From Bacteroidales bacterium (GTDB taxonomy: Bacteria > Bacteroidota > Bacteroidia > Bacteroidales > Paludibacteraceae): a stretch of 64,000 nt of DNA. Below, in pieces: positions 1-64,000 of the stretch (positions within the stretch are counted from its first letter, which is position 1; every line of letters begins with the position of its first letter). The translations under genes were made by a program, and so were the position numbers. The notes under the pieces are model-generated. The model worked only from the letters and a program-made list of their open reading frames with translations. It did not search any database and was not told the origin of the DNA. The stretch spans positions 42,989 to 106,988 of the forward strand of contig DUQG01000045.1 of NCBI GenBank assembly GCA_012837935.1, in the 5' to 3' direction.

Positions 1-98
1 CGGCTGGCAGGCTTTGAGTTGGCAGCTACTTAGTTTTATTCCTTCGGAATATGGCAGACAGGAATGTCTGCCCCCCCTCAAATGTCTGTCCCCTCAAA

Positions 99-130
99 TA
101 AAAAAACCTTTCTCGTTTATGGGAGAAAGG
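99..130 (-). terminator. intrinsic terminator after small peptide copy 1
   Basis: Minus strand CCTTTCTC-CCATAAAC-GAGAAAGG followed by TTTTTTT. Confidence 0.7.
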
Positions 131-175
131 CTCTATGTTTTAGAATACACACATACATTAACTATATAACCGTTC

Positions 176-241
176 TCACCTTTGATTTTGCACCAAAAGA
201 GTAATGACGAGGACGTTTAAAATAGTGTGTATTGATTTCAT
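176..241 (-). CDS. small hydrophobic peptide, copy 1 (MKSIHTILNVLVITLLVQNQR)
   Basis: Preceded by TATCTTTGC (259-267, minus) and followed by a hairpin plus U-tract. Homologous to copy 2 at 6240-6344 with conservative and synonymous codon differences. Confidence 0.5.
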   Translation of the reverse strand: MKSIHTILNVLVITLLVQNQR

Positions 242-258
242 GCTTTTTAATTTTGCTT

Positions 259-267
259 GCAAAGATA
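259..267 (-). promoter_or_regulatory. Bacteroidetes-type -7 box TATCTTTGC
   Basis: Matches TAnnTTTGC about 18 nt upstream of the small ORF start. Confidence 0.55.
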
Positions 268-421
268 TAGTAAGTTTTTGAATGTGGCAATAGTTTGATA
301 GAAAAAGTTTAAAATAATTACGAATTGCAAGTAAATTCATTGGTTTTTGTTTTTATTCGTAGGAAACGGGCATGTAAATTAAGTAGCTGTTAACCCTAAG
401 TTAACAGCTACTTTTGTTGGA

Positions 422-3400
422 TTATTGTTTGATAAATCTATGTACTGTAGGAGTGTTGTCGGTTCCAATTATTTTTATAAAGTAAGTTCCTGAACTTAAA
501 ACTTCTACATTAAGGGTAGTTGTTCTGTTTTCGGTTTTTGTTGTATTAAGCAAGAGTCCATTAATGCTGTATAGCTCAATAACAACTTCATCGCTATTAT
601 TGCGTTCTATTATTAATGTGTTTTTAACCGGATTAGGATACAGTTGTACAGAGTTTGTTGTCAATTTATCAATTTCGGTCGTGAGTAGACTTATAGGAAT
701 TGTTTGAGCATCATTGTTAACAGTAAACGAACCTGTAAGGTCGGCGTATCCTGATATTGATACTGTATAGTTATAATCACCGTTGGCTAAGTTAATTGTT
801 GCCGTACCTGAAACATCAGTTGTTAATGTATCCTCGTTAATTACAATACTTGCACCTTCAACAGGGTTGTTTTTTGCATCGACAACTGTGAATGTAACGG
901 TATATGTTTGCTGTACGGTAATAGAAGTAGTAACGATTTCGGATACTTCTGAAGCGTAAACCGATTGAACACCTACAGTATGTGTACCGCCGAATATATC
1001 AGGAATTGTGTATTCGGTTGTTGTTACATTTGTAGCTACTTGCACGCCATCAAGATAAATATTATACCCTGTGAGCGTGGCGGATTCACCAACTTTAGCT
1101 CCTCCGATATAGATATCGTCAAGCATAAATATAAACGCATCATCGGATACACAGTTGATAGCCAAGTAAACCTGCTGTCCCGCATAATCGTCTAAGCTAT
1201 AGGTGTGTTGTGTCCATTCGAGGGGAGCTTCAACAAATCTTGAGCCTGTTAAGAAAGTAAAGCTGCCGACATCCGTATTTGTGGTAGAAACGGCTACTTT
1301 GAAACGTTCTAATCCGTTGTCTTCGTCATAAGTTTTTGCCCAGAATGAGAACCGCATTCCGGGAACAACCGTTATTTGGTGCGTAATTAACCAGTCGTTG
1401 TTGGAGCTTCCCAAATTAGGAATTGCAGCAAAGCAAGCTAAATATTTATTCCCGCTGTGTGGGAGTAACTGATTACTTGTTGCGGCAGGTGTGGTAGCCG
1501 ATGGATTAAACACGATATAGGAACCTGTGTATCCTTCGTTCTGGAAATCAAAGGTGCCGGATGAGTATGTTGGTGTATTATCCACGTCAGCCAAAGTATA
1601 GTTGCCGATATTTTCGATGATAAAATCGTCGTAGCTTTCCATATCATCCTCAAAGCTCGGATTCCAAACTACTTTTACTTGATTTCCATTAACCACTTCG
1701 GCTGCTACCTCGAATGGCTTATAAACTTGTGCCTGCAATGTTATATTGATTGGGAGGTCTGCACCCGAAACTACTGCTGTTTCTGACACAGTAGCAAAAT
1801 CAACTTTAGAGATTGTATAAGGGTAGTTGCCGTCTGCAAGCCTAATCGTTGCGACACCCGAAACATTGGTAGTCAAAGATGTTTCGTTTATTGCAATATC
1901 GGCACTTTCAATCGGTTTGTTTTCACTGTCAACAACTGTAAATGTTACGGTGTATCCCAACTCAAAATTAGCTGTAAATGTTACATCGCTATTACCGACA
2001 ACGTAGTTGAATGTTTCAGCTTTTGATACAATTTCGTTGTCGGCATTTGTCCAATTTTTAAGTACATATCCGGTTTTGGGAGTTGCTGTTAATTGAGTTT
2101 CCGTGCCTTCGATATAGCTTCCACCGCCCGTAACGGTTCCGCCAGTATCTGAATTAGCTGCTAAAGTTACCGTGCGTTTTTTGCCGACAACAAACTCATC
2201 AACATATATATTGGTTCCGTAGTCGCTTGTGGCTTGGAGAATTATATAAGAGAAGTTCCCAACAAATCCGGCAGGTACTTCAAAAGCATAATCGTACCAA
2301 CCCATTGCGCTGACTGCAGGAGACAACTCCATATTTCTATGAATAGTGCCTAATTTAGTTGCACCTGTTTTGTTAGGTTTCGTATTGATATATACATCAA
2401 CTTTATCGGCACAGTCGGCATAATTATCGTCTCGATACATCTTAAATCCGACATTGTAAGTCTCACTGCCCATATCTAAACGACGGGAAATAAGCGTGCC
2501 TCGACTGCCTGAACTATTGCTCCAACAATCGTATTTTAACATAGCTTCACCAAACGGGCTGCAAGTAGGATTTACGCCGCTTGCAACTCTTTCCCAAGGC
2601 TCATCATCATCTCCTAAAGTTGACCATCCTGCAGGTGGAAATTCATTGCCGTCGAATGTTTCTTTATATGGAAATGCTGAAATGGTGAAATCAGCACCAA
2701 TACCGGTGATGTTTATACAATGAGTTGTCTCGATGTTATCATTCACTTCTATTGTGGCTGTTTTGTTCCCGATTGTAGTCGGAGTAAAGGCTACACCAAA
2801 ATATTCAACTTCATCGGCACTTAAATTCACCGTGCTTTCAATATTTATCAAAGTAAATTGGTCGGCATCTGTTCCGGTAATTGTAATATCCGAAGGATTG
2901 ATTGTAATTGTTCCGCCACCTGTATTTTGCATAGTGAAAACTTGCAGGGCAGATGATGTTGCAATTTGTGTTGCTGCAAAAGTAAACTCGGTAGGAGTAA
3001 TTTCTAAAACAGGCGGAATAACTTCCAACTGCACTTCAATAGCCATATCTCCGACTACTGTAAATGCTACGTCATTTTTAGGAAGATAACCGGGAGCATT
3101 CACAGAATAGCTGTAGTCGCCGGTAACAGCATATATTACAGCTTTTCCCGAAGAATTGCTTACAGATGTATCAATAACTGTTTCTCCTTGTTTAACGGTT
3201 ACGGTAGCTTCTTTAATGGGATTATTTTCTGTATCAACAACGGTAAAAGTTACAACGGGTAATTTTTCAAAATTACCCGTAAAAGTTACATCGCTGCTAC
3301 CAACAACGTAATTGTATGTTTCTGTTGTGCATACAACTTCGTTATCGGCATTTGTCCAATTTATAAATTTATAGCCCGTATTGGGAGTTGCCGTTAAATT

Positions 3401-6022
3401 AACTTCCGTTCCTGCCAAATAACTTCCTCCGCCTGTAAGTGTGCCGCCTCCGGTTGGATTGGCTATCAATGTTACTGTGTTGGTCTCGCCGATAACAAAC
3501 TCATCAACAAATATATTGTTTCCATACATGCCTGTGGCAACAAGAAAAATATAAGTAGTTGGTTTAGTTACATAATTATATGTGACTGTGGCAGGTATAT
3601 TAAAGGAATAATCATACCAGCCGTCAGCATCGACAGCAGGCTCTAATGTTCTAGGTCTATAAATGGTGCCTATTTTTAGAGCTCCTTTTGAGTTAGATTG
3701 ATAATGGGCATACACATCGACCCTGTCCTTTCTTTGGGAATATGAGAAGTCGCGATACATCTTAAACTTCACGGCATAATTTCCATCGCTCATATCTAAA
3801 CGCCGAGAAGTAAGCGTACCGATACTATATTGACCATAGCTATGGCTATTATATTTTAACATACCTGCTCCAAAAGGTTCACAAGTAGGATTGGTACCGG
3901 TTGTAGCTCTTTCCCATGGATTATCTCCCGAGCTTACCCAACCTAATGGTGGAAACATTTCGTCGTCAAACGATACTATGTATGGAAATTCAGTAACTGT
4001 AAGATCCACTGCACTTCCGGTTACCGATATTTCGTGTATATTTCCAAGATTGTCATTCACTTTTACTGTGGCTGTTTTTTCTCCGGTTGTGGTAGGAGTA
4101 AACATCACGGTAAAGATTGCTGTCTGTCCCGGACCTAAACTCATTGTGTATTCAACATATAAAAAAAACTGGTCGGCATCAGCTCCTGTAATTGTAATAT
4201 CCGAACGATTCATTGAAATTGTTCCTGTTCCAATGTTTTGCATTGTGAAAGTTTGCGGTTCAGATTTTGTTTCAATAGGTCTTTCTGCAAATGTAAAAGA
4301 AGTAGGAGTAATTTCCAGAGTAGGTGGAATACTCTCCATTTCCACATCAACACTCATTTCGCCGTTTATCGAAATCGCTATATCATTCTTAGCTTTATAA
4401 CCAATTTTTTTAACGGAATAGGTATAGTCGCCGGCAGGAACATATATTTCAGCCAGCCCTTCGGAATTGGTTACGGCTGAGTGAACCACGGTTTCTCCTT
4501 GTTTGAAAGTTATTGTAGCACCTTCAAGAGGGGAAGAAGAACCCTGCTCCGTTACGGTAAAGCTGACAGTATTTCTTGGGGTTAAGTCCATTCGCAAACT
4601 TAAACTTCCCCAACCCCGAAACACGTCAAAAGCGGAGGGACTATGCGGATAATTAGCTATACAGAAAAAACCATCGCCATTTTTGTCGTAAGCCATTTGA
4701 ATCCGTTTTTCGGTAGTCTGTTTCACCGCCAAAACATACAATCCGGGTTGAAGCTCTTTGGGACTAACTGCGATATTCATGGTTTGCCCTGCTTGCGATT
4801 GATCGCGGATGTAGGTCTCTGTGGTAAATACGGTTTCTGTAACGTTCATATATGCAGAATTATCCACTTTATACAATGCCAACTGATAGGGAGCCGTAGT
4901 CGCATCGAGTGTATTGGGCCATACGAATTGAACGCCGCTTATGGTCGTTGCGTTTACGATTTGAAAGAGATTGCCGAAAGTCATTATGCTTTCATGTCCA
5001 AATCCTTCTTCTGCAAACACGCCTGTATCTCGAGCGTAAATAAAATCCGTTACCGAAAAATTAAAAACATCGGAATTGTCGGCCGGATCGTAATCTGCGG
5101 CATAGTCGGCAGTATGCGTATAGGTATAATTGCCTGTGGGTAAAGTGGTAGCGTCAAAAGTCGCAGCGGAGGATATTGTTTGCGATGCACCGGCAGATAA
5201 TCCGGCAGATAAAATATCTGTTGAGGTAAAAAGCGTTGTATTGCCGGCGTTTTTGAGTGTTGCAGTTACGTTCACATTTTCGGTAAGTTGTTGCCCTTGG
5301 TTTACAATATTTGTTTTGAGAGTAAAGGCTTTATCTAATTGACTTAAAGGTATCTGCTTATAATCTTTATGCCCTCCTGTAACTTCAAGGTTTGTGGGAG
5401 TCATAGCAAAATCATCTACAATCAGCATAAAAGCGGATCTTGTAATTGCTTGAATAGCCACATAGACCGTCTGACCAATATATTCGCTTAAATCGTAAGC
5501 AAAAGTTTCAACCTTCATGGATGTCGGTCCGACTTTCGAGGCAAGCGTGATGGTAAAATCTTCCTTGTTGTTGCCTGTGGTTGAAAGCAATACATTGAAT
5601 TTGTCCCAACTGCCGGAACTTCCCTGTTTTGCTTTGAATGTGAGGCTACTGCATCCCGCTACAGGATTTAGCGGAGGAGTAATCAGCCAGTCATCGTGTT
5701 CGTGAGAACTACTAGCCTTAATTGCAGCACTTGCATCTCCTGTTATAGGAATATCCGTATATCTCTCCCAAGTTCTGTTCGGACTTCCACCTTCAATAAC
5801 CTTCCATCCGGTGGGAGGAAATACATCTCCTTCAAAACTTTCGTGAAAATACGCTCCAAGTGATGAACTTTTAACTGATTGTTTGGTCTGAAAATCAGAT
5901 TGGTTCGCAGTTCTTTGTTTCTCTGTTTCCTTGCCGGGACGTAATTGTTCAGGAGCTTTCTGTCCCGCCAACCAAGTTGCCGTAAATAACAGCAAAATGA
6001 TTAAATATAAATTTCTTTTCAT
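422..6022 (-). CDS. large T9SS-secreted multidomain protein (choice-of-anchor J-like, Carb-regulatory-like and bacterial-repeat modules; type A sorting domain)
   Basis: 1866 aa ORF with signal peptide and C-terminal 'VQLYPNPVKNTLIIE...GTYFIKI' Por secretion tail. Internal duplicated modules. Confidence 0.85.
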   Translation of the reverse strand: MKRNLYLIILLLFTATWLAGQKAPEQLRPGKETEKQRTANQSDFQTKQSVKSSSLGAYFHESFEGDVFPPTGWKVIEGGSPNRTWERYTDIPITGDASAAIKASSSHEHDDWLITPPLNPVAGCSSLTFKAKQGSSGSWDKFNVLLSTTGNNKEDFTITLASKVGPTSMKVETFAYDLSEYIGQTVYVAIQAITRSAFMLIVDDFAMTPTNLEVTGGHKDYKQIPLSQLDKAFTLKTNIVNQGQQLTENVNVTATLKNAGNTTLFTSTDILSAGLSAGASQTISSAATFDATTLPTGNYTYTHTADYAADYDPADNSDVFNFSVTDFIYARDTGVFAEEGFGHESIMTFGNLFQIVNATTISGVQFVWPNTLDATTAPYQLALYKVDNSAYMNVTETVFTTETYIRDQSQAGQTMNIAVSPKELQPGLYVLAVKQTTEKRIQMAYDKNGDGFFCIANYPHSPSAFDVFRGWGSLSLRMDLTPRNTVSFTVTEQGSSSPLEGATITFKQGETVVHSAVTNSEGLAEIYVPAGDYTYSVKKIGYKAKNDIAISINGEMSVDVEMESIPPTLEITPTSFTFAERPIETKSEPQTFTMQNIGTGTISMNRSDITITGADADQFFLYVEYTMSLGPGQTAIFTVMFTPTTTGEKTATVKVNDNLGNIHEISVTGSAVDLTVTEFPYIVSFDDEMFPPLGWVSSGDNPWERATTGTNPTCEPFGAGMLKYNSHSYGQYSIGTLTSRRLDMSDGNYAVKFKMYRDFSYSQRKDRVDVYAHYQSNSKGALKIGTIYRPRTLEPAVDADGWYDYSFNIPATVTYNYVTKPTTYIFLVATGMYGNNIFVDEFVIGETNTVTLIANPTGGGTLTGGGSYLAGTEVNLTATPNTGYKFINWTNADNEVVCTTETYNYVVGSSDVTFTGNFEKLPVVTFTVVDTENNPIKEATVTVKQGETVIDTSVSNSSGKAVIYAVTGDYSYSVNAPGYLPKNDVAFTVVGDMAIEVQLEVIPPVLEITPTEFTFAATQIATSSALQVFTMQNTGGGTITINPSDITITGTDADQFTLINIESTVNLSADEVEYFGVAFTPTTIGNKTATIEVNDNIETTHCINITGIGADFTISAFPYKETFDGNEFPPAGWSTLGDDDEPWERVASGVNPTCSPFGEAMLKYDCWSNSSGSRGTLISRRLDMGSETYNVGFKMYRDDNYADCADKVDVYINTKPNKTGATKLGTIHRNMELSPAVSAMGWYDYAFEVPAGFVGNFSYIILQATSDYGTNIYVDEFVVGKKRTVTLAANSDTGGTVTGGGSYIEGTETQLTATPKTGYVLKNWTNADNEIVSKAETFNYVVGNSDVTFTANFELGYTVTFTVVDSENKPIESADIAINETSLTTNVSGVATIRLADGNYPYTISKVDFATVSETAVVSGADLPINITLQAQVYKPFEVAAEVVNGNQVKVVWNPSFEDDMESYDDFIIENIGNYTLADVDNTPTYSSGTFDFQNEGYTGSYIVFNPSATTPAATSNQLLPHSGNKYLACFAAIPNLGSSNNDWLITHQITVVPGMRFSFWAKTYDEDNGLERFKVAVSTTNTDVGSFTFLTGSRFVEAPLEWTQHTYSLDDYAGQQVYLAINCVSDDAFIFMLDDIYIGGAKVGESATLTGYNIYLDGVQVATNVTTTEYTIPDIFGGTHTVGVQSVYASEVSEIVTTSITVQQTYTVTFTVVDAKNNPVEGASIVINEDTLTTDVSGTATINLANGDYNYTVSISGYADLTGSFTVNNDAQTIPISLLTTEIDKLTTNSVQLYPNPVKNTLIIERNNSDEVVIELYSINGLLLNTTKTENRTTTLNVEVLSSGTYFIKIIGTDNTPTVHRFIKQ

Positions 6023-6239
6023 GATTTTATTGATTAGTTGATTAATTAGCTGAATAGTTAAATTTTAGTATTTTGAGATTGAAATAACCTTTATCTTCTA
6101 TTGCTGTTTGAATTAAGTAGCAGTTACTTGGTGTTGACATACAGGAAACCTGTCCGACTTTCGGTGGAACTTGTCCGACTTTGACGGATGTTTGTTCCCC
6201 TGAAACAAAACCCCTTTCTCGTTTAAATGGGAAAGGCTT

Positions 6240-6344
6240 TTATACTTTTATAACACACAATAAATTATATAACCATTCATTCTTTTGATTTTCTATCAAA
6301 AGAATAAAGACGATAACGTTTAATATGGTGTGTAGTGAATTCAT
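6240..6344 (-). CDS. small hydrophobic peptide, copy 2 (MNSLHTILNVIVFILLIENQKNEWLYNLLCVIKV)
   Basis: Homologous to copy 1. TATCTTTAC box at 6361-6369 (minus). Confidence 0.5.
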   Translation of the reverse strand: MNSLHTILNVIVFILLIENQKNEWLYNLLCVIKV

Positions 6345-6682
6345 ATTTTTAGTTTTGTTTGTAAAGATACAGTAAGTTTTTAAATATTACAACATGTTTA
6401 ATACAAAATGCTTACATAATTATGATGTAAATAAATTCGTGGTTTTTATGTTATTAGTAGTGGATAAGTTGTTGTAAGGTAGAATGAAACATAAAGTTCG
6501 CATTTTGCCATTTGTGTTTTTAAAACCTTACTTTTATCGTCAATGTTGTGAAGTGAAGAGATTTTTGGTAACTTCAATGTCAGATTTTATAAAACTTTAA
6601 CATTTACTATGTAGCGTTTTGGGATTAAAATCCATCATATATATAGAAGTCATTTTTTATCACACATAAACACACATTAATT

Positions 6683-7027
6683 ATGAGAAAAGGAACGATT
6701 TTATTTACAGTTATTGCTCTGTTTCTGCTGATAGGCGGAGTAGGCTGTGAAAAAGATATCCAGAATGATTGTTACTCAGGAATAATTGTGTCTCTAAATG
6801 AAAGAAATGCTTGCAATGATATTGTGAAAATTGATAAATCTATTGATAATGGACTGTCAGTTGGAACCAATTTAGCATTTTACTCAGGTTTGTTTGATAG
6901 AAAATTAGAAATAGGAGAAACAATCTACTTTAAAGTGCTTAGTTATGAAAAGTGGGTAGGTCCTGCAAATGCATCGTGTTTATGGCCTCATTATGTTGCA
7001 CAAATTGAAGTTTGTCAATCCAAGTAG
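6683..7027 (+). CDS. putative lipoprotein
   Basis: Signal peptide with lipobox-like 'LIGGVGC'. Confidence 0.6.
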   Translation: MRKGTILFTVIALFLLIGGVGCEKDIQNDCYSGIIVSLNERNACNDIVKIDKSIDNGLSVGTNLAFYSGLFDRKLEIGETIYFKVLSYEKWVGPANASCLWPHYVAQIEVCQSK

Positions 7028-7104
7028 CTTAACAGTTACTTCTCTTTTTTCTTTCTATTCTAAAAAACTCTCTTTCCGATAGACTGTTTTTCCTCTAAAA
7101 GATT

Positions 7105-7112
7105 TATCTTTG
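7105..7112 (+). promoter_or_regulatory. -7 box TATCTTTG upstream of butyrate kinase
   Basis: TAnnTTTG 16 nt upstream of ATG. Confidence 0.6.
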
Positions 7113-7127
7113 TAAAAAACTATTACT

Positions 7128-8192
7128 ATGAACAGAATTCTTGTAATCAATCCCGGCTCTACTTCCACTAAAGTAGCTATTTTTGAAGAAAATACATTGG
7201 TTGATGTTTTTACTATTCGTCATTCTGTAGAAGAGTTGCAGGCTTATCCACGCGTTATTGACCAACTTGATTTTCGCTACGATTTAATTGTAAATCACTT
7301 ACGAGAAAATGCGGTTACTTTTGATTTTTCGATTGTAATGGGACGGGGAGGAATGCTTCCGCCTGTGGTTTCAGGCATTTATGCAGTAAATAAAAAAATG
7401 CTTGACACGCTTCGTCGTGCAGAACGAGGCGAGCATGCCAGTAATTTGGGCGCTTTCTTGGCTGATAGAATTGCTCGGCAAATTCCGGAATGCCGTGCCT
7501 ATATTGCCGACCCTGTAGCAGTAGATGAAATGGATGAAGTGGCACGCATCAGTGGAATGCCAGAAATTCCACGTCAGACTATTTTTCATGCGCTAAATCA
7601 TAAGGCTGTAGGAAGAATGTATGCCACTCAAATAGGCAAACGTTATGAGGAACTAAATTTAGTTATAGCCCATTTAGGTGGCGGGATTACCATTGCTGCT
7701 CATCGAAAAGGACGTGTGGTGGATGTCAATCAAGGACTGGACGGCTATGGTGCTATCATGCCGGAAAGAGCAGGAACCGTGGATGCCGGAAGGCTGGTAA
7801 AACTCTGTTTTTCGGGAAAATACACGCAGGAGGAAATATTAAAGAAACTTGCCGGGAAAGGCGGTCTGATAGCTCATCTTGGTTCCAATAATGTACAAGA
7901 ACTGGAACTAAAAGCCAAAGCAGGTGATAAGCACATTCAACTGATTTTAGATGCGATGGCTTACACAGTCGGCAAAGAGATTGGCGCTATGCTTATGGTG
8001 CTGAAAGGCGATGTAGATAGCGTAATTTTAACGGGTGGTGTGGCTTACAGCGAATATGTGGTTAGCCGAGTAAAAGAAATGGTTGAACCTTATGCAAAGT
8101 TTACTGTGTTGCCCGGTGAAGATGAGATGGCAGCATTGGCTTCAAATGCAGTGAGATTAATAAAAGGCGAAGCGGAAAGTCTTGAGTTTTGA
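7128..8192 (+). CDS. buk: butyrate kinase
   Basis: 'ILVINPGSTSTKVAIF' acetokinase-family motif. 354 aa. Confidence 0.92.
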   Translation: MNRILVINPGSTSTKVAIFEENTLVDVFTIRHSVEELQAYPRVIDQLDFRYDLIVNHLRENAVTFDFSIVMGRGGMLPPVVSGIYAVNKKMLDTLRRAERGEHASNLGAFLADRIARQIPECRAYIADPVAVDEMDEVARISGMPEIPRQTIFHALNHKAVGRMYATQIGKRYEELNLVIAHLGGGITIAAHRKGRVVDVNQGLDGYGAIMPERAGTVDAGRLVKLCFSGKYTQEEILKKLAGKGGLIAHLGSNNVQELELKAKAGDKHIQLILDAMAYTVGKEIGAMLMVLKGDVDSVILTGGVAYSEYVVSRVKEMVEPYAKFTVLPGEDEMAALASNAVRLIKGEAESLEF

Positions 8193-8471
8193 GTTTTACA
8201 GAACACAAATTGCACAAATTACACGGATTTACACAATTTTTTTATCAGGTTTTCTATGCTTCTAATTCTCTAATCCTTTGTATTACATGTTTTCAAAGGA
8301 TTAGTTTTGAATTATTTGATTTGAATGTTTTGAGAACAAATAAGCTGGTTATTTTATCATTATAACATCAACCAAAAAATCCCCCCTTGCGCTGCTCTGA
8401 GCGCAGTCGAAGGATAGTATTTAGGCATTAACATTCAAACTACATATTACTAACTACATACTAATAAAACA

Positions 8472-9413
8472 ATGGCAAAATATCCTGAATTTTTAAAACC
8501 TGGTGATGAAATACGTATTATTTCACCTTCCGGAAATATTGAACCTGAATTGATTGACGGTGCAAGGTCGCAAATAGAAGAATGGGGCTACAAACCTATG
8601 GAAGGGATGTTCACACGTAAGGTTTATGGACGATTTTCAGGAAATGAGCAAGAGCGTTTTACCGACTTGCAGCAAGCACTTGATGACCCTAATGTGAAAG
8701 CAATTCTTTGTAGTAGAGGTGGTTATGGTTTAGCGCAGATAATTGATAGAATTGACTTTACGCGTTTCCAAGAAAGTCCGAAATGGGTGATTGGGTTTAG
8801 TGATATTACTATTTTGCATGAGGCATTGCTGAAAAATGGCGTGGTGTCCATTCATAGCGGTATGGCAAAACAGCTGACAGAACAAGCCAATGATGCTCAG
8901 CCAAATGTATTACTGGAAAATATTTTAAAAGGAAAATTTCCCACTTATAAAGTGGTTGCAAATTCTAATAATCGTTTTGGAAAGGCGAAAGGTAGGCTAA
9001 TAGGTGGAAATCTTTCCGTGTTTATGGGAATGCGTGCTACGCCTTTTGATATGCAATACAAAGGCGGTATCCTTTTTATAGAAGATGTGGGCGAAAAACC
9101 GTATCAGATTGACAGAATGATGCAAAACTTGCGTTTAAGCGGTGCTTTGTCCCAGCTTTCGGGATTGATTGTGGGACAATTTACCGAAACAGAAGAAGAC
9201 CCTGATATGCACGCTACGATTTACGAAATTATAGCCAATGCCGTGAAAGATTATTCTTATCCGGTTTGTTTTGATTTCTCTGCCGGACATATTGACGATA
9301 ACTATCCTCTATTGATGGGTGCTGATGTAACGTTGAATGTGGATGAGCAGAGCAGTGAAATAGCATTCCCAATCACATTTTGGCGAAAAGCAAAAGATTT
9401 ATTAAAAAAGTAA
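8472..9413 (+). CDS. LD-carboxypeptidase (peptidase family S66)
   Basis: 'LKPGDEIRIISPSG', 'CSRGGYG', 'GFSDIT' motifs. Confidence 0.9.
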   Translation: MAKYPEFLKPGDEIRIISPSGNIEPELIDGARSQIEEWGYKPMEGMFTRKVYGRFSGNEQERFTDLQQALDDPNVKAILCSRGGYGLAQIIDRIDFTRFQESPKWVIGFSDITILHEALLKNGVVSIHSGMAKQLTEQANDAQPNVLLENILKGKFPTYKVVANSNNRFGKAKGRLIGGNLSVFMGMRATPFDMQYKGGILFIEDVGEKPYQIDRMMQNLRLSGALSQLSGLIVGQFTETEEDPDMHATIYEIIANAVKDYSYPVCFDFSAGHIDDNYPLLMGADVTLNVDEQSSEIAFPITFWRKAKDLLKK

Positions 9414-9427
9414 TAAAATATAATACG

Positions 9428-10033
9428 ATGTTTTCAGGAATAGTAGAAGAAGCTGCAACGGTTGTTGCATTGGAAAAAGATCAGGAAAATCTACATATCA
9501 CAATGACTTGTTCGTTTGTAGATGAATTGAAAGTAGATCAAAGTGTGTCGCATAATGGTGCGTGCTTGACCGTGGTGAAAAAAACAGCCGACACCTACAC
9601 GGTAACTGCCATTAAAGAGACACTGAATTTAACCAATTTGGGAAAATTGAAAGTGGGTGACAAAGTTAACTTAGAGCGAAGCATGCTGATGAATGGTCGA
9701 TTGGACGGACATATTGTGCAAGGTCACGTAGATCAAACAGCCGTTTGTACCGATGTGAAAGAAGCTGACGGAAGTTGGTATTTTACGTTCGAGTACGAGT
9801 TTGATAAAGAGATGGCGCGTAGGGGTTATATGACGGTGGACAAAGGCTCAGTAACCGTAAATGGCGTGAGTTTAACCGTAGTAGAGCCGACTGACAACAC
9901 TTTCAAAGTGGCAATTATCCCATACACCTACGAAGTTACAAATTTTCATCAAATAAAACCGGGAACAACTGTAAATCTCGAATTTGATATTATTGGGAAG
10001 TATATCAGTAGGATGTTGGAGTTTAATAAATAA
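9428..10033 (+). CDS. ribE: riboflavin synthase alpha subunit
   Basis: 'MFSGIVEE' start and two lumazine-binding repeats ('NGACLTV', 'VNGVSLTV'). The start inside the longer ORF is preferred. Confidence 0.92.
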   Translation: MFSGIVEEAATVVALEKDQENLHITMTCSFVDELKVDQSVSHNGACLTVVKKTADTYTVTAIKETLNLTNLGKLKVGDKVNLERSMLMNGRLDGHIVQGHVDQTAVCTDVKEADGSWYFTFEYEFDKEMARRGYMTVDKGSVTVNGVSLTVVEPTDNTFKVAIIPYTYEVTNFHQIKPGTTVNLEFDIIGKYISRMLEFNK

Positions 10034-10145
10034 TCCACACAATCGTTAGATTTTTTAGAGAGAGACATTGGAAGATGTCTCTTTTTTTAAGCCCCCATCC
10101 AACTTCCCCTTAAAGGGGGAAGGGTTTGGGTTAGTGCAGATAATA

Positions 10146-10637
10146 TCAGTAATTGCTATCTTTTATCTTTGTTCCTTGTTCTCTTTTAGTTTTAAAAGAA
10201 AGAATATGGATGGTTACCCCAATGGCTATAGCTGCCAACAGAGCTTGCAGATACCATCTTTCATTTACAATAAAGAAAATGCTGTATAAGATAAGGAGCC
10301 AAAGCATTGAAATAGAGGCAATTTTTCCTTTAAGCGGAATGGCTTTATTTTCTCTGAAATCCCGAATGTAGTTGCCGAAAACCTTATGATTCATCAGCCA
10401 ATTGTAGAGATGGTCTGAGCTTTTCGCAAACAGTGCAGCCGAGAGCAACAGAAATGGCGTAGTGGGAAGAATAGGCAGAAAAATTCCTATTATTCCCAAC
10501 CCAAAGCTGATACAGCCGAATATGATAAAAAGTGTTTTTTCATTTAAGTTGCAAAGGTAATAAAAATACACGTTGTTTCTTGTCTCTTTTTCTCGTATCT
10601 TTGTGCAAGTTTTGATTTTAGAGAGAAGTTTGCACAT
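10146..10637 (-). CDS. DUF454/YbaN-family inner membrane protein
   Basis: 'GIIGIFLPILPTTPFLLLSAALFAKSS' signature. Start uncertain. Confidence 0.8.
   Translation of the reverse strand: MCKLLSKIKTCTKIREKETRNNVYFYYLCNLNEKTLFIIFGCISFGLGIIGIFLPILPTTPFLLLSAALFAKSSDHLYNWLMNHKVFGNYIRDFRENKAIPLKGKIASISMLWLLILYSIFFIVNERWYLQALLAAIAIGVTIHILSFKTKREQGTKIKDSNY
10596..10603 (+). promoter_or_regulatory. -7 box TATCTTTG, likely promoter of the ABC-F gene
   Basis: TAnnTTTG upstream of the ATG at 10724. Confidence 0.45.
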
Positions 10638-10723
10638 CTTCCTAAGCGTTGATGCTTAACGTCTAAGCGTCTATCAATCTAATGTCTAACCGTCTATAAG
10701 TCTAACATCTAAAAGTCTAAAAA

Positions 10724-12391
10724 ATGTCTGACGATAAGAAAATTATTTTTTCGATGGTGGGAGTCAGCAAGACCTATCCACCCCAAAAACGAGTTCTAAA
10801 TAATATCTACCTTTCCTTTTTCTACGGTGCGAAAATCGGGATTATCGGGTTAAATGGTTCCGGTAAATCGACTCTGCTTAAAATTATTGCAGGAGTAGAG
10901 AAAAATTATGAGGGAAATGTGGTTTTTTCACCCGGCTATTCCGTGGGATATTTGGAGCAAGAACCGCAATTTGACGATACTAAAACTGTAAAAGAGATTG
11001 TACAGGAAGGTACGCAAGAGGTGGTGGATTTGTTGGCGGAGTTTGATCATATCAATGCGCAATTTGCTGAGCCGGATGCTGATTTTGATAAACTGATAGC
11101 TCGTCAGGGAGAATTGCAAGAACTGCTCGACCATGCCGACGCCTGGAATTTGGATAATAAATTGGAACGTGCAATGGATGCACTTCGTTGTCCGCCGGAA
11201 GATGCATTGGTGAAAAACCTTTCCGGAGGTGAGCGTCGCCGTGTGGCGCTTTGTCGCTTGTTACTTCGTCATCCGGATATTCTGTTGCTGGACGAGCCTA
11301 CCAACCACTTGGATGCTGAATCGGTAGAATGGCTTGAAAACTATCTGCACAACTACGCAGGAACGGTTATTGCCATTACTCACGATCGCTATTTCTTGGA
11401 TAATGTGGCAGGTTGGATTTTGGAATTGGATAGGGGAGAAGGTATTCCTTGGAAAGGAAATTACTCTTCTTGGCTTGAACAAAAAACCACTCGCATGGCA
11501 ATGGAAGAAAAGCAGGCAAGCAAACGTAGAAAAACACTTGAGCGTGAGTTGGAGTGGGTGCGTATGGCACCAAAAGCTCGTCAGGCAAAAGGGAAAGCTC
11601 GTTTGGAGGCTTACGACCGACTGCTTAATGAAGACCAAAAAGAACGTGAAGAGAAACTGGAACTCTTTATTCCTAACGGTCCACGATTGGGAAATAAAGT
11701 GGTGGAAGCCATCGGTGTTTCGAAAGCATTCGGCGATAAATTGCTGTTTGAAGATTTGAACTTTACCTTGCCACCGAACGGAATTGTAGGAATTATCGGT
11801 CCAAACGGTGCCGGAAAAACTACACTTTTCCGTATGATTATGGGACACGAAAAAGCTGATTCCGGAACCTTTGAAGTGGGAGAAACAGTGAAAATTGGTT
11901 ATGTGGACCAAACTCATGTGGATATTGACCCTAAAAAAACAGTTTTCCAAACGGTATCAGGTGGTGCGGAGTTTATTCGTGTAGGTGGTAGAGAGATTAA
12001 TGCGAGAGCTTATTTGGCAAGATTTAACTTTACAGGTGGCGATCAGGAGAAACTTTGCGGTGTGCTTTCCGGTGGTGAAAGAAACCGCTTACACTTGGCA
12101 TTGACCCTAAAATCAGAAGCTAACGTGCTGCTGCTCGACGAGCCGACCAACGATATTGACGTAAACACATTGCGTGCTTTAGAGGAAGGTTTGGAGAATT
12201 TTGCCGGATGTGCTGTGGTAATTAGTCACGACCGCTGGTTCCTGGACAGAATTTGTACGCATATCATCGCTTTTGAAGGTGATTCGCAGGTTTATGTCTT
12301 TAACGGCAACTACTCAGAGTACGAAGAAAATAAAAAAATGCGTCTAGGTGATGTTGAGCCGAAGCGAATTAGATATAAGAAGTTGATGTAA
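10724..12391 (+). CDS. ettA: ABC-F ATPase, EttA-like
   Basis: Two ABC domains with 'GLNGSGKST' and 'GPNGAGKTT' Walker A, LSGGE signatures, 555 aa. Confidence 0.88.
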   Translation: MSDDKKIIFSMVGVSKTYPPQKRVLNNIYLSFFYGAKIGIIGLNGSGKSTLLKIIAGVEKNYEGNVVFSPGYSVGYLEQEPQFDDTKTVKEIVQEGTQEVVDLLAEFDHINAQFAEPDADFDKLIARQGELQELLDHADAWNLDNKLERAMDALRCPPEDALVKNLSGGERRRVALCRLLLRHPDILLLDEPTNHLDAESVEWLENYLHNYAGTVIAITHDRYFLDNVAGWILELDRGEGIPWKGNYSSWLEQKTTRMAMEEKQASKRRKTLERELEWVRMAPKARQAKGKARLEAYDRLLNEDQKEREEKLELFIPNGPRLGNKVVEAIGVSKAFGDKLLFEDLNFTLPPNGIVGIIGPNGAGKTTLFRMIMGHEKADSGTFEVGETVKIGYVDQTHVDIDPKKTVFQTVSGGAEFIRVGGREINARAYLARFNFTGGDQEKLCGVLSGGERNRLHLALTLKSEANVLLLDEPTNDIDVNTLRALEEGLENFAGCAVVISHDRWFLDRICTHIIAFEGDSQVYVFNGNYSEYEENKKMRLGDVEPKRIRYKKLM

Positions 12392-12521
12392 AGCTCCCTA
12401 AATCACTCGAAGGGGACTTTTGGAAGTTGGAAGCACGAAGTATTATAAGTGCTATGATGTGAGGTGCTTATTTTGAACATAAATTACACAGATTTCATGA
12501 ATTAATACAAATTTAGTTGGG

Positions 12522-12544
12522 TTCGTCGGCTTCTAGCCGACGAA
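12522..12544. terminator. hairpin between convergent genes (TTCGTCGGCT-TCT-AGCCGACGAA)
   Basis: 10 bp perfect stem with 3 nt loop. No strong U-tract, so it could be REP-like. Confidence 0.4.
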
Positions 12545-12578
12545 TGTCGTATTATGAGGTCTTTAAATGATTTAAGAT

Positions 12579-13274
12579 TTATTCAAAATGAAAAGTCAGT
12601 GTTACCATTCTTGTGGTGAGTCTGTTGATAGATTCGGTATGTTGAATGGTCTGTGGATTGAGCAGTGCGCCTGCATCGCGTTGGTTGAGTGGTGTAAGCA
12701 TATTATTAAATCCGAAAGCAAACTTTATTTCCGGTGCAAGTTTGAAAAAAGAGAAATAAATATTGGTTCCAATTCCGGCTTCTACCAGCACGTCAAAAGG
12801 TTTTAGCAAAACGGTTTTTTCTTTATTCCTTCCCCAATCCATCCAAAATCCTGCACCACCAATTATGTAAGGACGAAAATTACCTGTTCGCACCGAACTG
12901 TATTTAAGATAAAAAGGAATGTACATTGGCACAGAGAGTAGGTCTGCTTTGCTTTCGTCCGTATAATTCAAAATTCGCTGATTAAGCATTAGGGTAGGAG
13001 TGATGCGGAAATTCAGATTTTTGCTTAATCTGAAGTCGCTGATGGCACCTACTGAAAATCCGGGAATAAGGCTGCTTACATTTACATTATTCTCATAGCT
13101 TGTTGGGATTACTGCGAAATCCATAAAATTCACCCCCAACGAAAATCCGAAATGTACAGGTTTGTCATCTGCAAAGGGTAAATTACCTTGGGCGAATGAT
13201 TTATTCAGCGGTGCTAAAAGTATAAAAACAAGTAGAAAAATATATTTGAAAGAATGTTTTTGCATAAAACTCAA
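12579..13274 (-). CDS. porT: PorT-like outer-membrane beta-barrel protein (T9SS component)
   Basis: Signal peptide, 'VHFGFSLGVNFMDF' and beta-barrel pattern reminiscent of PorT. Confidence 0.65.
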   Translation of the reverse strand: MSFMQKHSFKYIFLLVFILLAPLNKSFAQGNLPFADDKPVHFGFSLGVNFMDFAVIPTSYENNVNVSSLIPGFSVGAISDFRLSKNLNFRITPTLMLNQRILNYTDESKADLLSVPMYIPFYLKYSSVRTGNFRPYIIGGAGFWMDWGRNKEKTVLLKPFDVLVEAGIGTNIYFSFFKLAPEIKFAFGFNNMLTPLNQRDAGALLNPQTIQHTESINRLTTRMVTLTFHFE

Positions 13275-13309
13275 GTTTTAATGGAAAACGAGAAAATAGG
13301 GATTTTAGT

Positions 13310-13675
13310 ATAAAAGATATTCCATGCTACCTTAATGTTTCCAGCGATTTTATTGCTTTTGAACAGAAATGGGGCGATAAATATCCTTATGCCATTCGCT
13401 CATGGCGAATGAATTGGGATGAGTTAACAGCGTTTTTTGACTTTCCTGTAGAAATCAGAAAGATAATTTACACTACCAATCTGATTGAAAATCTCAATGG
13501 GAAAATCAGAAAGTACACTAAAAACAAGCTTTCGTTTCCTAATGACGATGCTTTGAAAAAGGCTGTATATCTAGTTGTTTCTGAAATTGAAAAGAAATGG
13601 AATCAACCAATTTGGAACTGGGGCTTGATTTTTAACCAGTTTCTTACTATTTTTGAAGATAGAATGCAAATCTAA
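13310..13675 (+). pseudogene. IS256-family (mutator-type) transposase C-terminal remnant
   Basis: 'YPYAIRSWRMNWDELTAFFDFPVEIRKIIYTTNLIENLNGKIRK' motif, with no N-terminal half. Confidence 0.8.
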
Positions 13676-13999
13676 AAAACAACCGGTTTTTCATTTACAC
13701 AAAAATAGTGGATAGTCCCTGACAACCCGATATTCTTAATATGATTATCTGCATTTGTTCCTATTGAAAGAACTTTGTTGTTTAAGATAGGGATTAACCG
13801 CTCTCAGCCGGTTTATCCCGTTGTTTAATGATGTAGAAACACAACAAACATACAAGCTATCGTGGATTTAGCCGTTGGTTGCTGTGTTGATAATAAAAAT
13901 TTTCCTGTTTAGGAAGGTTTGCGGATAATCATTTTTCTTAATTAACTCAACAGCAACACTTTAAGCATTTTACACCAAGCTTATCTGCATATAAGATTT

Positions 14000-14623
14000 T
14001 CATCCCCAAAACGTACTTACAAGCCCCACTGCCCCGATTACAGCAATTATCGAGCCTGTGATTCTATTAATCAGCTTCAAGCCACGTACATTAAACCGAT
14101 GTCTAAACTTACTGGCAAAAGTCGTCAAGACCGTCCACCAAGCAGTAGCTCCAAGCAAAATAGAAAAAAGTCCAAATATATGCATACCAATTGAAGCTTC
14201 GGAAGGTATAAACTCAAGTTTGGCAAAAAGTGCTATAAGTACAAAAAGAATCAATGGGTTGGATAATGTAAGTCCAAAGGAAGTAATAAAGTCACTAAAA
14301 ACAGAACCATTCTCTCGCTTTTCCTTTATTTTTGGTTGTGCTACGGGGTTGCTTTTGTAAATCCACCAACCAAATAATATAATTATCACGCTACCAACTA
14401 TCTGAATAACAAATCTATGTTGCTCAACAACATCAAGTACAAAACTTAGGAAAAACAACGTAATAATGGCATATACAATATCCGAAGTTGTTGCGCCAAG
14501 CCCCGTAAACATGCCGTGCTTCTGCCCACGATTAAGTGTGCGCTGTATGCATAGCATCCCGATAGGTCCCAATGGCACCGAAACACTCAGACCGATAATA
14601 ATTCCTTTTATAAATATATCCAA
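14000..14623 (-). CDS. LysE-family amino-acid/homoserine exporter
   Basis: 'GLSVSVPLGPIGMLCIQRTLNRGQKHGMFTGLGA' motif. Confidence 0.87.
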   Translation of the reverse strand: MDIFIKGIIIGLSVSVPLGPIGMLCIQRTLNRGQKHGMFTGLGATTSDIVYAIITLFFLSFVLDVVEQHRFVIQIVGSVIIILFGWWIYKSNPVAQPKIKEKRENGSVFSDFITSFGLTLSNPLILFVLIALFAKLEFIPSEASIGMHIFGLFSILLGATAWWTVLTTFASKFRHRFNVRGLKLINRITGSIIAVIGAVGLVSTFWG

Positions 14624-15006
14624 AACGCTTTTATTTGTAATTAATTAAGAGAGAACTCATCTTTACTTTAAAAACTTCCACCGAATATAGGATATTTTAC
14701 ATAACAGTACTAACGTCTAAAAAAAACAAAGAAAACCATTAAGATTTTTAAGAAGTTAAGAAACATTAAGACACTCTTAATGAAAACCTTAACTTCTTAA
14801 TGTTAGAGAACAAAAAACTCTATTTCCATCAGAATGGACAATGGTCGCTCGAACTTATTCGCTTGTTTTACAAGAATTGTTTTTACGTAAAAAGTACGAT
14901 TGTCATTTAATCATATTCGTTTTCGAGGACAAATGAAAATTTGTGCCCCGACAATTATCGGGATTGTGTAATTTGTGCAATTTGTGTTCTATAAATAAAA
15001 CTCAAT

Positions 15007-16329
15007 CTACAATAAATTGCTTGCAAGTTCCGACAAGTAGCTTCTCTCGCCTTTCACCAGATTAACATGAGCAAAAATATCTTGTCCTCGCATTCGATCA
15101 ATCATATAAACTAAACCGTTTGAGTGCATATCCAGATAAGGTGAATCGATTTGCTGAATATCACCTGTAAACACCACTTTCGTCCCTTCCCCTGCACGAG
15201 TAATAATGGTTTTTACCTCATGGGGTGTGAGATTTTGCGCCTCATCCACAATGAAAAAAGTCTCACTCAAACTTCTTCCTCTGATATACGCCAATGCCTC
15301 AATCACCAATCGCTCCTCACGTTGCATTTCTTCCAGTTGCTTCATCTCTTTGCCTTGATAAGAAAAACTGCTTTTTATCACATTCAGATTATCAAAAAGT
15401 GGCTGCATATAAGGTGCTATTTTATGCTGTTCATCACCGGGCAGATAACCTAAATCCCTATTGGAAAGCGCCACAATTGGTCTTGCCAAGAGTATTTGTT
15501 TATAGTTTTCATTTTGTTGTAATGCGGCAGCTAAGGCTATCAGCGTTTTTCCCGTTCCCGATTTTCCGGTCAGTGCCACCAATTTCACATCGTCGTCCAG
15601 CAACACATTCATGGCAAAAGCTTGCTCTGCATTGCGAGGCTCAATTCCAAAACTGCGCCTTTTCTCAATTTTTATCACACTTTCCGACTGCGGATGATAC
15701 CTTGCCAATACACTTGAGCGATTGCTCTTCAGCACAAAACAATCTTGCGGCGACACATCCGACTTAAAATCGAACTCGTCCAACGGTATTCCACCTTCAG
15801 TATAGAGCCTGTCAATCAATTCCGGCGACACATTATCATAGGTTTCGTGATTTTTCTCAAAAACATTGATGTCCGTAACCTTGTCATTGATATAATCCTC
15901 AGCCAAAATTCCAAGCGCCAAAGCTTTCATCCTTAGATTAATATCTTTGCTCACCAGAATGGTTTTGGTTGTTTTGCTTTTCTGACCAATGTTATAGGTA
16001 TCTGCAAGAATACGGTGGTCGCAAGTTTTTTCCGGAAAAATATTAGAAATTACTTCCGGGTAGGAATTTCCTGCCACAATAAATAATTTGCCTTTCCCCT
16101 CACCCAGCGGTGCACCTTTTTTGAAAAGATTGTCGTCAGCTATCAAATCCAGTTCTCGAGCGAATTCACGTGCATTGTAGTTTATTTGTTGGTTCCCTTT
16201 TTTGAAATGGTCTAGTTCTTCCAAAACCACTATGGGAATATAGATGTCATTCTCTTCAAAATTGTGTAAACAGTTATAGTCGTGTAAAATGACATTTGTG
16301 TCGAGAACAAAATTTTTCTTACCTTTCAT
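15007..16329 (-). CDS. PhoH-family protein with N-terminal PIN domain
   Basis: 'FVLDTNVILHD' PIN motif and 'ALTGKSGTGKTLIALAAA' P-loop. Confidence 0.93.
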   Translation of the reverse strand: MKGKKNFVLDTNVILHDYNCLHNFEENDIYIPIVVLEELDHFKKGNQQINYNAREFARELDLIADDNLFKKGAPLGEGKGKLFIVAGNSYPEVISNIFPEKTCDHRILADTYNIGQKSKTTKTILVSKDINLRMKALALGILAEDYINDKVTDINVFEKNHETYDNVSPELIDRLYTEGGIPLDEFDFKSDVSPQDCFVLKSNRSSVLARYHPQSESVIKIEKRRSFGIEPRNAEQAFAMNVLLDDDVKLVALTGKSGTGKTLIALAAALQQNENYKQILLARPIVALSNRDLGYLPGDEQHKIAPYMQPLFDNLNVIKSSFSYQGKEMKQLEEMQREERLVIEALAYIRGRSLSETFFIVDEAQNLTPHEVKTIITRAGEGTKVVFTGDIQQIDSPYLDMHSNGLVYMIDRMRGQDIFAHVNLVKGERSYLSELASNLL

Positions 16330-16523
16330 AATTATTCTGTATTAGTTAAGTGTCGCAAGTTTGCTAGTGTTCAAACGGAAATATAGCAGTTTTAGTTTTT
16401 CTTTGGCTATGAAATTCTTGTGAAATTTCTAAAAAAGCTAAATTCTTATTTTTACATTTACAAATATGTATAAAAAAACCGACAAAATCACTCTGTCGGT
16501 TTAAATATCTAACATCAGAAATC

Positions 16524-16871
16524 TTACAAAATTATTTTCTGCATATATTTTCCCGCTCGAATAATGTAGATTCCTTTGCTTAAATTCAGCGTTTCAGCCA
16601 CGCCTTTATATACATAGCTATGTACTTTAGCACCCAAAATACTGTAAATATCTATCTGCGTCCCGGTTTCTATATTTTTAGCCGTTAAGTTTTTTCCATT
16701 CAAAGAAAATTTCGGCGTTTCTTCATTATCCGAGACCGTCAAAGTACTCTGTGTTAAGTTTACTTCAACTGTTTTTTTCGGAAACAATTCTATCGCTGAT
16801 TTCTGAGCACTCACACCCAAAATTCCACAAAGTACAAATGCTAATATGAGAGTAAATTTATTCATAGGCAC
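16524..16871 (-). CDS. short secreted protein with T9SS-type sorting tail
   Basis: Signal peptide and C-term 'IYSILGAKVHSYVYKGVAETLNLSKGIYIIRAGKYMQKIIL'. Confidence 0.7.
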   Translation of the reverse strand: MPMNKFTLILAFVLCGILGVSAQKSAIELFPKKTVEVNLTQSTLTVSDNEETPKFSLNGKNLTAKNIETGTQIDIYSILGAKVHSYVYKGVAETLNLSKGIYIIRAGKYMQKIIL

Positions 16872-17066
16872 GGTATTTTATATTATACTTTGTACTATTA
16901 TCTACAAAGATAATGCAAAATTACAAAAAAACACTCAAATAACTATTATTTTTTCTTGTTAACACGATTTTTATTCAATTTTTCAGACATTTTAGTCTAA
17001 AAAAGGACATTTTTCAGTTCCGAAAACTTCCGGTTACAAAACTATTAATATTCTAATAAAAAAATG

Positions 17067-17075
17067 TATCTTTGC
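17067..17075 (+). promoter_or_regulatory. -7 box TATCTTTGC upstream of glycogen synthase
   Basis: Consensus TAnnTTTGC 32 nt upstream of the ATG at 17107. Confidence 0.6.
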
Positions 17076-17106
17076 ACTTTTGCAAAAAAATAATAAAACT
17101 TTTAGT

Positions 17107-18759
17107 ATGAGTACAAAACAAACCCCAGAATATATTTTTGAAACGAGTTGGGAAGTGTGTAATATGGTTGGCGGCATCTATACGGTGCTTTCCACCCGTG
17201 CAAGAACATTGGTTAAAGAATACAAAGACAAACTGGTATTTGTGGGACCTGATGTGTGGAAAGAGTAGGAATCACCCTATTTTGAAAACGAGGAATCCCT
17301 ACTTGCTGATTGGAAAACACATTTTAAGCAGGAGACTGGCTTGGATATTCGTGTAGGACGCTGGAAAATCCCGGGCAAGCCACTAACCGTTTTAGTGAAT
17401 TTCTATCCATTATTTGAGAAGAAAAATGAAATTTATGCCAAAGTTTGGGAAGATTACGGTGTGGATTCACTGCACGCTTATGGCGACTACGATGAGTCTT
17501 CCATGTTTGGACATGCTACCGGCTTGGTGATGGAAAGTTACTATCATTTCCACAAATTAAGCAACAAAAACAAGGTTGTAGCTCATTTCAACGAATGGAT
17601 GACCACTTTTGGCGCATTCCACATCCAAAAAAACATTCCTGAAATTGCAACCCTCTTTACCACCCACGCTACATCAATCGGTCGTTCTATTGCCGGAAAT
17701 CACAAACCACTCTACGACTATCTAAGCGAATACAGCGGCGACCAAATGGCTTTTGAACTAAATATGGTTTCAAAACATTCAACCGAAAAAAAAGCTGCTC
17801 ATGCTGTGGACTGTTTTACTACCGTAAGTGATATTACTGCGCTTGAATGCAAGCAACTTTTAGAGAAAAAACCGCATATTGTTACACCTAATGGTTTTGA
17901 AGATGATTTTGTGCCAAAAGGAAAAACGTTCACACAAAAACGTAACACTGCTCGTGCTAAATTAAAAGAAATAGCTCAAACACTCTTTGGATATGAGCTG
18001 AAAGAAGATACCATCTTTGTAAGTACAGCCGGAAGATACGAGTATAAAAACAAAGGACTGGATGTCTTCATTGAATCGCTGAAACGCCTTTCGATGAAAC
18101 CGGATTTGAAGCGTGAAGTAGTCGCATTTATCATGGTTCCGGCACATATTAAAGGTGTGCGGCATGATTTGGCTGAAAAACTGGCAAATCCCAATGCACA
18201 TATGGATTACTGGAATAAACATACTACACACGAACTGCATAACTATCAAAATGACAACATAATTCAAGCGTTTCAGTGGTTTCATTTCCAAAATCTGCAA
18301 AATGAAAAAGTAAAAATTATCTTTGTTCCTTCTTACCTGAACGGAAACGACGGAATTTTCAACCTTTCTTATTGGGATTTACTTATTGGAATGGATGCTA
18401 CCATATTCCCATCGTACTACGAACCGTGGGGCTACACGCCGCTTGAAAGCGTAGCATTTTCTATTCCTACCATTACCACCTGCTTGTCAGGTTACGGTCA
18501 GTGGGTAAAAGCTATTTTTGAAAAAACAAACGGCACTAAAGTGGTTCATCGTTCCGACTATAATTATTCGGAAGTCTTAGATGATATTGCAACTTATCTT
18601 TTCGATTTTATCAAAAAGAATGAAACGGAGGTAAAACAAGTCAGAAAAGAGGCATTAGATATTTCTAAAAAAGCACTTTGGGAAAACTTTATCAATTACT
18701 ATTACGATGCTTACGATATTGCACTGAAAAACATGAATAAACGAGTAAAAAACAAATAG
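17107..18759 (+). pseudogene. glycogen synthase (GT3-like, Bacteroidetes type) with one in-frame TAG at 17266-17268
   Basis: ORFs 17080-17268 and 17341-18759 are in the same frame. Conserved coding continues through the stop ('VGPDVWKE*ESPYFENEESLLADWKTHF'). Confidence 0.85.
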
Positions 18760-18926
18760 ATTTTTACTACAAAAGCACATAGAATACGTTTGAAATTTAA
18801 ATTGCTCTTATTTTGGTGTCAATCCATTGATTTTAAGAAAAAAAATGTTATTTTTGTGCGAAAATATGTTTTATAACATATATTTTGATTAAATCAAGGT
18901 GAAATTTAATTATTTTTTATACTAAT

Positions 18927-21488
18927 ATGAAACTAAATTCAAAGAAAACTAATGAACCTAATTGGAGGGAAATCACCGTAAAATCTAACTTGCCGGATAG
19001 TCTGAGCAAGCTGGAAGAATTATCTCAAAACATCTGGTGGTCTTGGAACAGTGAGGCAAAGAAATTATTTCGTGAAATAGATAGACCTACATGGATAGCT
19101 GCTGAATCAAATCCGGTTCAGCTTTTGAACCTACTAAGCTACGATAAGCTAGTTGCACTTGGCAAGGATGCAGAATTTATTAAGAAAGTAGATAAAGTTT
19201 ATGATGAGTTCACAGCGTACATAAATGAACCACATGATGATACTCGTCCATCAGTAGCTTACTTCAGCATGGAATATGGCTTGACGGAAATCTTGAAAAT
19301 CTATTCCGGTGGTCTGGGTGTTTTGGCAGGTGACTATCTAAAAGAAGCTAGTGACAGTAATGTAAACATGACGGCTATTGGTTTCTTGTATCGTTATGGA
19401 TATTTCAAACAGGCCTTGTCAACTGAAGGACAGCAAATTTCTGTTTACGAACCACAAAACTTTAACATTTTGCCATTAGAGCAAGTAGTTGATGATAACA
19501 ACCAACCATTAGTTATTGAAGTTCCTTATCCTGGACGTACAGTTTATGCACATCTTTGGCGAGTGGACGTAGGTCGTGTAAAACTATATCTACTTGATAC
19601 AGACCTAGATTCAAATAGCGAAGAAGACCGCTCAATTACTCACCAACTTTATGGTGGTGACTGGGACAACCGCTTGAAACAAGAAATTATGCTTGGTATC
19701 GGTGGTATGTTGGCACTGAAAAAACTAGGTATCAAAAAACAAATTTACCACTGCAACGAAGGTCACGCAGCATTGATTAATGTACAACGTTTGATTGACT
19801 TGATTAACGAAGAAAGCCTAAGCTTCAACGAAGCATTGGAAGTAGTTCGTGCAAACTCACTTTATACTGTACACACACCGGTTCCTGCCGGACACGATAG
19901 TTTTGACGAAGGACTTTTCAGAAAATATATGAGCGAATATCCTGCACAACTGAAAATCAGTTGGCAAGACTTTATGGATATGGGACGTACCAATCCGGGC
20001 TCTGATGAGAAGTTTAACATGAGTACTTTTGCTTGTAATACTGCACAAGAAGTGAACGGCGTAAGCTGGTTACACGGTGAAGTTTCTAAGAAAATGTTCG
20101 CACCTATCTGGCCGGGTTATTTCCCTGAAGAATCTCACGTAAGCTACGTAACCAACGGTGTTCACTTACCTACTTGGACTTCTTCAAAATGGAAAGGTCT
20201 TTACGAGAAATACTTTACAAAAGCATTCTACAACGACCAATCCAACTTGGAAATTTGGGATAACATCTACCAAGTGCCGGATCATGAAATTTGGAATATC
20301 CGTTGTGGTTTGAAACATCATTTAGTAGATTATATTCGTGGTCAGTTCCGCGATAACTGGATGAAAAATCAAGGTGACCCATCAAGAATTGTTTCTATTC
20401 TTGAGTCTATCAATCCGGATGCACTGATTATCGGATTTGGTCGTCGTTTTGCAACTTATAAACGTGCTCACTTGCTATTTAGCGACCTTGAGCGCTTAGC
20501 AAAAATCGTAAACAATCCAGACAAACCGGTTCAATTCCTTTATACAGGAAAAGCTCACCCCGCAGATGGTGCTGGTCAAGGATTGATTAAGAGAATTATT
20601 GAAATTTCACGCATGCCTGAATTCTTAGGAAAAGTTATCTTCCTTGAAAACTACGATATGCGCTTAGCGAAACGCTTGATTTCAGGTGTTGATGTTTGGT
20701 TAAATACTCCTACTCGTCCGCAAGAAGCTTCGGGTACTTCCGGTGAAAAAGCTGCTATGAACGGTGTACTTAACTTCTCTGTTCTAGACGGATGGTGGTA
20801 CGAAGGTTATAAAGAAAACGCAGGTTGGGCTTTGACCGACAAGCGTACTTTCAAAAACCAAGAATATCAAGACCAATTAGATGCTGTAACTATCTACAAC
20901 ACGCTTGAAAATGAGATTATCCCATTGTATTTTGCTAAAAACACAAAAGGATTCTCACCAGAATGGATACAGTTTATCAAAAATTCAATCGCGAAAATCA
21001 CTCCAACTTACACTACAAAACGTATGATGGATGATTACTTCGATCGTTTCTATAACAAACAAGCTAAACGTTCCGGTCTGCTTAATGCTAAAAACTACGA
21101 AAAAGCAAAAGAATTAGCAGCTTGGAAAGAAACAATGTCTGCCGGTTGGGACAGCATTGAAACTGTAGCTGTAGAACTTCCTGAAAAGTTTACTCTAAGC
21201 CCACAAGCAGGTGAAGAGTATGATATCAACGTAGTAGTTGATGTGAAAAGCGATGCTTTGAAAGGAATTGGTGTAGAGTTAGTTGCAATTCATACTGACC
21301 AAAACAACCAAGATAAAATTCGCAGCGTAAATGAGCTGACACTTGTAAAAACTGTTGGTACAAAACTATATTTCAATATCAACTACAAAATGGACAACGC
21401 CGGAGCTTACAAATACGGATTCCGCATGTATCCTAAAAATGAGCTTCTGCCTCATCGTCAGGATTTCTGCTATGTACGTTGGTTGTAG
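18927..21488 (+). CDS. glgP: alpha-glucan/glycogen phosphorylase
   Basis: 853 aa, '[21 protein letters not shown]', '[25 protein letters not shown]' signature. Confidence 0.93.
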
Positions 21489-21508
21489 TAATCACACATC
21501 TTACTAAA

Positions 21509-21544
21509 AAAAGCCTGTAAACTTGATTTACAGGCTTTTTTCAA
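21509..21544 (+). terminator. intrinsic terminator after glgP
   Basis: AAAAAGCCTGTAAACTTGATTTACAGGCTTTTTT. Confidence 0.8.
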
Positions 21545-21555
21545 TTTTCAGTCGA

Positions 21556-23847
21556 TCATTTCACTATCAGCTTAATGCTTTGATTGGCTGTTTTCACGAT
21601 ATAAACTCCCGGATTTTGCTTTGCTCCCGATTGTTTTTCCTGCCCTTGTAGATTAAAAACCTTGAAAGGAATATTTGCTTTTATAATTCCGTCTTCAACC
21701 CAAATTTTCTCATTTCCTGAAACAATATTTCGTGTACTTGAATAATTGTTGGTATTACCAATAACCCGATAGGCTGCAAACTGATTACCTACGTCAGTTG
21801 GTGCATCAATCCACAAGTGAACTTTATTTAACTCAATTCGAGTATTCAAACAAATACGCTGATTATTGTTTTTAACACTCGGTTCACCCAACGATTTAAT
21901 CTGTTTGTAGCCATCAACAGCAGAGTTCAAAAAAGTCCAAGAACTATTCGGAACTATCGAAGTATAAACGGAAGATAAAGTTTCATCGGCATCACTTCTG
22001 CCAACAATGTAATTTTCGCCTTTTACTTTGGATTTTATAACAAAATGATTGGGGTTGTCGCTCAAAACTTCCATTCTAAAAAACAAATTATCGGCTTCTT
22101 TACCTACTTCTACCAAGTCACGGGTATAATTGACTTTTTCGCCATCCACTTTCAAGAAACTCATATTGGCTCTGTTGTCGTGTATCATAAACCAAACTGG
22201 TTTTTCAGCGGTACTCATTACAAAACTTTCAGGGTTAATTGCTGTAAGCGACATATTCACCCCTTTGGCTTTCTCTGCATTTAGCAAACTTTTCAATTCC
22301 TCCATTTTTTGAAAATTAACGGATGCTAAATTCTCTGTTTCTCTGATGTCGGCTGAAATATTGAACAACTGGTCGTAATTTCTATACCCTGATGGAACAT
22401 TTTCTGCCCAGGCAATGGTTTGCGGACCGTTGTTCGGCTCAATGTATTTCCAGTCTCGGGTGTAAATTGCCAGACAAGAACCGGAATGCTGGATAATATA
22501 ATCGCGTCCTTCATCATCGTTTCCAAGCCAAGCTTCCAGTTGATTTTGGCTGTCGGCAGATGCTTTGCCTTCGGTATCTACTCCAATTAAAGCAGCAAAT
22601 GTATTCAGCAAATCCACCTGACTAACCAATGCATTGGAAACCCTCCCTGCTACCCTACCCTGCCAGTTAAGAACACAGGGAATAGCCGTTCCACCTTGGT
22701 TTATACTGTATTTAGTTCCAGCAAATGGTCCCGAAGGTTTATGTTTTACAGTATTTCCATCCTCATCGGTTTCAGAATAAGTATTTACTAAATCTGTGGA
22801 TTGATCTTGATATCCATCTCCCAAAATAGCCCCATTATCACTTGTAACAATTATCAAAGTATTCTCTCGTAAATTCAGTTCATCCAGTTTTGCCACTACT
22901 TGCCCCACAGCATCATCAAATTCCACAATAGCATCACCTCGCGGTCCAAGTTTCGATTTACCCACAAATCTCGGGTGCGGCGCACGCGGTACGTGAGCAT
23001 CATTAGTTCCCATGTAAAGAAAAAAGGGTTTATCCTGATTTCTCTCAATAAACTCCACAGCGTGAACTACTATACTGTCGCTTATATTCTCATCTATCCA
23101 ACGAGCAGACTTTCCACCTTTCATAAAGCCAATTCTGGAAATACCGTTCACAATGGTGCCATCGTGTCCATGTTGATACATCATTTTCAGCATTTCGGGA
23201 TTTGAAGCTCCGGTTGGTTCACCGGCAAAATTCGATGAATAGCTAACTTGAATAGGGTCTGAGGGATCCAACCCAACAACTTCCTGATTTTCAATAAAAA
23301 CACAGGGTACGCGGTCGGCTGTTGCAGCCATTATGTAAGAGTAATCGAAGCCAATATCAGTAGGTCCCTGATCAATTTTTCCATTCCAATTCTGTTTTCC
23401 TGCCACTGCACCTAATCCTAAGTGCCATTTACCGACAGCTGCTGTGGTATAACCGGCTTCCTTAAACATTTTAGGCATCGTGTAGCGAATGGGGTTAATA
23501 ATTATAGCCGCATCACCGTTTGAAACTGAAGTGCCGATTCTACGCCAGTTATATTCGCCTGTTAATAAAGAATACCTGGAAGGTGTGCTGGTAGAAGCTG
23601 CTGCATGTGCATGGCGAAAATTAATTCCTGTTTCGGCTAGTTTATCAATGTTTGGTGTATTAATACCTACAGCGCCGTTGCACGAAAAATCGCCATAGCC
23701 AATATCATCAGCCATAATAATCACAACATTCGGCTGTGTTGTATTTTGCACTTTTTGCGAATGCTTATCCGGCTCAGCACCAAATGCCGATGCCACCAAG
23801 CCTCCACCTAAAATGCCTGATACAGTAAGAAATAAAGATTGTTTCAT
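21556..23847 (-). CDS. arylsulfatase-type sulfatase with T9SS tail
   Basis: 'NVVIIMADDIGYGDFSCNGA' and serine-type sulfatase motif 'STPSRYSLLTGEY'. C-terminal sorting domain. Confidence 0.92.
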   Translation of the reverse strand: MKQSLFLTVSGILGGGLVASAFGAEPDKHSQKVQNTTQPNVVIIMADDIGYGDFSCNGAVGINTPNIDKLAETGINFRHAHAAASTSTPSRYSLLTGEYNWRRIGTSVSNGDAAIIINPIRYTMPKMFKEAGYTTAAVGKWHLGLGAVAGKQNWNGKIDQGPTDIGFDYSYIMAATADRVPCVFIENQEVVGLDPSDPIQVSYSSNFAGEPTGASNPEMLKMMYQHGHDGTIVNGISRIGFMKGGKSARWIDENISDSIVVHAVEFIERNQDKPFFLYMGTNDAHVPRAPHPRFVGKSKLGPRGDAIVEFDDAVGQVVAKLDELNLRENTLIIVTSDNGAILGDGYQDQSTDLVNTYSETDEDGNTVKHKPSGPFAGTKYSINQGGTAIPCVLNWQGRVAGRVSNALVSQVDLLNTFAALIGVDTEGKASADSQNQLEAWLGNDDEGRDYIIQHSGSCLAIYTRDWKYIEPNNGPQTIAWAENVPSGYRNYDQLFNISADIRETENLASVNFQKMEELKSLLNAEKAKGVNMSLTAINPESFVMSTAEKPVWFMIHDNRANMSFLKVDGEKVNYTRDLVEVGKEADNLFFRMEVLSDNPNHFVIKSKVKGENYIVGRSDADETLSSVYTSIVPNSSWTFLNSAVDGYKQIKSLGEPSVKNNNQRICLNTRIELNKVHLWIDAPTDVGNQFAAYRVIGNTNNYSSTRNIVSGNEKIWVEDGIIKANIPFKVFNLQGQEKQSGAKQNPGVYIVKTANQSIKLIVK

Positions 23848-23884
23848 GGTTTATAATTTTAGAACTTAAGTATTTTGTTTTTTA

Positions 23885-24916
23885 TCATTTTATCCCTCTC
23901 TCATTCAGTGCTCTTTGATACTTAGCGGCGTTTTTTTGATGCTCTGCCCAGCTTGTTGCAAAATTGTGTTCACCGTTAAAAGTCTCTTTAGCACACATAT
24001 AAATATAATCGTTCTTGTCGTAATTAAGCACTGCATCCAGTCCGGCAATAGATGGAATGCGAATAGGTCCCGGCGGCAATCCTGTGTTTTTGTAGGTGTT
24101 ATAAGGCGAATCTGAACGAGTATGAACACTCAACACTCTGCGAATACTAAAATCGCCTAAGCCAAAAATCACAGTCGGATCTGCTTGCAAGGGCATATTT
24201 TTTCTTAATCGATTAATATATAATCCTGCTACAATCGGCTTTTCTGCTTTGGTGTTTGTTTCTGCATCCACGATGGAAGCCAATGTGCTTACTTCCTCTT
24301 GTGTCAGCGGAATTGCAGCCGCTTTCTGCTTTCGTTCCTTAGTCCAAAATCGCTGATATTCTTTGTTCATCCTTTCAAACAACTTCTCTGCACTGATATT
24401 CCAAAAAACCTCGTAGGTGTCCGGTAAAAAAAGCGATACGGAAGTGTAGGGATTTAATCCATATTGCTCTAGAAATGCGGTGTCATTTAGCAAGTTTAAT
24501 ATCGTTACCGAATCGGGCATCAACTGCCGAGAAAGTCGTCCGGCAAGCTGCTCTTTGGTTCGAATATTATTAAAAGTCAGTTTTACAGGTGTTTGATTGC
24601 CATTTCTGAGCATCCGCACCAAATCCAAATTATTCATTCCATCCGTAATCCGATAACGACCTGAGCGTACAGAGTTAAATTTCAACAATTTAGACGTTAG
24701 CTTAAATGTGCTGATATTTTTAATTTGAACATCTTCGGAAATTTGAGTTATAAACTCTTCCATATCGGTATTTTCATATACCAACAGGAATTCCTCTCCT
24801 TTTTCTGATTGAACAGTTACATTAGGCAGCAAAAAAAGTGCAGCAATAACACCTCCACCTACAGCGCCAAGTGCAAAAGCAATTGAAAATATAATTATTA
24901 GCTTTTTTCTTTTCAT
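23885..24916 (-). CDS. mltG: endolytic transglycosylase MltG
   Basis: 'LASIVDAETNTKAEKPIVAGLYINRLRKNMPLQADPTVIF' signature. Confidence 0.93.
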   Translation of the reverse strand: MKRKKLIIIFSIAFALGAVGGGVIAALFLLPNVTVQSEKGEEFLLVYENTDMEEFITQISEDVQIKNISTFKLTSKLLKFNSVRSGRYRITDGMNNLDLVRMLRNGNQTPVKLTFNNIRTKEQLAGRLSRQLMPDSVTILNLLNDTAFLEQYGLNPYTSVSLFLPDTYEVFWNISAEKLFERMNKEYQRFWTKERKQKAAAIPLTQEEVSTLASIVDAETNTKAEKPIVAGLYINRLRKNMPLQADPTVIFGLGDFSIRRVLSVHTRSDSPYNTYKNTGLPPGPIRIPSIAGLDAVLNYDKNDYIYMCAKETFNGEHNFATSWAEHQKNAAKYQRALNERGIK

Positions 24917-25189
24917 ACGATTATTTTGATTTTTTACATTTCGGTGTATGTAACCTTAGATGATTAAAATAATCATTTACAAGGGTGTTTAATGATTATT
25001 TTAATCATGTCGGTTTCATAAAATATAAAAATTGGTTTTTAATCCCCTTTTTTAGCAATTCGCTTACTTTCAAACAGTTTTATCGAAAAACCGAATATAA
25101 AGCTCACAAACAAAAATGGAACCACAAATATATAAAATATATTTTGAAAGTTTCAGCCGAAAAGGTTTTGCCAATTAAAAAAACCTTAG

Positions 25190-25198
25190 TATATTTGC
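25190..25198 (+). promoter_or_regulatory. -7 box TATATTTGC upstream of tRNA-Ser
   Basis: Consensus TAnnTTTGC. Confidence 0.55.
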
Positions 25199-25232
25199 AC
25201 CTGCAAATTTGAAGGCTAATTATGCACACAAA

Positions 25233-25319
<87 letters not shown>

Positions 25320-25325
25320 CAACGC

Positions 25326-25356
25326 AAAAAGGGACTAAAAAAGTCCCTTTTTTTGT
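25326..25356 (+). terminator. terminator after tRNA-Ser
   Basis: GGGAC-TAAAAAA-GTCCC-TTTTTTT. Confidence 0.8.
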
Positions 25357-25815
25357 TTTAAATTTCTACCATACCATACCTATCTTAACCAAACAACGCT
25401 TTTCTAATTGATTAAATGATTATTCATATTTGTTCCTAAATTATATTGAGATGTTTTTGTATATGTTTTCCCATAGGGTATATACTGCGCTCGTGCTGCT
25501 GTTTTATTGTCATTCCCCTAAGGGGAAAAGTTTACCTTGTTACCTATGTTTCTATTGATATACATCTCCTACGGAGAATCCTATAATAGGAATGGTTACA
25601 GATAACCATATTGATTTAGAATTAACAATTTGAGATGTTGCGTGCTTGTTCCGGGATACAAAATAAGCTCATTTCGATTTTTAAAAATCAATGTGAAAGA
25701 TTTATTTAGACATATTATTAAAAATTGTAAGATATTTTACTATATTTGTAATTATTTATTATAAAAAACTATCATCTCAAACTCCAAAAACTTCCTAATC
25801 ACTCTATCAAGCAGT

Positions 25816-25861
25816 TTTTATGTTGTTTGATATAAAAATTTTATGTTGTTTGATATAAAAA
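25816..25861. repeat. perfect 23-bp tandem duplication (TTTTATGTTGTTTGATATAAAAA x2)
   Basis: Read directly. Immediately upstream of the interrupted VWA-like ORF. Confidence 0.95.
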
Positions 25862-25870
25862 TATTTGTTT

Positions 25871-26041
25871 ATGAAAAAAATTCTATTTCTATTATTTGTA
25901 CTGATCTCGTTTTTTTCTTATTCAGTAGTCAAAGCACAACAGAAGACCATCTATATCACATTGGATGTTTCTAGTAGTATGGGGCAAAAAACAAAACGCA
26001 CAAACGCAAAGCGCACAACTAACACAATAACAAACAGTTAG
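25871..26041 (+). pseudogene. 5' fragment of a secreted VWA-type protein interrupted by the prophage left end
   Basis: Signal peptide then 'KTIYITLDVSSSMG' (MIDAS-like DxSxS), then a switch at about 25980 to low-complexity phage-end sequence. Confidence 0.65.
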
Positions 26042-26233
26042 CGAAAACGCAGAAAAAACGAAAAGTACATTTGCTTTAATTTATCTTTAATTTATGGGGC
26101 TGGAAGGTTGATTTACTTTAATTTTGGTTTAACAATCACTTAAATACCCTTTAATTACTGCCTAAAAACGCCACGAAACGCCACAGAACAACGGAAACAG
26201 CCGCTACGCAGCTATGAACTACATTAACAAAAT

Positions 26234-26257
26234 AGCCCCAAAACGGGGCTTTTTTTA
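26234..26257. terminator. GC hairpin terminator near phage left end
   Basis: AGCCCC-AAAAC-GGGGCT-TTTTTTTA. Confidence 0.7.
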
Positions 26258-26527
26258 TGTCTGCCGATGGAGCGATTTTAGTGTAAAAAAATGCTTATGG
26301 ATGCCCAAATGGTTACCCAAATGGTTACCCAAAAAACGATAAAAAACACCAACTGACTAACTACATAAGTGCAAAAATATAGTTAAAAACACGTTAAAAA
26401 CGGCGATAACTACCCCCATAAGTACATAAAAAAGCGAGTTAAAAACGATATAAATAGCTGAAAAATAGCATTATAACGTTATTTAGCCCGCTAAAATTGC
26501 TTGTCTCTCTGTTACACCGATTAAAAA

Positions 26528-27196
26528 TTACTCCAATCTTATCACTCCAACCACAAGTGCAATACCGGTTATTTCTTCTAATGGAATAGAAAATGGCGGG
26601 TAGTCCTTATTGTCTGAAATTGCTAAAATAGAATCTCCGCCGTTTTCTTTAATCCGCTTAACTATTAATCCCTGCTCTCTGGTTGCGATAACATGTACCC
26701 TATTCCACTGAATAAACTGACTCTCCTTGATAATTTTACACGCAATAACATCTCCGCTGTTATACTTAGGATACATGGATGACCCGGCAACTTCAATCAT
26801 AAAATCAATTTTCCTGTCCTTAAACTTAGGGACAACATAGTAAGCCTTCACATCGGTAGCTTCAATCTTAAAATCGGCAGAACCAAATCCGGCAGCTACG
26901 CTTAAAGATACAAAAGGAATTGTATTAACTCCATCAGTAGGGTCAATTTTAGTTGCTTCCGGTTGTTCATTTTTAAACATTGATCCACTACCAGTTAAAA
27001 GCCATTCAGGAGAAATATCAGGAAAGTAGGATAATATATTAGCATACTTATCAGTACTTATTTCCCTTGGCTTGTCTAAAAAACCCTTTGAGACACCCAA
27101 ATCTTTACAAAATTTATATTTTGTAATATCCTTATTATCAATAACTTTTAAAATTCTTTCCGTAATTGACAAATTTTTATCACAATTTATTTGCAT
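26528..27196 (-). CDS. phage repressor, HTH + S24 LexA/CI-like peptidase
   Basis: C-term 'FMIEVAGSSMYPKYNSGDVIACKII' S24 motif. Start placed at MQINCDKN, inside the ORF that begins at 27235. Confidence 0.85.
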   Translation of the reverse strand: MQINCDKNLSITERILKVIDNKDITKYKFCKDLGVSKGFLDKPREISTDKYANILSYFPDISPEWLLTGSGSMFKNEQPEATKIDPTDGVNTIPFVSLSVAAGFGSADFKIEATDVKAYYVVPKFKDRKIDFMIEVAGSSMYPKYNSGDVIACKIIKESQFIQWNRVHVIATREQGLIVKRIKENGGDSILAISDNKDYPPFSIPLEEITGIALVVGVIRLE

Positions 27197-27214
27197 AATA
27201 GGATAATTTATTGG

Positions 27215-27223
27215 TATATTTGC
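27215..27223 (+). promoter_or_regulatory. putative early promoter -7 box TATATTTGC
   Basis: TAnnTTTGC with TTTG 21 nt upstream. Drives the early operon, divergent from the repressor. Confidence 0.55.
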
Positions 27224-27286
27224 AGTGTCTTTCAAATTGAAATGACGCTATAAAGGTCGGAATAATTTTTAATAAAACAATGAAAT

Positions 27287-27475
27287 ATGAGAAAATTTAT
27301 AAAAATGCCTCACGGGAAGTCGCAGGAACTTGAAAAACTATTCGGATGTTCCGCACCGATAGTTAGAGAGGCACTGAATTACAAAGTAAAAAAAGAACCG
27401 GAAGCCATAAAACTTGCACGAAAAATACGAAAAGCTGCCTTAGAAATGGGCGGGATTGAGTTTGAAAAGAAATAA
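27287..27475 (+). CDS. small DNA-binding protein (Ner/Cro-like position)
   Basis: First early gene divergent from the repressor. 'KSQELEKLFGCSAPIVREALNYK' HTH-like. Confidence 0.5.
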   Translation: MRKFIKMPHGKSQELEKLFGCSAPIVREALNYKVKKEPEAIKLARKIRKAALEMGGIEFEKK

Positions 27476-27497
27476 TAACCAATAAAATCACACGGAT

Positions 27498-27773
27498 ATG
27501 AATAAACCAAAGTACATCAGAATTTTAGAGCACCTTCATTACGGCGATAATATCCGTATTGGGGGAGCATTCATGATTTTAGACACCACAGCGGAAGGTT
27601 TGAATAAAGCGGAAGCGGATGTGATAAAAATGTATGATGATAGAAATGCTCATGACGGCGGCTTTATAAAAACTGCTGAAAAATATTACAGGCGAGTAGC
27701 AATCGTAGATGCGGATACACTTGAAGTCTTACGTCTAATTTACCCTAAAAATGAAAACATTAAACAGTATTAA
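27498..27773 (+). CDS. hypothetical phage early protein
   Basis: ORF with the CACACGGATATG leader. Confidence 0.6.
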   Translation: MNKPKYIRILEHLHYGDNIRIGGAFMILDTTAEGLNKAEADVIKMYDDRNAHDGGFIKTAEKYYRRVAIVDADTLEVLRLIYPKNENIKQY

Positions 27774-27909
27774 AACAGGACTTATCTGCACGGCATCGTT
27801 TATAACGATTGCGTGCTTGATAGGCTATTTGTTTGTAGGTGCATGGTACTTGCTCCTAATTGCGATTTTTTCATGTGTATTAGGATTGACACTCAAAGAA
27901 GATGAGTAA
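27751..27909 (+). CDS. small membrane protein, 52 aa
   Basis: ATG at 27751; MKTLNSIKTGLICTASFITIACLIGYLFVGAWYLLLIAIFSCVLGLTLKEDE. Confidence 0.5.
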   Translation: MKTLNSIKTGLICTASFITIACLIGYLFVGAWYLLLIAIFSCVLGLTLKEDE

Positions 27910-27929
27910 AAATTAAAAAGGAAATTAAA

Positions 27930-29951
27930 ATGGTAGAATATTATAATAACACATTAGTAGTGGAAGCAAGTTGGCTTGTGGACAATGAAATAATGTCTGA
28001 AAGTCAGTACCGACATGCAACCACACGTAAACAAGTTCAAGTTGTACGGCGGGGATGCCTGAACACTCCGGCTCTTGTTGCTTATGATAGTATGCCTGAC
28101 CGTTTTAAGCGGAAAGTGGTAGAGGTTATCGGTAAAAGTCCGTATGAGGTTATAAAGACCAACTACCTGCAAGAACTTATTGAAGATAGAGCGGATATTT
28201 CGGAGTTTTTTGAAAACTACAAACTGACAAATGGCCGATATATCCCGAAAAACACACGCCACGAGTACTATATCAATGCGATAGTATTGGAGGCAGTACA
28301 TATCATGCTGACCGATAAACGTGCAAGACGTTCGGCACTTGGACATAAAACCACAAAGATATGGGAAAAGATAGCTGAGGCAGTTATGGAACTTGACCGG
28401 ATACGTTTCCCGCACTCATTACCGTCCAATCCGAGACGATTGGAAGATAGATACAAACGGTACCGGAAAGAAGGTGCAGTGAGTTTGATACATAAAAATT
28501 TCACAAATAAAAATGCCGCTTCTGTGGATAGCGAAGTAAAAGAGAGCGTATTGGTAGAAATATTAGCCGCACCAAGTAACCTTGACAATGCACAGGTGGC
28601 TAAATTTTACAATATGGTGGCTGAAAAAGCCGGATGGAAAACAATTACTACCGGAACGGTGGCTAATTTCCGTGAAAAGCACGAAACAATGATATATCCG
28701 GGCAGACGTGGCTCAGTGGCATTTATGAATAAAAAGACAATGCAGGTTAAGCGTTCTGCCCCGAGTGCTCCGCTATACTACTGGACGCTTGACGGTTGGG
28801 ATGTGGAGCTTATGTATCAAAAACACGAAGGCAACCGCACAACCTATCATCACAGACCAACGGTTGTGATAGTATTGGATGCTTTTAATAAATACCCGAT
28901 TGGCTATGCCGTAGGAGATAGAGAAAATCCACAATTAATTCAGATGGCGCTACGCAATGCAGCGAAACATACTGAGGAACTATTCGGCAAAATGTATCGG
29001 ACGCACCAAATTCAGAGCGACCGCTACGCTATCAGCATGATGACACCATTCTACGAAACGCTTGCGGATAAAGTAACTCCGGCACGTGCGAAAAATGCAA
29101 AGGCTAAGATTATCGAACCGTATTTCGGGCACTTGAACAAAACCTATTGTCAAATACAACCAAACTGGAGCGGTTTCGGGATTACTTCAGATGCTGAAAA
29201 ACAACCAAACAGCGAGTTTCTTAATACATATAAAAAGAATTTCCCTGACTTTGATGGTGTATGCAAGCAGGTTGAGTTGATTGTATAGGCAGAGCGTATA
29301 CAAAAGGTTGAGCGACTAATGGAAGCTTGGAATGCAATGGCGGAAGATGACAAAATAGAACTTACCTACCAAAATTATTTATTACAGTTTGGCTCGACTA
29401 CCGGACGACCGATTTTAATGCAACACAACGGACTACTTCCAACAATTGAGGGTGTAAAAAGGACGTATGACTGTTTTGATGTGAATTTTCGCAAGCATAG
29501 CTCTGTAAAATGGAATGTGATGTATGACCCGGACGATATGAGCCGTGCGCTGGCGGTTAATGAGGAGCAAACGCTCCAATTCCTACTCGAAGAGAAATAT
29601 GTCCAACCAATGGCATTAAAAGACAGGAAAGAGGGCGACAGCGAGCAACTGCAACGAGTGAGAGAATTTAACCGGGAACTTATACAAGAAGTAACGGAAT
29701 TTAGAGCCGAAACCGCTGAACAAAGCAGAGGCATATTGGAAATGGTACCGGAACTGGAAACGCTGAAAAAGCTGGCGATAACCGACAGCAAAGGTCAGCA
29801 TAAGAATGAGAGAAACAAGGCTCGGTTAGCCCCACCCCAGCCCTCCCCTCACTGGGAGGGTGATGTCGGACAGGAATGTCCGACCCCCGTAAGAGTGGTT
29901 AATCAAGTGCAGGCTGAAATAACGGAAACATCGTATTTGGATAAATTATAA
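27930..29951 (+). pseudogene. Mu A-like DDE transposase with in-frame TAG at 29286-29288
   Basis: ORFs 27930-29288 and 29319-29951 share one frame. rve-like core 'YYWTLDGWDVELMY', about 670 aa like MuA. Confidence 0.85.
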
Positions 29952-29977
29952 AATAAATCAATTAAAAACACACGGAA

Positions 29978-30226
29978 ATGAAAAAACACAACTGTATCTC
30001 TGAAATCAGAGAAAATATTAAGAAAATGGAACCAAATGTTGCATACGTTCGATTTGATTTAGCTGATGTTCATAGCGACGACTGCAATGTTTTGATGACA
30101 GGTCAAAGAATTGACGTAGGAATTAAGAAAAAAAAGCGTAATGGCGAGGAAAAAATCGTAAATGAGAAATCATTTGTAGCACATAATTATTGTCCATTTT
30201 GTGGAAAAAAATATACATCATTTTAA
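29978..30226 (+). CDS. hypothetical protein with C-terminal CPFCGKKY zinc-knuckle-like motif
   Basis: ORF with CACACGGAAATG leader. Confidence 0.6.
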   Translation: MKKHNCISEIRENIKKMEPNVAYVRFDLADVHSDDCNVLMTGQRIDVGIKKKKRNGEEKIVNEKSFVAHNYCPFCGKKYTSF

Positions 30227-30268
30227 TATATCGGACGGGAATGTTTAATCCCCTAAAATCACACGGAT

Positions 30269-31141
30269 ATGGTACTAACAGACAATGTAAAAAAGGAAAT
30301 CGTAGATAAGCTGATTGCTTATTGCGACAGGTACGAAAGCCAAAACAAAGCGGCTAACACGCTTAAAGGCGTGAGTTCGGCAACCATTAGCCAAATGATA
30401 AACGGCAAGTGGAAACTGATTGCCGAGAATATGTGGCGAAACGTAGCAAGTCAAATCGGATGGCGGGAGCATGAGTGGAACTCAGCAGTAACATCTAATT
30501 TGAGAGAACTAAACAGTTTCTACACAACGGCACAAGAGCAAAGTATGGTGCTGGCTATCACAGCCGAAGCCGGAACCGGTAAAACATGGGGTGCACGTGA
30601 GTATTGCTCCAACAACCGGAGTGCCTACCTTATTCAATGTAACGAGTTTTGGAGCAAAAAGACTTTCCTTGCGGAGTTGAGCCGAGTGGTAGGAATAGAC
30701 AATAGAGACCTTACCATGGGCGAAATGATGCAGGATATTGTATGGCAACTAAAAAGTGATAACAAGCCTATCATCATTCTTGATGAGGCTGATAAACTGA
30801 GCGATGGTATCCTTTATTTTTTCATTACGCTGTACAACTATCTGGAAGACCAATGTGCATTGGTACTGCAAGCGACTGACTATCTCGAACAACGGATGAA
30901 ATCCGGATTGCGGAAAAACGCAAAAGGTTTCCCTGAAATATGGAGCCGTGTAGGCAGGAAATGTATCAAATTAGATGGCGTAAGTGCGGACGATATTCGG
31001 AATATTTGCCTTGCTAACGGCTTAACAGATGAACGAGATATTGAAGTTGTGGTAAATGACAGCGAGGGCGATTTTAGACGTGTAAAACGGAAAATACAGG
31101 CGATTAGAAATAAGCGGCAAGCAGTAAGCAGCAAGCAGTAA
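30269..31141 (+). CDS. Mu B-like AAA ATPase transposition protein
   Basis: 'ITAEAGTGKTWGAREYC' Walker A, 'PIIILDEADKL' Walker B, N-terminal HTH. Confidence 0.88.
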   Translation: MVLTDNVKKEIVDKLIAYCDRYESQNKAANTLKGVSSATISQMINGKWKLIAENMWRNVASQIGWREHEWNSAVTSNLRELNSFYTTAQEQSMVLAITAEAGTGKTWGAREYCSNNRSAYLIQCNEFWSKKTFLAELSRVVGIDNRDLTMGEMMQDIVWQLKSDNKPIIILDEADKLSDGILYFFITLYNYLEDQCALVLQATDYLEQRMKSGLRKNAKGFPEIWSRVGRKCIKLDGVSADDIRNICLANGLTDERDIEVVVNDSEGDFRRVKRKIQAIRNKRQAVSSKQ

Positions 31142-31146
31142 GTATT

Positions 31147-31527
31147 ATGAAAATAAGAATTATCTCCGGTCGACTTGGTATGTCAGGAACTAACATTCAA
31201 TTTCAAAACGAAGACTTCTTTACTCTGAAAGTTGGCGATATGGTAAGAAAAATTGGCGATGGAAGAGAACACGGATTAAAGCGAACTGATGAGTTTGTAG
31301 AGCCGATAGAATATGTGGGTTCAATTATATGTCAATTTTCAGAAAAGGAAAAAATGTATGCGTTTAGATTGCCGCAAATAATCAACAATGAAAACTTGTA
31401 CCTTTTATATGGGAAAACCGACAGTGAAGTTTTTACAGAGAGTATTTATTCCCCAAAAGGAAAGAAATCATACGTGCGGTTTTATGAACCAAATTTTGTG
31501 AAATTGAGTGATAGCAACAACAATTAA
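31147..31527 (+). CDS. hypothetical phage protein
   Basis: ORF in operon. Confidence 0.55.
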   Translation: MKIRIISGRLGMSGTNIQFQNEDFFTLKVGDMVRKIGDGREHGLKRTDEFVEPIEYVGSIICQFSEKEKMYAFRLPQIINNENLYLLYGKTDSEVFTESIYSPKGKKSYVRFYEPNFVKLSDSNNN

Positions 31528-31583
31528 AGAATGTTTAACTGGTATTTGAAAGGTAATAAATCCCCAATATTGGGGCGATAATT

Positions 31584-32189
31584 ATGCGGATAAAGCGAGC
31601 GTTAACGGTCAATGAGATTAGGAATTTTAAGCCGGTAGAACTTGAATTTGAGGGAAAGTGGAAGGATAGCATCGGTACACCGGAACTAACAGGCACGTGG
31701 CTTATTTGGGGCAATTCTGCCAACGGTAAAACTCGCTTTGCACTGCAACTGGCTAAGTATTTAAGTAGTTTTCGCCGTGTGGCTTACAACTCTTTGGAGG
31801 AAGGGCTTAGTAAGTCTATGAAGGAGGCGATATTAGACACCGGAATAGGTAAAAACTTTGTCCTTCTGGATAAAGAGCCGATTGAACAACTGAAAGTGCG
31901 ACTTCGTAAACGGAAAAGTCCGGATATTATTTTTATTGACAGTCTCCAATACACCGGATTAACCTACGCCGAATATAAACGGCTACGGGATGAGTTCCCA
32001 AATAAGCTCTTTATTTTCATTAGCCACGCAGAAGGTAACGAACCGAGGGGAAATGTAGCCCGCTCAATCAAGTATGATGCTTTTGTGAAAATACCGGTAA
32101 TCGGTTATGCGGCTTACCCACAGAGCCGATATGGAGGAGGCGAAAAGTATGTGATATGGCAGTGGGGATATGATAAATTTAATGTATAG
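31584..32189 (+). CDS. RecA/AAA-like P-loop ATPase
   Basis: 'WLIWGNSANGKTRFALQLA' and 'DIIFIDSLQYTG'. Confidence 0.65.
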   Translation: MRIKRALTVNEIRNFKPVELEFEGKWKDSIGTPELTGTWLIWGNSANGKTRFALQLAKYLSSFRRVAYNSLEEGLSKSMKEAILDTGIGKNFVLLDKEPIEQLKVRLRKRKSPDIIFIDSLQYTGLTYAEYKRLRDEFPNKLFIFISHAEGNEPRGNVARSIKYDAFVKIPVIGYAAYPQSRYGGGEKYVIWQWGYDKFNV

Positions 32190-32263
32190 CCCCAATCCCC
32201 TACGGGACTTTCCCCACAAGTGAAAGGGATAAGAAAAAATAATTTATTTAAAACAACACGGAT

Positions 32264-32713
32264 ATGGCAATAACATTAATGGAACAGGAACAAAAGAGGC
32301 TTCTAAAAAAATTCCACACGCTGCTGGGAAAAGCGGGTTTAGGTGCGGACGAAAAAGAGGCAATCCTTGCCGGATACGGCGTGGAGAGTAGCAAGGAACT
32401 GACGGCTTATGAACTGTTGGAGGCTTGCAATCAATTAGACAAAATGAGTAATCCGAAAGCGGCAGAAATGGACAAATGGCGTAAGCGTGTGATAGCTTCA
32501 ATATTTAGTTATTTCGGTGCATTGGGGCTGCAATCGGATATGAACCGAGTAAAAGGCACGGCGGCTCGTGCGGCACGTGCAGAAACATTTAACGATATTC
32601 CACTGGAACAGCTTAGAACTCTTTACTCCGCTTTTAGCAAAAAAGCCAAAACAGTAGAGCATGTGGATATAGTAACAGAGGATATTATCAATGAACTAAA
32701 ACTACTTAACTAA
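32264..32713 (+). CDS. hypothetical early protein, possibly GemA-like
   Basis: Position and 'LHTLLGKAGL...YGVESSKELTAYELLEA'-type pattern. Weak. Confidence 0.4.
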   Translation: MAITLMEQEQKRLLKKFHTLLGKAGLGADEKEAILAGYGVESSKELTAYELLEACNQLDKMSNPKAAEMDKWRKRVIASIFSYFGALGLQSDMNRVKGTAARAARAETFNDIPLEQLRTLYSAFSKKAKTVEHVDIVTEDIINELKLLN

Positions 32714-32775
32714 AGCCCCCCTCCGGCTCCCCCCGCAAGGGGGAGAGAAATGGGTGAGGTAAAAAACTAATAAAC

Positions 32776-32979
32776 ATGATTTTTTGGAATGAACGGACAA
32801 AAGAACTCGACCGGCAAATAAAAGCTGCCGGGATTGTAACACCAAAACGAGTGAAAAAGAATACTTGGTATCGCAACTTTTTAGCTGCGATGATATGGTA
32901 CGGTCGGTTTATGAGCAACCCGAAAAATGTAGAACTGATAATGAGAATGAAACTTATTAATAACAATTTTAATTTTTAA
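32776..32979 (+). CDS. hypothetical phage protein
   Basis: ORF in operon. Confidence 0.5.
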   Translation: MIFWNERTKELDRQIKAAGIVTPKRVKKNTWYRNFLAAMIWYGRFMSNPKNVELIMRMKLINNNFNF

Positions 32980-32983
32980 TCAC

Positions 32984-33505
32984 ATGGCAAAAAGAACAAA
33001 AAAAATCGTCCACACGGGCGTAACAAGTGAACAAATGGAGCAGGCATTTAGCGACTATGCTATTGCCGATGCAAGAGCGGCAAAGATAAACGCCGGAATT
33101 GATGAACAAATGACTAAAATCCGTGAGAAATGGGCGGATGAGTTGGCAAAGCTGACGGAACGAAAAGAGAAAGCCTTTGACATCATGCAAACCTGGGCGA
33201 TGGAAAATCGGGACGAGGTTTTTGCGAAACGGAAAAGCTACGAAAGTACACACGGAACTATCGGTTTCCGCACCGGAACCCCGAAACTGAAAACACTACG
33301 AGGCTTTACTTGGGCTTCTGTAACTAATCTACTAAAAGAGTTTCTACCGAGCTACGTCCGAATTTCAGAGGAACCTGCAAAAGACAAACTGCTTGCAGAT
33401 AGAGACGTTCCCGAAACGGCAGAACTGTTTGAAAAATGCGGTTTCAGCGTGGTACAAGATGAGACGTTTTATGTGGAACCGAAAAAAGAAGAAAATTCTA
33501 ATTAA
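32984..33505 (+). CDS. gam: Mu Gam-like host-nuclease inhibitor
   Basis: Coiled-coil N-term and 'THGTIGFRTGTPKLKTLRGFTW' Gam signature. Confidence 0.85.
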   Translation: MAKRTKKIVHTGVTSEQMEQAFSDYAIADARAAKINAGIDEQMTKIREKWADELAKLTERKEKAFDIMQTWAMENRDEVFAKRKSYESTHGTIGFRTGTPKLKTLRGFTWASVTNLLKEFLPSYVRISEEPAKDKLLADRDVPETAELFEKCGFSVVQDETFYVEPKKEENSN

Positions 33506-33688
33506 AAGCTGAATAGCTTACTCTCCATCGCTCGCTTGGCTGCGAGTGGTGGAACATAAACCGCTACCGATGGCGTTCGGTGCGGCGGGCAGATGCAAAC
33601 GGGAAGGTATCTGCCCGGGACTGATTTTTTATTAACACAGGGGATACGACAGGCGGGAGTGCCTATCCCCATTAAAACACACACGGAT

Positions 33689-34639
33689 ATGGTATATGGA
33701 TACGTACGGGTAAGTACAGATACACAGGATGTGGAAGCTCAGAAAATAGGAATTGAAGAAAAAGCAAAAATTTTGAATTTATCTATTGATAGATGGATAG
33801 AAGATGACGGTGTAAGCGGCACTACTGAATTTCAAAAGAGAAAATTAGGAAAATTGATGAAAATTCTAAAAGAAGGAGATGTCATAATTGCTTCTGAAAT
33901 AAGTCGTTTTGCCCGTAAACTTTTTCTTTTATTTGAGTTTTTGGGATTTATTACCAATAAAAAAGTGGAATTGTGGACTGTAAAAGACAATTACCATTTA
34001 GACGGTTCCTTACAAAGTACTATTATGGCATTTGCTTTTGGTATAGCTGCACAAATAGAGCGAGATATGATATCGCAACGAACAAAAGAAGGATTGCAAC
34101 GAAGACGAATGGACGGCGTTATTCTCGGTCGCCCAATTGGAGGAAAAAACAAACCCTCAAAGAGAATTGAAGCAAAAATTCCGCTTATTGAAAAATATGC
34201 GAAAATGGGTTTGTCCTATTCCACTATTGCAAGATTAACGAAACTGCATAGACTTACTGTTGCTAATTATTGTAAAGAGAATGGATTTACCGAGCAGTCA
34301 GAGAGATATAAAAATTCAACAAAGCATATTCAAAAGAGAGCTGAAGAAAGGAAGTTGTCCAAATCATTGAAACTATCAGCTATTAATATTACACCGGAAT
34401 ATTTAATAGATGAGTTTAAAAACAATTTTTATAATATCAGCAACTTGGCAAAATCCATAGAAATACCTGTTGGACAGTTAATGGGGATGATAAAAACGTA
34501 TGGTCTTGAAGAAGAATTGGCAAGGCTACAAGCAGAAGCACGTGAAAAAAACCCATCACTTTCTGCCCAAGGTAGAAAGTTAGGACTTTCTGACACCAGA
34601 GATGTTAGGCGTTATATCAACAATCATAAAAACCAATGA
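33689..34639 (+). CDS. serine recombinase (resolvase/invertase family) with extended C-terminus
   Basis: 'VYGYVRVSTDTQDVEAQ', 'IASEISRFAR', 'ERDMISQRTKEGLQRRR'. Start at 33689 with CACACGGATATG leader. Confidence 0.88.
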   Translation: MVYGYVRVSTDTQDVEAQKIGIEEKAKILNLSIDRWIEDDGVSGTTEFQKRKLGKLMKILKEGDVIIASEISRFARKLFLLFEFLGFITNKKVELWTVKDNYHLDGSLQSTIMAFAFGIAAQIERDMISQRTKEGLQRRRMDGVILGRPIGGKNKPSKRIEAKIPLIEKYAKMGLSYSTIARLTKLHRLTVANYCKENGFTEQSERYKNSTKHIQKRAEERKLSKSLKLSAINITPEYLIDEFKNNFYNISNLAKSIEIPVGQLMGMIKTYGLEEELARLQAEAREKNPSLSAQGRKLGLSDTRDVRRYINNHKNQ

Positions 34640-35445
34640 AACGATTTTGGACACCGGAGGAGATTGAACTCTTAAAAGAAAAGTACCCGATATCTACTCC
34701 GGCAGAATTACAAGCACTTTTCCCGAATAGAACATATTCAGCAATAAAAGGGAAAGTAAAGGCACTGAAACTATTGAAAGCAAAACAGCGTTTTCGATTT
34801 TCGCCTTCACAGATTAAATACCTTAAACAGAATTACTCGAATACACTTAATCGGGATTTGGCGGATTACTTTAGATGTGAAATAGGTACGATAGAGAATA
34901 AAGCTTTTGAACTTGGATTAAAAAAAAACCGAAGTTTTATAGCTGAAATTGCTCGTAAAAATATGGCATGTCCACATCATCCCGGTCGTAAGAGTTGGAT
35001 AAAAAAGGGTACTGTCCCGCCAAATAAAGGGAAAAAGCAAATCGAGTACATGACACCGGAAGCAATAGAACGTACCAAGGCAACACGTTTCAAAAAGGGG
35101 CAACGAGTATGGAACCATAAGCCAGTTGGGTATGAGAGGGTTAATACATCCGGTTATACAGAAGTAAAAACAGCCGAACCTAATAAATTTGAGTTGAAAC
35201 ATCGGGTTATCTGGCGACAGCATTATGGTAAAATCCCCAGAGGGCATAATGTTCAGTTCCGGGATGGAAACCCACAGAATTTTAATATTGAGAACCTTTA
35301 TTTGATAAGTCGCAGCGAGCAGCTAAGTAAAGAAAATAGCATACATGCCCGCTACCCAAAAGATGTGCAGTTGGCAATTCAAATGAAAGGAGCATTGAAT
35401 AGGTATATAAATAAAATAAAGAATAACAACGATTCAGCGGTTTAG
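34636..35445 (+). CDS. HNH endonuclease with SANT/Myb-like N-terminal repeats
   Basis: 'FWTPEEIELLKEKYP...RTYSAIKGKVKAL' and C-term 'HRVIWRQHYGKIPRGHNVQFRDGNPQNFNIENLYLIS'. Confidence 0.8.
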   Translation: MKRFWTPEEIELLKEKYPISTPAELQALFPNRTYSAIKGKVKALKLLKAKQRFRFSPSQIKYLKQNYSNTLNRDLADYFRCEIGTIENKAFELGLKKNRSFIAEIARKNMACPHHPGRKSWIKKGTVPPNKGKKQIEYMTPEAIERTKATRFKKGQRVWNHKPVGYERVNTSGYTEVKTAEPNKFELKHRVIWRQHYGKIPRGHNVQFRDGNPQNFNIENLYLISRSEQLSKENSIHARYPKDVQLAIQMKGALNRYINKIKNNNDSAV

Positions 35446-35474
35446 GAAAACCGCTGTCCCTAAAACACACGGAA

Positions 35475-35831
35475 ATGAATAGAAAAGTAAACACAGGCAT
35501 CACTATGACGGACATACGTCATGAAGCGTTTGATGCCATTCAAAAGTTAAAAAGCGGCGAAATGGATGTAAAAACAGCCGCTGAAATCCGCAATTTGTGC
35601 GGTGTAGTAATTGACGTTGCCAAAACGCAAGTGGAATTTATGAAAGCCATCCCTAATGCAGTGAGAGAGCAAATGAAGCCGGAAGAGGTTAAAGCTATTG
35701 CGGGTACGCTGCGAGACCGAGATGCAGAGTTTGACGAAGTAATGTACGAGGTAGAAACTTCACAAGGTATTAAAACGTACGGACGAAAAGAAGTACCCAT
35801 AGAGCCAAGAGAAAGGAGCATAGGAGCATGA
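35475..35831 (+). CDS. hypothetical phage protein
   Basis: ORF, CACACGGAAATG leader. Confidence 0.55.
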   Translation: MNRKVNTGITMTDIRHEAFDAIQKLKSGEMDVKTAAEIRNLCGVVIDVAKTQVEFMKAIPNAVREQMKPEEVKAIAGTLRDRDAEFDEVMYEVETSQGIKTYGRKEVPIEPRERSIGA

Positions 35832-36223
35832 TACTATCATTTAAAGAGCAATTCAAAGAGCCGATATTGAGTGGCAGAAAAATTCACACTATCAGAAACG
35901 TAGGACGATGGCGTGTAGGTGCAGCTATTCAGTTTGCTACGGGAGTGCGAACAAAGAATTACGAGCAGTTCCATTCGGGAACTTGTAAGGGTGTACAAGA
36001 TATTGAGATAAAGTACACCGATATGCGTGGAGCCGTGGAAATTTATATCGACGGCAAACACTACGGAACTTGGCACAGATTTATTCCTGAAAAGTCGGTT
36101 AATGTTGCTGTTATTACTACTCTGGCAATTAACGAAGGTTTTGATGGCGTTAAAGAGTTTTTAGAATGGTTTAACCGAGATTATAAAGGCGATTTAGTTC
36201 ACTGGACGGACTTTAAATACTGA
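35828..36223 (+). CDS. hypothetical protein, ASCH-like N-terminus
   Basis: 'ILSFKEQFKEPILSGRKIHTIR'. Confidence 0.5.
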   Translation: MILSFKEQFKEPILSGRKIHTIRNVGRWRVGAAIQFATGVRTKNYEQFHSGTCKGVQDIEIKYTDMRGAVEIYIDGKHYGTWHRFIPEKSVNVAVITTLAINEGFDGVKEFLEWFNRDYKGDLVHWTDFKY

Positions 36224-36227
36224 CACA

Positions 36228-36533
36228 ATGATAAGCGAAGTAAGTATAATAACCGGAGTACCGGAACTGGTTATTTTAGAAAGTAGGAAAAACCCTATTT
36301 GTGAAATACGTCAGCTATATTGGAAGCTGATGCGTGAACACGGTTATTTTTATCAAGAAATTGCACGGTTATCCGGCAAACGAAACCATGCTACTATTAT
36401 TCTCGGCATTCGACATATAGATGGGATTATTAAAACAGACAAACAAATGGCTCAACTTTGGGAGCAAATAAAAAAAATCGAAAATGGAAGAAAAATTAAA
36501 TGCTTTGACAAAAGACAATGTGAAAAAATTTGA
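36228..36533 (+). CDS. DnaA C-terminal (domain IV)-like DNA-binding protein
   Basis: 'LYWKLMREHGYFYQEIARLSGKRNHATIILGIRHIDGII' resembles the DnaA signature helix-turn-helix. Confidence 0.65.
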   Translation: MISEVSIITGVPELVILESRKNPICEIRQLYWKLMREHGYFYQEIARLSGKRNHATIILGIRHIDGIIKTDKQMAQLWEQIKKIENGRKIKCFDKRQCEKI

Positions 36534-36669
36534 AGATTTAGCACGACCGATGATGAAATATTTGTGTGAAAATTATCATCCACATGTTACTGTAATAATT
36601 ACACCTACAAACGCAGAACTATTAGAAGGAAAAATGTCAACAGGGGAAATATTAGATTATGTTGATTAA
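36484..36669 (+). CDS. hypothetical phage protein
   Basis: ORF overlapping the preceding gene. Confidence 0.45.
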   Translation: MEEKLNALTKDNVKKFEDLARPMMKYLCENYHPHVTVIITPTNAELLEGKMSTGEILDYVD

Positions 36670-36682
36670 AAAGATAAATTCT

Positions 36683-37066
36683 ATGATAATAGCAGTAGAT
36701 TTTGACGGTACGATAGTAGAGAATAGATATCCCGAAATTGGCGAGTTTCGACCGGGAGCGGTGGAGGCTCTGCGTAAATTGAAACGGGATGGATACCAAC
36801 TTATCTTGTGGACTTGCCGCACAGGTCTGGAACTGGCAAGAGCAGTGGCTGTATGTGCCGAGGCGGGTATAAGGTTTGATGCCATCAATGCGAACCTGCG
36901 TAGTGAAGTGGTAAAGTACGGGAGCGACAGCCGAAAGATTAATGCCGATATCTACGTGGATGACCGCGGATTGTCTAAGCTGCCGGATTGGAGCAATATT
37001 TATACGGAAATACGAGAAAAACTTCCGCTGTATCCTGATGTTGTGATAAATGAAGGTTATTTATAA
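36683..37066 (+). CDS. HAD-like hydrolase
   Basis: 'IIAVDFDGTIVENRYPEIGEFRPGAVEALRKLKRDGYQLILWTCRTG'. Confidence 0.8.
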   Translation: MIIAVDFDGTIVENRYPEIGEFRPGAVEALRKLKRDGYQLILWTCRTGLELARAVAVCAEAGIRFDAINANLRSEVVKYGSDSRKINADIYVDDRGLSKLPDWSNIYTEIREKLPLYPDVVINEGYL

Positions 37067-37086
37067 TTAATTTAATTTCAGAGGGT

Positions 37087-37329
37087 TTGGAAATCCTCTG
37101 TCCCGATATGAACGAAAACACCCGAAAGAAGGCTATTCTTGTACAGGAGATGCTGGACAAGTACTATGAACCTGAGCGGCAGGACAGATGCAAGCTGTGG
37201 GTGTACCGGAACTATATACGAAAAGCAATACCAATGAGTGAGCGAACATTTTGGCGCTATTGCGCTCGAGATGTGGAAAATAATAAAAAAGTAGAGGAGA
37301 ATAAAGACCAATTGAAATTGTGGGATTAA
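37087..37329 (+). CDS. hypothetical phage protein
   Basis: ORF in operon. Confidence 0.5.
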   Translation: MEILCPDMNENTRKKAILVQEMLDKYYEPERQDRCKLWVYRNYIRKAIPMSERTFWRYCARDVENNKKVEENKDQLKLWD

Positions 37330-37344
37330 TAAAAATATGTAACT

Positions 37345-37602
37345 TTGAGCAAAATTATTAAACAAGAAAATAAAATGGAAATAAGTTTTGGAGAAAAGTT
37401 TTATTTATCTACAGATGGATACTATTTCATGTATAGACACGATAAGAATGATTTCAGTATAGTAAGAGCTTCATTATATAATTTAAAAAATGAAAAAATA
37501 GATGACGTTAGAGTATCAGCTGGATATGGTATCTCAGAGTTAAGTCATACTGACCTGATTAATCATTTTGAGGCAAGACTATTTCTCGGAATTATAAAAT
37601 AA
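37345..37602 (+). CDS. hypothetical phage protein
   Basis: ORF in operon. Confidence 0.45.
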   Translation: MSKIIKQENKMEISFGEKFYLSTDGYYFMYRHDKNDFSIVRASLYNLKNEKIDDVRVSAGYGISELSHTDLINHFEARLFLGIIK

Positions 37603-37623
37603 TTAATTAAAAAACAAAATATT

Positions 37624-37779
37624 ATGGTAACACAAGATGAAAGTTATTTGATGCTTGTCGCGTTGATTAGCGTGGTGCTTTTGATAGTGTTTTTTGTAAA
37701 GCTGTTTGAGATAGCGAAAACGCTAAAAGAAATTAGAGATAGGATGCCCGATAAAAAGGATAATAAAAAAGCCCCGTAA
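37624..37779 (+). CDS. small membrane protein, 51 aa
   Basis: MVTQDESYLMLVALISVVLLIVFFVKLFEIAKTLKEIRDRMPDKKDNKKAP; ends in the terminator stem. Confidence 0.5.
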   Translation: MVTQDESYLMLVALISVVLLIVFFVKLFEIAKTLKEIRDRMPDKKDNKKAP

Positions 37780-37796
37780 TCGGGGCTTTTTTTATG
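37764..37796. terminator. bidirectional terminator between convergent phage operons
   Basis: AAAAAAGCCCCG-TAAT-CGGGGCTTTTTTT. Confidence 0.85.
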
Positions 37797-38055
37797 CTGC
37801 AATAGCCAGTCCTATTGCTACAAGTGCTGCTGCTACGACTGTGGCAAGGGCAATGGCAATAACGTTCCACCAGTCGAAGGGTCGGTAATCGCCTTCGGGT
37901 GTGATGGTTTTGTAACGTTCTATGCCTTCCACGGCTAAAGCTCCGGGAATGCCTGTAACTAATCCTGCCACAGGGTGCATAAGTAGCGATATTGCTACGA
38001 TGATGACAAATACGATAAGCATTGTCATTTTTCTTTGTTTTAGTTGTTTAATCAT
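37792..38055 (-). CDS. small membrane protein
   Basis: Two hydrophobic segments. Confidence 0.5.
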   Translation of the reverse strand: MIKQLKQRKMTMLIVFVIIVAISLLMHPVAGLVTGIPGALAVEGIERYKTITPEGDYRPFDWWNVIAIALATVVAAALVAIGLAIAA

Positions 38056-38075
38056 ATCAAAAAAGTTTTAAGTGG

Positions 38076-41000
38076 TTATTGTTTTATTCCGTTGATATAT
38101 ACTCCGTTGTTATTTATTTCGATGGAGTAATTACCGTTTTTGCTTGTGAGTTTCATATTTCCTTTTGCCTGCAGGAAGTAGTCAGATGCGTTTTGGCGAA
38201 CGTATAAATATTCGTCTGCAGCTCCTACGCATAATAGTCCATCGGAGCGGAGATATACCCGCTGTAGCGCTTCTTTTTTCATGGCTGCGTTTTCCATATC
38301 TATACTCATCCCAATGCTTATATTTCCGTGCGTAGCGTAAGAGTAGTAGTCGTCTGTATCTCTCCCTGGCGCATAAGTTAATCGGGTGATGCCTTCTATC
38401 TGATATGTTCCTGCCGGTAGTTGTTCATTTACGTGCAACCATTTGCCGGTTGTATTAGGAGCCTGTGTGTCAATATCCCAACTGTCAATTACGACTGCTC
38501 CTGACGTTTTATTTTTCAGCCTGAGAGTTATGGTTCTGGTTTCATGCTCCGAAGGTGCTGTAACGCTTGCATACACATTAAACCAAACGTGTGCAGCAGC
38601 ATTGAGAGTAAATTCCTTTAATACCGAGCGTTCCGTGTAGTTAGGCGTATCAAGCGGGTTGTTTTGTGTAGCACCGATGAGGTTTGGAAATGTCGCACCG
38701 GAATATTGGTCTATCTGTTTGGTGTAACTCTCATAAAACGAGTTAACGATAGCTTGTGCGGCGAAGTTTCCAAGATAATCGGGCAGATTGCCGATAGGCT
38801 CGTTAAGGATAGAAATTTCTTTACCTTCAAGGATATTTGATAATTCTATTTTTCCATCATCAAAAACTTTGAACGGTGCTTTATCCATATCCTGAACTGG
38901 CGAACCTGCCCAGAACCGGATAGGATTGGAATTAAGTCCGTTCATACCGGCGGTTACTTTGCCGTTTTCATTTTTCACGCCCATCACATTGCCGAGTACC
39001 AGTCCGCCATTGATTTCAGTGCTTCCGGCTATTGCTCGTTCCAGATATGGGTGGTTTCGATATGCTGTTGGTTTGGTTCCCTGCTCCAGTTGAATGTTGG
39101 TTATATATACAGCTTTAACTCGTGATGAATAAAAAACAAAGTTGCTGTGGTGTGTAGGTGTAAATGGTATTATGTATCTCGTCCATATATTAGAGAGCAT
39201 TTGATTATAATAAGTCCCCTCATGTCCGCAGGAAATCTCGCCACCTGCAGGGTCGTCAATCCTTGCCCAAAATGATAGCACGTAAGGCTTGTTAAGTTCC
39301 AGTTGGTTGGTATCTACAAAATTTTGCCACACGCCTTGGTGCTGTCCGTTTGCCTTTAACCTCAACGCGGAAAATGCACCGGACGGCAAGTTGGTGTAAA
39401 CAATACTTAATTCCGGCGGTGTTTGACTTGGACTGTAATTTATGTTCCACTCATTCAGTTCTGCCGAGAAATTGCCGTTGCGGATAAGGTTAACGCCACC
39501 GATGCTAAGTTCTTTCCATTCGGCAATATTTTCCAGCCCGGACGAACCTGCACCAAAAATTATTTTTCCGGCTATTATACCATTCAGAAGGTCAAAGTAA
39601 GTATTGCCGTCCTGCGCAATAATTTTATCCGTAGTTATTCGTCCCGGTAAGACTTCGGTATATCCATAGACCGGAGCAAAAGAACGGTCGCCGCTATGTT
39701 CGCTGTTAAGTATGCCGATAAGGAAATGGTAATATCCAGTTTCGCCTTCCATAGCAATAGCCGTTTCAGAAAGTTTATAAGTTCCTGCCGTACTCGTTTT
39801 ACTACATCTTAAATAGAGATAAAATGCCGTTTGAGTATCGGTTAAAGCGGGCGATGTATAGCCGGAAATATCCCAAAATTTGTAGGTTTGCGGTCTGTCG
39901 CCTGTGGAAATTTCAGTAACACCCAAGGTCATGTGCTGAATAATTCCTGCGGCTGCCGTGAGCTTTTTTGTGGCGGTGCTAAATGTTATATTATGATCCA
40001 CCCGCACCGGATTGGTTTTACTGTTTACAAAACGGAACTGCAAACTTTCATCTCCGGCAATTAACTGCATTGTTCTTACGGTTAGCGGATTAACGGAACC
40101 GGCAAAGTTAAGCAGTGAATTTTCCAGCATTTCCTGTGTTTCTTTCGTATCGCGCCACTGGCGCTGTGCAAATCGGATTACATCCTTGCGATTTTTCTCA
40201 ACTATTACCTCGTCGGCTTCCAGCTTTGCCAGACCGGATGCAAAAGAGCCGGACACCGATGCGTTGCTTAGTGTTATTTCCGGTTTATGCGGACTATTTA
40301 CATAGTCTTTTACCGAAACAATGCGAATAACTTCTCCGTTAGGAAGAAATTGCGGATCGGAAAAAAGCACATGTCCTCCCGGGACAACTTTACCTCCAAT
40401 ATCTAACCAGCGAGATTTTGACCAAATACCATCCAACGCTCCGGTAAATTGAAACTTATTTGTTTCCTCCTCTGCAAAGAATTTAACGGCTTCCAGGAAC
40501 ATATCCCACGATGCTCCCGACTTGTCGCTGTCGTTTTGGATGTAAGCCTGTGGCATTCGGATATTAAAAACGGCGTATTTATCTCCAACACCAGGAACGT
40601 ATGCGCCGCCCGGCATAATCATTCCGTCCTGCTCCTGCGGTACGATTTTAAAACGGCGCTCGGCGTGGATATATCCGGTTAAGTCATCCTCCGATTGTTC
40701 AATATCAAACTCGCGCCCAGCCAATATGCCGGACTGAAAAACAATAGTCGCTTTTTTGCCCGCAATGCGGCAGTCGCGATAGTTAAGCGATGTCGGTATG
40801 CTGCTATCTTTTATATCATAGAGGTTTTTAGAAGCGTCCACCGTTATCACTTGGCTCACCGTTCCTACTCGTTTCGGATAGATATCGGAACCATCGTAGC
40901 TGCCCTCGCCTACGTTAGTGTTGCCGTCGCGTGTGATGCTCATACCTTCTGCATCGGTACGGTAGGTTTTACCCTCATACACCAGCGTGCCCAATTTTGG

Positions 41001-41693
41001 CAATAAGAGCGTAAGACTGCCGTAAGATGAAAAGTCTATATTTCGCTCACCACCTTGCACGTATAATCTGCCGATTGGTATTTTGTCGCCGTCGTTTATC
41101 CTTCCGGTTCCTGACTTAAAGCCATTCCCTTTTCCGTAACTAAGCGCCAGCGGCTCATCCTTGAATTTTTCAACTTTCCGCAGGTGAATAGTTTTACCGG
41201 CTATTTCCCACTCGGTACTAAACTCATGAGCCAGTCGGCTTAGTACATCGAAACAACTCTCGTGATTAAATGAAATAAGTTTATCCGGTGCATCGACACA
41301 CTCGCCAACCGTCCAACCACTATCGTGTACATTCATGTTTAGAACGATGCGTGTAACGAAGTCCACAGGTTTAGCAGTGAGTGGAAATTTCAGCCGATAA
41401 GGGATAGCAGCCGTATCTTTGAATTTGAACCGCTTTAGTAATTCACGATTGCCGTGGAGCGTAAGGGTATATTCAAAGTTTCGGGTGTTATGCTTTTTAA
41501 AATTTTCAGGATAAAATAGTGTATATCGCTGTCCTTCAAAATCCACATACGAGCCGAGCGGTATAGTTACACTTTCGGGAGCAGAAAAATAGAGTGTCAG
41601 GCTATCATCGCTCATAATAGAGCGATAACGAACTGAGCGGTCATCTACTTGTATATCGCAGAGAAGTGTGTTTTGAGGGTTGAATATTTTCAT
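38076..41693 (-). CDS. tail-tip/Tal-like tail protein with C-terminal fibre regions
   Basis: 1205 aa, N-term tail-associated pattern, lectin-like 'GVNLIRNGNFSAELNEWNI' module. Confidence 0.7.
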   Translation of the reverse strand: MKIFNPQNTLLCDIQVDDRSVRYRSIMSDDSLTLYFSAPESVTIPLGSYVDFEGQRYTLFYPENFKKHNTRNFEYTLTLHGNRELLKRFKFKDTAAIPYRLKFPLTAKPVDFVTRIVLNMNVHDSGWTVGECVDAPDKLISFNHESCFDVLSRLAHEFSTEWEIAGKTIHLRKVEKFKDEPLALSYGKGNGFKSGTGRINDGDKIPIGRLYVQGGERNIDFSSYGSLTLLLPKLGTLVYEGKTYRTDAEGMSITRDGNTNVGEGSYDGSDIYPKRVGTVSQVITVDASKNLYDIKDSSIPTSLNYRDCRIAGKKATIVFQSGILAGREFDIEQSEDDLTGYIHAERRFKIVPQEQDGMIMPGGAYVPGVGDKYAVFNIRMPQAYIQNDSDKSGASWDMFLEAVKFFAEEETNKFQFTGALDGIWSKSRWLDIGGKVVPGGHVLFSDPQFLPNGEVIRIVSVKDYVNSPHKPEITLSNASVSGSFASGLAKLEADEVIVEKNRKDVIRFAQRQWRDTKETQEMLENSLLNFAGSVNPLTVRTMQLIAGDESLQFRFVNSKTNPVRVDHNITFSTATKKLTAAAGIIQHMTLGVTEISTGDRPQTYKFWDISGYTSPALTDTQTAFYLYLRCSKTSTAGTYKLSETAIAMEGETGYYHFLIGILNSEHSGDRSFAPVYGYTEVLPGRITTDKIIAQDGNTYFDLLNGIIAGKIIFGAGSSGLENIAEWKELSIGGVNLIRNGNFSAELNEWNINYSPSQTPPELSIVYTNLPSGAFSALRLKANGQHQGVWQNFVDTNQLELNKPYVLSFWARIDDPAGGEISCGHEGTYYNQMLSNIWTRYIIPFTPTHHSNFVFYSSRVKAVYITNIQLEQGTKPTAYRNHPYLERAIAGSTEINGGLVLGNVMGVKNENGKVTAGMNGLNSNPIRFWAGSPVQDMDKAPFKVFDDGKIELSNILEGKEISILNEPIGNLPDYLGNFAAQAIVNSFYESYTKQIDQYSGATFPNLIGATQNNPLDTPNYTERSVLKEFTLNAAAHVWFNVYASVTAPSEHETRTITLRLKNKTSGAVVIDSWDIDTQAPNTTGKWLHVNEQLPAGTYQIEGITRLTYAPGRDTDDYYSYATHGNISIGMSIDMENAAMKKEALQRVYLRSDGLLCVGAADEYLYVRQNASDYFLQAKGNMKLTSKNGNYSIEINNNGVYINGIKQ

Positions 41694-41728
41694 TTTTTTA
41701 CAAATTTATTTTATACGAATTACGCGAA

Positions 41729-42229
41729 TTACGACTGTTTTATTATTTCAATAAAGCGTTTGCGAATATTATCTTGTATTTTATTTATCAATATAACAGA
41801 TTTGCCGACAAACGGTCTGGGTTTCATTATAAATGATTTTTTACCGTATATTTTAGCCGGTAGCCCAAATTGGTGTACTGCTGCATAGGATTTGTCGTTG
41901 GTTATTTTTGCACCGTCCTGTGTACGAACATAGCTGAAAGCATTAGCCAACTCTCGAGTTTCTCCAGATAATATCTTGGCGGTAGTGCGGGCTTGTGAAA
42001 ATTTTCCTGTTTGTCCGCTGTGTCCGTACCAAGGGGTTTCCGGCTTGCGGCGTTCTACCTCTGACCATTTCTCCAACTTTTCGTCAGTAAACCCTTCATC
42101 CAAAAACGACTGTTTAAAGTGATTAATAGCCTCAACCCCTAACATATCTTTTATTTCCTTGCCTGTAACGTAATCGTTTAATTCTTTCATTTTTTGAGGA
42201 AATTGTTTGGCAAATTGGGATAAATCCAT
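41729..42229 (-). CDS. Mu gpG-like virion morphogenesis protein
   Basis: 'HFKQSFLDEGFTDEKLEKWSEVERRK...HSGQTGKFSQART' pattern. Confidence 0.75.
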   Translation of the reverse strand: MDLSQFAKQFPQKMKELNDYVTGKEIKDMLGVEAINHFKQSFLDEGFTDEKLEKWSEVERRKPETPWYGHSGQTGKFSQARTTAKILSGETRELANAFSYVRTQDGAKITNDKSYAAVHQFGLPAKIYGKKSFIMKPRPFVGKSVILINKIQDNIRKRFIEIIKQS

Positions 42230-42300
42230 ATGTCAGAACTATTTTTTGTGATTTGTGAAAAATTTAAATGATATTTGAACAATAATTGAAAATAAAGTGT

Positions 42301-42309
42301 TATATTTGC
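42301..42309 (+). promoter_or_regulatory. plus-strand -7 box TATATTTGC in the minus-strand late operon
   Basis: Consensus TAnnTTTGC. Confidence 0.5.
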
Positions 42310-42315
42310 AGAAAG

Positions 42316-42395
42316 AAATTAGGAACTTCTCTGCTTCGGCACAGTAGTACCACTTATTCGCCCCGGGCATTTTTGTTCGGGGCGTCTCATTTTAA
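42316..42395 (+). ncRNA. candidate small RNA with cUUCGg-capped hairpin and terminator hairpin
   Basis: GGAACTTCTCTGC(TTCG)GCACAGTAGTACC imperfect hairpin, then CGCCCCG/CGGGGCG stem and TCTCATTTT. Confidence 0.5.
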
Positions 42396-45046
42396 AAGTT
42401 TTGATAAATAGCATCTTCACGTCCCGTAAAATAGAAAAATACTTTTATTTCTTTTTTTAATAGTTTTAGTAGTTCATTATAAACTTCTTGAGTTTCATTT
42501 TCAAATTCTACATAAAAAGTATTAATTCCCTTTTTATTAACATCTTCCAATATATATCTTGCTATATTGTTATGCCCTTTTGTCTTTTTAAAGTCAGATA
42601 AAATTTGATTTACAAGTGCATCTGGGGAGGGGATACGGGGAGGTTCATATAACATCTCTACTGTAAAACCGTGCCGGGATAAAACTTGTGCAATTGCTTT
42701 TTCTTTCTTAAACTTCTCACGTTCTTGTTTATTAATTTCTGAAAAAGCTAAACGTTTTTTATGTATGGCTAAATATCCCCCGTTTTCGTCATTAAAATAT
42801 ATTTTTTCCCACTCTTCGCCCAACGCTTCATATTTTTTGCGATTTTCATTTATCCGTATAAGGTTTTCCGAATAAGCTCTCGCTAACTCACAAGTTTTAC
42901 ACTCCGGAATAATTGGCGGATTTTCTTTGTCGCTTAAATCAAACTTTAACCGAGAACCATATAATCTACGCTTACAGGTGTCAAAATAAGGACAAACATC
43001 CTTGATATATGGATGCTCTTTCAGGTTAAATGGCTCGGCGGTTTTGCCCGGATTGTTTTTGAAAACAGGGTTAACCAAGTCGGATGGCGGAACTGCTGTT
43101 ACATCTTTATCTGTTGGACGCACCGAGCAGGCACAGTTCCAATCGCTTGGAGGCATGTAGAAATCCCACCATGGATGCTCAATAGGTAGAATGGTTCCTA
43201 CATATTCCAGATGCTCCTCTCTCTGATGTGAAGCAGTGCTTTCTATATATTCTAAGTTTGGATAAAGGTGTTTAGTCTCAAGTGCCTTGCGATAGTTAAC
43301 TGCAGAGCGAGCCGCACGTACCGCTGTATTATATTCGGTCTGTAGCCAGTTAATATTATAGTCTTTTGAAACTTGAAGTGCCAATTTTTTGAACTCCCGA
43401 AATGAGCGGAGATTCCCGTCTTCGTCGTATAACAAATTGACTATTTCCTCCGTCTGCCGATGGTTTTTAAAAGCAGCAAACACAGCTGTATTATGCCTAA
43501 ATTCATTGATAAACTCCTCGTTTTTCTTTCCAAATTCCATCTTGCTGAAAACAGAGTTTATCCCTTGTTGAAGTGCTTTGTTTGAAATTTCAAAAAGTGG
43601 TTTAGAAACAATAGGTTGCTTTTTACCTCTTTTCCCATTATTGTACACCTCATCTAAGGCTTCTTGTAGAAGTTTTTCAAGGTCAATGATATATTTATCC
43701 GAAAGGGTAAGTTTACCCGTAATACTGTCTATTAATCTGGTTGCGAAGTTCCTTTGATCGCCCCGCTCCTTCGTCGGGGCGTATGCGAAAAAACGGCTAA
43801 AGAGCTTTCTTTTTTTGGGCGGATCATCCTGTTCCTGTTTTGGTTCCGTTTGAGCCGGCTCTTTTTGACTTGGCACAATAGTCGCCTGCGTGTTCTGCCG
43901 TCTGGCAATGATTTCGCCTTTTTTCGGCATAGGAATACTATATTTGTCATGCAGATAGGATGCAGGAATTTCGATAATATTTGAGAGTTCTACAATTTCG
44001 GATACTTCTAAACTTTCAGCAGCTTCCGGAAATATGAATTTACCGTCTTTAACCGGGAAGCCGCGCTTTTCCAGTACAGGGACAATCATTTGGTTTAATA
44101 TGCGTTGGATAAAGCGCATATCAGCTTTGTTTTTACCTTCTTCTACTTCCTTATGGACTTCGCCCAGTGAGCGTGCACCTTTTTCGCCTTGCACGGTTGT
44201 AAGTGTTTGCCCGAGTATGGTAATAAGCATCTCCTCATTACAGGCACGGCGGAAATCATCATAAGCTGCACCGGAACTTCCGGAACCGGTGTTGTTGGTA
44301 GTTTCCACTTCGCTTTCTTTCGGGATTACTACCCAAGGTGCAGAGCCGGATTTTTCAAGTGCCTCTTCCAGCAACCTCCTGCTCTCGGGGTCATAGCTTG
44401 AATATTTACCCACACGTTGGGGCATCCCGAAAATTTCCAACCATTGCGCATAGTCCCCAAAGCCGCCGCGTTTCCAAATAACAAAAGGAGCGGATTTTAA
44501 GAATAGCCCGTAATCTCTTTTTTTGCCGATAACAAGAATATTGTCGTCGCCCTCGTAAGATATACCGACTTCGTCGGTATCATTTATAAGGATAGTTTGG
44601 TTGTACAGATTAATATGCTTTTTCGGAATTTCGTACACGCTCAGTTTTCCGTCCGAAAAATTAAATTCAATACCTGTACGTCCCCAAAACCTAACGTCCA
44701 TTAGCAGGCGGAGCATTTCCTCGAACTCCAGCGTATCAATCAGGTCAGTTATTTCCGGTACGTCCTCGCCATTAGCATTTTGGAAAGTGAGCTCTGCGTT
44801 GGCAATAGCATCTTTCCGTTTGTCGACTGCGTCAGCAAGTAGCCCGTCAATCAATAAGTCATCAAAAAGGTCGTAGAGCCGTTTCATACGTCCGCTGTCT
44901 GCCGACTGCATAGCGTTGCGCCATTCGCCAACGTCTGAGGTTTTACGCTGTGGCGAACGGATTACTATCTGATTAATAACGAGCTTGTCGTCTGTTTTTT
45001 TCTTTGCCATATTAAAAATGTTGATTACGTTTCGGGTTACTTCCAA
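42392..45046 (-). CDS. Mu gp29-like portal (DUF935) fused to MuF-like minor head domain and a C-terminal nuclease-toxin-like domain
   Basis: N-term DUF935 pattern, 'NYNINWLQTEYNTAVRAARSAVNYRKA...DWNCACSV' MuF region, C-term 'RIPSPDALVNQILSDFKKTKGHNNIARYI'. Confidence 0.78.
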   Translation of the reverse strand: MEVTRNVINIFNMAKKKTDDKLVINQIVIRSPQRKTSDVGEWRNAMQSADSGRMKRLYDLFDDLLIDGLLADAVDKRKDAIANAELTFQNANGEDVPEITDLIDTLEFEEMLRLLMDVRFWGRTGIEFNFSDGKLSVYEIPKKHINLYNQTILINDTDEVGISYEGDDNILVIGKKRDYGLFLKSAPFVIWKRGGFGDYAQWLEIFGMPQRVGKYSSYDPESRRLLEEALEKSGSAPWVVIPKESEVETTNNTGSGSSGAAYDDFRRACNEEMLITILGQTLTTVQGEKGARSLGEVHKEVEEGKNKADMRFIQRILNQMIVPVLEKRGFPVKDGKFIFPEAAESLEVSEIVELSNIIEIPASYLHDKYSIPMPKKGEIIARRQNTQATIVPSQKEPAQTEPKQEQDDPPKKRKLFSRFFAYAPTKERGDQRNFATRLIDSITGKLTLSDKYIIDLEKLLQEALDEVYNNGKRGKKQPIVSKPLFEISNKALQQGINSVFSKMEFGKKNEEFINEFRHNTAVFAAFKNHRQTEEIVNLLYDEDGNLRSFREFKKLALQVSKDYNINWLQTEYNTAVRAARSAVNYRKALETKHLYPNLEYIESTASHQREEHLEYVGTILPIEHPWWDFYMPPSDWNCACSVRPTDKDVTAVPPSDLVNPVFKNNPGKTAEPFNLKEHPYIKDVCPYFDTCKRRLYGSRLKFDLSDKENPPIIPECKTCELARAYSENLIRINENRKKYEALGEEWEKIYFNDENGGYLAIHKKRLAFSEINKQEREKFKKEKAIAQVLSRHGFTVEMLYEPPRIPSPDALVNQILSDFKKTKGHNNIARYILEDVNKKGINTFYVEFENETQEVYNELLKLLKKEIKVFFYFTGREDAIYQNF

Positions 45047-45428
45047 ATTTAATTACTCCGGCTGTTTGGGTTCCGGTGTCATCTTTTGCTACCGGAAGAT
45101 CGGGAGAAATATCGCCTTTTTGCACCGCTTTGAGCCAAGCTACAGCACGGTCGTAACGATGCTGGCGAAGTTCTAAACTAATTCCGGCGTTTGACAGATT
45201 AATAAAATGCCAAACGGCAATATCTTTTACAAAAATCAAAAGCAGCGGGCTCCGGTCGCTGCCTGTAGCTGAAAAAATGGTGTCGCGGTCGTAAGCTGCC
45301 AGATAGCCTTTAGCTTCTGCAACGGCTCCATCAATAGCAGCTGTCAGAATAGCATCGTCGCCACCGGTGATTGCTTCAAGATTCTCGGCATAGAGATGCG
45401 TGGTTAATTCTTCTGTGGTTAAGAACAT
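45012..45428 (-). CDS. DUF1320 (Mu gp36-like) protein
   Basis: 'EAKGYLAAYDRDTIF...LLLIFVKDIAVWHFI...RYDRAVAWLKAVQKGD'. Confidence 0.8.
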   Translation of the reverse strand: MFLTTEELTTHLYAENLEAITGGDDAILTAAIDGAVAEAKGYLAAYDRDTIFSATGSDRSPLLLIFVKDIAVWHFINLSNAGISLELRQHRYDRAVAWLKAVQKGDISPDLPVAKDDTGTQTAGVIKFGSNPKRNQHF

Positions 45429-45706
45429 GGCTTACCTCCTTTCTTTGCACCGGTATCGTAAAAGCAAATTTTATCGAAGTCCTTGCCACATTTTTTATCG
45501 AACCTAAGTAAACCGAAATGTTGTTTTTCTCGAATGTCTTTGCGTGTCCACACATGATATCTATTTCCAAAAAAGAAAACCCGATATCGCTTTCCGTTTT
45601 TCTTGTGAAGCTTGTCCGCTTTTTTAATGGCTTTTTGCAGTTGCGAGTCGCGCCCTTGAAACCGGATGCGTAATTTTTTGAAGTAGTTAATTACTGTTTG
45701 AAGCAT
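45419..45706 (-). CDS. hypothetical phage protein
   Basis: ORF in late operon. Confidence 0.5.
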   Translation of the reverse strand: MLQTVINYFKKLRIRFQGRDSQLQKAIKKADKLHKKNGKRYRVFFFGNRYHVWTRKDIREKQHFGLLRFDKKCGKDFDKICFYDTGAKKGGKPCS

Positions 45707-45708
45707 AG

Positions 45709-47280
45709 TTAAAACCTTTTTTTATTAATGGCTCTGCGACCAATTGTGTAGCTATCGCCGGAGAGCGTTGTCATTTTCTGATTAATAATCCATATTCCAC
45801 CCTCCACGGCGTCGGGCCCATCGGCGGGTGCTTTCATTCCGGGACTAAACATTTTGAACTGTTCCACAAGTCGCTTCATGTGCGGGTTGTCTTTTTCTCG
45901 GATATTGAAAACAAGCCGATTGGTACGCACCAGCGGCTCTAAATTCCCCTCAATACGAGAGAACTTATCCGGCTTTTTCCGCTCGTCCGGTAAAATGCCA
46001 AGATGGTAGTTATTTTCAATGCCTTTTTTATAAAAAAGCGGCATAAAAACCTGTTGAAAGAATGGGTCTTGCAGAGAGTTATTCTCAATGTAGTTGTAGA
46101 TTTGTGTCCGCTCATTAACGTAGCTATCCGCGGCATAAAACCAGTCCACAAACTCGTCGTTGGTTACGCGGTCGAGAAATCCGGTTATCACATAAAAGCG
46201 GTTATCGTAATAGCCTAAAAGCCAAAGCGCTTTGGTGGAGTTTTTACGGTCGTTCACGTTATTGCTTGGACTCGGGTCGGCATATGCCAGTACAAATCGG
46301 AATTTTTGGAGCGGCGGCACTTCGCCAAAGGTAAGCTCATCGAAAACCGCACCTTCAATCAGCGGGTTGTTCATATACTCTTTTTGAAATGAGCGGTACC
46401 CCATAAAGCTTTCCATCTCTTCCACTTCCGCCTTTGTCCATTTCTCTTTCCAAGTTACATTGCCGTCTTTGTCGTAGATATTAACTTGTGAAACTTCCAC
46501 GCCTTCAGTTTCGCACATTCGCGCCAAAACGCTGTCCTTGCCTATCAAGTTACCTACCATGATAAAACGCCCACGTCCGCCGTCTAAAGTACCGAATAGA
46601 GCCTCTTTTACCCAGTCAGTAAGTTTACTAACCCTGGCTGAATTAAGTGTTAGTTCGTCATCGTCCAAGTCGTCAATAACAATGTAATCCGGTCGTTTGT
46701 CCCTGTATCGAAGTCCGCGAGGCGACTGTCCACGACCAAGCGCAAAGAAGGCACAACCGTCTTGAGTTACGAAATTGCCCTCTGCCCAGTGTCCGGAGTT
46801 ATATTGCTCGCCAAAGTCGTGGATGTAGCGTTGGTTATATTGCAACTCGCTCTGTAAGTCTGAAAGTAGTGTAAAAGCATTGTCCTGACTTTTGCCTACG
46901 ATAACCATCACATTGATTTCACGCACCTTCTGACACTTGAGCCATAATGGTATAAAAACGTCCATGTGTGTAGATTTGGCGTGAGCACGTGCCCATTTGA
47001 AAACGGCTTTGATGTTTTTATTTTTCAAAATTTTGTTTGCCGCATCAATTTGGAATTGTCCGGATTTACATTTGGCAAAATGCGGGAAATAATATTCTAC
47101 AAAAAAGGCATAGTCTGACCTTGCCCGAGATATACGCGCCAGTTGGTTGGCTTTCGTTTCGGTATGATCAACGGTGGTTTGCTGCCGAACGTCTTCATTG
47201 TGCAGATTCCACCTCTCTAATGCCTCTTTGATATTCCTTTGTGCCATTGTAATGCTCCTTCCACTCGCAGACTTTCTCAT
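45709..47280 (-). CDS. phage terminase large subunit
   Basis: 'FKWARAHAKSTHMDVFIPLWL' Walker-like, 'DYIVIDDLDDDE'. Confidence 0.85.
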   Translation of the reverse strand: MRKSASGRSITMAQRNIKEALERWNLHNEDVRQQTTVDHTETKANQLARISRARSDYAFFVEYYFPHFAKCKSGQFQIDAANKILKNKNIKAVFKWARAHAKSTHMDVFIPLWLKCQKVREINVMVIVGKSQDNAFTLLSDLQSELQYNQRYIHDFGEQYNSGHWAEGNFVTQDGCAFFALGRGQSPRGLRYRDKRPDYIVIDDLDDDELTLNSARVSKLTDWVKEALFGTLDGGRGRFIMVGNLIGKDSVLARMCETEGVEVSQVNIYDKDGNVTWKEKWTKAEVEEMESFMGYRSFQKEYMNNPLIEGAVFDELTFGEVPPLQKFRFVLAYADPSPSNNVNDRKNSTKALWLLGYYDNRFYVITGFLDRVTNDEFVDWFYAADSYVNERTQIYNYIENNSLQDPFFQQVFMPLFYKKGIENNYHLGILPDERKKPDKFSRIEGNLEPLVRTNRLVFNIREKDNPHMKRLVEQFKMFSPGMKAPADGPDAVEGGIWIINQKMTTLSGDSYTIGRRAINKKRF

Positions 47281-47354
47281 TTAACCTATTGCTGCTTGTT
47301 GCGTTTATTCGCTGCGCAAATCTGTTTAGTTGTGTGATACTTGTTGCCATGTTA

Positions 47355-47831
47355 TTACATTTTAGTGAGATGCTCAGTGATATACATATCCTGATATTTA
47401 TTAATCGCTCGGATTAGTTCGGGGGTAACTTCCGGGTCAAAGGTAGCACGGTGTTGTATCCATTTTGAGAAAGCCATAAATACATCAATTGTAGTTACTA
47501 TGTTGGCTTTTTTATCCAATTTCTCAATAGCGGATGCAAATTTGGAAAGTTTGTCCGGTAGTGTGCTTATCATATCAATATCGTCGCTCTCGTACACTTG
47601 GTCAAGAATTTTATTAAGCGCTGCCAGCGATTTATTGATTAGCTCCGGGCGCGTAATGTTAATACCCGCGCGACGTGCTGCCCAACCCTCGATTTCCACC
47701 CATCTGGAAATAGTCTGCTCGCTCACACCTACCTTTTCGGCGATTACTTTTTGTATGTCGCCATTCATATAGTACATGCGTGCAAGCTCCTTTTTTTGCT
47801 CTAACTCTTTTTTTGTAGCTCGTTTTGCCAT
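47355..47831 (-). CDS. small terminase/DUF1804-like HTH protein
   Basis: 'ARMYYMNGDIQKVIAEKVGVSEQTISRWVEIEGW'. Confidence 0.75.
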   Translation of the reverse strand: MAKRATKKELEQKKELARMYYMNGDIQKVIAEKVGVSEQTISRWVEIEGWAARRAGINITRPELINKSLAALNKILDQVYESDDIDMISTLPDKLSKFASAIEKLDKKANIVTTIDVFMAFSKWIQHRATFDPEVTPELIRAINKYQDMYITEHLTKM

Positions 47832-48022
47832 TCTTGTTAAAATTAGAAATAAGTTTTACTTCATTATTTTATTGCAAAATTGAGTTTTTTAGCCTTGCGG
47901 TAAAAATAGATGTGCCATTTTGTCATATCTATTTTGGCGTCTGTTTGGAATAATGGAATTTTGCGTAACGAAAAATAAAAAGCGGGGCTTAGCCACCGCA
48001 CAAAACAGAAAAAACAAATTGA

Positions 48023-48988
48023 ATGAGTAAACCGACAACATTTATACTTTCAGACGAAAGCTTAAATACCTACGGCTTTCGCTTATTAACCAGTGGCGCT
48101 GACTTGGAGCAGTTCAAACGCAATCCGGTTATGTTTTACAACCATAACGACATGGATATGCCAATCGGTAGGTGGGAAAATATCCGGATAGAAAACGGAC
48201 AAATCCTTGCTGACGCTGTTTTCGATAAAGAGGATAATTTTGCCGGTAAAATAGCCGGTAAGGTAGAGCGCGGATTTTTGCGAGCTGCATCTGTGGGCTT
48301 ACGAGTGATAGAAACTTCGGATGATCCGAAATACTTACTTCAAGGGCAAAAGCTACCGACAGCTACGCGCTGGACACTACGCGAGGCAAGCGTGGTAACT
48401 ATCGGCTCAAATCATAACGCGCTGCGCTTATACGATGCGAATGATAAGCTACTGACTGACGAACAAATTTTAAAATTATTTGATAACATGGGGGCTTCCG
48501 AGCCGCCGCAAAACCAAAGCAAAAAGATGAACAATGAAATTTTAACCCTGCTTGACCTGGCAGAAGGCAGTACGGAGGCGCAAGTTCTTTCGGCTATTCA
48601 GAAATTGAAAGACGAAAACAAGCAACTCAGAGATGCTGCGTCCGAGCGTGAAAAAGCGGACAAAGAGGCTCGAAAACTCGAAGCCGAAAAACTGGTGGAC
48701 GAAGCCATTAAAGACGGCAGACTGAACGCAGACGGCAAACAAGATATGTTGTCGCTGTTTGATGCGAATTTTGAGACAGCTAAAAAAACACTGGCTGCTA
48801 TCCCTGTACGTAAAAGCGTAAAAGAGCAAATTGAAACGCAAAATCAACCAAAAGAACTGGACGAATTGGCAAAACTTAGTTGGGACGAACTGGACAAAGC
48901 CGGTAAGCTGGCTGAGCTGAAGGAAAATCATCACGATATCTACGTGGAGAAATTCGAGGCAAAATTCGGCAAAAAACCGGAAAAATAA
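48023..48988 (+). CDS. HK97-type prohead protease with C-terminal scaffold
   Basis: 'GADLEQFKRNPVMFYNHNDMDMPIGRWENI', coiled-coil C-term. Confidence 0.82.
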   Translation: MSKPTTFILSDESLNTYGFRLLTSGADLEQFKRNPVMFYNHNDMDMPIGRWENIRIENGQILADAVFDKEDNFAGKIAGKVERGFLRAASVGLRVIETSDDPKYLLQGQKLPTATRWTLREASVVTIGSNHNALRLYDANDKLLTDEQILKLFDNMGASEPPQNQSKKMNNEILTLLDLAEGSTEAQVLSAIQKLKDENKQLRDAASEREKADKEARKLEAEKLVDEAIKDGRLNADGKQDMLSLFDANFETAKKTLAAIPVRKSVKEQIETQNQPKELDELAKLSWDELDKAGKLAELKENHHDIYVEKFEAKFGKKPEK

Positions 48989-49055
48989 AGGCGTTACATT
49001 CGTCTGTATAATTGAAAATAAACTAAATTTTTAACAAGAAAATAATTTTTAAGGT

Positions 49056-50099
49056 ATGAAAAAGATTGTAGCATTAATGTTTAACCTGATAATTGGGTTT
49101 GTACTGGCTTTTTTTATGGGAGGCGGATTATATGCCGCCGTAGGAATTGGCGGTGGTCTGTCGCTGCTGCCTAAAATGCACGATGGATTGGGTATGGCTA
49201 TCCAAAAAGAAATTTGGATGAACTCTATCGTGGAGGGTCTATTTGCTGATAACACTTTTCTTAGTAAAGCATTTAACGCCGATGAGTTTGTCAATCAAGG
49301 TAAAACCGTTCATATTCAGAATGCGGGAGTGGCGAGTAAGGTAGAAAAGAACCGCACCCAATTCCCGGCGACGGTAAAACAGAGGACGGATATTGATTTG
49401 ACCTTTAATTTGGATAATTACTCAACTGACCCGATTAAGATTGACCTTGCTGAAACCGTGGAACTCTCTTACAACAAACGAGAGAGCGTATTAAAACAGG
49501 ATAAAACTGTGCTTCACGAAGCTATTTCGGAAGGAATTTTATATGAATGGTTCCCTGCAATTGCTAACGCCATCCGCACTACCGGAGGCGCCGTATTAGC
49601 ACACACGCCAAGTGCCACTGGTAATCGAAAAGCATTTACCAAAGCTGACGTAAAAGCCGCTATGACTAAATTTAACAAAGATAATGTACCCGCAACAGGT
49701 CGTTATATGCTGATTGACGCAGATATGTACGACCAGTTAATTGACAGTTTGACTGATAAGGAAGCAACCGCATTTCACGCTGCCGCTGATATTAAAAACG
49801 GCATCGTAGGAAGGCTATTCAGCTTTGATATTATGATGCGTTCACGTGTGGGAGTTTACACTACCAGTGGATCTAAAAAACTGTGGTCAACTACAGGAGC
49901 GGCAACCGACAACGCAGCCGGATTGGCTTGGCATGAGGACTCTGTTTGCCGTGCATTAGGAGAAGTTATTGCTCGTGAAGCACTAAACGATCCAACCTAT
50001 TACGGTGATATTTATTCATTTGAAGTACGTGCCGGAGGACGTGCAATGCGTAACGACGTGAAAGGTCTGTTGGCAATCGTGCAAGATGCCGCAGCATAG
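49056..50099 (+). CDS. major capsid protein with N-terminal hydrophobic segment
   Basis: Follows protease/scaffold. 347 aa. N-term 'KKIVALMFNLIIGFVLAFFMGGGLYAAVG'. Confidence 0.8.
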   Translation: MKKIVALMFNLIIGFVLAFFMGGGLYAAVGIGGGLSLLPKMHDGLGMAIQKEIWMNSIVEGLFADNTFLSKAFNADEFVNQGKTVHIQNAGVASKVEKNRTQFPATVKQRTDIDLTFNLDNYSTDPIKIDLAETVELSYNKRESVLKQDKTVLHEAISEGILYEWFPAIANAIRTTGGAVLAHTPSATGNRKAFTKADVKAAMTKFNKDNVPATGRYMLIDADMYDQLIDSLTDKEATAFHAAADIKNGIVGRLFSFDIMMRSRVGVYTTSGSKKLWSTTGAATDNAAGLAWHEDSVCRALGEVIAREALNDPTYYGDIYSFEVRAGGRAMRNDVKGLLAIVQDAAA

Positions 50100-50141
50100 G
50101 AGATACCATTTTTTCTGATTACATAAAACCCGTGTGAAGAA

Positions 50142-50197
50142 AAGAGCCGCCAATGATGCGGAGATGAAAGCCCATTAAAGGGCGGCTCTTATTTATT
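50142..50197 (+). ncRNA. structured element downstream of capsid gene (possible Mu-gpT-DE-like RNA or terminator)
   Basis: AAGAGCCGCC/GGCGGCTCTT 10-bp stem with 29-nt loop, then U-rich tract. Confidence 0.4.
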
Positions 50198-50225
50198 TTA
50201 GATTTACGAATTTAGAATTACGATT

Positions 50226-50702
50226 ATGGCAAAGACAACCACTACACAAAGAGTTCCGATACAGTACTTAGTAATCCACTGCACCGATACACCGGAAGGA
50301 CGTCATATCACTTCGGACGATATTCGCCGTTGGCACTTGAAAGAACGCGGATGGAAGCAGGTAGGCTATACCGATATGATACACTTGGATGGTACGGTGG
50401 AGCGATTGGTAGAAAATAACGATGACGCTTATGTGGACGGTTGGGAAGTAACCAACGGCGTACGTGGGTACAATCGTCATAGTCGTCACGTGGTATATGT
50501 AGGCGGAAAAGCTCGTAACGGGATCGCTTATAAAGATACTCGTACACCAGAGCAAATTAAAGCTCTAACAAAAATTTGTAAAGAATTTGCTGAAATCGCT
50601 CCGAATGCTAAAATAGTTGGACACCGAGATTTGAATAAAGCAAAAGATTGTCCATGTTTTGACGTGAAAGCCTTTGTAAAAGAAATCGGAATAAAACAAT
50701 AA
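50226..50702 (+). CDS. N-acetylmuramoyl-L-alanine amidase (endolysin)
   Basis: 'YLVIHCTDTPEGRHITSDDIRRWHLKERGWKQVGYTDMIH', 'IVGHRDL'. Confidence 0.93.
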   Translation: MAKTTTTQRVPIQYLVIHCTDTPEGRHITSDDIRRWHLKERGWKQVGYTDMIHLDGTVERLVENNDDAYVDGWEVTNGVRGYNRHSRHVVYVGGKARNGIAYKDTRTPEQIKALTKICKEFAEIAPNAKIVGHRDLNKAKDCPCFDVKAFVKEIGIKQ

Positions 50703-50706
50703 AGAC

Positions 50707-51117
50707 ATGCCGATGTTGGAAATTATATCACTAATACTTAATCTACTACTTGGTACCGGACTGGTTATTCAGTTCTTGACCATCCGCTCTATCCGAAAAG
50801 AAGCGGGTGCCAAGGCAGACATTGCCGTAGCACAAGCAGGTAAAGGTAAGATTGAATTGGTTGACAATACGGTTACAACCATGGTGGAAACTGTGAATAA
50901 ATTACTTGAACAAAACCAAAAGTTGATTGAAAATTACGCTATATCAAGCGAAGATAATCAGCGACTTAGGCAAGAAAAAAGAGATTTAGAGCAAAAGTTT
51001 TCAGCTCTGGAAAAAAAGGTAAATCGTATGATCCAAACCAATCTGAAAGTGATTAAAGTCCTTGAACAAATGGGCGTGGATGAGGAAGTAATAAAACCAC
51101 TTAGGGAGCAAGAATAA
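50707..51117 (+). CDS. membrane coiled-coil protein (lysis cassette candidate)
   Basis: N-terminal TM and long coiled coil, between endolysin and spanin candidate. Confidence 0.5.
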   Translation: MPMLEIISLILNLLLGTGLVIQFLTIRSIRKEAGAKADIAVAQAGKGKIELVDNTVTTMVETVNKLLEQNQKLIENYAISSEDNQRLRQEKRDLEQKFSALEKKVNRMIQTNLKVIKVLEQMGVDEEVIKPLREQE

Positions 51118-51584
51118 TGAAAAAGATACTTTTTTTATTTACTCTATCGGTATTGTTTATTTCTTGTAAATCCAAACAGCCACTTACAGTGGTTCCAATC
51201 CACACCGAAACTCGTGTGATAGAGCGATTGGTTGAGGTGCAAATTCCACCGGATAGTGCTTGGCTTACGGCTTACTTGGAGTGCGACAGCACCAATAAAG
51301 TAATCTTGCGAGGACTTAACGAGCGGAAAAGCCCTGGCGTGTTCTCTGACTTGAAACTGAAAAACGGTATTTTCAATTACCGATTAAAAACGCAACCGAA
51401 CCCGGTCCAAGTAGAAATGAAAGACAGCCTTGTTTACAAGGAAATTCCCATTACGGTGGAAGTGCCGAAAGTGGAATATCGACAAACCGGTTGGCAAAAA
51501 TTTACTTCAAAAGTTGGAACCATAACCCTTATATTGCTGCTCCTTATCGGAGTATGGAAATTAATAAAACTCAAATTAAAATAA
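51117..51584 (+). CDS. candidate unimolecular spanin (lipoprotein with C-terminal TM)
   Basis: Lipobox 'LFISC' and C-term 'TITLILLLLIGVWKLIKLKLK'. Confidence 0.55.
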   Translation: MKKILFLFTLSVLFISCKSKQPLTVVPIHTETRVIERLVEVQIPPDSAWLTAYLECDSTNKVILRGLNERKSPGVFSDLKLKNGIFNYRLKTQPNPVQVEMKDSLVYKEIPITVEVPKVEYRQTGWQKFTSKVGTITLILLLLIGVWKLIKLKLK

Positions 51585-51613
51585 CGCTTAAACACTATTA
51601 AAAATTCAAAAAT

Positions 51614-52147
51614 ATGACAACATTATTAAAAGCACGTGTAGCAGGAATTGACTTTGCAGATGTGATAACTAACGCTGGCGGATTAGCATCTGCAAGCTGG
51701 GAAGCACAGCCGCTAACGCTTCGCGATGACGAGGTGTCAATTGTGGAAGGCGACCCCACAGAAGAGGAAACTTTCTCACACGAAAATGACGCACCGGAAG
51801 ATTACGATATTACAGGTACCGGAGTTACGGCAGTAGGTAGCTTTATTAAAGTTACACTTGACCAGATGGCATCCTTGCTTGGCGGTTCCGTGAGCGGTGC
51901 AAGTCCAAACGGTATCTATGCTAATAAAGCTAAGAAAAGCCTAATAACTAAGGCTGTGCGTTTTCGCTTGAAAAAAGGCGGTGCAATCGTTATACCCAAA
52001 GCCAGCGGATATGTACTATTTAATGGCAATTTAGGGAATGACGGATTAGTCAAGCTTCCTTTCAAATTCAAAGCATTGGCACAAAGCACCTATAAGGTGG
52101 ACGGTGAGGAAGTGGACTTTGTAATCCAAGAAACCGCAACTGCATAA
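51614..52147 (+). CDS. tail tube-like protein
   Basis: Position before the chaperone/TMP; beta-rich 177 aa. Confidence 0.55.
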   Translation: MTTLLKARVAGIDFADVITNAGGLASASWEAQPLTLRDDEVSIVEGDPTEEETFSHENDAPEDYDITGTGVTAVGSFIKVTLDQMASLLGGSVSGASPNGIYANKAKKSLITKAVRFRLKKGGAIVIPKASGYVLFNGNLGNDGLVKLPFKFKALAQSTYKVDGEEVDFVIQETATA

Positions 52148-52151
52148 AACT

Positions 52152-52607
52152 ATGACCGACAGCGAAACCAAACTGGCAGCTGCTAACTTACTATTACAAC
52201 GGGGCGTCAGATTTCGGGTTGACGCCCCGTTTTTCATCCGACTTCTGCAACATGACTTCATAGAGATAAAGCCGTTATATGCCGGAACTATTGTAGAACT
52301 ATCCCGCATCGTGCTGGAGGACGGATTGGAAAATCTAACACGGCAGCAAGCTAACGAAAAGATAAGCAGCGTTTGCCGACTGATAGCAACCGCTATGCTG
52401 AACGGGAAAAAGAAGCTGAAAAAGGTTGACAGATTAGCCAAGAGGCTTGAAAAACGGATACCGGCTTACTCGCTTTTTGAGATTTATATACACATAAACA
52501 ATGTAAATCAGCAAGTGGATTTTTCGATTATTACCGACTATTTCTCTCGACAGATGAACCTGATGATGACGAGGAAATTACCGGGGCAAAATCAAAAAGG
52601 GAGTTAA
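52152..52607 (+). CDS. tail assembly chaperone, short (G-like) form
   Basis: Immediately upstream of TMP; overlaps a start-less -1 frame ORF. Confidence 0.6.
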   Translation: MTDSETKLAAANLLLQRGVRFRVDAPFFIRLLQHDFIEIKPLYAGTIVELSRIVLEDGLENLTRQQANEKISSVCRLIATAMLNGKKKLKKVDRLAKRLEKRIPAYSLFEIYIHINNVNQQVDFSIITDYFSRQMNLMMTRKLPGQNQKGS

Positions 52608-52816
52608 AAGGCTACACCGATGGTCTCCATAGCCCTTTTGGACTTTTCGGACAACTAAAAGAAAAACGAGGTATTACACACGAGGAGCTTCTTTGGGGGC
52701 AACCGTGGATAATGTTCCTGCTGGAACTACAAGACACACCACGCTACGTAAGTGGCGAACCTCCTGCACCGGTGGCAGAAAGTGCGGAAGATGTAAAACG
52801 AATATTGGGAAGATAA
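52481..52816 (+). CDS. frameshift extension (T-like) of the tail assembly chaperone, -1 frame
   Basis: Open in -1 frame with no early ATG: '...EEITGAKSKRELKGYTDGLHSPFGLFGQLKEKRGITHEELLWGQPWIMFLLELQDTPRY...'; ends 2 nt before TMP start. Confidence 0.6.
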   Translation, partial: DLYTHKQCKSASGFFDYYRLFLSTDEPDDDEEITGAKSKRELKGYTDGLHSPFGLFGQLKEKRGITHEELLWGQPWIMFLLELQDTPRYVSGEPPAPVAESAEDVKRILGR

Positions 52817-52817
52817 G

Positions 52818-55800
52818 ATGGAACCGGTTGAAATAGACATAAGGATGAAACAAAACGTGTCGGAAGAGGGCGAAAAAGCTACCGACTCGATAAACAAGAT
52901 GGATGAAGCCGCTCTTCGTGCAGCTACTGACATAAAAGCTAAAATTAAAGAGCAGAAGTCGATTATTAAGCAAATAGAAAGCGACATAGCATATATACAA
53001 AAGCTATACGATCATGCAGTTGCTGGAAAGGCAAAATTGAGTTTAGGTAATGAACTTGAAACTTTGAAGAAAGCATTAGAGGTAGAAAAGAATGCACTTG
53101 TCGAGCTTGAAAGTAAAGTAGAAACGACCGCTCAAAAGCATGCTAAGCTTCGTACAGAGGTGATGGAAGCGAAGGAAGAGGTTTCGCGATTAGAAATGGC
53201 TGGTAAACGTGGTTCGGAAGAGTGGGATATAGCAATAAATAAGCTGGCTAGTTTGAATGATCAAATGCAGGACACCAACCAGATAGCTAAAACCATTGCC
53301 GATGATGAGAGAATTTTTAAATCCGTTGCTTCCGGTGTATCCGGATTAGCGGGAGCTATGAGTGCTGCGGTAGGTGTAGCTTCTCTATTTGGTGCCGAAC
53401 AAGAAGAATTAACAAAAATACAGACCCGTTTACAGTCGGTAATGGCAATTACTATCGGATTACAACAGGTTGCTGAAACACTTAATAAAGACAGTTACTT
53501 CAGGATTGTTTTACTCTCAAAAGCAAAACGGGGTTGGGCCGCCGCACAAGCTTTTCTGAATACACAGTTAGGTATTGGTGTGGGGCTGTCGAAGGCTTTA
53601 ATGTTTTCAGGTGTAGGATTACTTATAGCCGGAATAGGTTCTTTAATTGTCCTGTATCAAAAATGGTCAAAAAAACAGGAGGAAGAGCTAAAGCTTATTC
53701 AGGAGCGACTCCAAGTACAAGCGCAATTAAAAAGAGAAATCGCTGATAGCTACGCATCGGAAGTCTCAAAAATTGAAGCTGCTCGCGCAGCCTTAAATTC
53801 GGAAAATGTAACACGGGAACAAAAACTGGGGATTATAGATAAGTTAAAAAAACAGATACCCGGTTACACGGCGGAGCTCGACACCGAGGGCAGACTAATA
53901 CGAGAAAACACAGAAGCATACAACGACTATCTTGTTTCACTCGAAAAGTCGCTACTATTAAGAGCCGCAGAAAAAGATTTGGAAAAGCTGTTGGCACAAA
54001 AATACCAACTTCAAAAATTTGAAATAAAGGAAGAGCCAAAACCAATATTTAATGGGTATGAAGTTGATTTAACTTCAGGCAATATACCGGAATGGCAAAA
54101 GAATTTCGATAAAGCAGCAAAAGAAGGAATTGCAGAAATCGATAAAGCTATTGAAAGAATAAAAGACTATATTGCTAACAACTCTTTAATTGACATACCC
54201 AAGCCAACAGGAGGGGAACCTCCTTCTACTATCAAAAAAGAATATGACGCCCAAGCCGAACTTGCCAAGCAACTAACTGATTTGCGGAAACGTATCGCTG
54301 AATTGGAAATAGAAACCATGCAGGAGGGTTTTAAAAAGAAAATAGCACAAATCGACCATGAGGAGGAAACCGAGCTAAAACGGATTGAGGATTATCAGAA
54401 AAAATAGTTGAAACCTACAATAAGGATAAAGATGAAAAGAACAAAGTAAAAGATATAAAAGATATTCCCGGTATCAAACCTGAAACGCTTGCGGAAATAG
54501 AAGCAGAAAAAAGCAAAATATCTGCTGTGGCAGAAGAAAAACGCAAACAAGCGACAGTCAACAACGCCAAAGAGATAGCGGAACTGGCTCGGAAGTATGC
54601 AAGTGAACAAGTAAAAATCGAGCATGATTACCAGCAGGATATTGATAAACTGACCGCTGCCGGAAATCTGGAAGCTGCGAATGCGGCAAAAGCTGAACGA
54701 GATAAACGCATTTCGGAACTAACGGCGGAAATGATTGAAAGCAGCTCTATCTACAAGCTGGCAACCGACGAGAAAATACAAGCATCCAAGAAAGCAACCG
54801 AAGAACTGGTGTCCGACATCAAAAAACGGATAGAACTGCTCGTAAAGGAAAACAAACTGACACGTGAAGCAGCAGACCAGATGCTGAAAGATATTGATAA
54901 AACGCAGGTTTCTCGAGAAAACAGCAAAAACGAAAACAATCCTTTCGCTAAACTACTGAGCGGACTAAATAAGTACAAAGGGGCAAAAAAGGAGCTTGAT
55001 GATAAACGAGGCAGCACATCTGCGGAGGACTTGGTAAAGCTGGAAGACACAGCTAACAAGGCGCTAAAATCCACAGCCGAAGCATCCGCCGAAGCATTGA
55101 TGGGCGTGCAGGCTATTCTCGGCTCGGTAGTTGGTGCGCTTGACCAATTGGGTGCGCTAACCGAAGAGGAAAAACAAACCGCCAACGAAGTGATTGGCAT
55201 GGTAGGCGGAGCAGCAGAGCTGGCGCAAGGTATTGCAACCGGTAACCCAATCGGAATTATTACCGGAGCAGTTAATCTACTTTCAAATGCTATTTCTTTT
55301 TTCGACTTTAAAAGCAAAAAAATTGCCAAACAGCAGAAGGAGCACAAAAAAAACTTGGAGGAGCTAAGCAGAGCGTATAACAATCTACAGCGTGAAGTTG
55401 ATAAGGCTCTCGGTACGGATGTTTACAAAAAACAGAAAGAAGCGATCAATAATCTACAGAAGCAGATAGCCGAAAACGAGCGACTGATTGCACTTGAAAA
55501 TCAGAAAAAGAAAAAGAAACGAGACAAGGAAGCTATTGCCGCATGGAATGCGGAAATTGATGCACTGAAAGGCGAAGTTAACGATACCATTCAGTCCATT
55601 GTCGAGGACTTGGCGCAGACCAACGCCAAAACCTTAGCACAGCAACTGGCGGATGCGCTGGTAGATGCAGCTCGCACCGGAGAAGACGCTTTCACTGCGA
55701 TGGGAGATGTGGTTAATGATGTGCTGCGCAATGCGGTTGTAAATTCACTATCTAAAAAGTTTTTGGAAAAACAGATGGGCGATGCGGTTGAGTACCTTGC

Positions 55801-56209
55801 CGATGCGATGGAAAGTGGTGGTAAGCTGGATGACTACGAAAAGCGCCGATTTGAAGAAATGATTCGCAACGCCGGAAATAATTTCAACACGGCAATGCAA
55901 GCCTACAACGAGCTATTTGCACCGGAAGAAAAAGAGCGTAGTTCCGCTGCCAAAGGAATTGCACAGGCAAGTCAAGACAGCATTGACGAATTAAGCGGTA
56001 CCATTACTTTTATGGCGGGTGAGTTTCGCACTTCCAACGTTCTGGCAGCTGCTCATGCCGAAAGTGCAAAAGATACACAGATTTCTGTACAAGCAATACT
56101 GGCTGTGCTAAATACCATTGCCGAAAATACGGCATACTGTAAAATGTTGGAAGATGTAGCAGAGAGTTTAGATAGAATTAACCGCGACGGCATAAATATT
56201 AAAAAATGA
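52818..56209 (+). pseudogene. tail tape-measure protein split by an apparent frameshift at 54399-54407
   Basis: ORF 52818-54407 continues in the -1 frame as 'IVETYNKDKDEKNKVKDIKDIPGIKPETLAEIEAEKSK...' into ORF 54527-56209. Breakpoint is an A6 run. Confidence 0.7.
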
Positions 56210-57045
56210 TAATCGACGGCACAGATATACGGACGCTTGGCATGTTTATCCTTCGGGGTGGCTCGAATGACTTTTTGTCGTTCCCGGAACGTCGGGAACC
56301 CGACACAAACGACTGGGCAGAGTATGACGGGTTGGAGGTGGATTTTGAAGATTTAAGCTACAATCCTAAAAAAATAAGCGTTCAACTGTACATTTCTGCT
56401 CCGGACACTACGACATTTAACCAACGCTTAAATGCTTTTCAAACGCTGAATAATCAGCAGGGATATCGGCAGGTTTTTGTCAAAGAATTTAACCGGACTT
56501 TCTTACTCCGTTATCTTGGTTGTGCAGACTATAAGCACAAAGGCGGGCTGGCAACTTCAGGAAAGAAAAGCGGACGACTCACGGTGGAATATATGATGGA
56601 CAATCCGTTACAACTGTTTTCAACACAGGAAGCACCGGTCGGAAATAAAACGACACATGTTAAGCTTGGCGAACTTGATTTGGGACAATACGGAATTATT
56701 GTAAAAGAGATTTACTCAACAGCACTTAATCCCGGAATGAGAAAGCCGGTACTGGAACGAAGCATAAAAAACATTTCCGGCATATCGGCAGATGTGAGTT
56801 TCGTGCCGAAAAAGCAGGCATTGCAGACTACTATTGACTGCGTGATGATTGCTGACACATTGCAGGACTTTTACACCAACTACAATGCTTTATTTGGCTT
56901 GCTTAATATGCCTGTGCCGATAGCACTTAGCACACATTCGGCGAACTATCAATGTTACTATAAAAGTATGAGCGGATTTACAAAAGAGACCGCATTTTCA
57001 AGAAAAGTACGAGTTTCATTTCAACTAAATTTACAAACAATATAA
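56206..57045 (+). CDS. distal tail (Dit)-like protein
   Basis: Position after TMP; 'YNPKKISVQLYISAPDTTTFNQRLNAFQTLNNQQGYRQVFV'. Confidence 0.6.
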   Translation: MIIDGTDIRTLGMFILRGGSNDFLSFPERREPDTNDWAEYDGLEVDFEDLSYNPKKISVQLYISAPDTTTFNQRLNAFQTLNNQQGYRQVFVKEFNRTFLLRYLGCADYKHKGGLATSGKKSGRLTVEYMMDNPLQLFSTQEAPVGNKTTHVKLGELDLGQYGIIVKEIYSTALNPGMRKPVLERSIKNISGISADVSFVPKKQALQTTIDCVMIADTLQDFYTNYNALFGLLNMPVPIALSTHSANYQCYYKSMSGFTKETAFSRKVRVSFQLNLQTI

Positions 57046-57047
57046 CT

Positions 57048-57572
57048 ATGGCAACAAAAATTAGGATTGGAAATGACTTCACACTATCGTGGAGTATAGT
57101 AAGAAATTCCTTAGCAGAAAACTTGGAGGCAGTATCCAATCTGTCTGTGCAACTACTGCCTTACGGTAAACCAAGCATTCCGATAGCTCCGGAAAATTAC
57201 CGTATTTCCGGAAACAATATCACGATTGACTTTACTGCCAATATGTTTACCGAAACCGGAAGCTACGGAGTGGAACTTTACTACAAAATACCTGACGAAA
57301 CGCTTCTTGACGGAATGCGCGAGTGTACAGTTGATGTAGAGGAAATTATAATTGTAGGAAAATCCGCCAAAGCGGACAAAGTAAGAAATATCGCCGTAAC
57401 CAGTGAAGTGGCAATTGGTTTTAAGGGCGACAAAGGGAAACCCGGCGAGGACGGAAAACCTGTAGTAATGTACTTCGAGGTGGATGATAATATGCACCTT
57501 CAAATGACCTCGACAGAGGACAGTGTAATTGATTTTGAAATTGAAAATAACCGATTAAAATTAGTAGTGTAA
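57048..57572 (+). CDS. tail protein with short collagen-like tract
   Basis: GFKGDKGKPGEDGKP (five G-X-Y triplets, 57417-57461). Confidence 0.6.
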   Translation: MATKIRIGNDFTLSWSIVRNSLAENLEAVSNLSVQLLPYGKPSIPIAPENYRISGNNITIDFTANMFTETGSYGVELYYKIPDETLLDGMRECTVDVEEIIIVGKSAKADKVRNIAVTSEVAIGFKGDKGKPGEDGKPVVMYFEVDDNMHLQMTSTEDSVIDFEIENNRLKLVV

Positions 57573-58159
57573 TGGCAAAAAAAGATTTAGGAAAAATAGC
57601 AATCACTCCGAGAGGTGAGTGGGTGCAAGGTACAGAGTATGAAAGACTCGATGTTGTAAAAGCAAACGGCGGAAGTTATCTATCGTTAGTAGATAATAAT
57701 AGTGCTGAGTTGGCAGATGAGACGGCTTGGATGGTATTAGCTGAAAGAGGATTACAAGGTGGTAAGATGGAATATTCGGATTTGACAGACGAGGATAAAG
57801 ATGACTTGGTAAGTCATACAGAAAAACCACTTATAAATGAAAATCCTATTGAATTACCTTTTAGAGTTGGAACGCGAAATGGTGAAATAGGTCAATTAAA
57901 ATGTCAAGCAATAAGGATTGGTAGTCAATACAATGGCGTATCTGACACCTACAAATTTGAAAGATCTGTACACATTATTACCGTTATTGGTGTTCAGTTT
58001 GATTTAACTGAAGAAATTCCATTTAAATTAATTAACCCTTCAGACGTAATTATTGAAAATGATGAAAATTATAATACTCAAATAAGGCTTGTTAAATATG
58101 TTTCAACATATTTAATTGTTTTCTATGTAGAAACAGGAGATTTTCTTTTGTCATGTTAA
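57572..58159 (+). CDS. tail/fibre-associated protein
   Basis: 'GEWVQGTEYERLDVVKANGGSYLSLVDNNSAELADETAWMVLA' carbohydrate-binding-like module typical of phage fibres. Confidence 0.6.
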   Translation: MAKKDLGKIAITPRGEWVQGTEYERLDVVKANGGSYLSLVDNNSAELADETAWMVLAERGLQGGKMEYSDLTDEDKDDLVSHTEKPLINENPIELPFRVGTRNGEIGQLKCQAIRIGSQYNGVSDTYKFERSVHIITVIGVQFDLTEEIPFKLINPSDVIIENDENYNTQIRLVKYVSTYLIVFYVETGDFLLSC

Positions 58160-58773
58160 ACATAGCTATCATCGGCAATGGCTGTAACACTAAAAAGTAC
58201 GGCAGCTTCATTGATAGTTTCGATGAGGTTGTTCGTATTAATGGTGGTGCGATGGAGAGAGCCATTTCAGAAAACAGCGAATATGTCGGAACAAAAACAA
58301 CGCTTGCCGTTTTCAACAATTGGAATTTCAAAACAGATATTCCTACACATCCGGATGTGCTCGAAGCGCATAAGTATGCAATAGAAAATAATATACCGAT
58401 AGCATATTCTCGTAAAAACATCATTATCCGAAAAGGTAATGAACTAAAAAACGGAATACCTATCGAATATCTGGATAAAGTGCCTAAGCAAACAATATTC
58501 GGGATAACTAAGGATTTATATGATTACATAGAACAACTATACGATTACAAGCATCCGACTTCGGGGTTGAAAATTTTGTTTTATTTTCTCAAACAAGGCT
58601 ATAGAGATATTGCATTGTTTAATTTTGGATTTACAGGAGTACATTTTTTTGACAAGAAATGGCATGATGTTATGACCGATAAGCGATTTGAAGCTCATTA
58701 TCACAACGGAAAAATAGAGCGTGATATTATTGAAGATTTACAAAGGAAAGTATTAGTGAAAATTTATGAATAA
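58153..58773 (+). CDS. GT29-type sialyltransferase-like glycosyltransferase
   Basis: Motif L-like 'IAIIGNGCNTKKYGSFIDSFDEVVRIN...VGTKTT', motif S-like 'HPTSGLKILFYFLKQGYRDIALFNFGF', motif III/VS-like 'HYHNGKIERDII'. Confidence 0.75.
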   Translation: MLNIAIIGNGCNTKKYGSFIDSFDEVVRINGGAMERAISENSEYVGTKTTLAVFNNWNFKTDIPTHPDVLEAHKYAIENNIPIAYSRKNIIIRKGNELKNGIPIEYLDKVPKQTIFGITKDLYDYIEQLYDYKHPTSGLKILFYFLKQGYRDIALFNFGFTGVHFFDKKWHDVMTDKRFEAHYHNGKIERDIIEDLQRKVLVKIYE

Positions 58774-59413
58774 CACACTTGTAATTATACCTGCTAAAGT
58801 TCACAGCGAAAGGGTGCTAAATAAGAATATGCGGCATATTGACGGCATTCCACTATTTGTACATTCCATTAATTACGCAAAACAGGAAGGTTTCAAGCAC
58901 ATCGCCGTGAGTAGCGATGGCGAGCATATTTTGAAGATAGCTAAAAGTTTAGGTTGCATTCCGGTTAAAGAAAACGTAAATGAAAGTAAATTGGAGTACT
59001 GTGTTAATCAGGTATTGGCACAAGAAAAAGGCTATAGGTATTTTGCACTTCTACAACCCACATCTCCACTTCGAGAAAAAGACAAACTGAAATCTATGCT
59101 CGCAAGAATGAAAAACGAGGAGTTGGAAACACTTCTTACCTGTCAGCAGATAAAGCCTGTAGCGTGGCTTGACCAGTACTGCTTGTTTGACGTTCAAAAT
59201 AGACCATTAAGTCAGCAAGCTAAAAGTTGGATATATCACTTTGATGGCAATATCTTGTTGCGTAATATTGAAAGTTATAAGAAAGAACAAATACTTATTC
59301 CGCAGGTGTCAGGAATAGAAGTAAATGCGTTTCCATATTACTTGCAAATAGACACCATAGAGGAATTTAATCAGATTAAAATGTATGTTGAAAAAAATAC
59401 TGAAAAAAGATAA
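58766..59413 (+). CDS. cytidylyltransferase, CMP-sialic/nonulosonic acid synthetase-like (NeuA/PseF type)
   Basis: 'LVIIPAKVHSERVLNKNMRHIDGIPLFVHSI', 'FALLQPTSPLREKDKL'. Confidence 0.82.
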   Translation: MNNTLVIIPAKVHSERVLNKNMRHIDGIPLFVHSINYAKQEGFKHIAVSSDGEHILKIAKSLGCIPVKENVNESKLEYCVNQVLAQEKGYRYFALLQPTSPLREKDKLKSMLARMKNEELETLLTCQQIKPVAWLDQYCLFDVQNRPLSQQAKSWIYHFDGNILLRNIESYKKEQILIPQVSGIEVNAFPYYLQIDTIEEFNQIKMYVEKNTEKR

Positions 59414-59621
59414 ACTCCTCCACTTGTCGGCAGGCTTCATGATAGCCTGCCTGACAACCATGTTAACTAAGCACTGGTGGCTTATTTTGCTTATTCCTAC
59501 AATAATTGGTATAGTAAAAGAGCTTGTTTGGGATAAATGGTGGAAACAGGGAACACCGGAATGGTTGGATGCTGTGGCTACGGCTCTCGGTGCTGTGGTG
59601 TGGCTGATATTAAACAGATAA
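59385..59621 (+). CDS. small membrane protein
   Basis: 'KDKLLHLSAGFMIACLTTMLTKHWWLILLIPTIIGIVKELVWDKW'. Confidence 0.55.
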   Translation: MLKKILKKDKLLHLSAGFMIACLTTMLTKHWWLILLIPTIIGIVKELVWDKWWKQGTPEWLDAVATALGAVVWLILNR

Positions 59622-59623
59622 CA

Positions 59624-60100
59624 ATGAAAGAAATTTATACAGCATTAATAAACAGAATAAAAGAGGAGGTTCCTGCTATTAAATGGATAGACTGGGACAC
59701 AGGACAGTTGGATGGCTACACAATCATAAAAGGAGATGTTCATCGTCCGCCACTTAAGTATCCGGCAGCACTTATCACTATCGGAGTTAATTCCGCTAAA
59801 GATATTGTGGACACAATCCAAGACTGTGTGGTTCATATCAGCATACGCTTAGCGTTTGAACCTATGGAACGGACAAATTCCGAAGCCACGCCGGAAGTGC
59901 GAGACTCGGCGTTACAACCCTACGATGTTATAGATAATCTGTATGCAGCACTACAAGGATATGAAACTGAAAATTTTCACAGCTTATCACGCATGAGCCA
60001 AGGAAAAGAAAACAGCCACAATGGGCTGTTTATCTATCGCATGAATTTTAAAACTGATTTTGAGGATTACGGGGCAGATTCCTCACAAAAGGGAATATAA
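59624..60100 (+). CDS. phage tail-completion/terminator-like protein
   Basis: 'MKEIYTALINRIKEEVPAIKWIDWDTGQLDG...YPAALITIG'. Start at 59624 rather than 59537. Confidence 0.5.
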   Translation: MKEIYTALINRIKEEVPAIKWIDWDTGQLDGYTIIKGDVHRPPLKYPAALITIGVNSAKDIVDTIQDCVVHISIRLAFEPMERTNSEATPEVRDSALQPYDVIDNLYAALQGYETENFHSLSRMSQGKENSHNGLFIYRMNFKTDFEDYGADSSQKGI

Positions 60101-60115
60101 AAAAGCCCCCGGTCA

Positions 60116-60230
60116 CAGTTGGCTCTCTGACCTTCCAACTGTATAAAATGCGAATAGCCGCATACCCGAAGAGCTTAGTAATAAGTTCCGAGTGGTGCGG
60201 CTATTCGCATTTTAAATAAGTGTCAGAGAG
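60116..60230. ncRNA. candidate structured RNA with pseudoknot
   Basis: H1 60116-60122/60135-60141; 19-bp stem 60144-60162/60196-60214; GNRA hairpin 60171-60177/60182-60188; H1 loop 60123-60131 complementary to 60222-60230. Confidence 0.55.
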
Positions 60231-60286
60231 ACAACAAAATTACAAATATAAACCTAAAAACCAAACATTAAATTAAATAATTTATT

Positions 60287-60415
60287 ATGAGCAAATTTAC
60301 TTATAAGGAACAACATGCTGTTATCGTGAAGTGTAGTAACGAGGACGAACAAAGAAAAACTTTTGAAGAGTTAAAGAAAATGGGGTATAAAGATTTAAAA
60401 TTAGTATCAGTATGA
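60287..60415 (+). CDS. 42-aa small protein (MSKFTYKEQHAVIVKCSNEDEQRKTFEELKKMGYKDLKLVSV)
   Basis: ATGA overlap with the next gene. Confidence 0.5.
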   Translation: MSKFTYKEQHAVIVKCSNEDEQRKTFEELKKMGYKDLKLVSV

Positions 60416-61545
60416 AAATTGAAATCAAGCACGAAACAAAAAACTTCGACAGCTTTCGTGCTAATAAGGTGAAAAGCCTTTTTAATCCTGAGCACGGTAA
60501 CTGGGAACACGTGGCAGACCTGCCTATTGAAAACAACGACTGGAAAATCGGGTTAATAGTTGGCCCGAGTGGCTCTGGTAAAACAAGTATCGGTAATCGT
60601 ATTTTTGGGCGCATCCACGACCTTTATGCTGACTGGGATAGTGACAAGGCTATTGTTGATTGTATCGCACCGGAAAAGACACTAAATGAAGTTACAGCCG
60701 CACTTTCGGCTGTAGGTTTAGGAGATGTTCCCGCGTGGCTACGCCCTTTTAATGTTTTAAGTAACGGTGAGAAGTTCCGGGCAGGACTGGCGCGCTTGGT
60801 AGTTGAGCGTCCGGATAAGGTGGTAGTTGACGAATTTACAAGCGTAATCGACCGACAAATCGCCAAAGTTGGCGCGGCAGCTTTTGCAAAATCATGGAAA
60901 AGAGGATCAGGACAAGTTATTTTGCTATCCTGCCATTACGATATTATTGAGTGGCTCCAGCCTGACTGGATATATGATACAGCGGAGGCACGGTTTAGCC
61001 GTGACTGCCTTCGGCAACGCCCACAACTCGAACTTCAAATTTATCAAGTCAGCGGAAGTGTATTCAGGCATTTTAAGCCGCATTATTATTTAGACTTACC
61101 ACTACCGGTGGCGGGAATGTACTACGTGGGTATTATAGACGGCGAGCCGGTTTGTCACTTGGCAGTGTCGCCACTATTTACCGCTAAGGCGTACAGAGCT
61201 ACCCGACTGGTAGTAATGCCGGAGTGGCAAGGGATAGGCGTTGGCACTAAATTTCTGAATGCCATTTGCCAGTATCACCTTGACGGGTACGGTCGCGGTG
61301 GGTACAAATACCATACGTTTTTCCATACTTCGCACCCACAACTCTGTGGAGCATTACGCCACTCTCGAAAATGGATACAAACAGGTGCACGCCTTTACGG
61401 TGATAATAAAGCCAGAAGCGCCAAATCCCTTAAAAAATCGCATTTGAAAAACGGAATTAAAAACAGATGCTCTACCGGATACGGTGGGCACTTTCGAGCC
61501 GTACAAGCTTTTAAATATATAGGAGAAAACAGCAATGAAAATTAG
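60412..61545 (+). CDS. ABC-type ATPase fused to GNAT acyltransferase domain
   Basis: 'GLIVGPSGSGKTSIGN', 'LSNGEKFRAGLARLVVERPDKVVVDEFTSVIDR', C-term 'ATRLVVMPEWQGIGVGTKFLNAI'. Confidence 0.82.
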   Translation: MKIEIKHETKNFDSFRANKVKSLFNPEHGNWEHVADLPIENNDWKIGLIVGPSGSGKTSIGNRIFGRIHDLYADWDSDKAIVDCIAPEKTLNEVTAALSAVGLGDVPAWLRPFNVLSNGEKFRAGLARLVVERPDKVVVDEFTSVIDRQIAKVGAAAFAKSWKRGSGQVILLSCHYDIIEWLQPDWIYDTAEARFSRDCLRQRPQLELQIYQVSGSVFRHFKPHYYLDLPLPVAGMYYVGIIDGEPVCHLAVSPLFTAKAYRATRLVVMPEWQGIGVGTKFLNAICQYHLDGYGRGGYKYHTFFHTSHPQLCGALRHSRKWIQTGARLYGDNKARSAKSLKKSHLKNGIKNRCSTGYGGHFRAVQAFKYIGENSNEN

Positions 61546-62026
61546 AATTTTAGGAAATAAAGAGACGGAGGCATTTAAGAGGGCTGAGCGGCTTGTTAGG
61601 TCGCTCGCCCATGTGACGGAGTTTGAAGGCGTAGCGGATTTGGCAATTGCGCCGTTATTGACCGAAATATTAACGGTTGAGGAATTACAAGAGCCATGGC
61701 TTGGTACGCTTATTTTTCACCCATCTCCACTCCCATACGGGCGTGGAGCCGCATCAATTAAATGGGCGTACAGGCGTAAGGAACCAATAACAGCGGCGAC
61801 TTGGTTCTGGGCTGATGCTGAGCTTGATACCGGAGCAATCTGCGAGCAGGAGATAATTAAAATAGACTACTCGAAACGCCCGCGTGAGTTCTATGAGGCT
61901 GATATATTGCCAGCTATGGAACGAACGCTTAAACGGTGTTTATTTGCTCTTAAAATGGGGTTTAAAAGAGAGGTGCCACAGGTGGAAGAGTATGCGAGCT
62001 TTGATAGGAAGGAGGGTAAAATATGA
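61535..62026 (+). CDS. compact formyltransferase-fold protein
   Basis: 'LIFHPSPLPYGRGAASIKWAYRRKEPITAATWFWADAELDTGAICEQEII'. Confidence 0.8.
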   Translation: MKIRILGNKETEAFKRAERLVRSLAHVTEFEGVADLAIAPLLTEILTVEELQEPWLGTLIFHPSPLPYGRGAASIKWAYRRKEPITAATWFWADAELDTGAICEQEIIKIDYSKRPREFYEADILPAMERTLKRCLFALKMGFKREVPQVEEYASFDRKEGKI

Positions 62027-62796
62027 AAACCCCACTTGTCTATTATGGTGGTAAACAAACAATGCTAAAACATATCCTTCCACTCATCCCGGAACATTCG
62101 ATTTATACCGAAGCGTACGCCGGGGGGTGTGCCGTGCTTTTTGCAAAGACGCCGAGCAAAGTAGAAGTTATCAACGATTTGAACGGCGAGCTGATAAACT
62201 TTTATCGCATTTGCCAATTGCAGCCTGAAGCATTGCAACGGGAAATAAAAACATCTCTTCACGCCAGGGAATTGAACGAACACGCTTTGCATATTTACCG
62301 ACATCCGGTATTTTTTAATCCTGTACAAAGAGCGTGGGCGGTGTGGTTTTCCCTTAAAACCAGTTTCTCTGCTCAAATTTCTGGCGGCTTTAGTTATGAC
62401 AGGCATGGAAAGAAACCTACTGCACTCCAAACAGCCGTAAACAGATTTGATGATGCTATAATTGAGCGAGTGAAACAAATTACCATTGAGCAAAACGAAG
62501 CCACGAAAATCATACGGATTTATGACACACCGGATACTTTTCACTTTATAGACCCGCCATATGTGGATTGCAATCAAGGTCATTACAATGGGATGTTCAA
62601 CCATCAGTCGCTTGTAGAGTTGTTGGAGCTATGTAGTAGCTTGCAGGGTAAATTTATGCTGACTATGTATCCTAATGATGTAATCCAATCATTCGCAGAT
62701 AAATATCATTGGACTATTCACGAAGTAAACCGAACCGTTACAGCTGCCAAAACCACACGCAGGAAACAAGTTGAATGGATGGTATGTAATTATTAA
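62023..62796 (+). CDS. dam: D12-class DNA adenine methyltransferase
   Basis: 'LVYYGGKQTMLKHILPLIPEHSIYTEAYAGGCAVLF' and 'FIDPPYVDCNQGHY' (DPPY). Confidence 0.9.
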   Translation: MKTPLVYYGGKQTMLKHILPLIPEHSIYTEAYAGGCAVLFAKTPSKVEVINDLNGELINFYRICQLQPEALQREIKTSLHARELNEHALHIYRHPVFFNPVQRAWAVWFSLKTSFSAQISGGFSYDRHGKKPTALQTAVNRFDDAIIERVKQITIEQNEATKIIRIYDTPDTFHFIDPPYVDCNQGHYNGMFNHQSLVELLELCSSLQGKFMLTMYPNDVIQSFADKYHWTIHEVNRTVTAAKTTRRKQVEWMVCNY

Positions 62797-62814
62797 ACAC
62801 TTGAATAAGCAAAT

Positions 62815-62844
62815 AAAAGGCGTACAGAAATGCACGCCTTTTAT
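62815..62844 (+). terminator. terminator after the Dam gene
   Basis: AAAAGGCGT-ACAGAAATGC-ACGCCTTTT. Confidence 0.75.
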
Positions 62845-62852
62845 TATCTTTG
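62845..62852 (+). promoter_or_regulatory. -7 box TATCTTTG for the right-end orphan gene
   Basis: TAnnTTTG directly after the terminator. Confidence 0.45.
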
Positions 62853-62864
62853 TCCCTGCAAAAA

Positions 62865-62905
62865 ATGTACAATTTGTTTTTAATTTATGTACTTTTTGTT
62901 TTTGC
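62865..62905. repeat. two ATGTAC..TTTGTTTTT motifs, inverted relative to a left-end motif at 26049-26070
   Basis: ATGTACAATTTGTTTTT (62865-62881) and ATGTACTTTTTGTTTTTGC (62887-62905) versus GCAGAAAAAACGAAAAGTACAT (26049-26070). Confidence 0.55.
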
Positions 62906-62914
62906 GATTATAAC

Positions 62915-63394
62915 ATGATTGAAGTTTTTTACGAAAGACCAATGCATACGTGTCTTGCAAAAAAGGATTACATGGAGTTACTGGACTATTACAAGGATGC
63001 ATCTTCAGTCAACTTATTGACACCAATCATGTATTTATACATGGGCTTATATTATTATGAGCAAAAAGATTATGTTACAGCTTATTATTATGCCTATAAT
63101 ATTGATTTCCAAAAAATGCCCAAACATCAAGAGTTGGTGATTATTTTTAAGTTGAATTGCATATTTCATTTAATCAAAAACAACAGTCGAAAAGAATATA
63201 GAAAATCCAGGTATTTGTTATTTGACTCGTGGATTATTAGCGACTATATTGAATTTTTGAACATTCCGAGTAAACACATTTACCACTACTATAGTTTAAT
63301 CGATAAAATTCAGGAAGATTTGGAAAAGAACAAAGTTCTTACATATACAGACTATGAGTTGTATGATGTGAGAGAATTGTTGATTGCGGAATAA
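62915..63394 (+). CDS. orphan hypothetical protein (right-end cargo or flanking gene)
   Basis: ATG at 62915. Tyr-rich helical, own promoter-like box. Confidence 0.55.
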   Translation: MIEVFYERPMHTCLAKKDYMELLDYYKDASSVNLLTPIMYLYMGLYYYEQKDYVTAYYYAYNIDFQKMPKHQELVIIFKLNCIFHLIKNNSRKEYRKSRYLLFDSWIISDYIEFLNIPSKHIYHYYSLIDKIQEDLEKNKVLTYTDYELYDVRELLIAE

Positions 63395-63602
63395 TTTATT
63401 TGATTTTCCTGAAAAAGCAAACTGATATGTGGAAAGCTAACTGTTAGTGTTGGTACACAGACCGAGAAAATGAACTAGATGCAATGCGAAAATGGAAGCA
63501 GTGGAATGGTGTGTAAGTTTAATAATTGTTATGACTATAAGCCTGTAAAGCCTAATAAAAAAAGTAGAAACAGTATAATCAACTCAAAACTATGGAAAAA
63601 AC

Positions 63603-64000
63603 CTAAGTACATGACAAAAATTTATATATGTTGATATTATCTTGAAAGCAAGTGTTTAATAATACGTTTTCTATGTAATTCAGTCCATATTTAAAGAAAC
63701 TTTTTGCTTTTCTACCATTGTTAAGTATTCTGATAGGTTTTATGATTTCATGTAAAAATATTCCTACCAGATATGCCCATGTAAAGGCAATGATTACTAA
63801 TGCAAATAGTTTTTCTATACGGTCTAATTCAGTTAAATGCGTATTCTCAATATTAAACCCGCTTGTTTTCAGAGCCTTAAAAGCAGTTTCAATCTGCCAG
63901 CGTTCTTTGTATATTTTATAGGCTATTTCAGGTTTACAGAATGAAATGATAATCTGTAACTCCGGTTTGCCGTTTTTATCCATTACTTTGCAACCGGAGA
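63603..64000 (-). mobile_element. IS4-like (DDE_Tnp_1) transposase C-terminal part, truncated by window edge
   Basis: 'YKERWQIETAFKALKTSGFNIENTHLTELDRIEKLFALV' (YREK-like). Frame stays open to the window edge. Confidence 0.8.

Follow-up and report, generated by a model that had tools for sequence, protein, structure and literature searches.

Organization of the locus

The window analysed here, a stretch of 64,000 nt of Bacteroidales DNA, contains near its left end a giant gene on the minus strand (positions 422–6022) with a short segment on either side of it, both of these segments also on the minus strand. The gene encodes a secreted protein of 1866 residues with a T9SS type A sorting tail, whose recognizable parts are choice-of-anchor J/D domains, carboxypeptidase-regulatory-like domains and InlB-type repeats. 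A comparison with 40 related genomes gave only partial or short domain matches to this protein, with none in the genus at the threshold used, and the gene is unique to the present genome among those searched.

The two flanking segments, which a sequence-only reading of this DNA had described as related over about 170 nt, are homologous (76% identity over ~240–287 aligned nt; 170 bits, with E = 6e-38 in a genome search), and their homology is wider than had been claimed, with positions 82–362 (copy 1) corresponding to positions 6188–6460 (copy 2). Each segment consists of a promoter of the Bacteroidota type (TTG, 20 nt and then TATCTTTG or TATCTTTA), a short 5′UTR, a small ORF and a hairpin. 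The TATCTTTGC/TATCTTTAC box and the small ORF are present in both copies where the sequence-only reading had placed them. Its CCTTTC..GAAAGG hairpin is also found at both places, but is imperfect in copy 2, in which the corresponding helix (3:4) has a folding energy of about −7 kcal/mol versus −14 kcal/mol in copy 1.

At the Rfam gathering score, only a tRNA in the window reached the threshold, and a search of positions 1–6600 at E values of up to 10 returned no relevant family, Bacteroid-trp (RF01692) included. Sub-threshold Rfam matches to PyrR and SSRC10 at copy 1 were treated as chance.

Copy 1 and the downstream ilv operon

Copy 1 and copy 2 had been suggested to serve tandem T9SS paralogs; the gene that follows copy 1 is, however, ilvD, and no T9SS gene is located there. 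The start of ilvD is at contig position 42954, 35 nt past the left edge of the window and on the same strand as copy 1, and the operon continues with ilvB, ilvN, a thioesterase-like gene, a gene for a small protein and ilvC (ilvD, ilvB, ilvN and ilvC being assigned by NCBIfam equivalogs). Since this operon directly follows copy 1, the segment represents the leader of the isoleucine/valine operon. The earlier proposal of a leader peptide with an attenuator was thus of the right kind for copy 1, but its target was misplaced, the ilvD-BN-C operon lying outside the window.

The promoter of copy 1 (positions 260–290) contains TTG at 290–288, followed after 20 nt by TATCTTTG at 267–260; a TAnnTTTG box is present upstream of the leader ORF in 134 of the 171 leaders scanned. 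The leader ORF (positions 176–241) encodes MKSIHTILNVLVITLLVQNQR, a peptide with orthologs in other leaders, in which Ile, Leu and Val account for ten of the 21 codons, and it terminates at a TGA located inside region 2. A first hairpin, 1:2, with a core at positions 179–199 formed by CTTTTGGT and ATCAAAGG, overlaps the regulatory codons and has a predicted energy of −11.0 kcal/mol (calculated on the 60-nt 5′ part). Region 2 (GTGAGAACGGTT, positions 168–179) comprises the last leader codons and the stop, and can pair either back with the codons or forward with the 5′ arm of the terminator, to which it is complementary. The forward pairing, the antiterminator 2:3, folds at −13.9 kcal/mol and is more stable than all 100 of 100 dinucleotide shuffles. 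Regions 3 and 4 form a predicted intrinsic terminator (positions 100–133; −14.3 kcal/mol) that is followed by a run of seven T, and its stem is present in all 11 leaders of the genus. The three helices use common strands. Copy 1 therefore combines a leader ORF of cognate codons, a terminator before the first gene, a competing antiterminator and a 1:2 hairpin over the codons, and this anatomy, together with the operon that it precedes, indicates that it is almost certainly a branched-chain amino acid attenuator.

Related leaders in other genomes

A third, more diverged copy is present in the same genome upstream of leuA-leuC-(GxxExxY)-leuD-...-cimA. The leader model R1, from the building of which copy 2 was left out, has exactly three clear matches in this genome, to the leu leader (113.9 bits), the ilv leader (112.0 bits) and the T9SS copy (64.8 bits). 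Five further species of the genus carry the leader upstream of ilvD, and several have it upstream of leuA. Model matches occur in 67 of 120 genomes of the family and 88 of 295 genomes of the order, and no member was detected outside the order among 149 genomes of the class (E 1e-5). Covariance searches using sequence and terminator alone yielded 182 leader loci, with 83 located before ilvD-family genes (a few of these being divergent dehydratase-family members of 33–37% identity), 87 before leuA, two before ilvB, nine before other or unclear genes and one, copy 2, before the T9SS gene. The biosynthesis genes ilvD, leuA or ilvB are downstream at 172 of the 182 loci, a proportion that includes the bias of models R1 and R2, which were trained on ilv/leu leaders, towards finding more such leaders.

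The codon content of the leaders differs with the gene that follows. The ilvD leaders contain on average 3.00 Ile, 3.84 Leu and 3.94 Val codons per peptide, whereas the leuA leaders contain 4.45 Ile, 4.74 Leu and only 0.26 Val codons (Fisher p ~9e-77 for pooled codons, a value that overstates independence since related species are included). In 166 leaders with an ATG start, Ile, Leu and Val make up 46% of the codons, with a mean of 10.1 per leader compared with 2.8 in shuffled leaders treated with the same ORF picker, which rewards these three residues. As the picker treats Ile, Leu and Val alike, the contrast in Val between leuA and ilvD leaders is independent of it. The leuA operon of this genome includes cimA, whose product, citramalate synthase, takes part in isoleucine synthesis, and this would explain the Ile codons of the leuA leader. 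Leaders of the same build are found before pheA (MINSAYAYFFYFYFYFSSKSEAVCM and MVLYNKAYYYYYFYFSNKVR, with Phe/Tyr codons) and before hisG (MIFVTLHHTHHHYLTL, with His codons), where these gene names, like that of glutamate synthase, come from protein starts recognized by eye without a family search.

Codons that match the downstream pathway are the signature of ribosome-mediated attenuation and would be unexpected for a membrane peptide or a toxin. A type I toxin-like or membrane micropeptide that acts as a protein, as the sequence-only reading had offered, would account for a product that is short and hydrophobic and whose frame is conserved between species. It is nevertheless hardly credible here, as Val is nearly absent before leuA while Phe/Tyr codons appear before pheA and His codons before hisG, so that the residues track the product of the downstream pathway and not hydrophobicity. 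The embedding of the leader stop codon in the antiterminator arm, the biosynthesis operons downstream at those 172 loci and the lack of a PADLOC match also argue against such a peptide.

RNA pairing and covariation

The 2:3 helix has a mean energy of about −17 kcal/mol across 170 ilvD/leuA leaders. In a partner-swap comparison run on fixed windows, the leader's own 2:3 partner was better than the mean of swapped partners from the same class in 141 of these 170 leaders, by ~3.2 kcal/mol, and alternative standard pair types occur at most 2:3 positions. This advantage of the own partner and the occurrence of several pair types constitute covariation for the antiterminator. The pairs of the terminator stem show hardly any variation within the genus, and hence no covariation there, so that the case for the terminator is based on its stability and on the T run.

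Conservation of the RNA continues beyond the ORF in a GGTTATRTA stretch. Such conservation would be expected of a structured riboswitch or of a leader that binds a protein, the small ORF then being incidental, but what is conserved past the ORF is the antiterminator arm. No relevant match to Rfam was obtained, and the RNA keeps its architecture when the codon content shifts with the pathway. A leader of this type is thus very improbable.

Proposed mechanism

The locus is very probably best described as a ribosome-mediated ilv attenuator (copy 1) and its decayed, lineage-specific duplicate before the T9SS gene (copy 2). When charged Leu-, Ile- and Val-tRNA are available, a ribosome translating the leader of copy 1 would reach the TGA and cover region 2, which would allow regions 3 and 4 to form the terminator and keep the ilv operon off. 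When these tRNAs are scarce, the ribosome would stall at the Leu, Ile and Val codons in and before region 1, and region 2 would then be free to pair with the 5′ arm of the terminator, permitting transcription to continue into the ilv operon. We infer the switching from the features described above, and are less confident of its details than of the anatomy and target of copy 1. In the present lineage the whole leader was duplicated, with the duplicate now located before the giant T9SS gene.

Copy 2

Copy 2 is the sister of copy 1 with 98% bootstrap support and arose within the lineage. Its branch length is 0.295 versus 0.116 for copy 1, which corresponds to evolution that is ~2.5 times faster, and its R1 score of 64.8 bits is well below those of the two operon leaders. 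The promoter remnant (positions 6362–6392) contains TTG at 6392–6390, 20 nt and TATCTTTA at 6369–6362, in which the consensus G of the −7 box is replaced by A, a change seen in nine of 149 boxes. The ORF (positions 6240–6344) encodes MNSLHTILNVIVFILLIENQKNEWLYNLLCVIKV; its ancestral TGA has become AAT, and the frame of 34 codons that results from this loss of the stop ends 3 nt short of the terminator arm. The 1:2 hairpin (positions 6276–6308) has been strengthened to a near-perfect stem of 14 pairs (−13.9 kcal/mol) that locks up region 2. The degenerate terminator CCTTTCCCATTTAAACGAGAAAGG (positions 6213–6236) has the weakest 3:4 helix of 173 leaders, and the 2:3 helix is the second weakest of the same set, so that copy 2 lacks the strong terminator and antiterminator of an attenuator. 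The gene downstream encodes a T9SS-secreted adhesin-like protein and does not belong to a cognate amino-acid pathway.

The differences between the two copies had been considered to be largely synonymous, which was taken to suggest that the peptide is translated. Of the 12 differences over the 63 nt of shared ORF, however, ~3.5 are synonymous and ~8.5 are non-synonymous. The dN/dS of ~0.6 between the copies, calculated on very few sites, does not support selection on the peptide. As would be expected of a working leader, copy 2 does retain its start codon, an open frame and ten Ile, Leu or Val codons; in a neutral simulation, however, an open frame with at least ten such codons was retained in 12% of trials. 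The dN/dS value and the simulation together thus provide no evidence for selection on the copy 2 peptide.

These features suggest that copy 2 is probably a decayed duplicate of the attenuator. With its leader stop and antiterminator gone and its terminator largely lost, copy 2 most likely now acts as a promoter and 5′UTR only, which would drive the T9SS gene without amino-acid control. Transcription of the T9SS gene from this promoter is itself predicted from the sequence, and no other TAnnTTTG is present upstream of the gene between positions 6023 and 6480 on the minus strand.

This lack of a second candidate promoter, together with the retained codons and start and the near-perfect 1:2 stem, would also be compatible with a copy 2 that still works and subjects the secreted T9SS protein to control by amino acids or by translation, perhaps with altered logic. 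There is a precedent in Flavobacterium psychrophilum, in which an elastase gene and the trp operon, behind Bacteroid-trp, are expressed together and have been proposed to be under a common starvation control (PMC6414381). In such an arrangement the position of the new stop 3 nt before the terminator arm means that a ribosome at this stop would block the weak terminator. We consider continued function unlikely, given that hardly any of the 173 leaders has a weaker antiterminator or terminator, that the copy has evolved rapidly, that the codons would be retained by chance in the stated fraction of neutral trials and that the T9SS gene is restricted to this genome among those searched. The more specific possibility that copy 2 has been rewired, with the lost stop and the locked 1:2 hairpin forming a translation-dependent switch for the giant T9SS surface or secreted protein, appears quite improbable.

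Comparison with known attenuators

Leader-peptide attenuators of ilv and leu genes are well known in enterobacteria (ilvL, ivbL and leuL). The ilvBNC operon of Corynebacterium also has a leader-peptide attenuator, according to two reports (PMC11857589, PMC10272879). Both groups resemble the present leaders in having a peptide rich in Leu, Ile and Val, mutually exclusive hairpins and a terminator before ilv/leu genes. The present leaders differ in having a Bacteroidota promoter and no match to an Rfam leader family, and in that the leuA leaders join Leu with Ile codons, with cimA located in the operon of this genome.

Within the phylum, the Bacteroid-trp RNA (RF01692) is likewise a leader of an amino-acid operon for which attenuation has been proposed (PMC2864571; described in PMC6414381), but it belongs to the trp operon and has its own covariance model, which the present leaders do not match. 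Transcriptome data for F. psychrophilum have provided candidates for leader-peptide attenuation upstream of amino-acid biosynthesis operons (PMC9723704). The same mechanism is proposed for these candidates, which are flavobacterial, whereas the present model found no members outside the order in the class genomes searched. Among the papers compared, none dealt with ilv/leu leaders of Bacteroidales. The leader surveys of Lyubetsky (2007) and Lopatovskaya (2010), both cited in PMC4833913, are those most likely to include Bacteroidetes and may already have predicted ilv/leu attenuation in the phylum. Attenuation in the phylum is already known as an idea, and the present leaders belong to a known kind of regulator, with an RNA that is absent from Rfam.

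A puzzling repeat is thus explained as a textbook control element, and the leaders provide a concrete and searchable model, missing from Rfam, for leader-peptide attenuators of Bacteroidales that would respond to Leu or to Ile/Leu/Val and, by resemblance, perhaps to Phe/Tyr and His. The location of copy 2 before a secreted-protein gene would show how an attenuator leader moves to a new gene and then decays, while copy 1 would let the bacterium switch on its leucine, isoleucine and valine genes when these amino acids run short.

Additional genes and elements of the window

Window positions 27930–63394 are occupied by a transposable, Mu-like prophage, as indicated by matches to PHROG profiles, with a transposase (phrog_310), a transposition protein (phrog_296), terminase, portal/head proteins, a major head protein and tape-measure-like proteins; the right-hand limit (63394) is a guess. 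Within window positions 52818–56209, two adjoining ORFs of 529 and 560 residues match the same tape-measure-like profiles (phrog_21917, phrog_28412 and phrog_14295), one over their first part and the other over their last, as if a single long gene had been cut in two.

A 30-nt inverted repeat (TTTACAGAACACAAATTGCACAAATTACAC; 97%) lies at window positions 8195–8224 and 14966–14995. Another place in the genome (L024) carries a similar stretch, TTTGTGTAATTTGTGTTC, which suggests that the repeat is dispersed among intergenic regions.

Leaders and amino-acid operons

The ilv operon beyond the left edge of the window contains a thioesterase-like gene (L034:14136–14855) between ilvN and ilvC, with its frame sharing 4 nt with the ilvN end. 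In relatives, the same leader build precedes genes recognized by eye from the protein start as pheA-like (L200, L215 and L227), hisG-like (L223) and glutamate synthase large subunit-like (L217). The leader peptides before these other operons include Phe/Tyr-rich and His-rich ones; that of L217, MKTKHTSFANKHAYKHNKIVQ, has no obvious single-residue code. In several genomes of the order, leader matches are paired in tandem upstream of a single ilvD-family gene (L167:301–619, L206:301–574, and 2601–2848 in both L182 and L188), and these pairs are possibly double attenuators.

Follow-up and report, generated by a model that had tools for sequence, protein, structure and literature searches.

Why should six early genes of a single prophage begin with nearly the same sequence, running directly into the start codon? 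In the window, the whole 64,000-nucleotide stretch of DNA that was analysed, NACACGGAWATG lies at the starts of six early genes of a Mu-like prophage in an uncultured Bacteroidia bacterium. The assignment to the Mu-like transposable phages rests on MuA and MuB, Gam and a weakly GemA-like gene in the early region. All six sites named in the original prediction were found in place on the + strand, each running into the ATG with which an open reading frame begins. The first, AAAATCACACGGAT followed by ATG (27484-27500), opens the 27498 gene (91 aa, PHROG 35785) and marks the point where an insertion relative to the related phage G005 begins. The second, AAAAACACACGGAA plus ATG (29964-29980), opens an accessory gene at 29978 (82 aa, with a CxxC pair). 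The third, again AAAATCACACGGAT plus ATG (30255-30271), precedes the MuB-like ATPase (30269-31141) and is kept in G005 and in another relative, G013. The fourth, AAAACAACACGGAT plus ATG (32250-32266), precedes the 32264 gene (149 aa) and is identical at 14/14 positions in G005; the product is weakly GemA/Mu gp16-like, an assignment that is a weak match and was made with the G005 ortholog. The fifth, AAACACACACGGAT plus ATG (33675-33691), precedes a serine recombinase with a Resolvase domain (33689-34639); the first ATG of this reading frame lies further upstream, at 33593, yet homologs begin at 33689 and share this Met start. The sixth, TAAAACACACGGAA plus ATG (35461-35477), opens the 35475 gene (118 aa).

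The copies of CACACGGATATG (at 27489, 30260 and 33680) and of CACACGGAAATG (at 29969 and 35466) each close with the ATG of an open reading frame, as does AACACGGATATG at 32255, which is one base off the others; CACACGGA[A/T]ATG is shared by the sites at 27489, 29969, 30260, 33680 and 35466. A Markov-1 model predicts 0.025 occurrences of ACACGGA[A/T]ATG for the + strand of the phage part (38 kb); 6 were observed (Poisson P = 3e-13). WATG follows 6 of the 8 ACACGGA on that strand, and the single - strand ACACGGA of the phage sits inside a late gene with no WATG after it. Throughout the entire 2.8-Mb assembly MACACGGAWATG occurs six times, always in this early operon. The tag is asymmetric rather than palindromic, is confined to one strand and keeps a fixed register to the ATG in 6/6 cases. 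Bases shared among the copies stop at about -16; sequences further upstream differ, and the genes downstream are unrelated. Apart from that one - strand ACACGGA, no inverted copies were found in the phage, and an antisense RNA was rejected as the cause of the tag. The consensus of 20 sites from several phages, six variant sites included, reads as an A-run at -14 to -11, followed by A-8 C-7 A-6 C-5 G-4 G-3 A-2 H-1 ATG. The motif as originally drawn held at its sites, but its extent did not: the conserved unit is wider and includes the A-run. Hairpins upstream of three copies (at 30243, 33640 and 35440) were rejected as part of the element because they are absent in G005. Predicted accessibility was not clearly higher at tagged than at untagged starts (mean unpaired 0.68 vs 0.59).

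Elsewhere, the tag recurs in the prophages of two other hosts (G005 and G013) and in several metagenomic phage contigs. The G005 phage carries three copies: TCACACGGAAAATG follows its first gene, MuB is preceded by TACACGGACATG, and the ortholog of the 32264 gene by AACACGGATATG. By sequence match its contig is SAAL01000002.1, and its host belongs to the same genus as that of the window. The G013 phage, an 8.5-kb contig also present in IMG/VR, has exact tags at MuB and at one accessory gene, with CACACAGAAATG and AACACAGACATG at two further starts. Among the metagenomic relatives, the 32264 ortholog is preceded by CATACGGATATG in L152-L156 and by GACACGGAAATG in L194/L195; L194 additionally has TACACGGAAATG at the start of an accessory gene, and L163 has CACACGGATATG after Gam. 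Relative to their G005 and G013 orthologs, the tagged leaders of MuB and the 32264 gene are identical at 10-14 of 14 bases, whereas untagged leaders of the same phage pairs are identical at 2-7 of 14 despite equally conserved proteins. The proteins in these orthologous pairs have diverged to 52-78% identity, and the tagged leaders are still conserved. Some relatives have a looser CACACAC-ATG leader, which could be mere A/C-rich drift and in that respect counts against the explanation favoured below.

When 125 phage loci were scanned, unsupervised, for 8-mers that recur at starts, this window came first (7 occurrences, against 3 in the best shuffle); next was the independent G013 phage (4), with the same motif. 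One more locus reached 4; its k-mer includes the ATG itself and appears spurious. None of the other Mu-like phages among the 125 loci had a convincing tag of its own, and the well-described relative hankyphage p00 lacks the tag. A phage signal of wide distribution was rejected: viral contigs outside the relatives of this phage show single copies only, among the matches listed. A MuB-seeded search for related loci in genome contigs gave no match, and no gene family exclusive to the tag-bearing phages was found, several of the contigs being partial.

The distribution in host genes bears on whether the sequence simply makes for efficient initiation. Bacteroidota ribosomes are blind to Shine-Dalgarno sequences, and a leader might raise initiation on them by itself, be it through bS1 or through the mRNA channel, without the help of a dedicated factor. 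The tag directly abuts the ATG, it sits on acquired genes that need expression, and it keeps the A-run and A-6, which help Bacteroidota ribosomes (PMC6847099). The A-run and A-6 are also found in host leaders, 105 of which were sampled (A at 62% at both -3 and -6; A-run at -14 to -10). However, host genes should also use a sequence that is merely efficient, and CGGA near the ATG occurs in 0/105 of these leaders, the genome matches being confined to the phage; the tag's C-G-G at -5 to -3 is avoided by the host. G at -3 is disfavoured in the host, and in the EF-Tu leader of Flavobacterium johnsoniae an A-3G change cut expression by 70%, an effect for which the authors suspect folding (PMC6847099). 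That G-4 and G-3 are kept although host leaders favour A-3 and A-3G is harmful in F. johnsoniae suggests specific recognition. Nor does pairing with ribosomal RNA help: the GGA ends one base 5' of the ATG, there is no Shine-Dalgarno core, and complementarity to 16S rRNA did not exceed that of shuffled motifs (rrn loci were taken from relatives, as the assembly itself has no 16S), for which reason 16S pairing was rejected. Absence from host leaders, disfavoured G at -3 and -4 and strict conservation thus argue for specific recognition over simple efficiency, and we regard an intrinsic enhancer as rather unlikely.

A signal used host-wide was likewise rejected. In the genomes of 60 relatives, exact tag matches lay mostly away from gene starts and were unclustered, except in related Mu-like prophages; of the 29 loci read, only two were clearly at gene starts, both inside Mu-like prophages, one of G013 and one of G005. 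A longer pattern searched in ~690 genomes gave no further clusters, one genome per species being used in these searches. The original prediction of a phage-specific element tied to translation start, with a GGA too near the ATG to serve as a Shine-Dalgarno sequence, is supported by these counts and by the location of all six genome copies; the motif search that it proposed, across the genome and related phages, also came out in its favour.

Four of the six copies precede genes for which the closest relative has no counterpart. Tagged accessory genes comprise 27498, 29978, 33689 and 35475 in the window, two in G013, one in L194 and one after Gam in L163. Homology between the window and G005 stops at 27496, where the tag ends, and restarts at 27748. 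At 27748 begins the gene that G005 carries immediately behind its tag; in the window, the 27498 gene occupies the gap. The leader of the 29978 gene (29960-29983) resembles the MuB leader of G005, and this gene is flanked by two tag copies, its own and a second one at MuB. In two cases the tag falls on the junction of an acquired gene. In the MuB tree, G013 falls in a different subclade from the window and G005, across well-supported branches and with untagged alleles between, and its tag is exact; in the GemA-like tree, the window, G005 and G013 form one clade. A MuB of another lineage behind an exact tag indicates that the tag follows the position rather than any single gene lineage. The best explanation of these patterns is that the tag may also mark seams where new genes enter the operon.

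These same junctions, the tags on accessory genes and the G013 MuB would also be expected if the tag were only a short shared seam 5' of the ATG, serving the swap or insertion of reading frames and conserved as homology rather than as a regulatory signal. Such a linker would not require the fixed one-base spacing to the ATG, however, and it leaves unexplained why tagged leaders of core genes are conserved between diverged phages while their untagged neighbours are not. Moreover, homologous recombination would have little to work with in 12-16 bp, and we consider recombination alone a distinctly improbable account.

The arrangement of the operon addresses the level at which the tag acts. TAnnTTTG is the -7 promoter element of Bacteroidota. 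Within 26.2-35.1 kb, its only + strand match is TATATTTG at 27215-27222, where we infer the candidate single early promoter, the pattern being short and frequent by chance. With one match for the operon, the early genes are likely read as a single transcript. Adjoining it is a divergent gene (26528-27235, - strand, ATG start at 27196; G005 homolog, 71%), presumed from its position to encode the phage repressor. The first gene of the operon (27287-27475, + strand; PHROG 16858) is Ner/HTH-like by position and has no tag. Internal promoters and leaderless transcripts were rejected in view of the single candidate for the whole operon; by the same scan, most tagged genes have no candidate promoter before them.

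The prediction had the element act, as a possible operator, on the whole early operon, which proved too broad: roughly half of the early genes are untagged, namely 27287, the MuA-like transposase (27930-29951, + strand), 31147, the ATPase at 31584-32189 (+ strand; PHROG 6891), 32776, the Mu Gam-like end-protection protein (32984-33505, + strand), the HNH gene at 34636, 35828 and 36228. Its observation that late genes are untagged applies to this phage throughout, as the tag precedes none of them. Since MuA, Gam and the ATPase are untagged, the tag is dispensable for essential early genes, a point against the explanation favoured below.

Alternatively, the tag might be a site in DNA, bound by a repressor or acting as a pause or terminator site, whose position at gene starts is coincidental. 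Several tags in one orientation within one operon recall the stoperators of cluster A phages, which likewise occur in multiple copies with one orientation. Nevertheless, the tag is not palindromic, its register to the ATG is exact to the base, it is missing between 27196 and 27287, the region of the repressor and early promoter, and a -7-type match is lacking upstream of most tagged genes, making a DNA-level operator very unlikely. A neutral origin, in which inserted genes recently brought the copies along and divergence has yet to set in, is scarcely credible. Four of six do lie on genes absent from the closest relative, and the motif is confined to few phages; however, the downstream genes are unrelated, the copies have nothing in common beyond about -16, and the MuB and 32264 tags persist where proteins stand at 52-78% identity and untagged leaders are randomised.

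Taken together, the fixed register to the ATG, the single orientation, the asymmetry, the lack of candidate internal promoters before most tagged genes and the absence of the tag from the promoter region argue strongly for action in RNA, at the start codon. Host genes lack the tag, related viruses keep it and newly acquired genes carry it too; it is therefore probably a signal specific to the virus, one that would govern the timing of early-gene translation. The evidence points, with moderate force, to a trans-acting factor that reads it. On balance, judging from sequence comparisons, we think it probable that the tag is a lineage-specific, start-associated element, acting at the RNA level and read by a sequence-specific factor that would jointly adjust initiation of selected early genes in a group of Mu-like Bacteroidota phages. 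The A-run at -14 to -11 and A-6 would retain the preferences of the host ribosome, and ACACGGA at -8 to -2, against the ATG, would form the phage-specific recognition block. A polycistronic early message would thus offer the same landing site at several starts to a putative factor, phage- or host-encoded, that adjusts the tagged genes together. With the block ending exactly at the ATG, reading frames that enter behind it would come under the same control, and the block would sit at the seams of gene gain. More tentatively, Mu-like Bacteroidota phages may have evolved a start-codon address of their own, read by a dedicated factor, that serves both as common translational control and as a docking seam for foreign reading frames in register; we regard this broader form as a doubtful conjecture.

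The closest precedent is the Start-Associated Sequences (SAS) of cluster K mycobacteriophages, described by Pope et al. 2011 (PMC3203893), where they are also contrasted with stoperators, and surveyed in PMC12699233. Both SAS and the tag are short asymmetric repeats in one orientation at the starts of non-structural genes of different families; both recur in many copies in one phage group and are almost lacking in hosts, and a translation role has been proposed for both. The tag abuts 6/6 early ATGs on the + strand only and is rare in the host and in other phages, among the matches listed. In contrast, ACACGGAWATG is unrelated to the SAS consensus GGGATAGGAGCCC, even with up to two differences allowed. 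SAS occur in 11-19 copies, roughly half of them preceded by inverted repeats (ESAS) (PMC3203893, PMC12699233), as compared with at most six tags and no conserved inverted repeat; SAS contain a Shine-Dalgarno core (AGGAG, with partial 16S pairing) 3-7 bp from the start, whereas the tag has none and lies one base from the ATG. SAS belong to actinobacterial phages and the tag to Bacteroidota phages. The tag is therefore not an SAS by the defining consensus, but may well work like one.

A repressor-operator arrangement, as in the RegA and Com systems put forward originally, is possible by analogy, and no RegA- or Com-like regulator was found. Mu Com activates mom by remodelling the structure of one late mRNA; it shares with the tag the setting of translational control in a Mu-like phage, whereas the tag is a linear motif on many early genes. 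The RegA operators of T4 are unstructured sites with a 5' A-tract that abut or overlap the AUG of many early mRNAs (PMC3014915), and the tag has the A-tract and AUG layout as well. However, RegA sites are A+U-rich, without clear consensus, and answer to a known repressor, while the tag has a strict ACACGGA and no RegA-like protein was found. T4 RegB likewise acts on a GGA-type motif in early-gene initiation regions, cleaving GGAG/U in Shine-Dalgarno sequences (PMC3014915); in the tag, the base after GGA is A, T or C, and a candidate nuclease was not found. Kozak-like, A-rich Bacteroidota leaders share the A-run at -14 to -11 and A-6 with the tag, but have A at -3 and no fixed motif where the tag has C-G-G at -5 to -3.

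How phages order translation in SD-blind Bacteroidota is largely unexplored, and a conserved, phage-only start-codon tag offers a directly testable handle. It would carry the concept of start-associated sequences beyond mycobacteriophages into a phage group unrelated to them, a hint that phages may repeatedly resort to start signals of their own. It also furnishes a case in which genes were acquired with the start codon as the junction. As a minor observation, the MuA-like gene of the window contains an in-frame TAG at 29286-29288; its homolog in G005 is intact, at 659 aa.

The MuA-like transposase gene of the window prophage (27930-29951) is broken by an in-frame TAG at 29286-29288. Since its counterpart is uninterrupted (659 aa) in G005, a relative's genome with a related, tag-bearing Mu-like prophage, the window prophage may be defective; alternatively, the TAG may be read through or reflect an assembly error. 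Between the Gam-like end-protection gene (32984-33505) and the untagged early gene 35828, the serine recombinase, HNH endonuclease and tagged 35475 genes are an acquired block (33593-35831). Homologs of the latter two lie close together in locus L159. The small early protein encoded at 36228-36533 has a match, right at the cut-off, to Bac_DnaA_C, the C-terminal DNA-binding domain of DnaA.

Short palindromes such as GGACAGGAATGTCC and GGCGGGAGTGCC recur at 29825-29900, 30243-30255, 33640-33673 and 35440-35460, both immediately 5' of several tags and within the C-terminal region of MuA. Comparison with G005 found these repeats absent from that genome. In the leaders at L194:1339, L155:5620 and L191:5880 in related phages, CACAC(A) abuts the ATG; this may be a forerunner of the tag or a degenerate version of it.

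Follow-up and report, generated by a model that had tools for sequence, protein, structure and literature searches.

Why should a Mu-like prophage in a gut-type Bacteroidota genome carry, within its late region, a gene resembling GT29 sialyltransferases next to one resembling CMP-sugar synthetases? To our knowledge, GT29 enzymes have been studied almost wholly in animals. The window, i.e., the whole 64,000-nucleotide stretch of DNA that was analyzed, is part of contig 47 of the source genome (2.8 Mb, 99% complete). The prophage's late region, on the plus strand, holds four ORFs that overlap by 7, 8, and 29 nt, with the boundaries given by the first-pass annotation (Table 1). That annotation had also placed a sialylation cassette inside the tail operon, and the setting bears this out: PHROGs matches identified head and packaging genes (terminase, portal, and major head protein), a Sipho_tail gene lies upstream, and Porphyromonas gingivalis phages match the region in gene order and in several proteins.

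Table 1. Coordinates of prophage and cassette features in the window
Feature	Position	Strand	Basis and remarks
Transposase	27930-29288		PHROGs
MuB-type protein	30269-31141		PHROGs
Serine recombinase/DNA invertase-type gene	33593-34639		In prophage
Tape-measure gene (two ORFs)	52818-56209
Sipho_tail gene	56206-57045		Pfam; directly upstream of module
Small late protein with short collagen-like stretch (GFKGDKGKPGEDGKP)	57048-57572	+	ORF; directly upstream of module, after Sipho_tail gene
Tail fiber-like protein	57572-58159	+	phrog_5073 tail fiber (8.4e-6), phrog_20680 (4.4e-6)
GT29-type sialyltransferase-like protein, 206 aa	58153-58773	+	PF00777, AlphaFold2, Foldseek
Sialylmotif L core (IDSFDEVVRIN)	58210-58242	+	Back-translated pattern match
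CMP-nonulosonate synthetase-like protein (NeuA/PseF type), 215 aa	58766-59413	+	PF02348, AlphaFold2, Foldseek
Hydrophobic 78-aa protein	59385-59621	+	ORF
Phage structural gene phrog_6911	59624-60100	+	6e-35; closes low-GC module downstream
ABC-ATPase/GNAT fusion, formyltransferase, and Dam-type methylase genes in a row	60412-62796

The cassette is set off from its surroundings by base composition: GC is approximately 34%–36% in the two enzyme genes and 33% across the whole cassette, versus 40%–46% in adjacent tail genes. Matches of the tail fiber-like product to tail fiber families are confined to its N-terminal ~60 aa, and the C-terminal part of its gene has a GC of 30% (GC3 0.16); the fiber tip may have arrived jointly with the cassette. 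Neither a promoter nor a terminator of the cassette's own rose above shuffled background, and no convincing inverted-repeat pair, as sought for an invertible tail segment, was found flanking it. Pfam and PHROGs gave no confident family for the small collagen-like product upstream or for the 78-aa protein downstream, so there is no evidence that the latter is a member of a sugar pathway. Hence, of the four overlapping genes first noted with the sialylation cassette, the GT29-type and synthetase genes are retained, while the fourth gene has no family tie to such a pathway and may not belong; holin-like is a guess for its product. The phrog_6911 gene follows the cassette here, whereas its neighbors in the related Bacteroidota prophages L261, L262, and L265 are the portal and morphogenesis genes. 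A frame change of one base, at a run of A near 54400, divides the tape-measure gene into two ORFs; it may reflect assembly error, decay, or slippage (indistinguishable here), and the prophage may be defective because of this split.

The 206-aa protein matches PF00777 above the curated cut-off (34.5 versus 23 bits), over residues 5-56 only. All motifs quoted in its favor are present (IAIIGNGCN, IDSFDEVVRIN, VGTKTT, HPTSGL, FNFGF, and HYHNGKIE), and a back-translated motif L pattern has one match in the window and none in 100 shuffles. Motif L residues G17, I20, D21, D24, V26, R28, N30, G46, and T49 are kept. An alignment of 82 sequences shows D21, V26, R28, and G46 to be invariant and G17, I20, D24, N30, G138, and H184 nearly so; the relatives were fetched by a motif L DNA pattern, and their motif L conservation is thus partly built in, whereas that of G138, H184, and E189 lies outside the fetching pattern and is not. 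Motif VS is complete (H184-NGKI-E189, i.e., H-x4-E with the catalytic His), and motif S (P-S-T-G ... G-F-G) is partial, with P135, S137, and G138 present and the GF pair shifted (N157-F158-G159-F160). At the motif III position, the protein reads WHDVM where relatives read HYWE or HYYE, and the motif is not recognizable.

The single sequence matches little in the PDB, and further evidence comes from relatives and from structure prediction. PF00777 was matched individually by 80 of the 82 aligned sequences (best 1.6e-37), with at most 31% identity between the window protein and the sampled relatives. A profile of the 82 relatives matched ST3Gal1 (4.5e-27) and ST6GALNAC2 (2.3e-20) ahead of the GT42 enzyme CstII of Campylobacter jejuni (1.6e-10). 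The AlphaFold2 model (pLDDT 80, pTM 0.80) gave the same order in Foldseek (6apl at 2.3e-7 with a query TM of 0.65, 2wnb at 1.3e-5, and CstII at 1.5e-4); its best matches were ST6GALNAC2, ST3Gal1, and ST8SiaIII, and all 29 PDB matches (E up to 0.001) were sialyltransferases, GT29 first. CstII also uses CMP-sialate and has a related fold, but it ranks under GT29 in both comparisons, and a GT42 identity was rejected. The comparison suggested by the first-pass annotation therefore leaves the protein among sialyltransferases, with GT29 ahead, and on its profile and modeled fold the GT29-type identity stands. Like the CAZy GT29 family, the protein combines a complete motif L, the motif S P-x-x-G, the motif VS H-x4-E, and the GT29 fold of the GT-A variant 2 type; unlike it, the protein has only 206 aa, no membrane anchor (no transmembrane segment was seen by eye), and no recognizable motif III. 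Taken together, the Pfam and fold evidence, the partial motif S, and the missing motif III show the resemblance to GT29 to be strongest in the fold and in motif L, and the predicted acceptor side differs from that of GT29.

The neighboring 215-aa protein gave a full-length match to PF02348 (CTP_transf_3; 52.4 bits, cut-off 22.6). The best NCBIfam model was PseF (TIGR03584; 63.6 bits), below the equivalog cut-off of 205.7, and the cut-off of the KdsB model TIGR00466 was not reached either (38.6 versus 155.2 bits). Folds closest to the AlphaFold2 model (pLDDT 91) were those of CMP-Neu5Ac and CMP-Kdn synthetases (1eyr at 2.4e-15, 9t4z, and 6ifd first; KdsB from rank 13), and the family profile ranked NeuA (7.1e-58) over KdsB (6.6e-20). 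The NeuA/PseF-like identity given to this gene at first is thus upheld, nearest to CMP-sialate synthetases, and by profile and model the protein stands as a CMP-nonulosonate synthetase type. As in NeuA, PseF, and LegF, K20-N21, LLQPTSP, Q150, and D196 are kept; unlike in these enzymes, R11 (family motif IPAR) is replaced by K, R69 by E, and D194 by Q (Q194-I-D196-T for D-I-D-T), at positions that are kept in 76%–96% of aligned synthetase relatives and presumably take part in nucleotide or metal binding. The synthetase of viral locus L066, the closest among the matches listed (34% identity), has all three substitutions in common with it, so they are more likely a subfamily mark than random damage. 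Use of CTP by the window synthetase is a prediction from sequence.

A scan of IMG/VR with a degenerate motif L DNA pattern fetched at least 116 loci, and Jackhmmer searches on 116 pattern-fetched loci found GT29-like ORFs in at least 111 contigs. A CMP-sugar synthetase was present in 44 of the 116 loci listed and NeuB in 13, compared with none of 80 control loci fetched by an arbitrary 14-mer (57% as many bases). The synthetase directly adjoined the GT29 gene on the same strand, or was fused to it, in 29 of the viral loci listed and in L244, a phage-like contig from a Planctomycetia MAG that also carries a tape-measure gene. For example, locus L107 encodes a synthetase-GT29 fusion of 480 aa directly followed by NeuB, and in L066, a synthetase gene is followed by three GT29 genes in tandem, with an amidase and a 1110-aa tail protein encoded alongside. 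Given the recurrent adjacency, fusion, and NeuB linkage, with no such case among controls, the synthetase/GT29 pair is a recurrent phage cassette. Its presence in many environmental phages makes it look like a widespread phage sugar-coating system, and the functional link between the two enzymes, proposed in the first-pass annotation from this one locus, is strengthened. In a quick tree of GT29 relatives, weakly supported and without firm placement of the window protein, the paired label needs several changes, so the pairing cannot be put down to an accident in a single lineage.

Outside this prophage, the majority of paired loci belong to sugar-biosynthesis islands and not to tail operons, with sugar epimerase, aminotransferase, glycosyltransferase, and HpcH/HpaI aldolase genes as neighbors. 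Unpaired GT29 genes have terminase and capsid genes as immediate neighbors in a few cases, which supports a viral origin of those contigs, and PHROG 4603, annotated as an alpha-2,3-sialyltransferase, matches two genes adjoining GT29 genes. Relatives in the Bacteroidota genera Ohtaekwangia and Algoriphagus are found in apparent surface-polysaccharide clusters, that of Ohtaekwangia including an aldolase-like gene. Deposited phage genomes are almost devoid of GT29-like matches, the exceptions being an uncultured 484-kb phage and Stenotrophomonas phage DLP_6. Neither window protein was found in INPHARED phages, tblastn of both against phages and plasmids returned nothing, and viral contigs scanned with the GT29 protein, the synthetase, or a three-row alignment as query gave no match. 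Among 358 genomes of the host's family, none yielded a full-length relative of the window GT29 protein; weak matches there (L035–L037), confined to residues 153-194 and lying in very long frames, were set aside.

The sugar itself is a further part of the question. It had been assumed that the host makes the precursor, and its genome lends this no support: NeuB, KdsB, and any CTP_transf_3 gene besides the phage's were not found in it, and KdsA had no match above the cut-off in the host genome or its genus. Matches to KDO8P synthase in the genus were all below the cut-off, in frames of ~360 aa that we took for DAHP synthases. NeuB occurs in three of eight genus genomes, each time with an adjoining CTP_transf_3 gene. 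The host does carry three BNR_2 sialidase-type genes and one GlcNAc-2-epimerase gene, the latter flanked by ORFs that we interpreted as encoding a sialate O-acetylesterase and a ROK regulator. With these candidate genes, and no identified transporter among them, scavenging of sialic acid by the host is plausible. A "host precursor" would therefore mean scavenged sialic acid or another host, and the sugar is probably either sialic acid scavenged in this host or a product of other, NeuB-carrying hosts of the phage.

Our preferred reading, to which we give somewhat better than even odds, is that the two genes together constitute a phage cassette for glycosylation with a nonulosonic acid, i.e., a sialic-acid-type nine-carbon sugar; the activity of the cassette, the identity of the sugar, and the timing are what we infer. 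The free nonulosonic acid would be joined to CTP by the 215-aa enzyme to give the CMP-sugar, from which the 206-aa enzyme would pass the sugar on to an acceptor inside the cytoplasm, with H184 (together with E189) as the putative catalytic base. Given its place in the tail operon, where it follows and overlaps the tail fiber-like gene, the pair would be expressed late, together with the tail genes. The acceptor has close to an even chance of being the virion (tail fiber or another tail protein); a cell-surface glycan, with receptor masking or serotype change as the outcome, is a substantial possibility, and anything else is improbable. Maf enzymes, which glycosylate flagellin, offer an analogy for a tail protein as acceptor. 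A further precedent is FlmG, which transfers nonulosonic acid to flagellin protein in the cytoplasm (PMC7591256). The location of most paired loci in sugar-biosynthesis islands weakens the case for a tail acceptor. We are doubtful about the wider claim of a widespread phage nonulosonic-acid system, composed of a small cytoplasmic GT29 enzyme and a co-encoded or fused synthetase with or without NeuB, whose tail-operon versions sialylate tail proteins directly.

A different use of the same enzymes, which we consider quite possible, is the decoration of host LPS or capsule as a lysogenic or late conversion, which would mask the receptor, exclude superinfection, or keep progeny off debris. Phage-encoded changes to capsule nonulosonic acids are known from epaA/epaB in Acinetobacter (PMC12053666) and from phage O-acetyltransferases (PMC6586298), and both the sugar-gene neighborhoods of most paired viral loci and the surface-polysaccharide clusters of the Ohtaekwangia and Algoriphagus relatives fit this use. 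However, a pair in a tail operon would mainly be made during lytic growth, and no nonulosonate synthesis was seen in the host genome. The CMP-activated acid might also be something other than a sialic-acid-type sugar, such as Kdo or the product of a dedicated aldolase, given the HpcH/HpaI aldolase genes near paired loci, the aldolase-like gene in the Ohtaekwangia cluster, and the weaker matches of KdsB models to the synthetase. We consider this unlikely: the LQPTSP motif and the fold ranking favor nonulosonate synthetases, and NeuB accompanies the pair in other phages. Kdo in particular is disfavored by the fold ranking and by the lack of a KdsA match above the cut-off in the genus.

Two readings do without a working pair. 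Recently acquired low-GC genes could be decaying passengers, now inactive through erosion of catalytic residues; three altered family-conserved residues in the synthetase, an unrecognizable GT29 motif III, the split tape-measure gene, and the lack of a precursor pathway in the host all point this way. Nonetheless, both ORFs are intact, motif L and the H-x4-E motif are complete, both AlphaFold2 models are fairly confident, and L066 combines the same synthetase substitutions with a similar neighborhood, making decay a rather poor prospect. That two unrelated sugar genes came to lie side by side in one prophage by chance would agree with the missing full-length GT29 relative in the family genomes and the absence of both proteins from INPHARED. 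It is very improbable, and was rejected, in view of the recurrent linkage to synthetase and NeuB genes in other viral contigs and its absence from the control loci.

The predicted cassette of our preferred reading differs from the described phage systems nearest to it. The epaA/epaB products and phage O-acetyltransferases modify an existing sugar or residue, whereas activation and transfer are proposed for the window pair. Virion glycosylation in mycobacteriophages would likewise use phage-encoded glycosyltransferases, and we know of neither nonulosonic acids nor a co-encoded CMP-sugar synthetase in it. These glycosyltransferases have been suggested to glycosylate the capsid (PMC11256854). GT29 genes with the same fold occur in eukaryotic viruses (Mimiviridae, herpesviruses, and poxviruses) and in uncultured Caudovirales; BFVD has two entries with the name GT29, including one from an uncultured Caudovirales phage, so as an annotation GT29 is not entirely new to phages. 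A co-encoded synthetase or tail setting for those viral genes was not described in the sources searched, and no account of a phage GT29 and synthetase pair was found in the open-license PMC literature. A 2018 survey by Petit et al. listed 23 bacterial GT29 proteins, 19 of them alpha-proteobacterial, without the animal cysteines and transmembrane domain; it proposed a bacterial origin of eukaryotic sialyltransferases, with viruses unmentioned and phages not considered (PMC5811610). That at least 111 viral contigs carry GT29-like genes, frequently next to a donor-sugar gene, bears on that origin. If active, the pair could allow a phage to carry sialic-acid-type sugars on its virions or install them on gut bacterial surfaces, affecting host range, superinfection, and recognition, and as compact soluble enzymes the two could be of practical use. 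Were tail proteins the acceptor, the virion would be coated with a sugar also used by animal hosts.

Several further gene arrangements were observed. The three tandem GT29-like genes in L066 (1970-3565), each encoding ~177 aa, lie downstream of a single synthetase, suggesting several linkages or acceptors. In L107, a 200-kb viral contig, genes for a formyltransferase, a radical SAM-like protein, the synthetase-GT29 fusion, and NeuB stand in one row (3888-9015). A Bacteroidota chromosomal locus (L003, 1087-3140) has a GT29-like ORF upstream of a UDP-GlcNAc 4,6-dehydratase-like gene (PseB type), an arrangement consistent with a nonulosonic acid cluster. Downstream of the cassette in the window, the ABC-ATPase/GNAT fusion (phrog_11143) shares 74% identity with proteins of P. 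gingivalis phages, and phages of Gordonia and Pseudomonas also encode relatives of it; together with the formyltransferase and Dam-type methylase genes in the same row, the fusion appears to resemble a Mom-like DNA modification module.

What the first reader, a model, noticed from the sequence alone, without database searches (positions are those of the whole stretch)
60287..62796. Candidate DNA-hypermodification operon: 42-aa protein, ABC-ATPase/GNAT, mini-formyltransferase, Dam methylase
All four genes overlap or nearly abut (ATGA at 60412; 61535 within 61545; 62023 within 62026). Position at the phage right end equals com-mom in Mu, where Mom (a GNAT-fold enzyme) hypermodifies adenine and needs Dam (established). 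Here a GNAT is fused to an ABC ATPase with 'LSNGEKFRAGLARL', followed by a formyltransferase-fold protein retaining HPSPLPYGRG, then a DPPY methylase. Inference: the set installs an acyl/formyl-type or related adduct on adenine to evade restriction, with the small first ORF as a Com-like regulator.
Basis: partly seen in the sequence, partly recalled or inferred. Interest (0 to 1): 0.86.

Follow-up and report, generated by a model that had tools for sequence, protein, structure and literature searches.

The report
Phage DNA-modification operon with formyltransferase-like enzyme
A bacterial virus carries a widespread, never-tested set of three linked genes that probably attaches a small acyl group, perhaps formyl, to its own DNA; the donor-making enzyme and the partner protein identified here make that old prediction testable on phages already in collections.

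Summary
In detail: four overlapping genes end about 110 bp before the right end of a ~37 kb Mu-like prophage. The core is three genes, not four. (1) The 42-aa ORF is not Com-like. It is the detached C-terminal tail of a ParB-domain protein that precedes the same ATPase in other phages. (2) The ABC-ATPase/GNAT fusion belongs to a family already predicted to acylate a DNA base (Iyer 2013; restated in PMC7824862), never tested as far as I could find. In ~47 relatives it is read as two overlapping ORFs joined at a conserved A-run, a likely -1 frameshift. (3) The formyltransferase-fold gene follows in 110 of 133 relatives and is fused to the ABC-GNAT in two. Its closest solved relative is the hydrolase domain of 10-formyl-THF dehydrogenase. 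With that domain and HypX it lacks the Asn of amine formyltransferases, and both are reported or proposed to formylate pantetheine thiols. I infer that it makes formyl-CoA for the GNAT. The Dam-like gene is accessory: a 77%-identical relative lacks it, and unrelated methylases fill the slot elsewhere. Nothing supports adenine as the target, and I found no kinship with Mom. No chemistry has been measured.

The parts
25987..26069 (-). Left end of the Mu-like prophage: two MuA-type sites (TGTGCGTTTTGTTTTT, TGTACTTTTCGTTTTT)
   Evidence: pattern scan; 1 mismatch each
60118..60235 (.). Very stable stem-loop / large inverted repeat between the upstream tail-type gene and the operon; probably a bidirectional terminator
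   Evidence: RNA fold -62.5 kcal/mol, z -9.25; no other copy in the genome (the second hit is its own palindrome)
60287..60415 (+). 42-aa stand-alone homologue of the C-terminal tail (probably beta-alpha-beta) of ParB-domain proteins; predicted binding partner of the ABC-GNAT
   Evidence: phmmer/HMM matches to the tails of full-length ParB proteins; tail in 78 of 80 and ParB domain in 75 of 80 non-FMT loci
60412..61545 (+). ABC-ATPase/GNAT fusion (ABC about residues 1-200, GNAT about 205-370); Walker A GPSGSGKT, LSNGEKF signature, DE Walker B, H-loop His175, GNAT QGIGVG acyl-CoA motif
   Evidence: Pfam/PHROG; invariant columns in a 37-sequence alignment
61535..62026 (+). Short formyltransferase-fold protein, FDH-hydrolase-domain/HypX-like; His62, Ser64, Asp98 kept, Asn of N-x-H absent
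   Evidence: Pfam; PDB profile search; alignments
62023..62796 (+). D12-class (Dam-family) adenine methyltransferase; accessory, not part of the conserved module
   Evidence: Pfam; absent next to the module in other loci
62866..62903 (+). Right end of the prophage: two MuA-type sites TGTACAATTTGTTTTT and TGTACTTTTTGTTTTT
   Evidence: exact pattern matches

Best explanation
A three-protein phage DNA-base acylation module. The ABC-GNAT is the transferase: its ABC half uses ATP to load on or move along DNA, and its GNAT half transfers an acyl group from a CoA thioester to a base amino group. The 42-aa protein is a docking subunit, the remnant of a ParB-type DNA-binding partner. The formyltransferase-fold protein (FMT) supplies the donor: like the hydrolase domain of 10-formyl-THF dehydrogenase and like HypX it moves formyl from 10-formyl-THF to a pantetheine thiol, here CoA, giving formyl-CoA for the GNAT. 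The likely product is an N-formylated base in late phage DNA that shields progeny from restriction. Shown by sequence: the gene set, its conservation and fusions, the catalytic motifs, and the nature of the small ORF. Inferred: substrate, donor, base and purpose.
For: ABC-GNAT-FMT order in 110 of 133 loci with room, start codons overlapping the preceding stop, in phages of Bacteroidota, Pseudomonas and Gordonia. Two natural in-frame fusions of ABC-GNAT with FMT (L105, L122). FMT profile: best PDB match is the FDH hydrolase domain (1.6e-41), against 4.7e-27 for Fmt, with HypX at 2e-16; the window protein alone also ranks FDH first. Asn of N-x-H present in E. coli Fmt, PurN and ArnA, absent in HypX, in the phage proteins and in FDH. 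FDH reported and HypX proposed to formylate a pantetheine thiol (PMC6802093). GNAT keeps the Q-x-x-G-x-G acyl-CoA motif. ParB domain or tail upstream almost always. In three non-FMT relatives the extra genes are aspartate decarboxylase plus a CoA-transferase III, which again looks like CoA-donor supply. The ABC-GNAT was independently predicted to acylate a DNA nucleobase (PMC7824862).
Against: No chemical or genetic test exists. The FMT is missing from the whole sister clade (0 of 80) and from a few FMT-clade members such as L119, so the GNAT can work without it. The tree allows a single acquisition of the FMT, so the many loci are not independent. The window FMT lacks about 50 residues of the N-terminal Rossmann part. 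The phage strongly avoids CTAG, GGCC and GATC, so any protection is incomplete. Formyl-CoA is itself only a proposed intermediate in HypX.
Confidence: 0.42

Rival explanations
1. DNA-base acylation, but with acetyl-CoA or another ordinary acyl-CoA as donor. The FMT then does something else, such as formylating an amino group that the GNAT system has placed on the base, so that the final adduct is compound.
For: The sister clade works without FMT. The GNAT profile's best, very weak PDB match is NAT10, an RNA N4-cytidine acetyltransferase (E 0.0075).
Against: Loss of the N-x-H Asn argues against an amine acceptor for the FMT. GNAT motif A alone is not diagnostic.
Confidence: 0.25
2. The module modifies a host protein or RNA during takeover (as Rac-type phage GNATs acetylate RNA polymerase) and not DNA.
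For: Phage GNATs that modify RNA polymerase are described (PMC7824862).
Against: ParB-type partner, right-end or terminase-adjacent position and occasional methylase neighbours point to DNA.
Confidence: 0.15
3. The FMT is an independent 10-formyl-THF hydrolase feeding folate for nucleotide synthesis and only happens to lie beside the ABC-GNAT.
For: FDH's hydrolase domain can release formate (general knowledge of the family); a phage folate gene would not be unusual.
Against: Two gene fusions with the ABC-GNAT and the near-universal translational overlap.
Confidence: 0.08
4. A sugar-nucleotide formyltransferase for surface glycans, going with the sialyltransferase-like and cytidylyltransferase-like genes at 58153-59413.
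For: Those two sugar genes lie 1-2 kb upstream in the same prophage.
Against: Relatives keep the FMT with the ABC-GNAT without such annotated sugar genes; the FMT is closest to FDH, not to sugar formyltransferases, and lacks the Asn that ArnA keeps.
Confidence: 0.04

Closest known systems
ABC-ATPase/GNAT DNA-acylation system predicted by Iyer et al. 2013 (gkt573) and restated for jumbo phages (PMC7824862)
   Same: Same protein family: the Tenacibaculum phage pT24 system that the paper names is recovered as a homologue here
   Different: The passage in the held paper mentions neither a formyltransferase partner nor a ParB tail nor a frameshift; the 2013 paper could not be read
Mu com-mom
   Same: Last genes at the right end of a transposable phage; small ORF overlapping a GNAT-type gene
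   Different: No sequence similarity of GNAT to Mom or of small ORF to Com; ABC domain and FMT extra; no GATC upstream
10-formyl-THF dehydrogenase (ALDH1L1) hydrolase domain
   Same: Closest solved relative of the FMT; same x-x-H-P-S ... D-x-G active-site pattern without the Asn
   Different: Stand-alone, no ACP or dehydrogenase domains; window form is shortened
HypX/HoxX N-terminal domain
   Same: FMT fold without the Asn, proposed formyl transfer to CoA
   Different: HypX has an enoyl-CoA-hydratase-like partner domain and makes CO; HypX uses Asp in place of the Ser
NAT10/TmcA N4-cytidine acetyltransferases
   Same: ATPase coupled to a GNAT that acylates a nucleobase; weak motif match
   Different: Different ATPase class, RNA substrate; similarity confined to motif A

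Membership tests
Predicted ABC-GNAT DNA nucleobase acylation systems (Iyer/Aravind) | Soluble ABC ATPase coupled with a GNAT domain in a phage | tested here: met
   Pfam/PHROG and alignment; pT24 homologue
Predicted ABC-GNAT DNA nucleobase acylation systems (Iyer/Aravind) | Acyl group on a DNA base | not testable with these tools
   Needs LC-MS; no published measurement found
Mom hypermodification (Mu com-mom) | Mom homologue | tested here: not met
   hhalign probability 0.1-0.4%
Mom hypermodification (Mu com-mom) | Com-like small regulator overlapping the gene | tested here: not met
   No alignment to Com; it is a ParB-protein tail
Mom hypermodification (Mu com-mom) | Dam-dependent control (GATC upstream) | tested here: not met
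   No GATC in 59700-60500
Mom hypermodification (Mu com-mom) | Position at right end of a transposable phage | tested here: met
10-formyl-THF formyltransferase superfamily (Formyl_trans_N) | Catalytic His and Asp | tested here: met
   His62 and Asp98 invariant
Amine formyltransferases (Fmt, PurN, ArnA) | Asn of N-x-H | tested here: not met
   Absent in the phage alignment, present in the three E. coli enzymes
Thiol-directed type (FDH hydrolase domain, HypX) | His-Pro without the preceding Asn, Asp kept; best sequence match | tested here: met
Thiol-directed type (FDH hydrolase domain, HypX) | Formyl transfer to a pantetheine thiol | not testable with these tools
   Enzyme assay needed
YqfB-type N4-acylcytosine amidohydrolases (considered as a clue to the base) | KxxTxR motif in the ASCH neighbours | tested here: not met
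   Neighbours read KxxExR (sequences; motif from PMC6972931), and ASCH occurs in only 8 of 80 loci

The most novel reading that the evidence does not exclude
Phages make formyl-CoA with a dedicated FDH/HypX-like enzyme and use it to N-formylate a base in their DNA: the first formyl-CoA-dependent nucleic-acid modification, written by an ABC-powered GNAT whose dose relative to the bare ATPase is set in one lineage by a -1 frameshift.
Probability: 0.25. Interest if true: 0.88.

Novelty: new variant of a known kind. Interest (0 to 1): 0.64.

Why it matters
The ABC-GNAT systems were predicted in 2013 to acylate DNA, but the modification was left uncharacterised. A conserved donor enzyme with a recognisable thiol-formyltransferase active site, and a second donor-type gene pair in three relatives, turn an open prediction into a specific chemical hypothesis. 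It can be tested by mass spectrometry on virions of isolated phages (Komp_PAO1_1 on strain PAO1, Gordonia phage NHagos). If true it adds a new DNA modification, a new use of formyl-CoA, and a new partner class (ParB tail) for phage ATPases.

Tried and rejected
Mom kinship: hhalign of the GNAT and of the whole protein against Mu Mom gave nothing. Com kinship of the 42-aa ORF: nothing. Cytosine as target from ASCH neighbours (7 of the first non-FMT loci): dropped after a larger sample gave 8 of 80 and the YqfB nucleophile proved to be replaced. Dam as a core gene: rejected. Phage literature with modified-base measurements: the LE3/LE4 paper has no such data; Iyer 2013 is not held. COG2401, recalled as an ABC-acetyltransferase fusion, found no paper. 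Rfam: no match in the region.

Full report
WHAT IS THERE. The four ORFs are exactly as described and overlap by 4, 11 and 4 nt. The window holds a Mu-like prophage with MuA-like, MuB-like and Mu-type head genes. Paired MuA-type sites put its ends near 25.98 kb and 62.91 kb, so the operon is the last one before the right end, where Mu keeps com-mom.

THE MODULE. The ABC-GNAT has relatives in 81 phage records, at least 252 IMG/VR stretches and 49 genome loci. In loci with enough flank the formyltransferase-fold gene (FMT) is immediately downstream in 110 of 133, its start most often overlapping the ABC-GNAT stop. It is in Bacteroidota, Pseudomonas and Gordonia phages. Two loci carry ABC-GNAT and FMT as one ORF (L105 534 aa, L122); both are metagenome-assembled contigs, so the fusions deserve re-sequencing. 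A tree of the ABC-GNAT puts all FMT loci in one clade with at least one loss (L119) and the FMT-less phages in a sister clade. Counts therefore show retention over long divergence, not many independent origins, and some loci are near-duplicates.

THE SMALL ORF. The 42-aa protein matches the last ~40 residues of ParB-domain proteins (~170-240 aa) that stand in the same slot in other phages. In an independent sample of 80 loci of the sister clade the ParB domain is upstream in 75 and the tail in 78. In the Bacteroidota Mu-like phages only the tail remains, and no ParB domain was found elsewhere in this window. The simplest reading is that the tail docks the ABC-GNAT; this is inference. It has no similarity to Com.

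A FRAMESHIFT. In about 47 loci, mostly Flavobacteriia and relatives, ABC and GNAT are two overlapping ORFs in the -1 relation; one other split locus (L130) is in +1. Each of the 47 has an A-AAA-AAN run at the domain boundary, and in several the GNAT frame opens only just before it. Joining the frames there gives a protein that aligns to the window's in-frame fusion over nearly its whole length. This is best explained by a programmed -1 frameshift, giving ABC alone plus ABC-GNAT; the longer A runs could also act by transcriptional slippage.

THE FMT. Its profile matches the hydrolase domain of 10-formyl-THF dehydrogenase at 1.6e-41, Met-tRNA formyltransferase at 4.7e-27 and HypX at 2e-16; the window protein alone gives FDH 1.7e-12. 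His, Ser and Asp of the triad named for FDH in PMC6802093 are kept. The Asn two residues before the His, present in E. coli Fmt, PurN and ArnA, is absent in the phage proteins, FDH and HypX. FDH is reported, and HypX proposed, to pass formyl to a pantetheine thiol. With a partner whose GNAT domain keeps the acyl-CoA motif, the economical inference is formyl-CoA supply. In three sister-clade loci aspartate decarboxylase and a short CoA-transferase III accompany the ABC-GNAT, which fits alternative donor supply.

WHAT IS NOT CORE. The D12 methylase has no relative next to the module elsewhere; a 77%-identical relative ends after the FMT. N6_N4-type or other DPPY methylases sit in the slot in L002, L099, L116, L021 and L032, so methylases are recruited repeatedly but rarely (6 of 72, the window included).

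TARGET AND PURPOSE. DNA as target rests on the ParB partner, on position, on the published prediction and on occasional methylases. The base is unknown. The phage avoids CTAG, GGCC and GATC strongly, so restriction still shapes it.

VERDICT. Real, conserved, already predicted in outline, with a new partner enzyme, a corrected identity for the first gene and a testable donor chemistry. Marked as a new variant of a known (predicted) kind.

Noticed in passing
L037-L076, L125-L138 (ABC/GNAT junction, e.g. L043:8597-8606): Conserved A7-type slippery run joins the ABC and GNAT frames by -1 shift in about 47 phage loci; looks like a programmed frameshift. I did not search the literature for it.
   Followed up: yes
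window 60118-60235: Exceptionally stable 118-nt stem-loop (z -9.25) just upstream of the operon; single copy in the genome.
   Followed up: partly
window 58153-59413: Sialyltransferase-family-29-like and pseudaminate-type cytidylyltransferase-like genes among tail genes of the prophage.
   Followed up: no
window 25981-62905: Near absence of CTAG (1 seen, 59 expected) and GGCC (4 of 82), and few GATC (17 of 99) in the prophage; the host flank shows a weaker version.
   Followed up: partly
L106:3936-5270 and 14 other loci: Reverse transcriptase gene (possibly a diversity-generating retroelement) close upstream of the module in 15 FMT-clade loci.
   Followed up: no
L098:5569-5811 and 21 other loci: 80-aa Mor/C-like possible activator (Pfam Mor E 0.0015) about 190 nt upstream of the ABC-GNAT in 22 loci, reminiscent of C protein control of mom.
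   Followed up: no
L090:6065-7176, L139:2464-2910 and 7458-8159, L210: Aspartate decarboxylase plus short CoA-transferase III beside FMT-less ABC-GNATs.
   Followed up: partly
L146, L147 (Salmonella phage SSU5, Pseudomonas phage phiK7B1): ParB genes followed by an ABC ATPase without GNAT, distantly related to the ABC half; partner enzymes unknown.
   Followed up: partly
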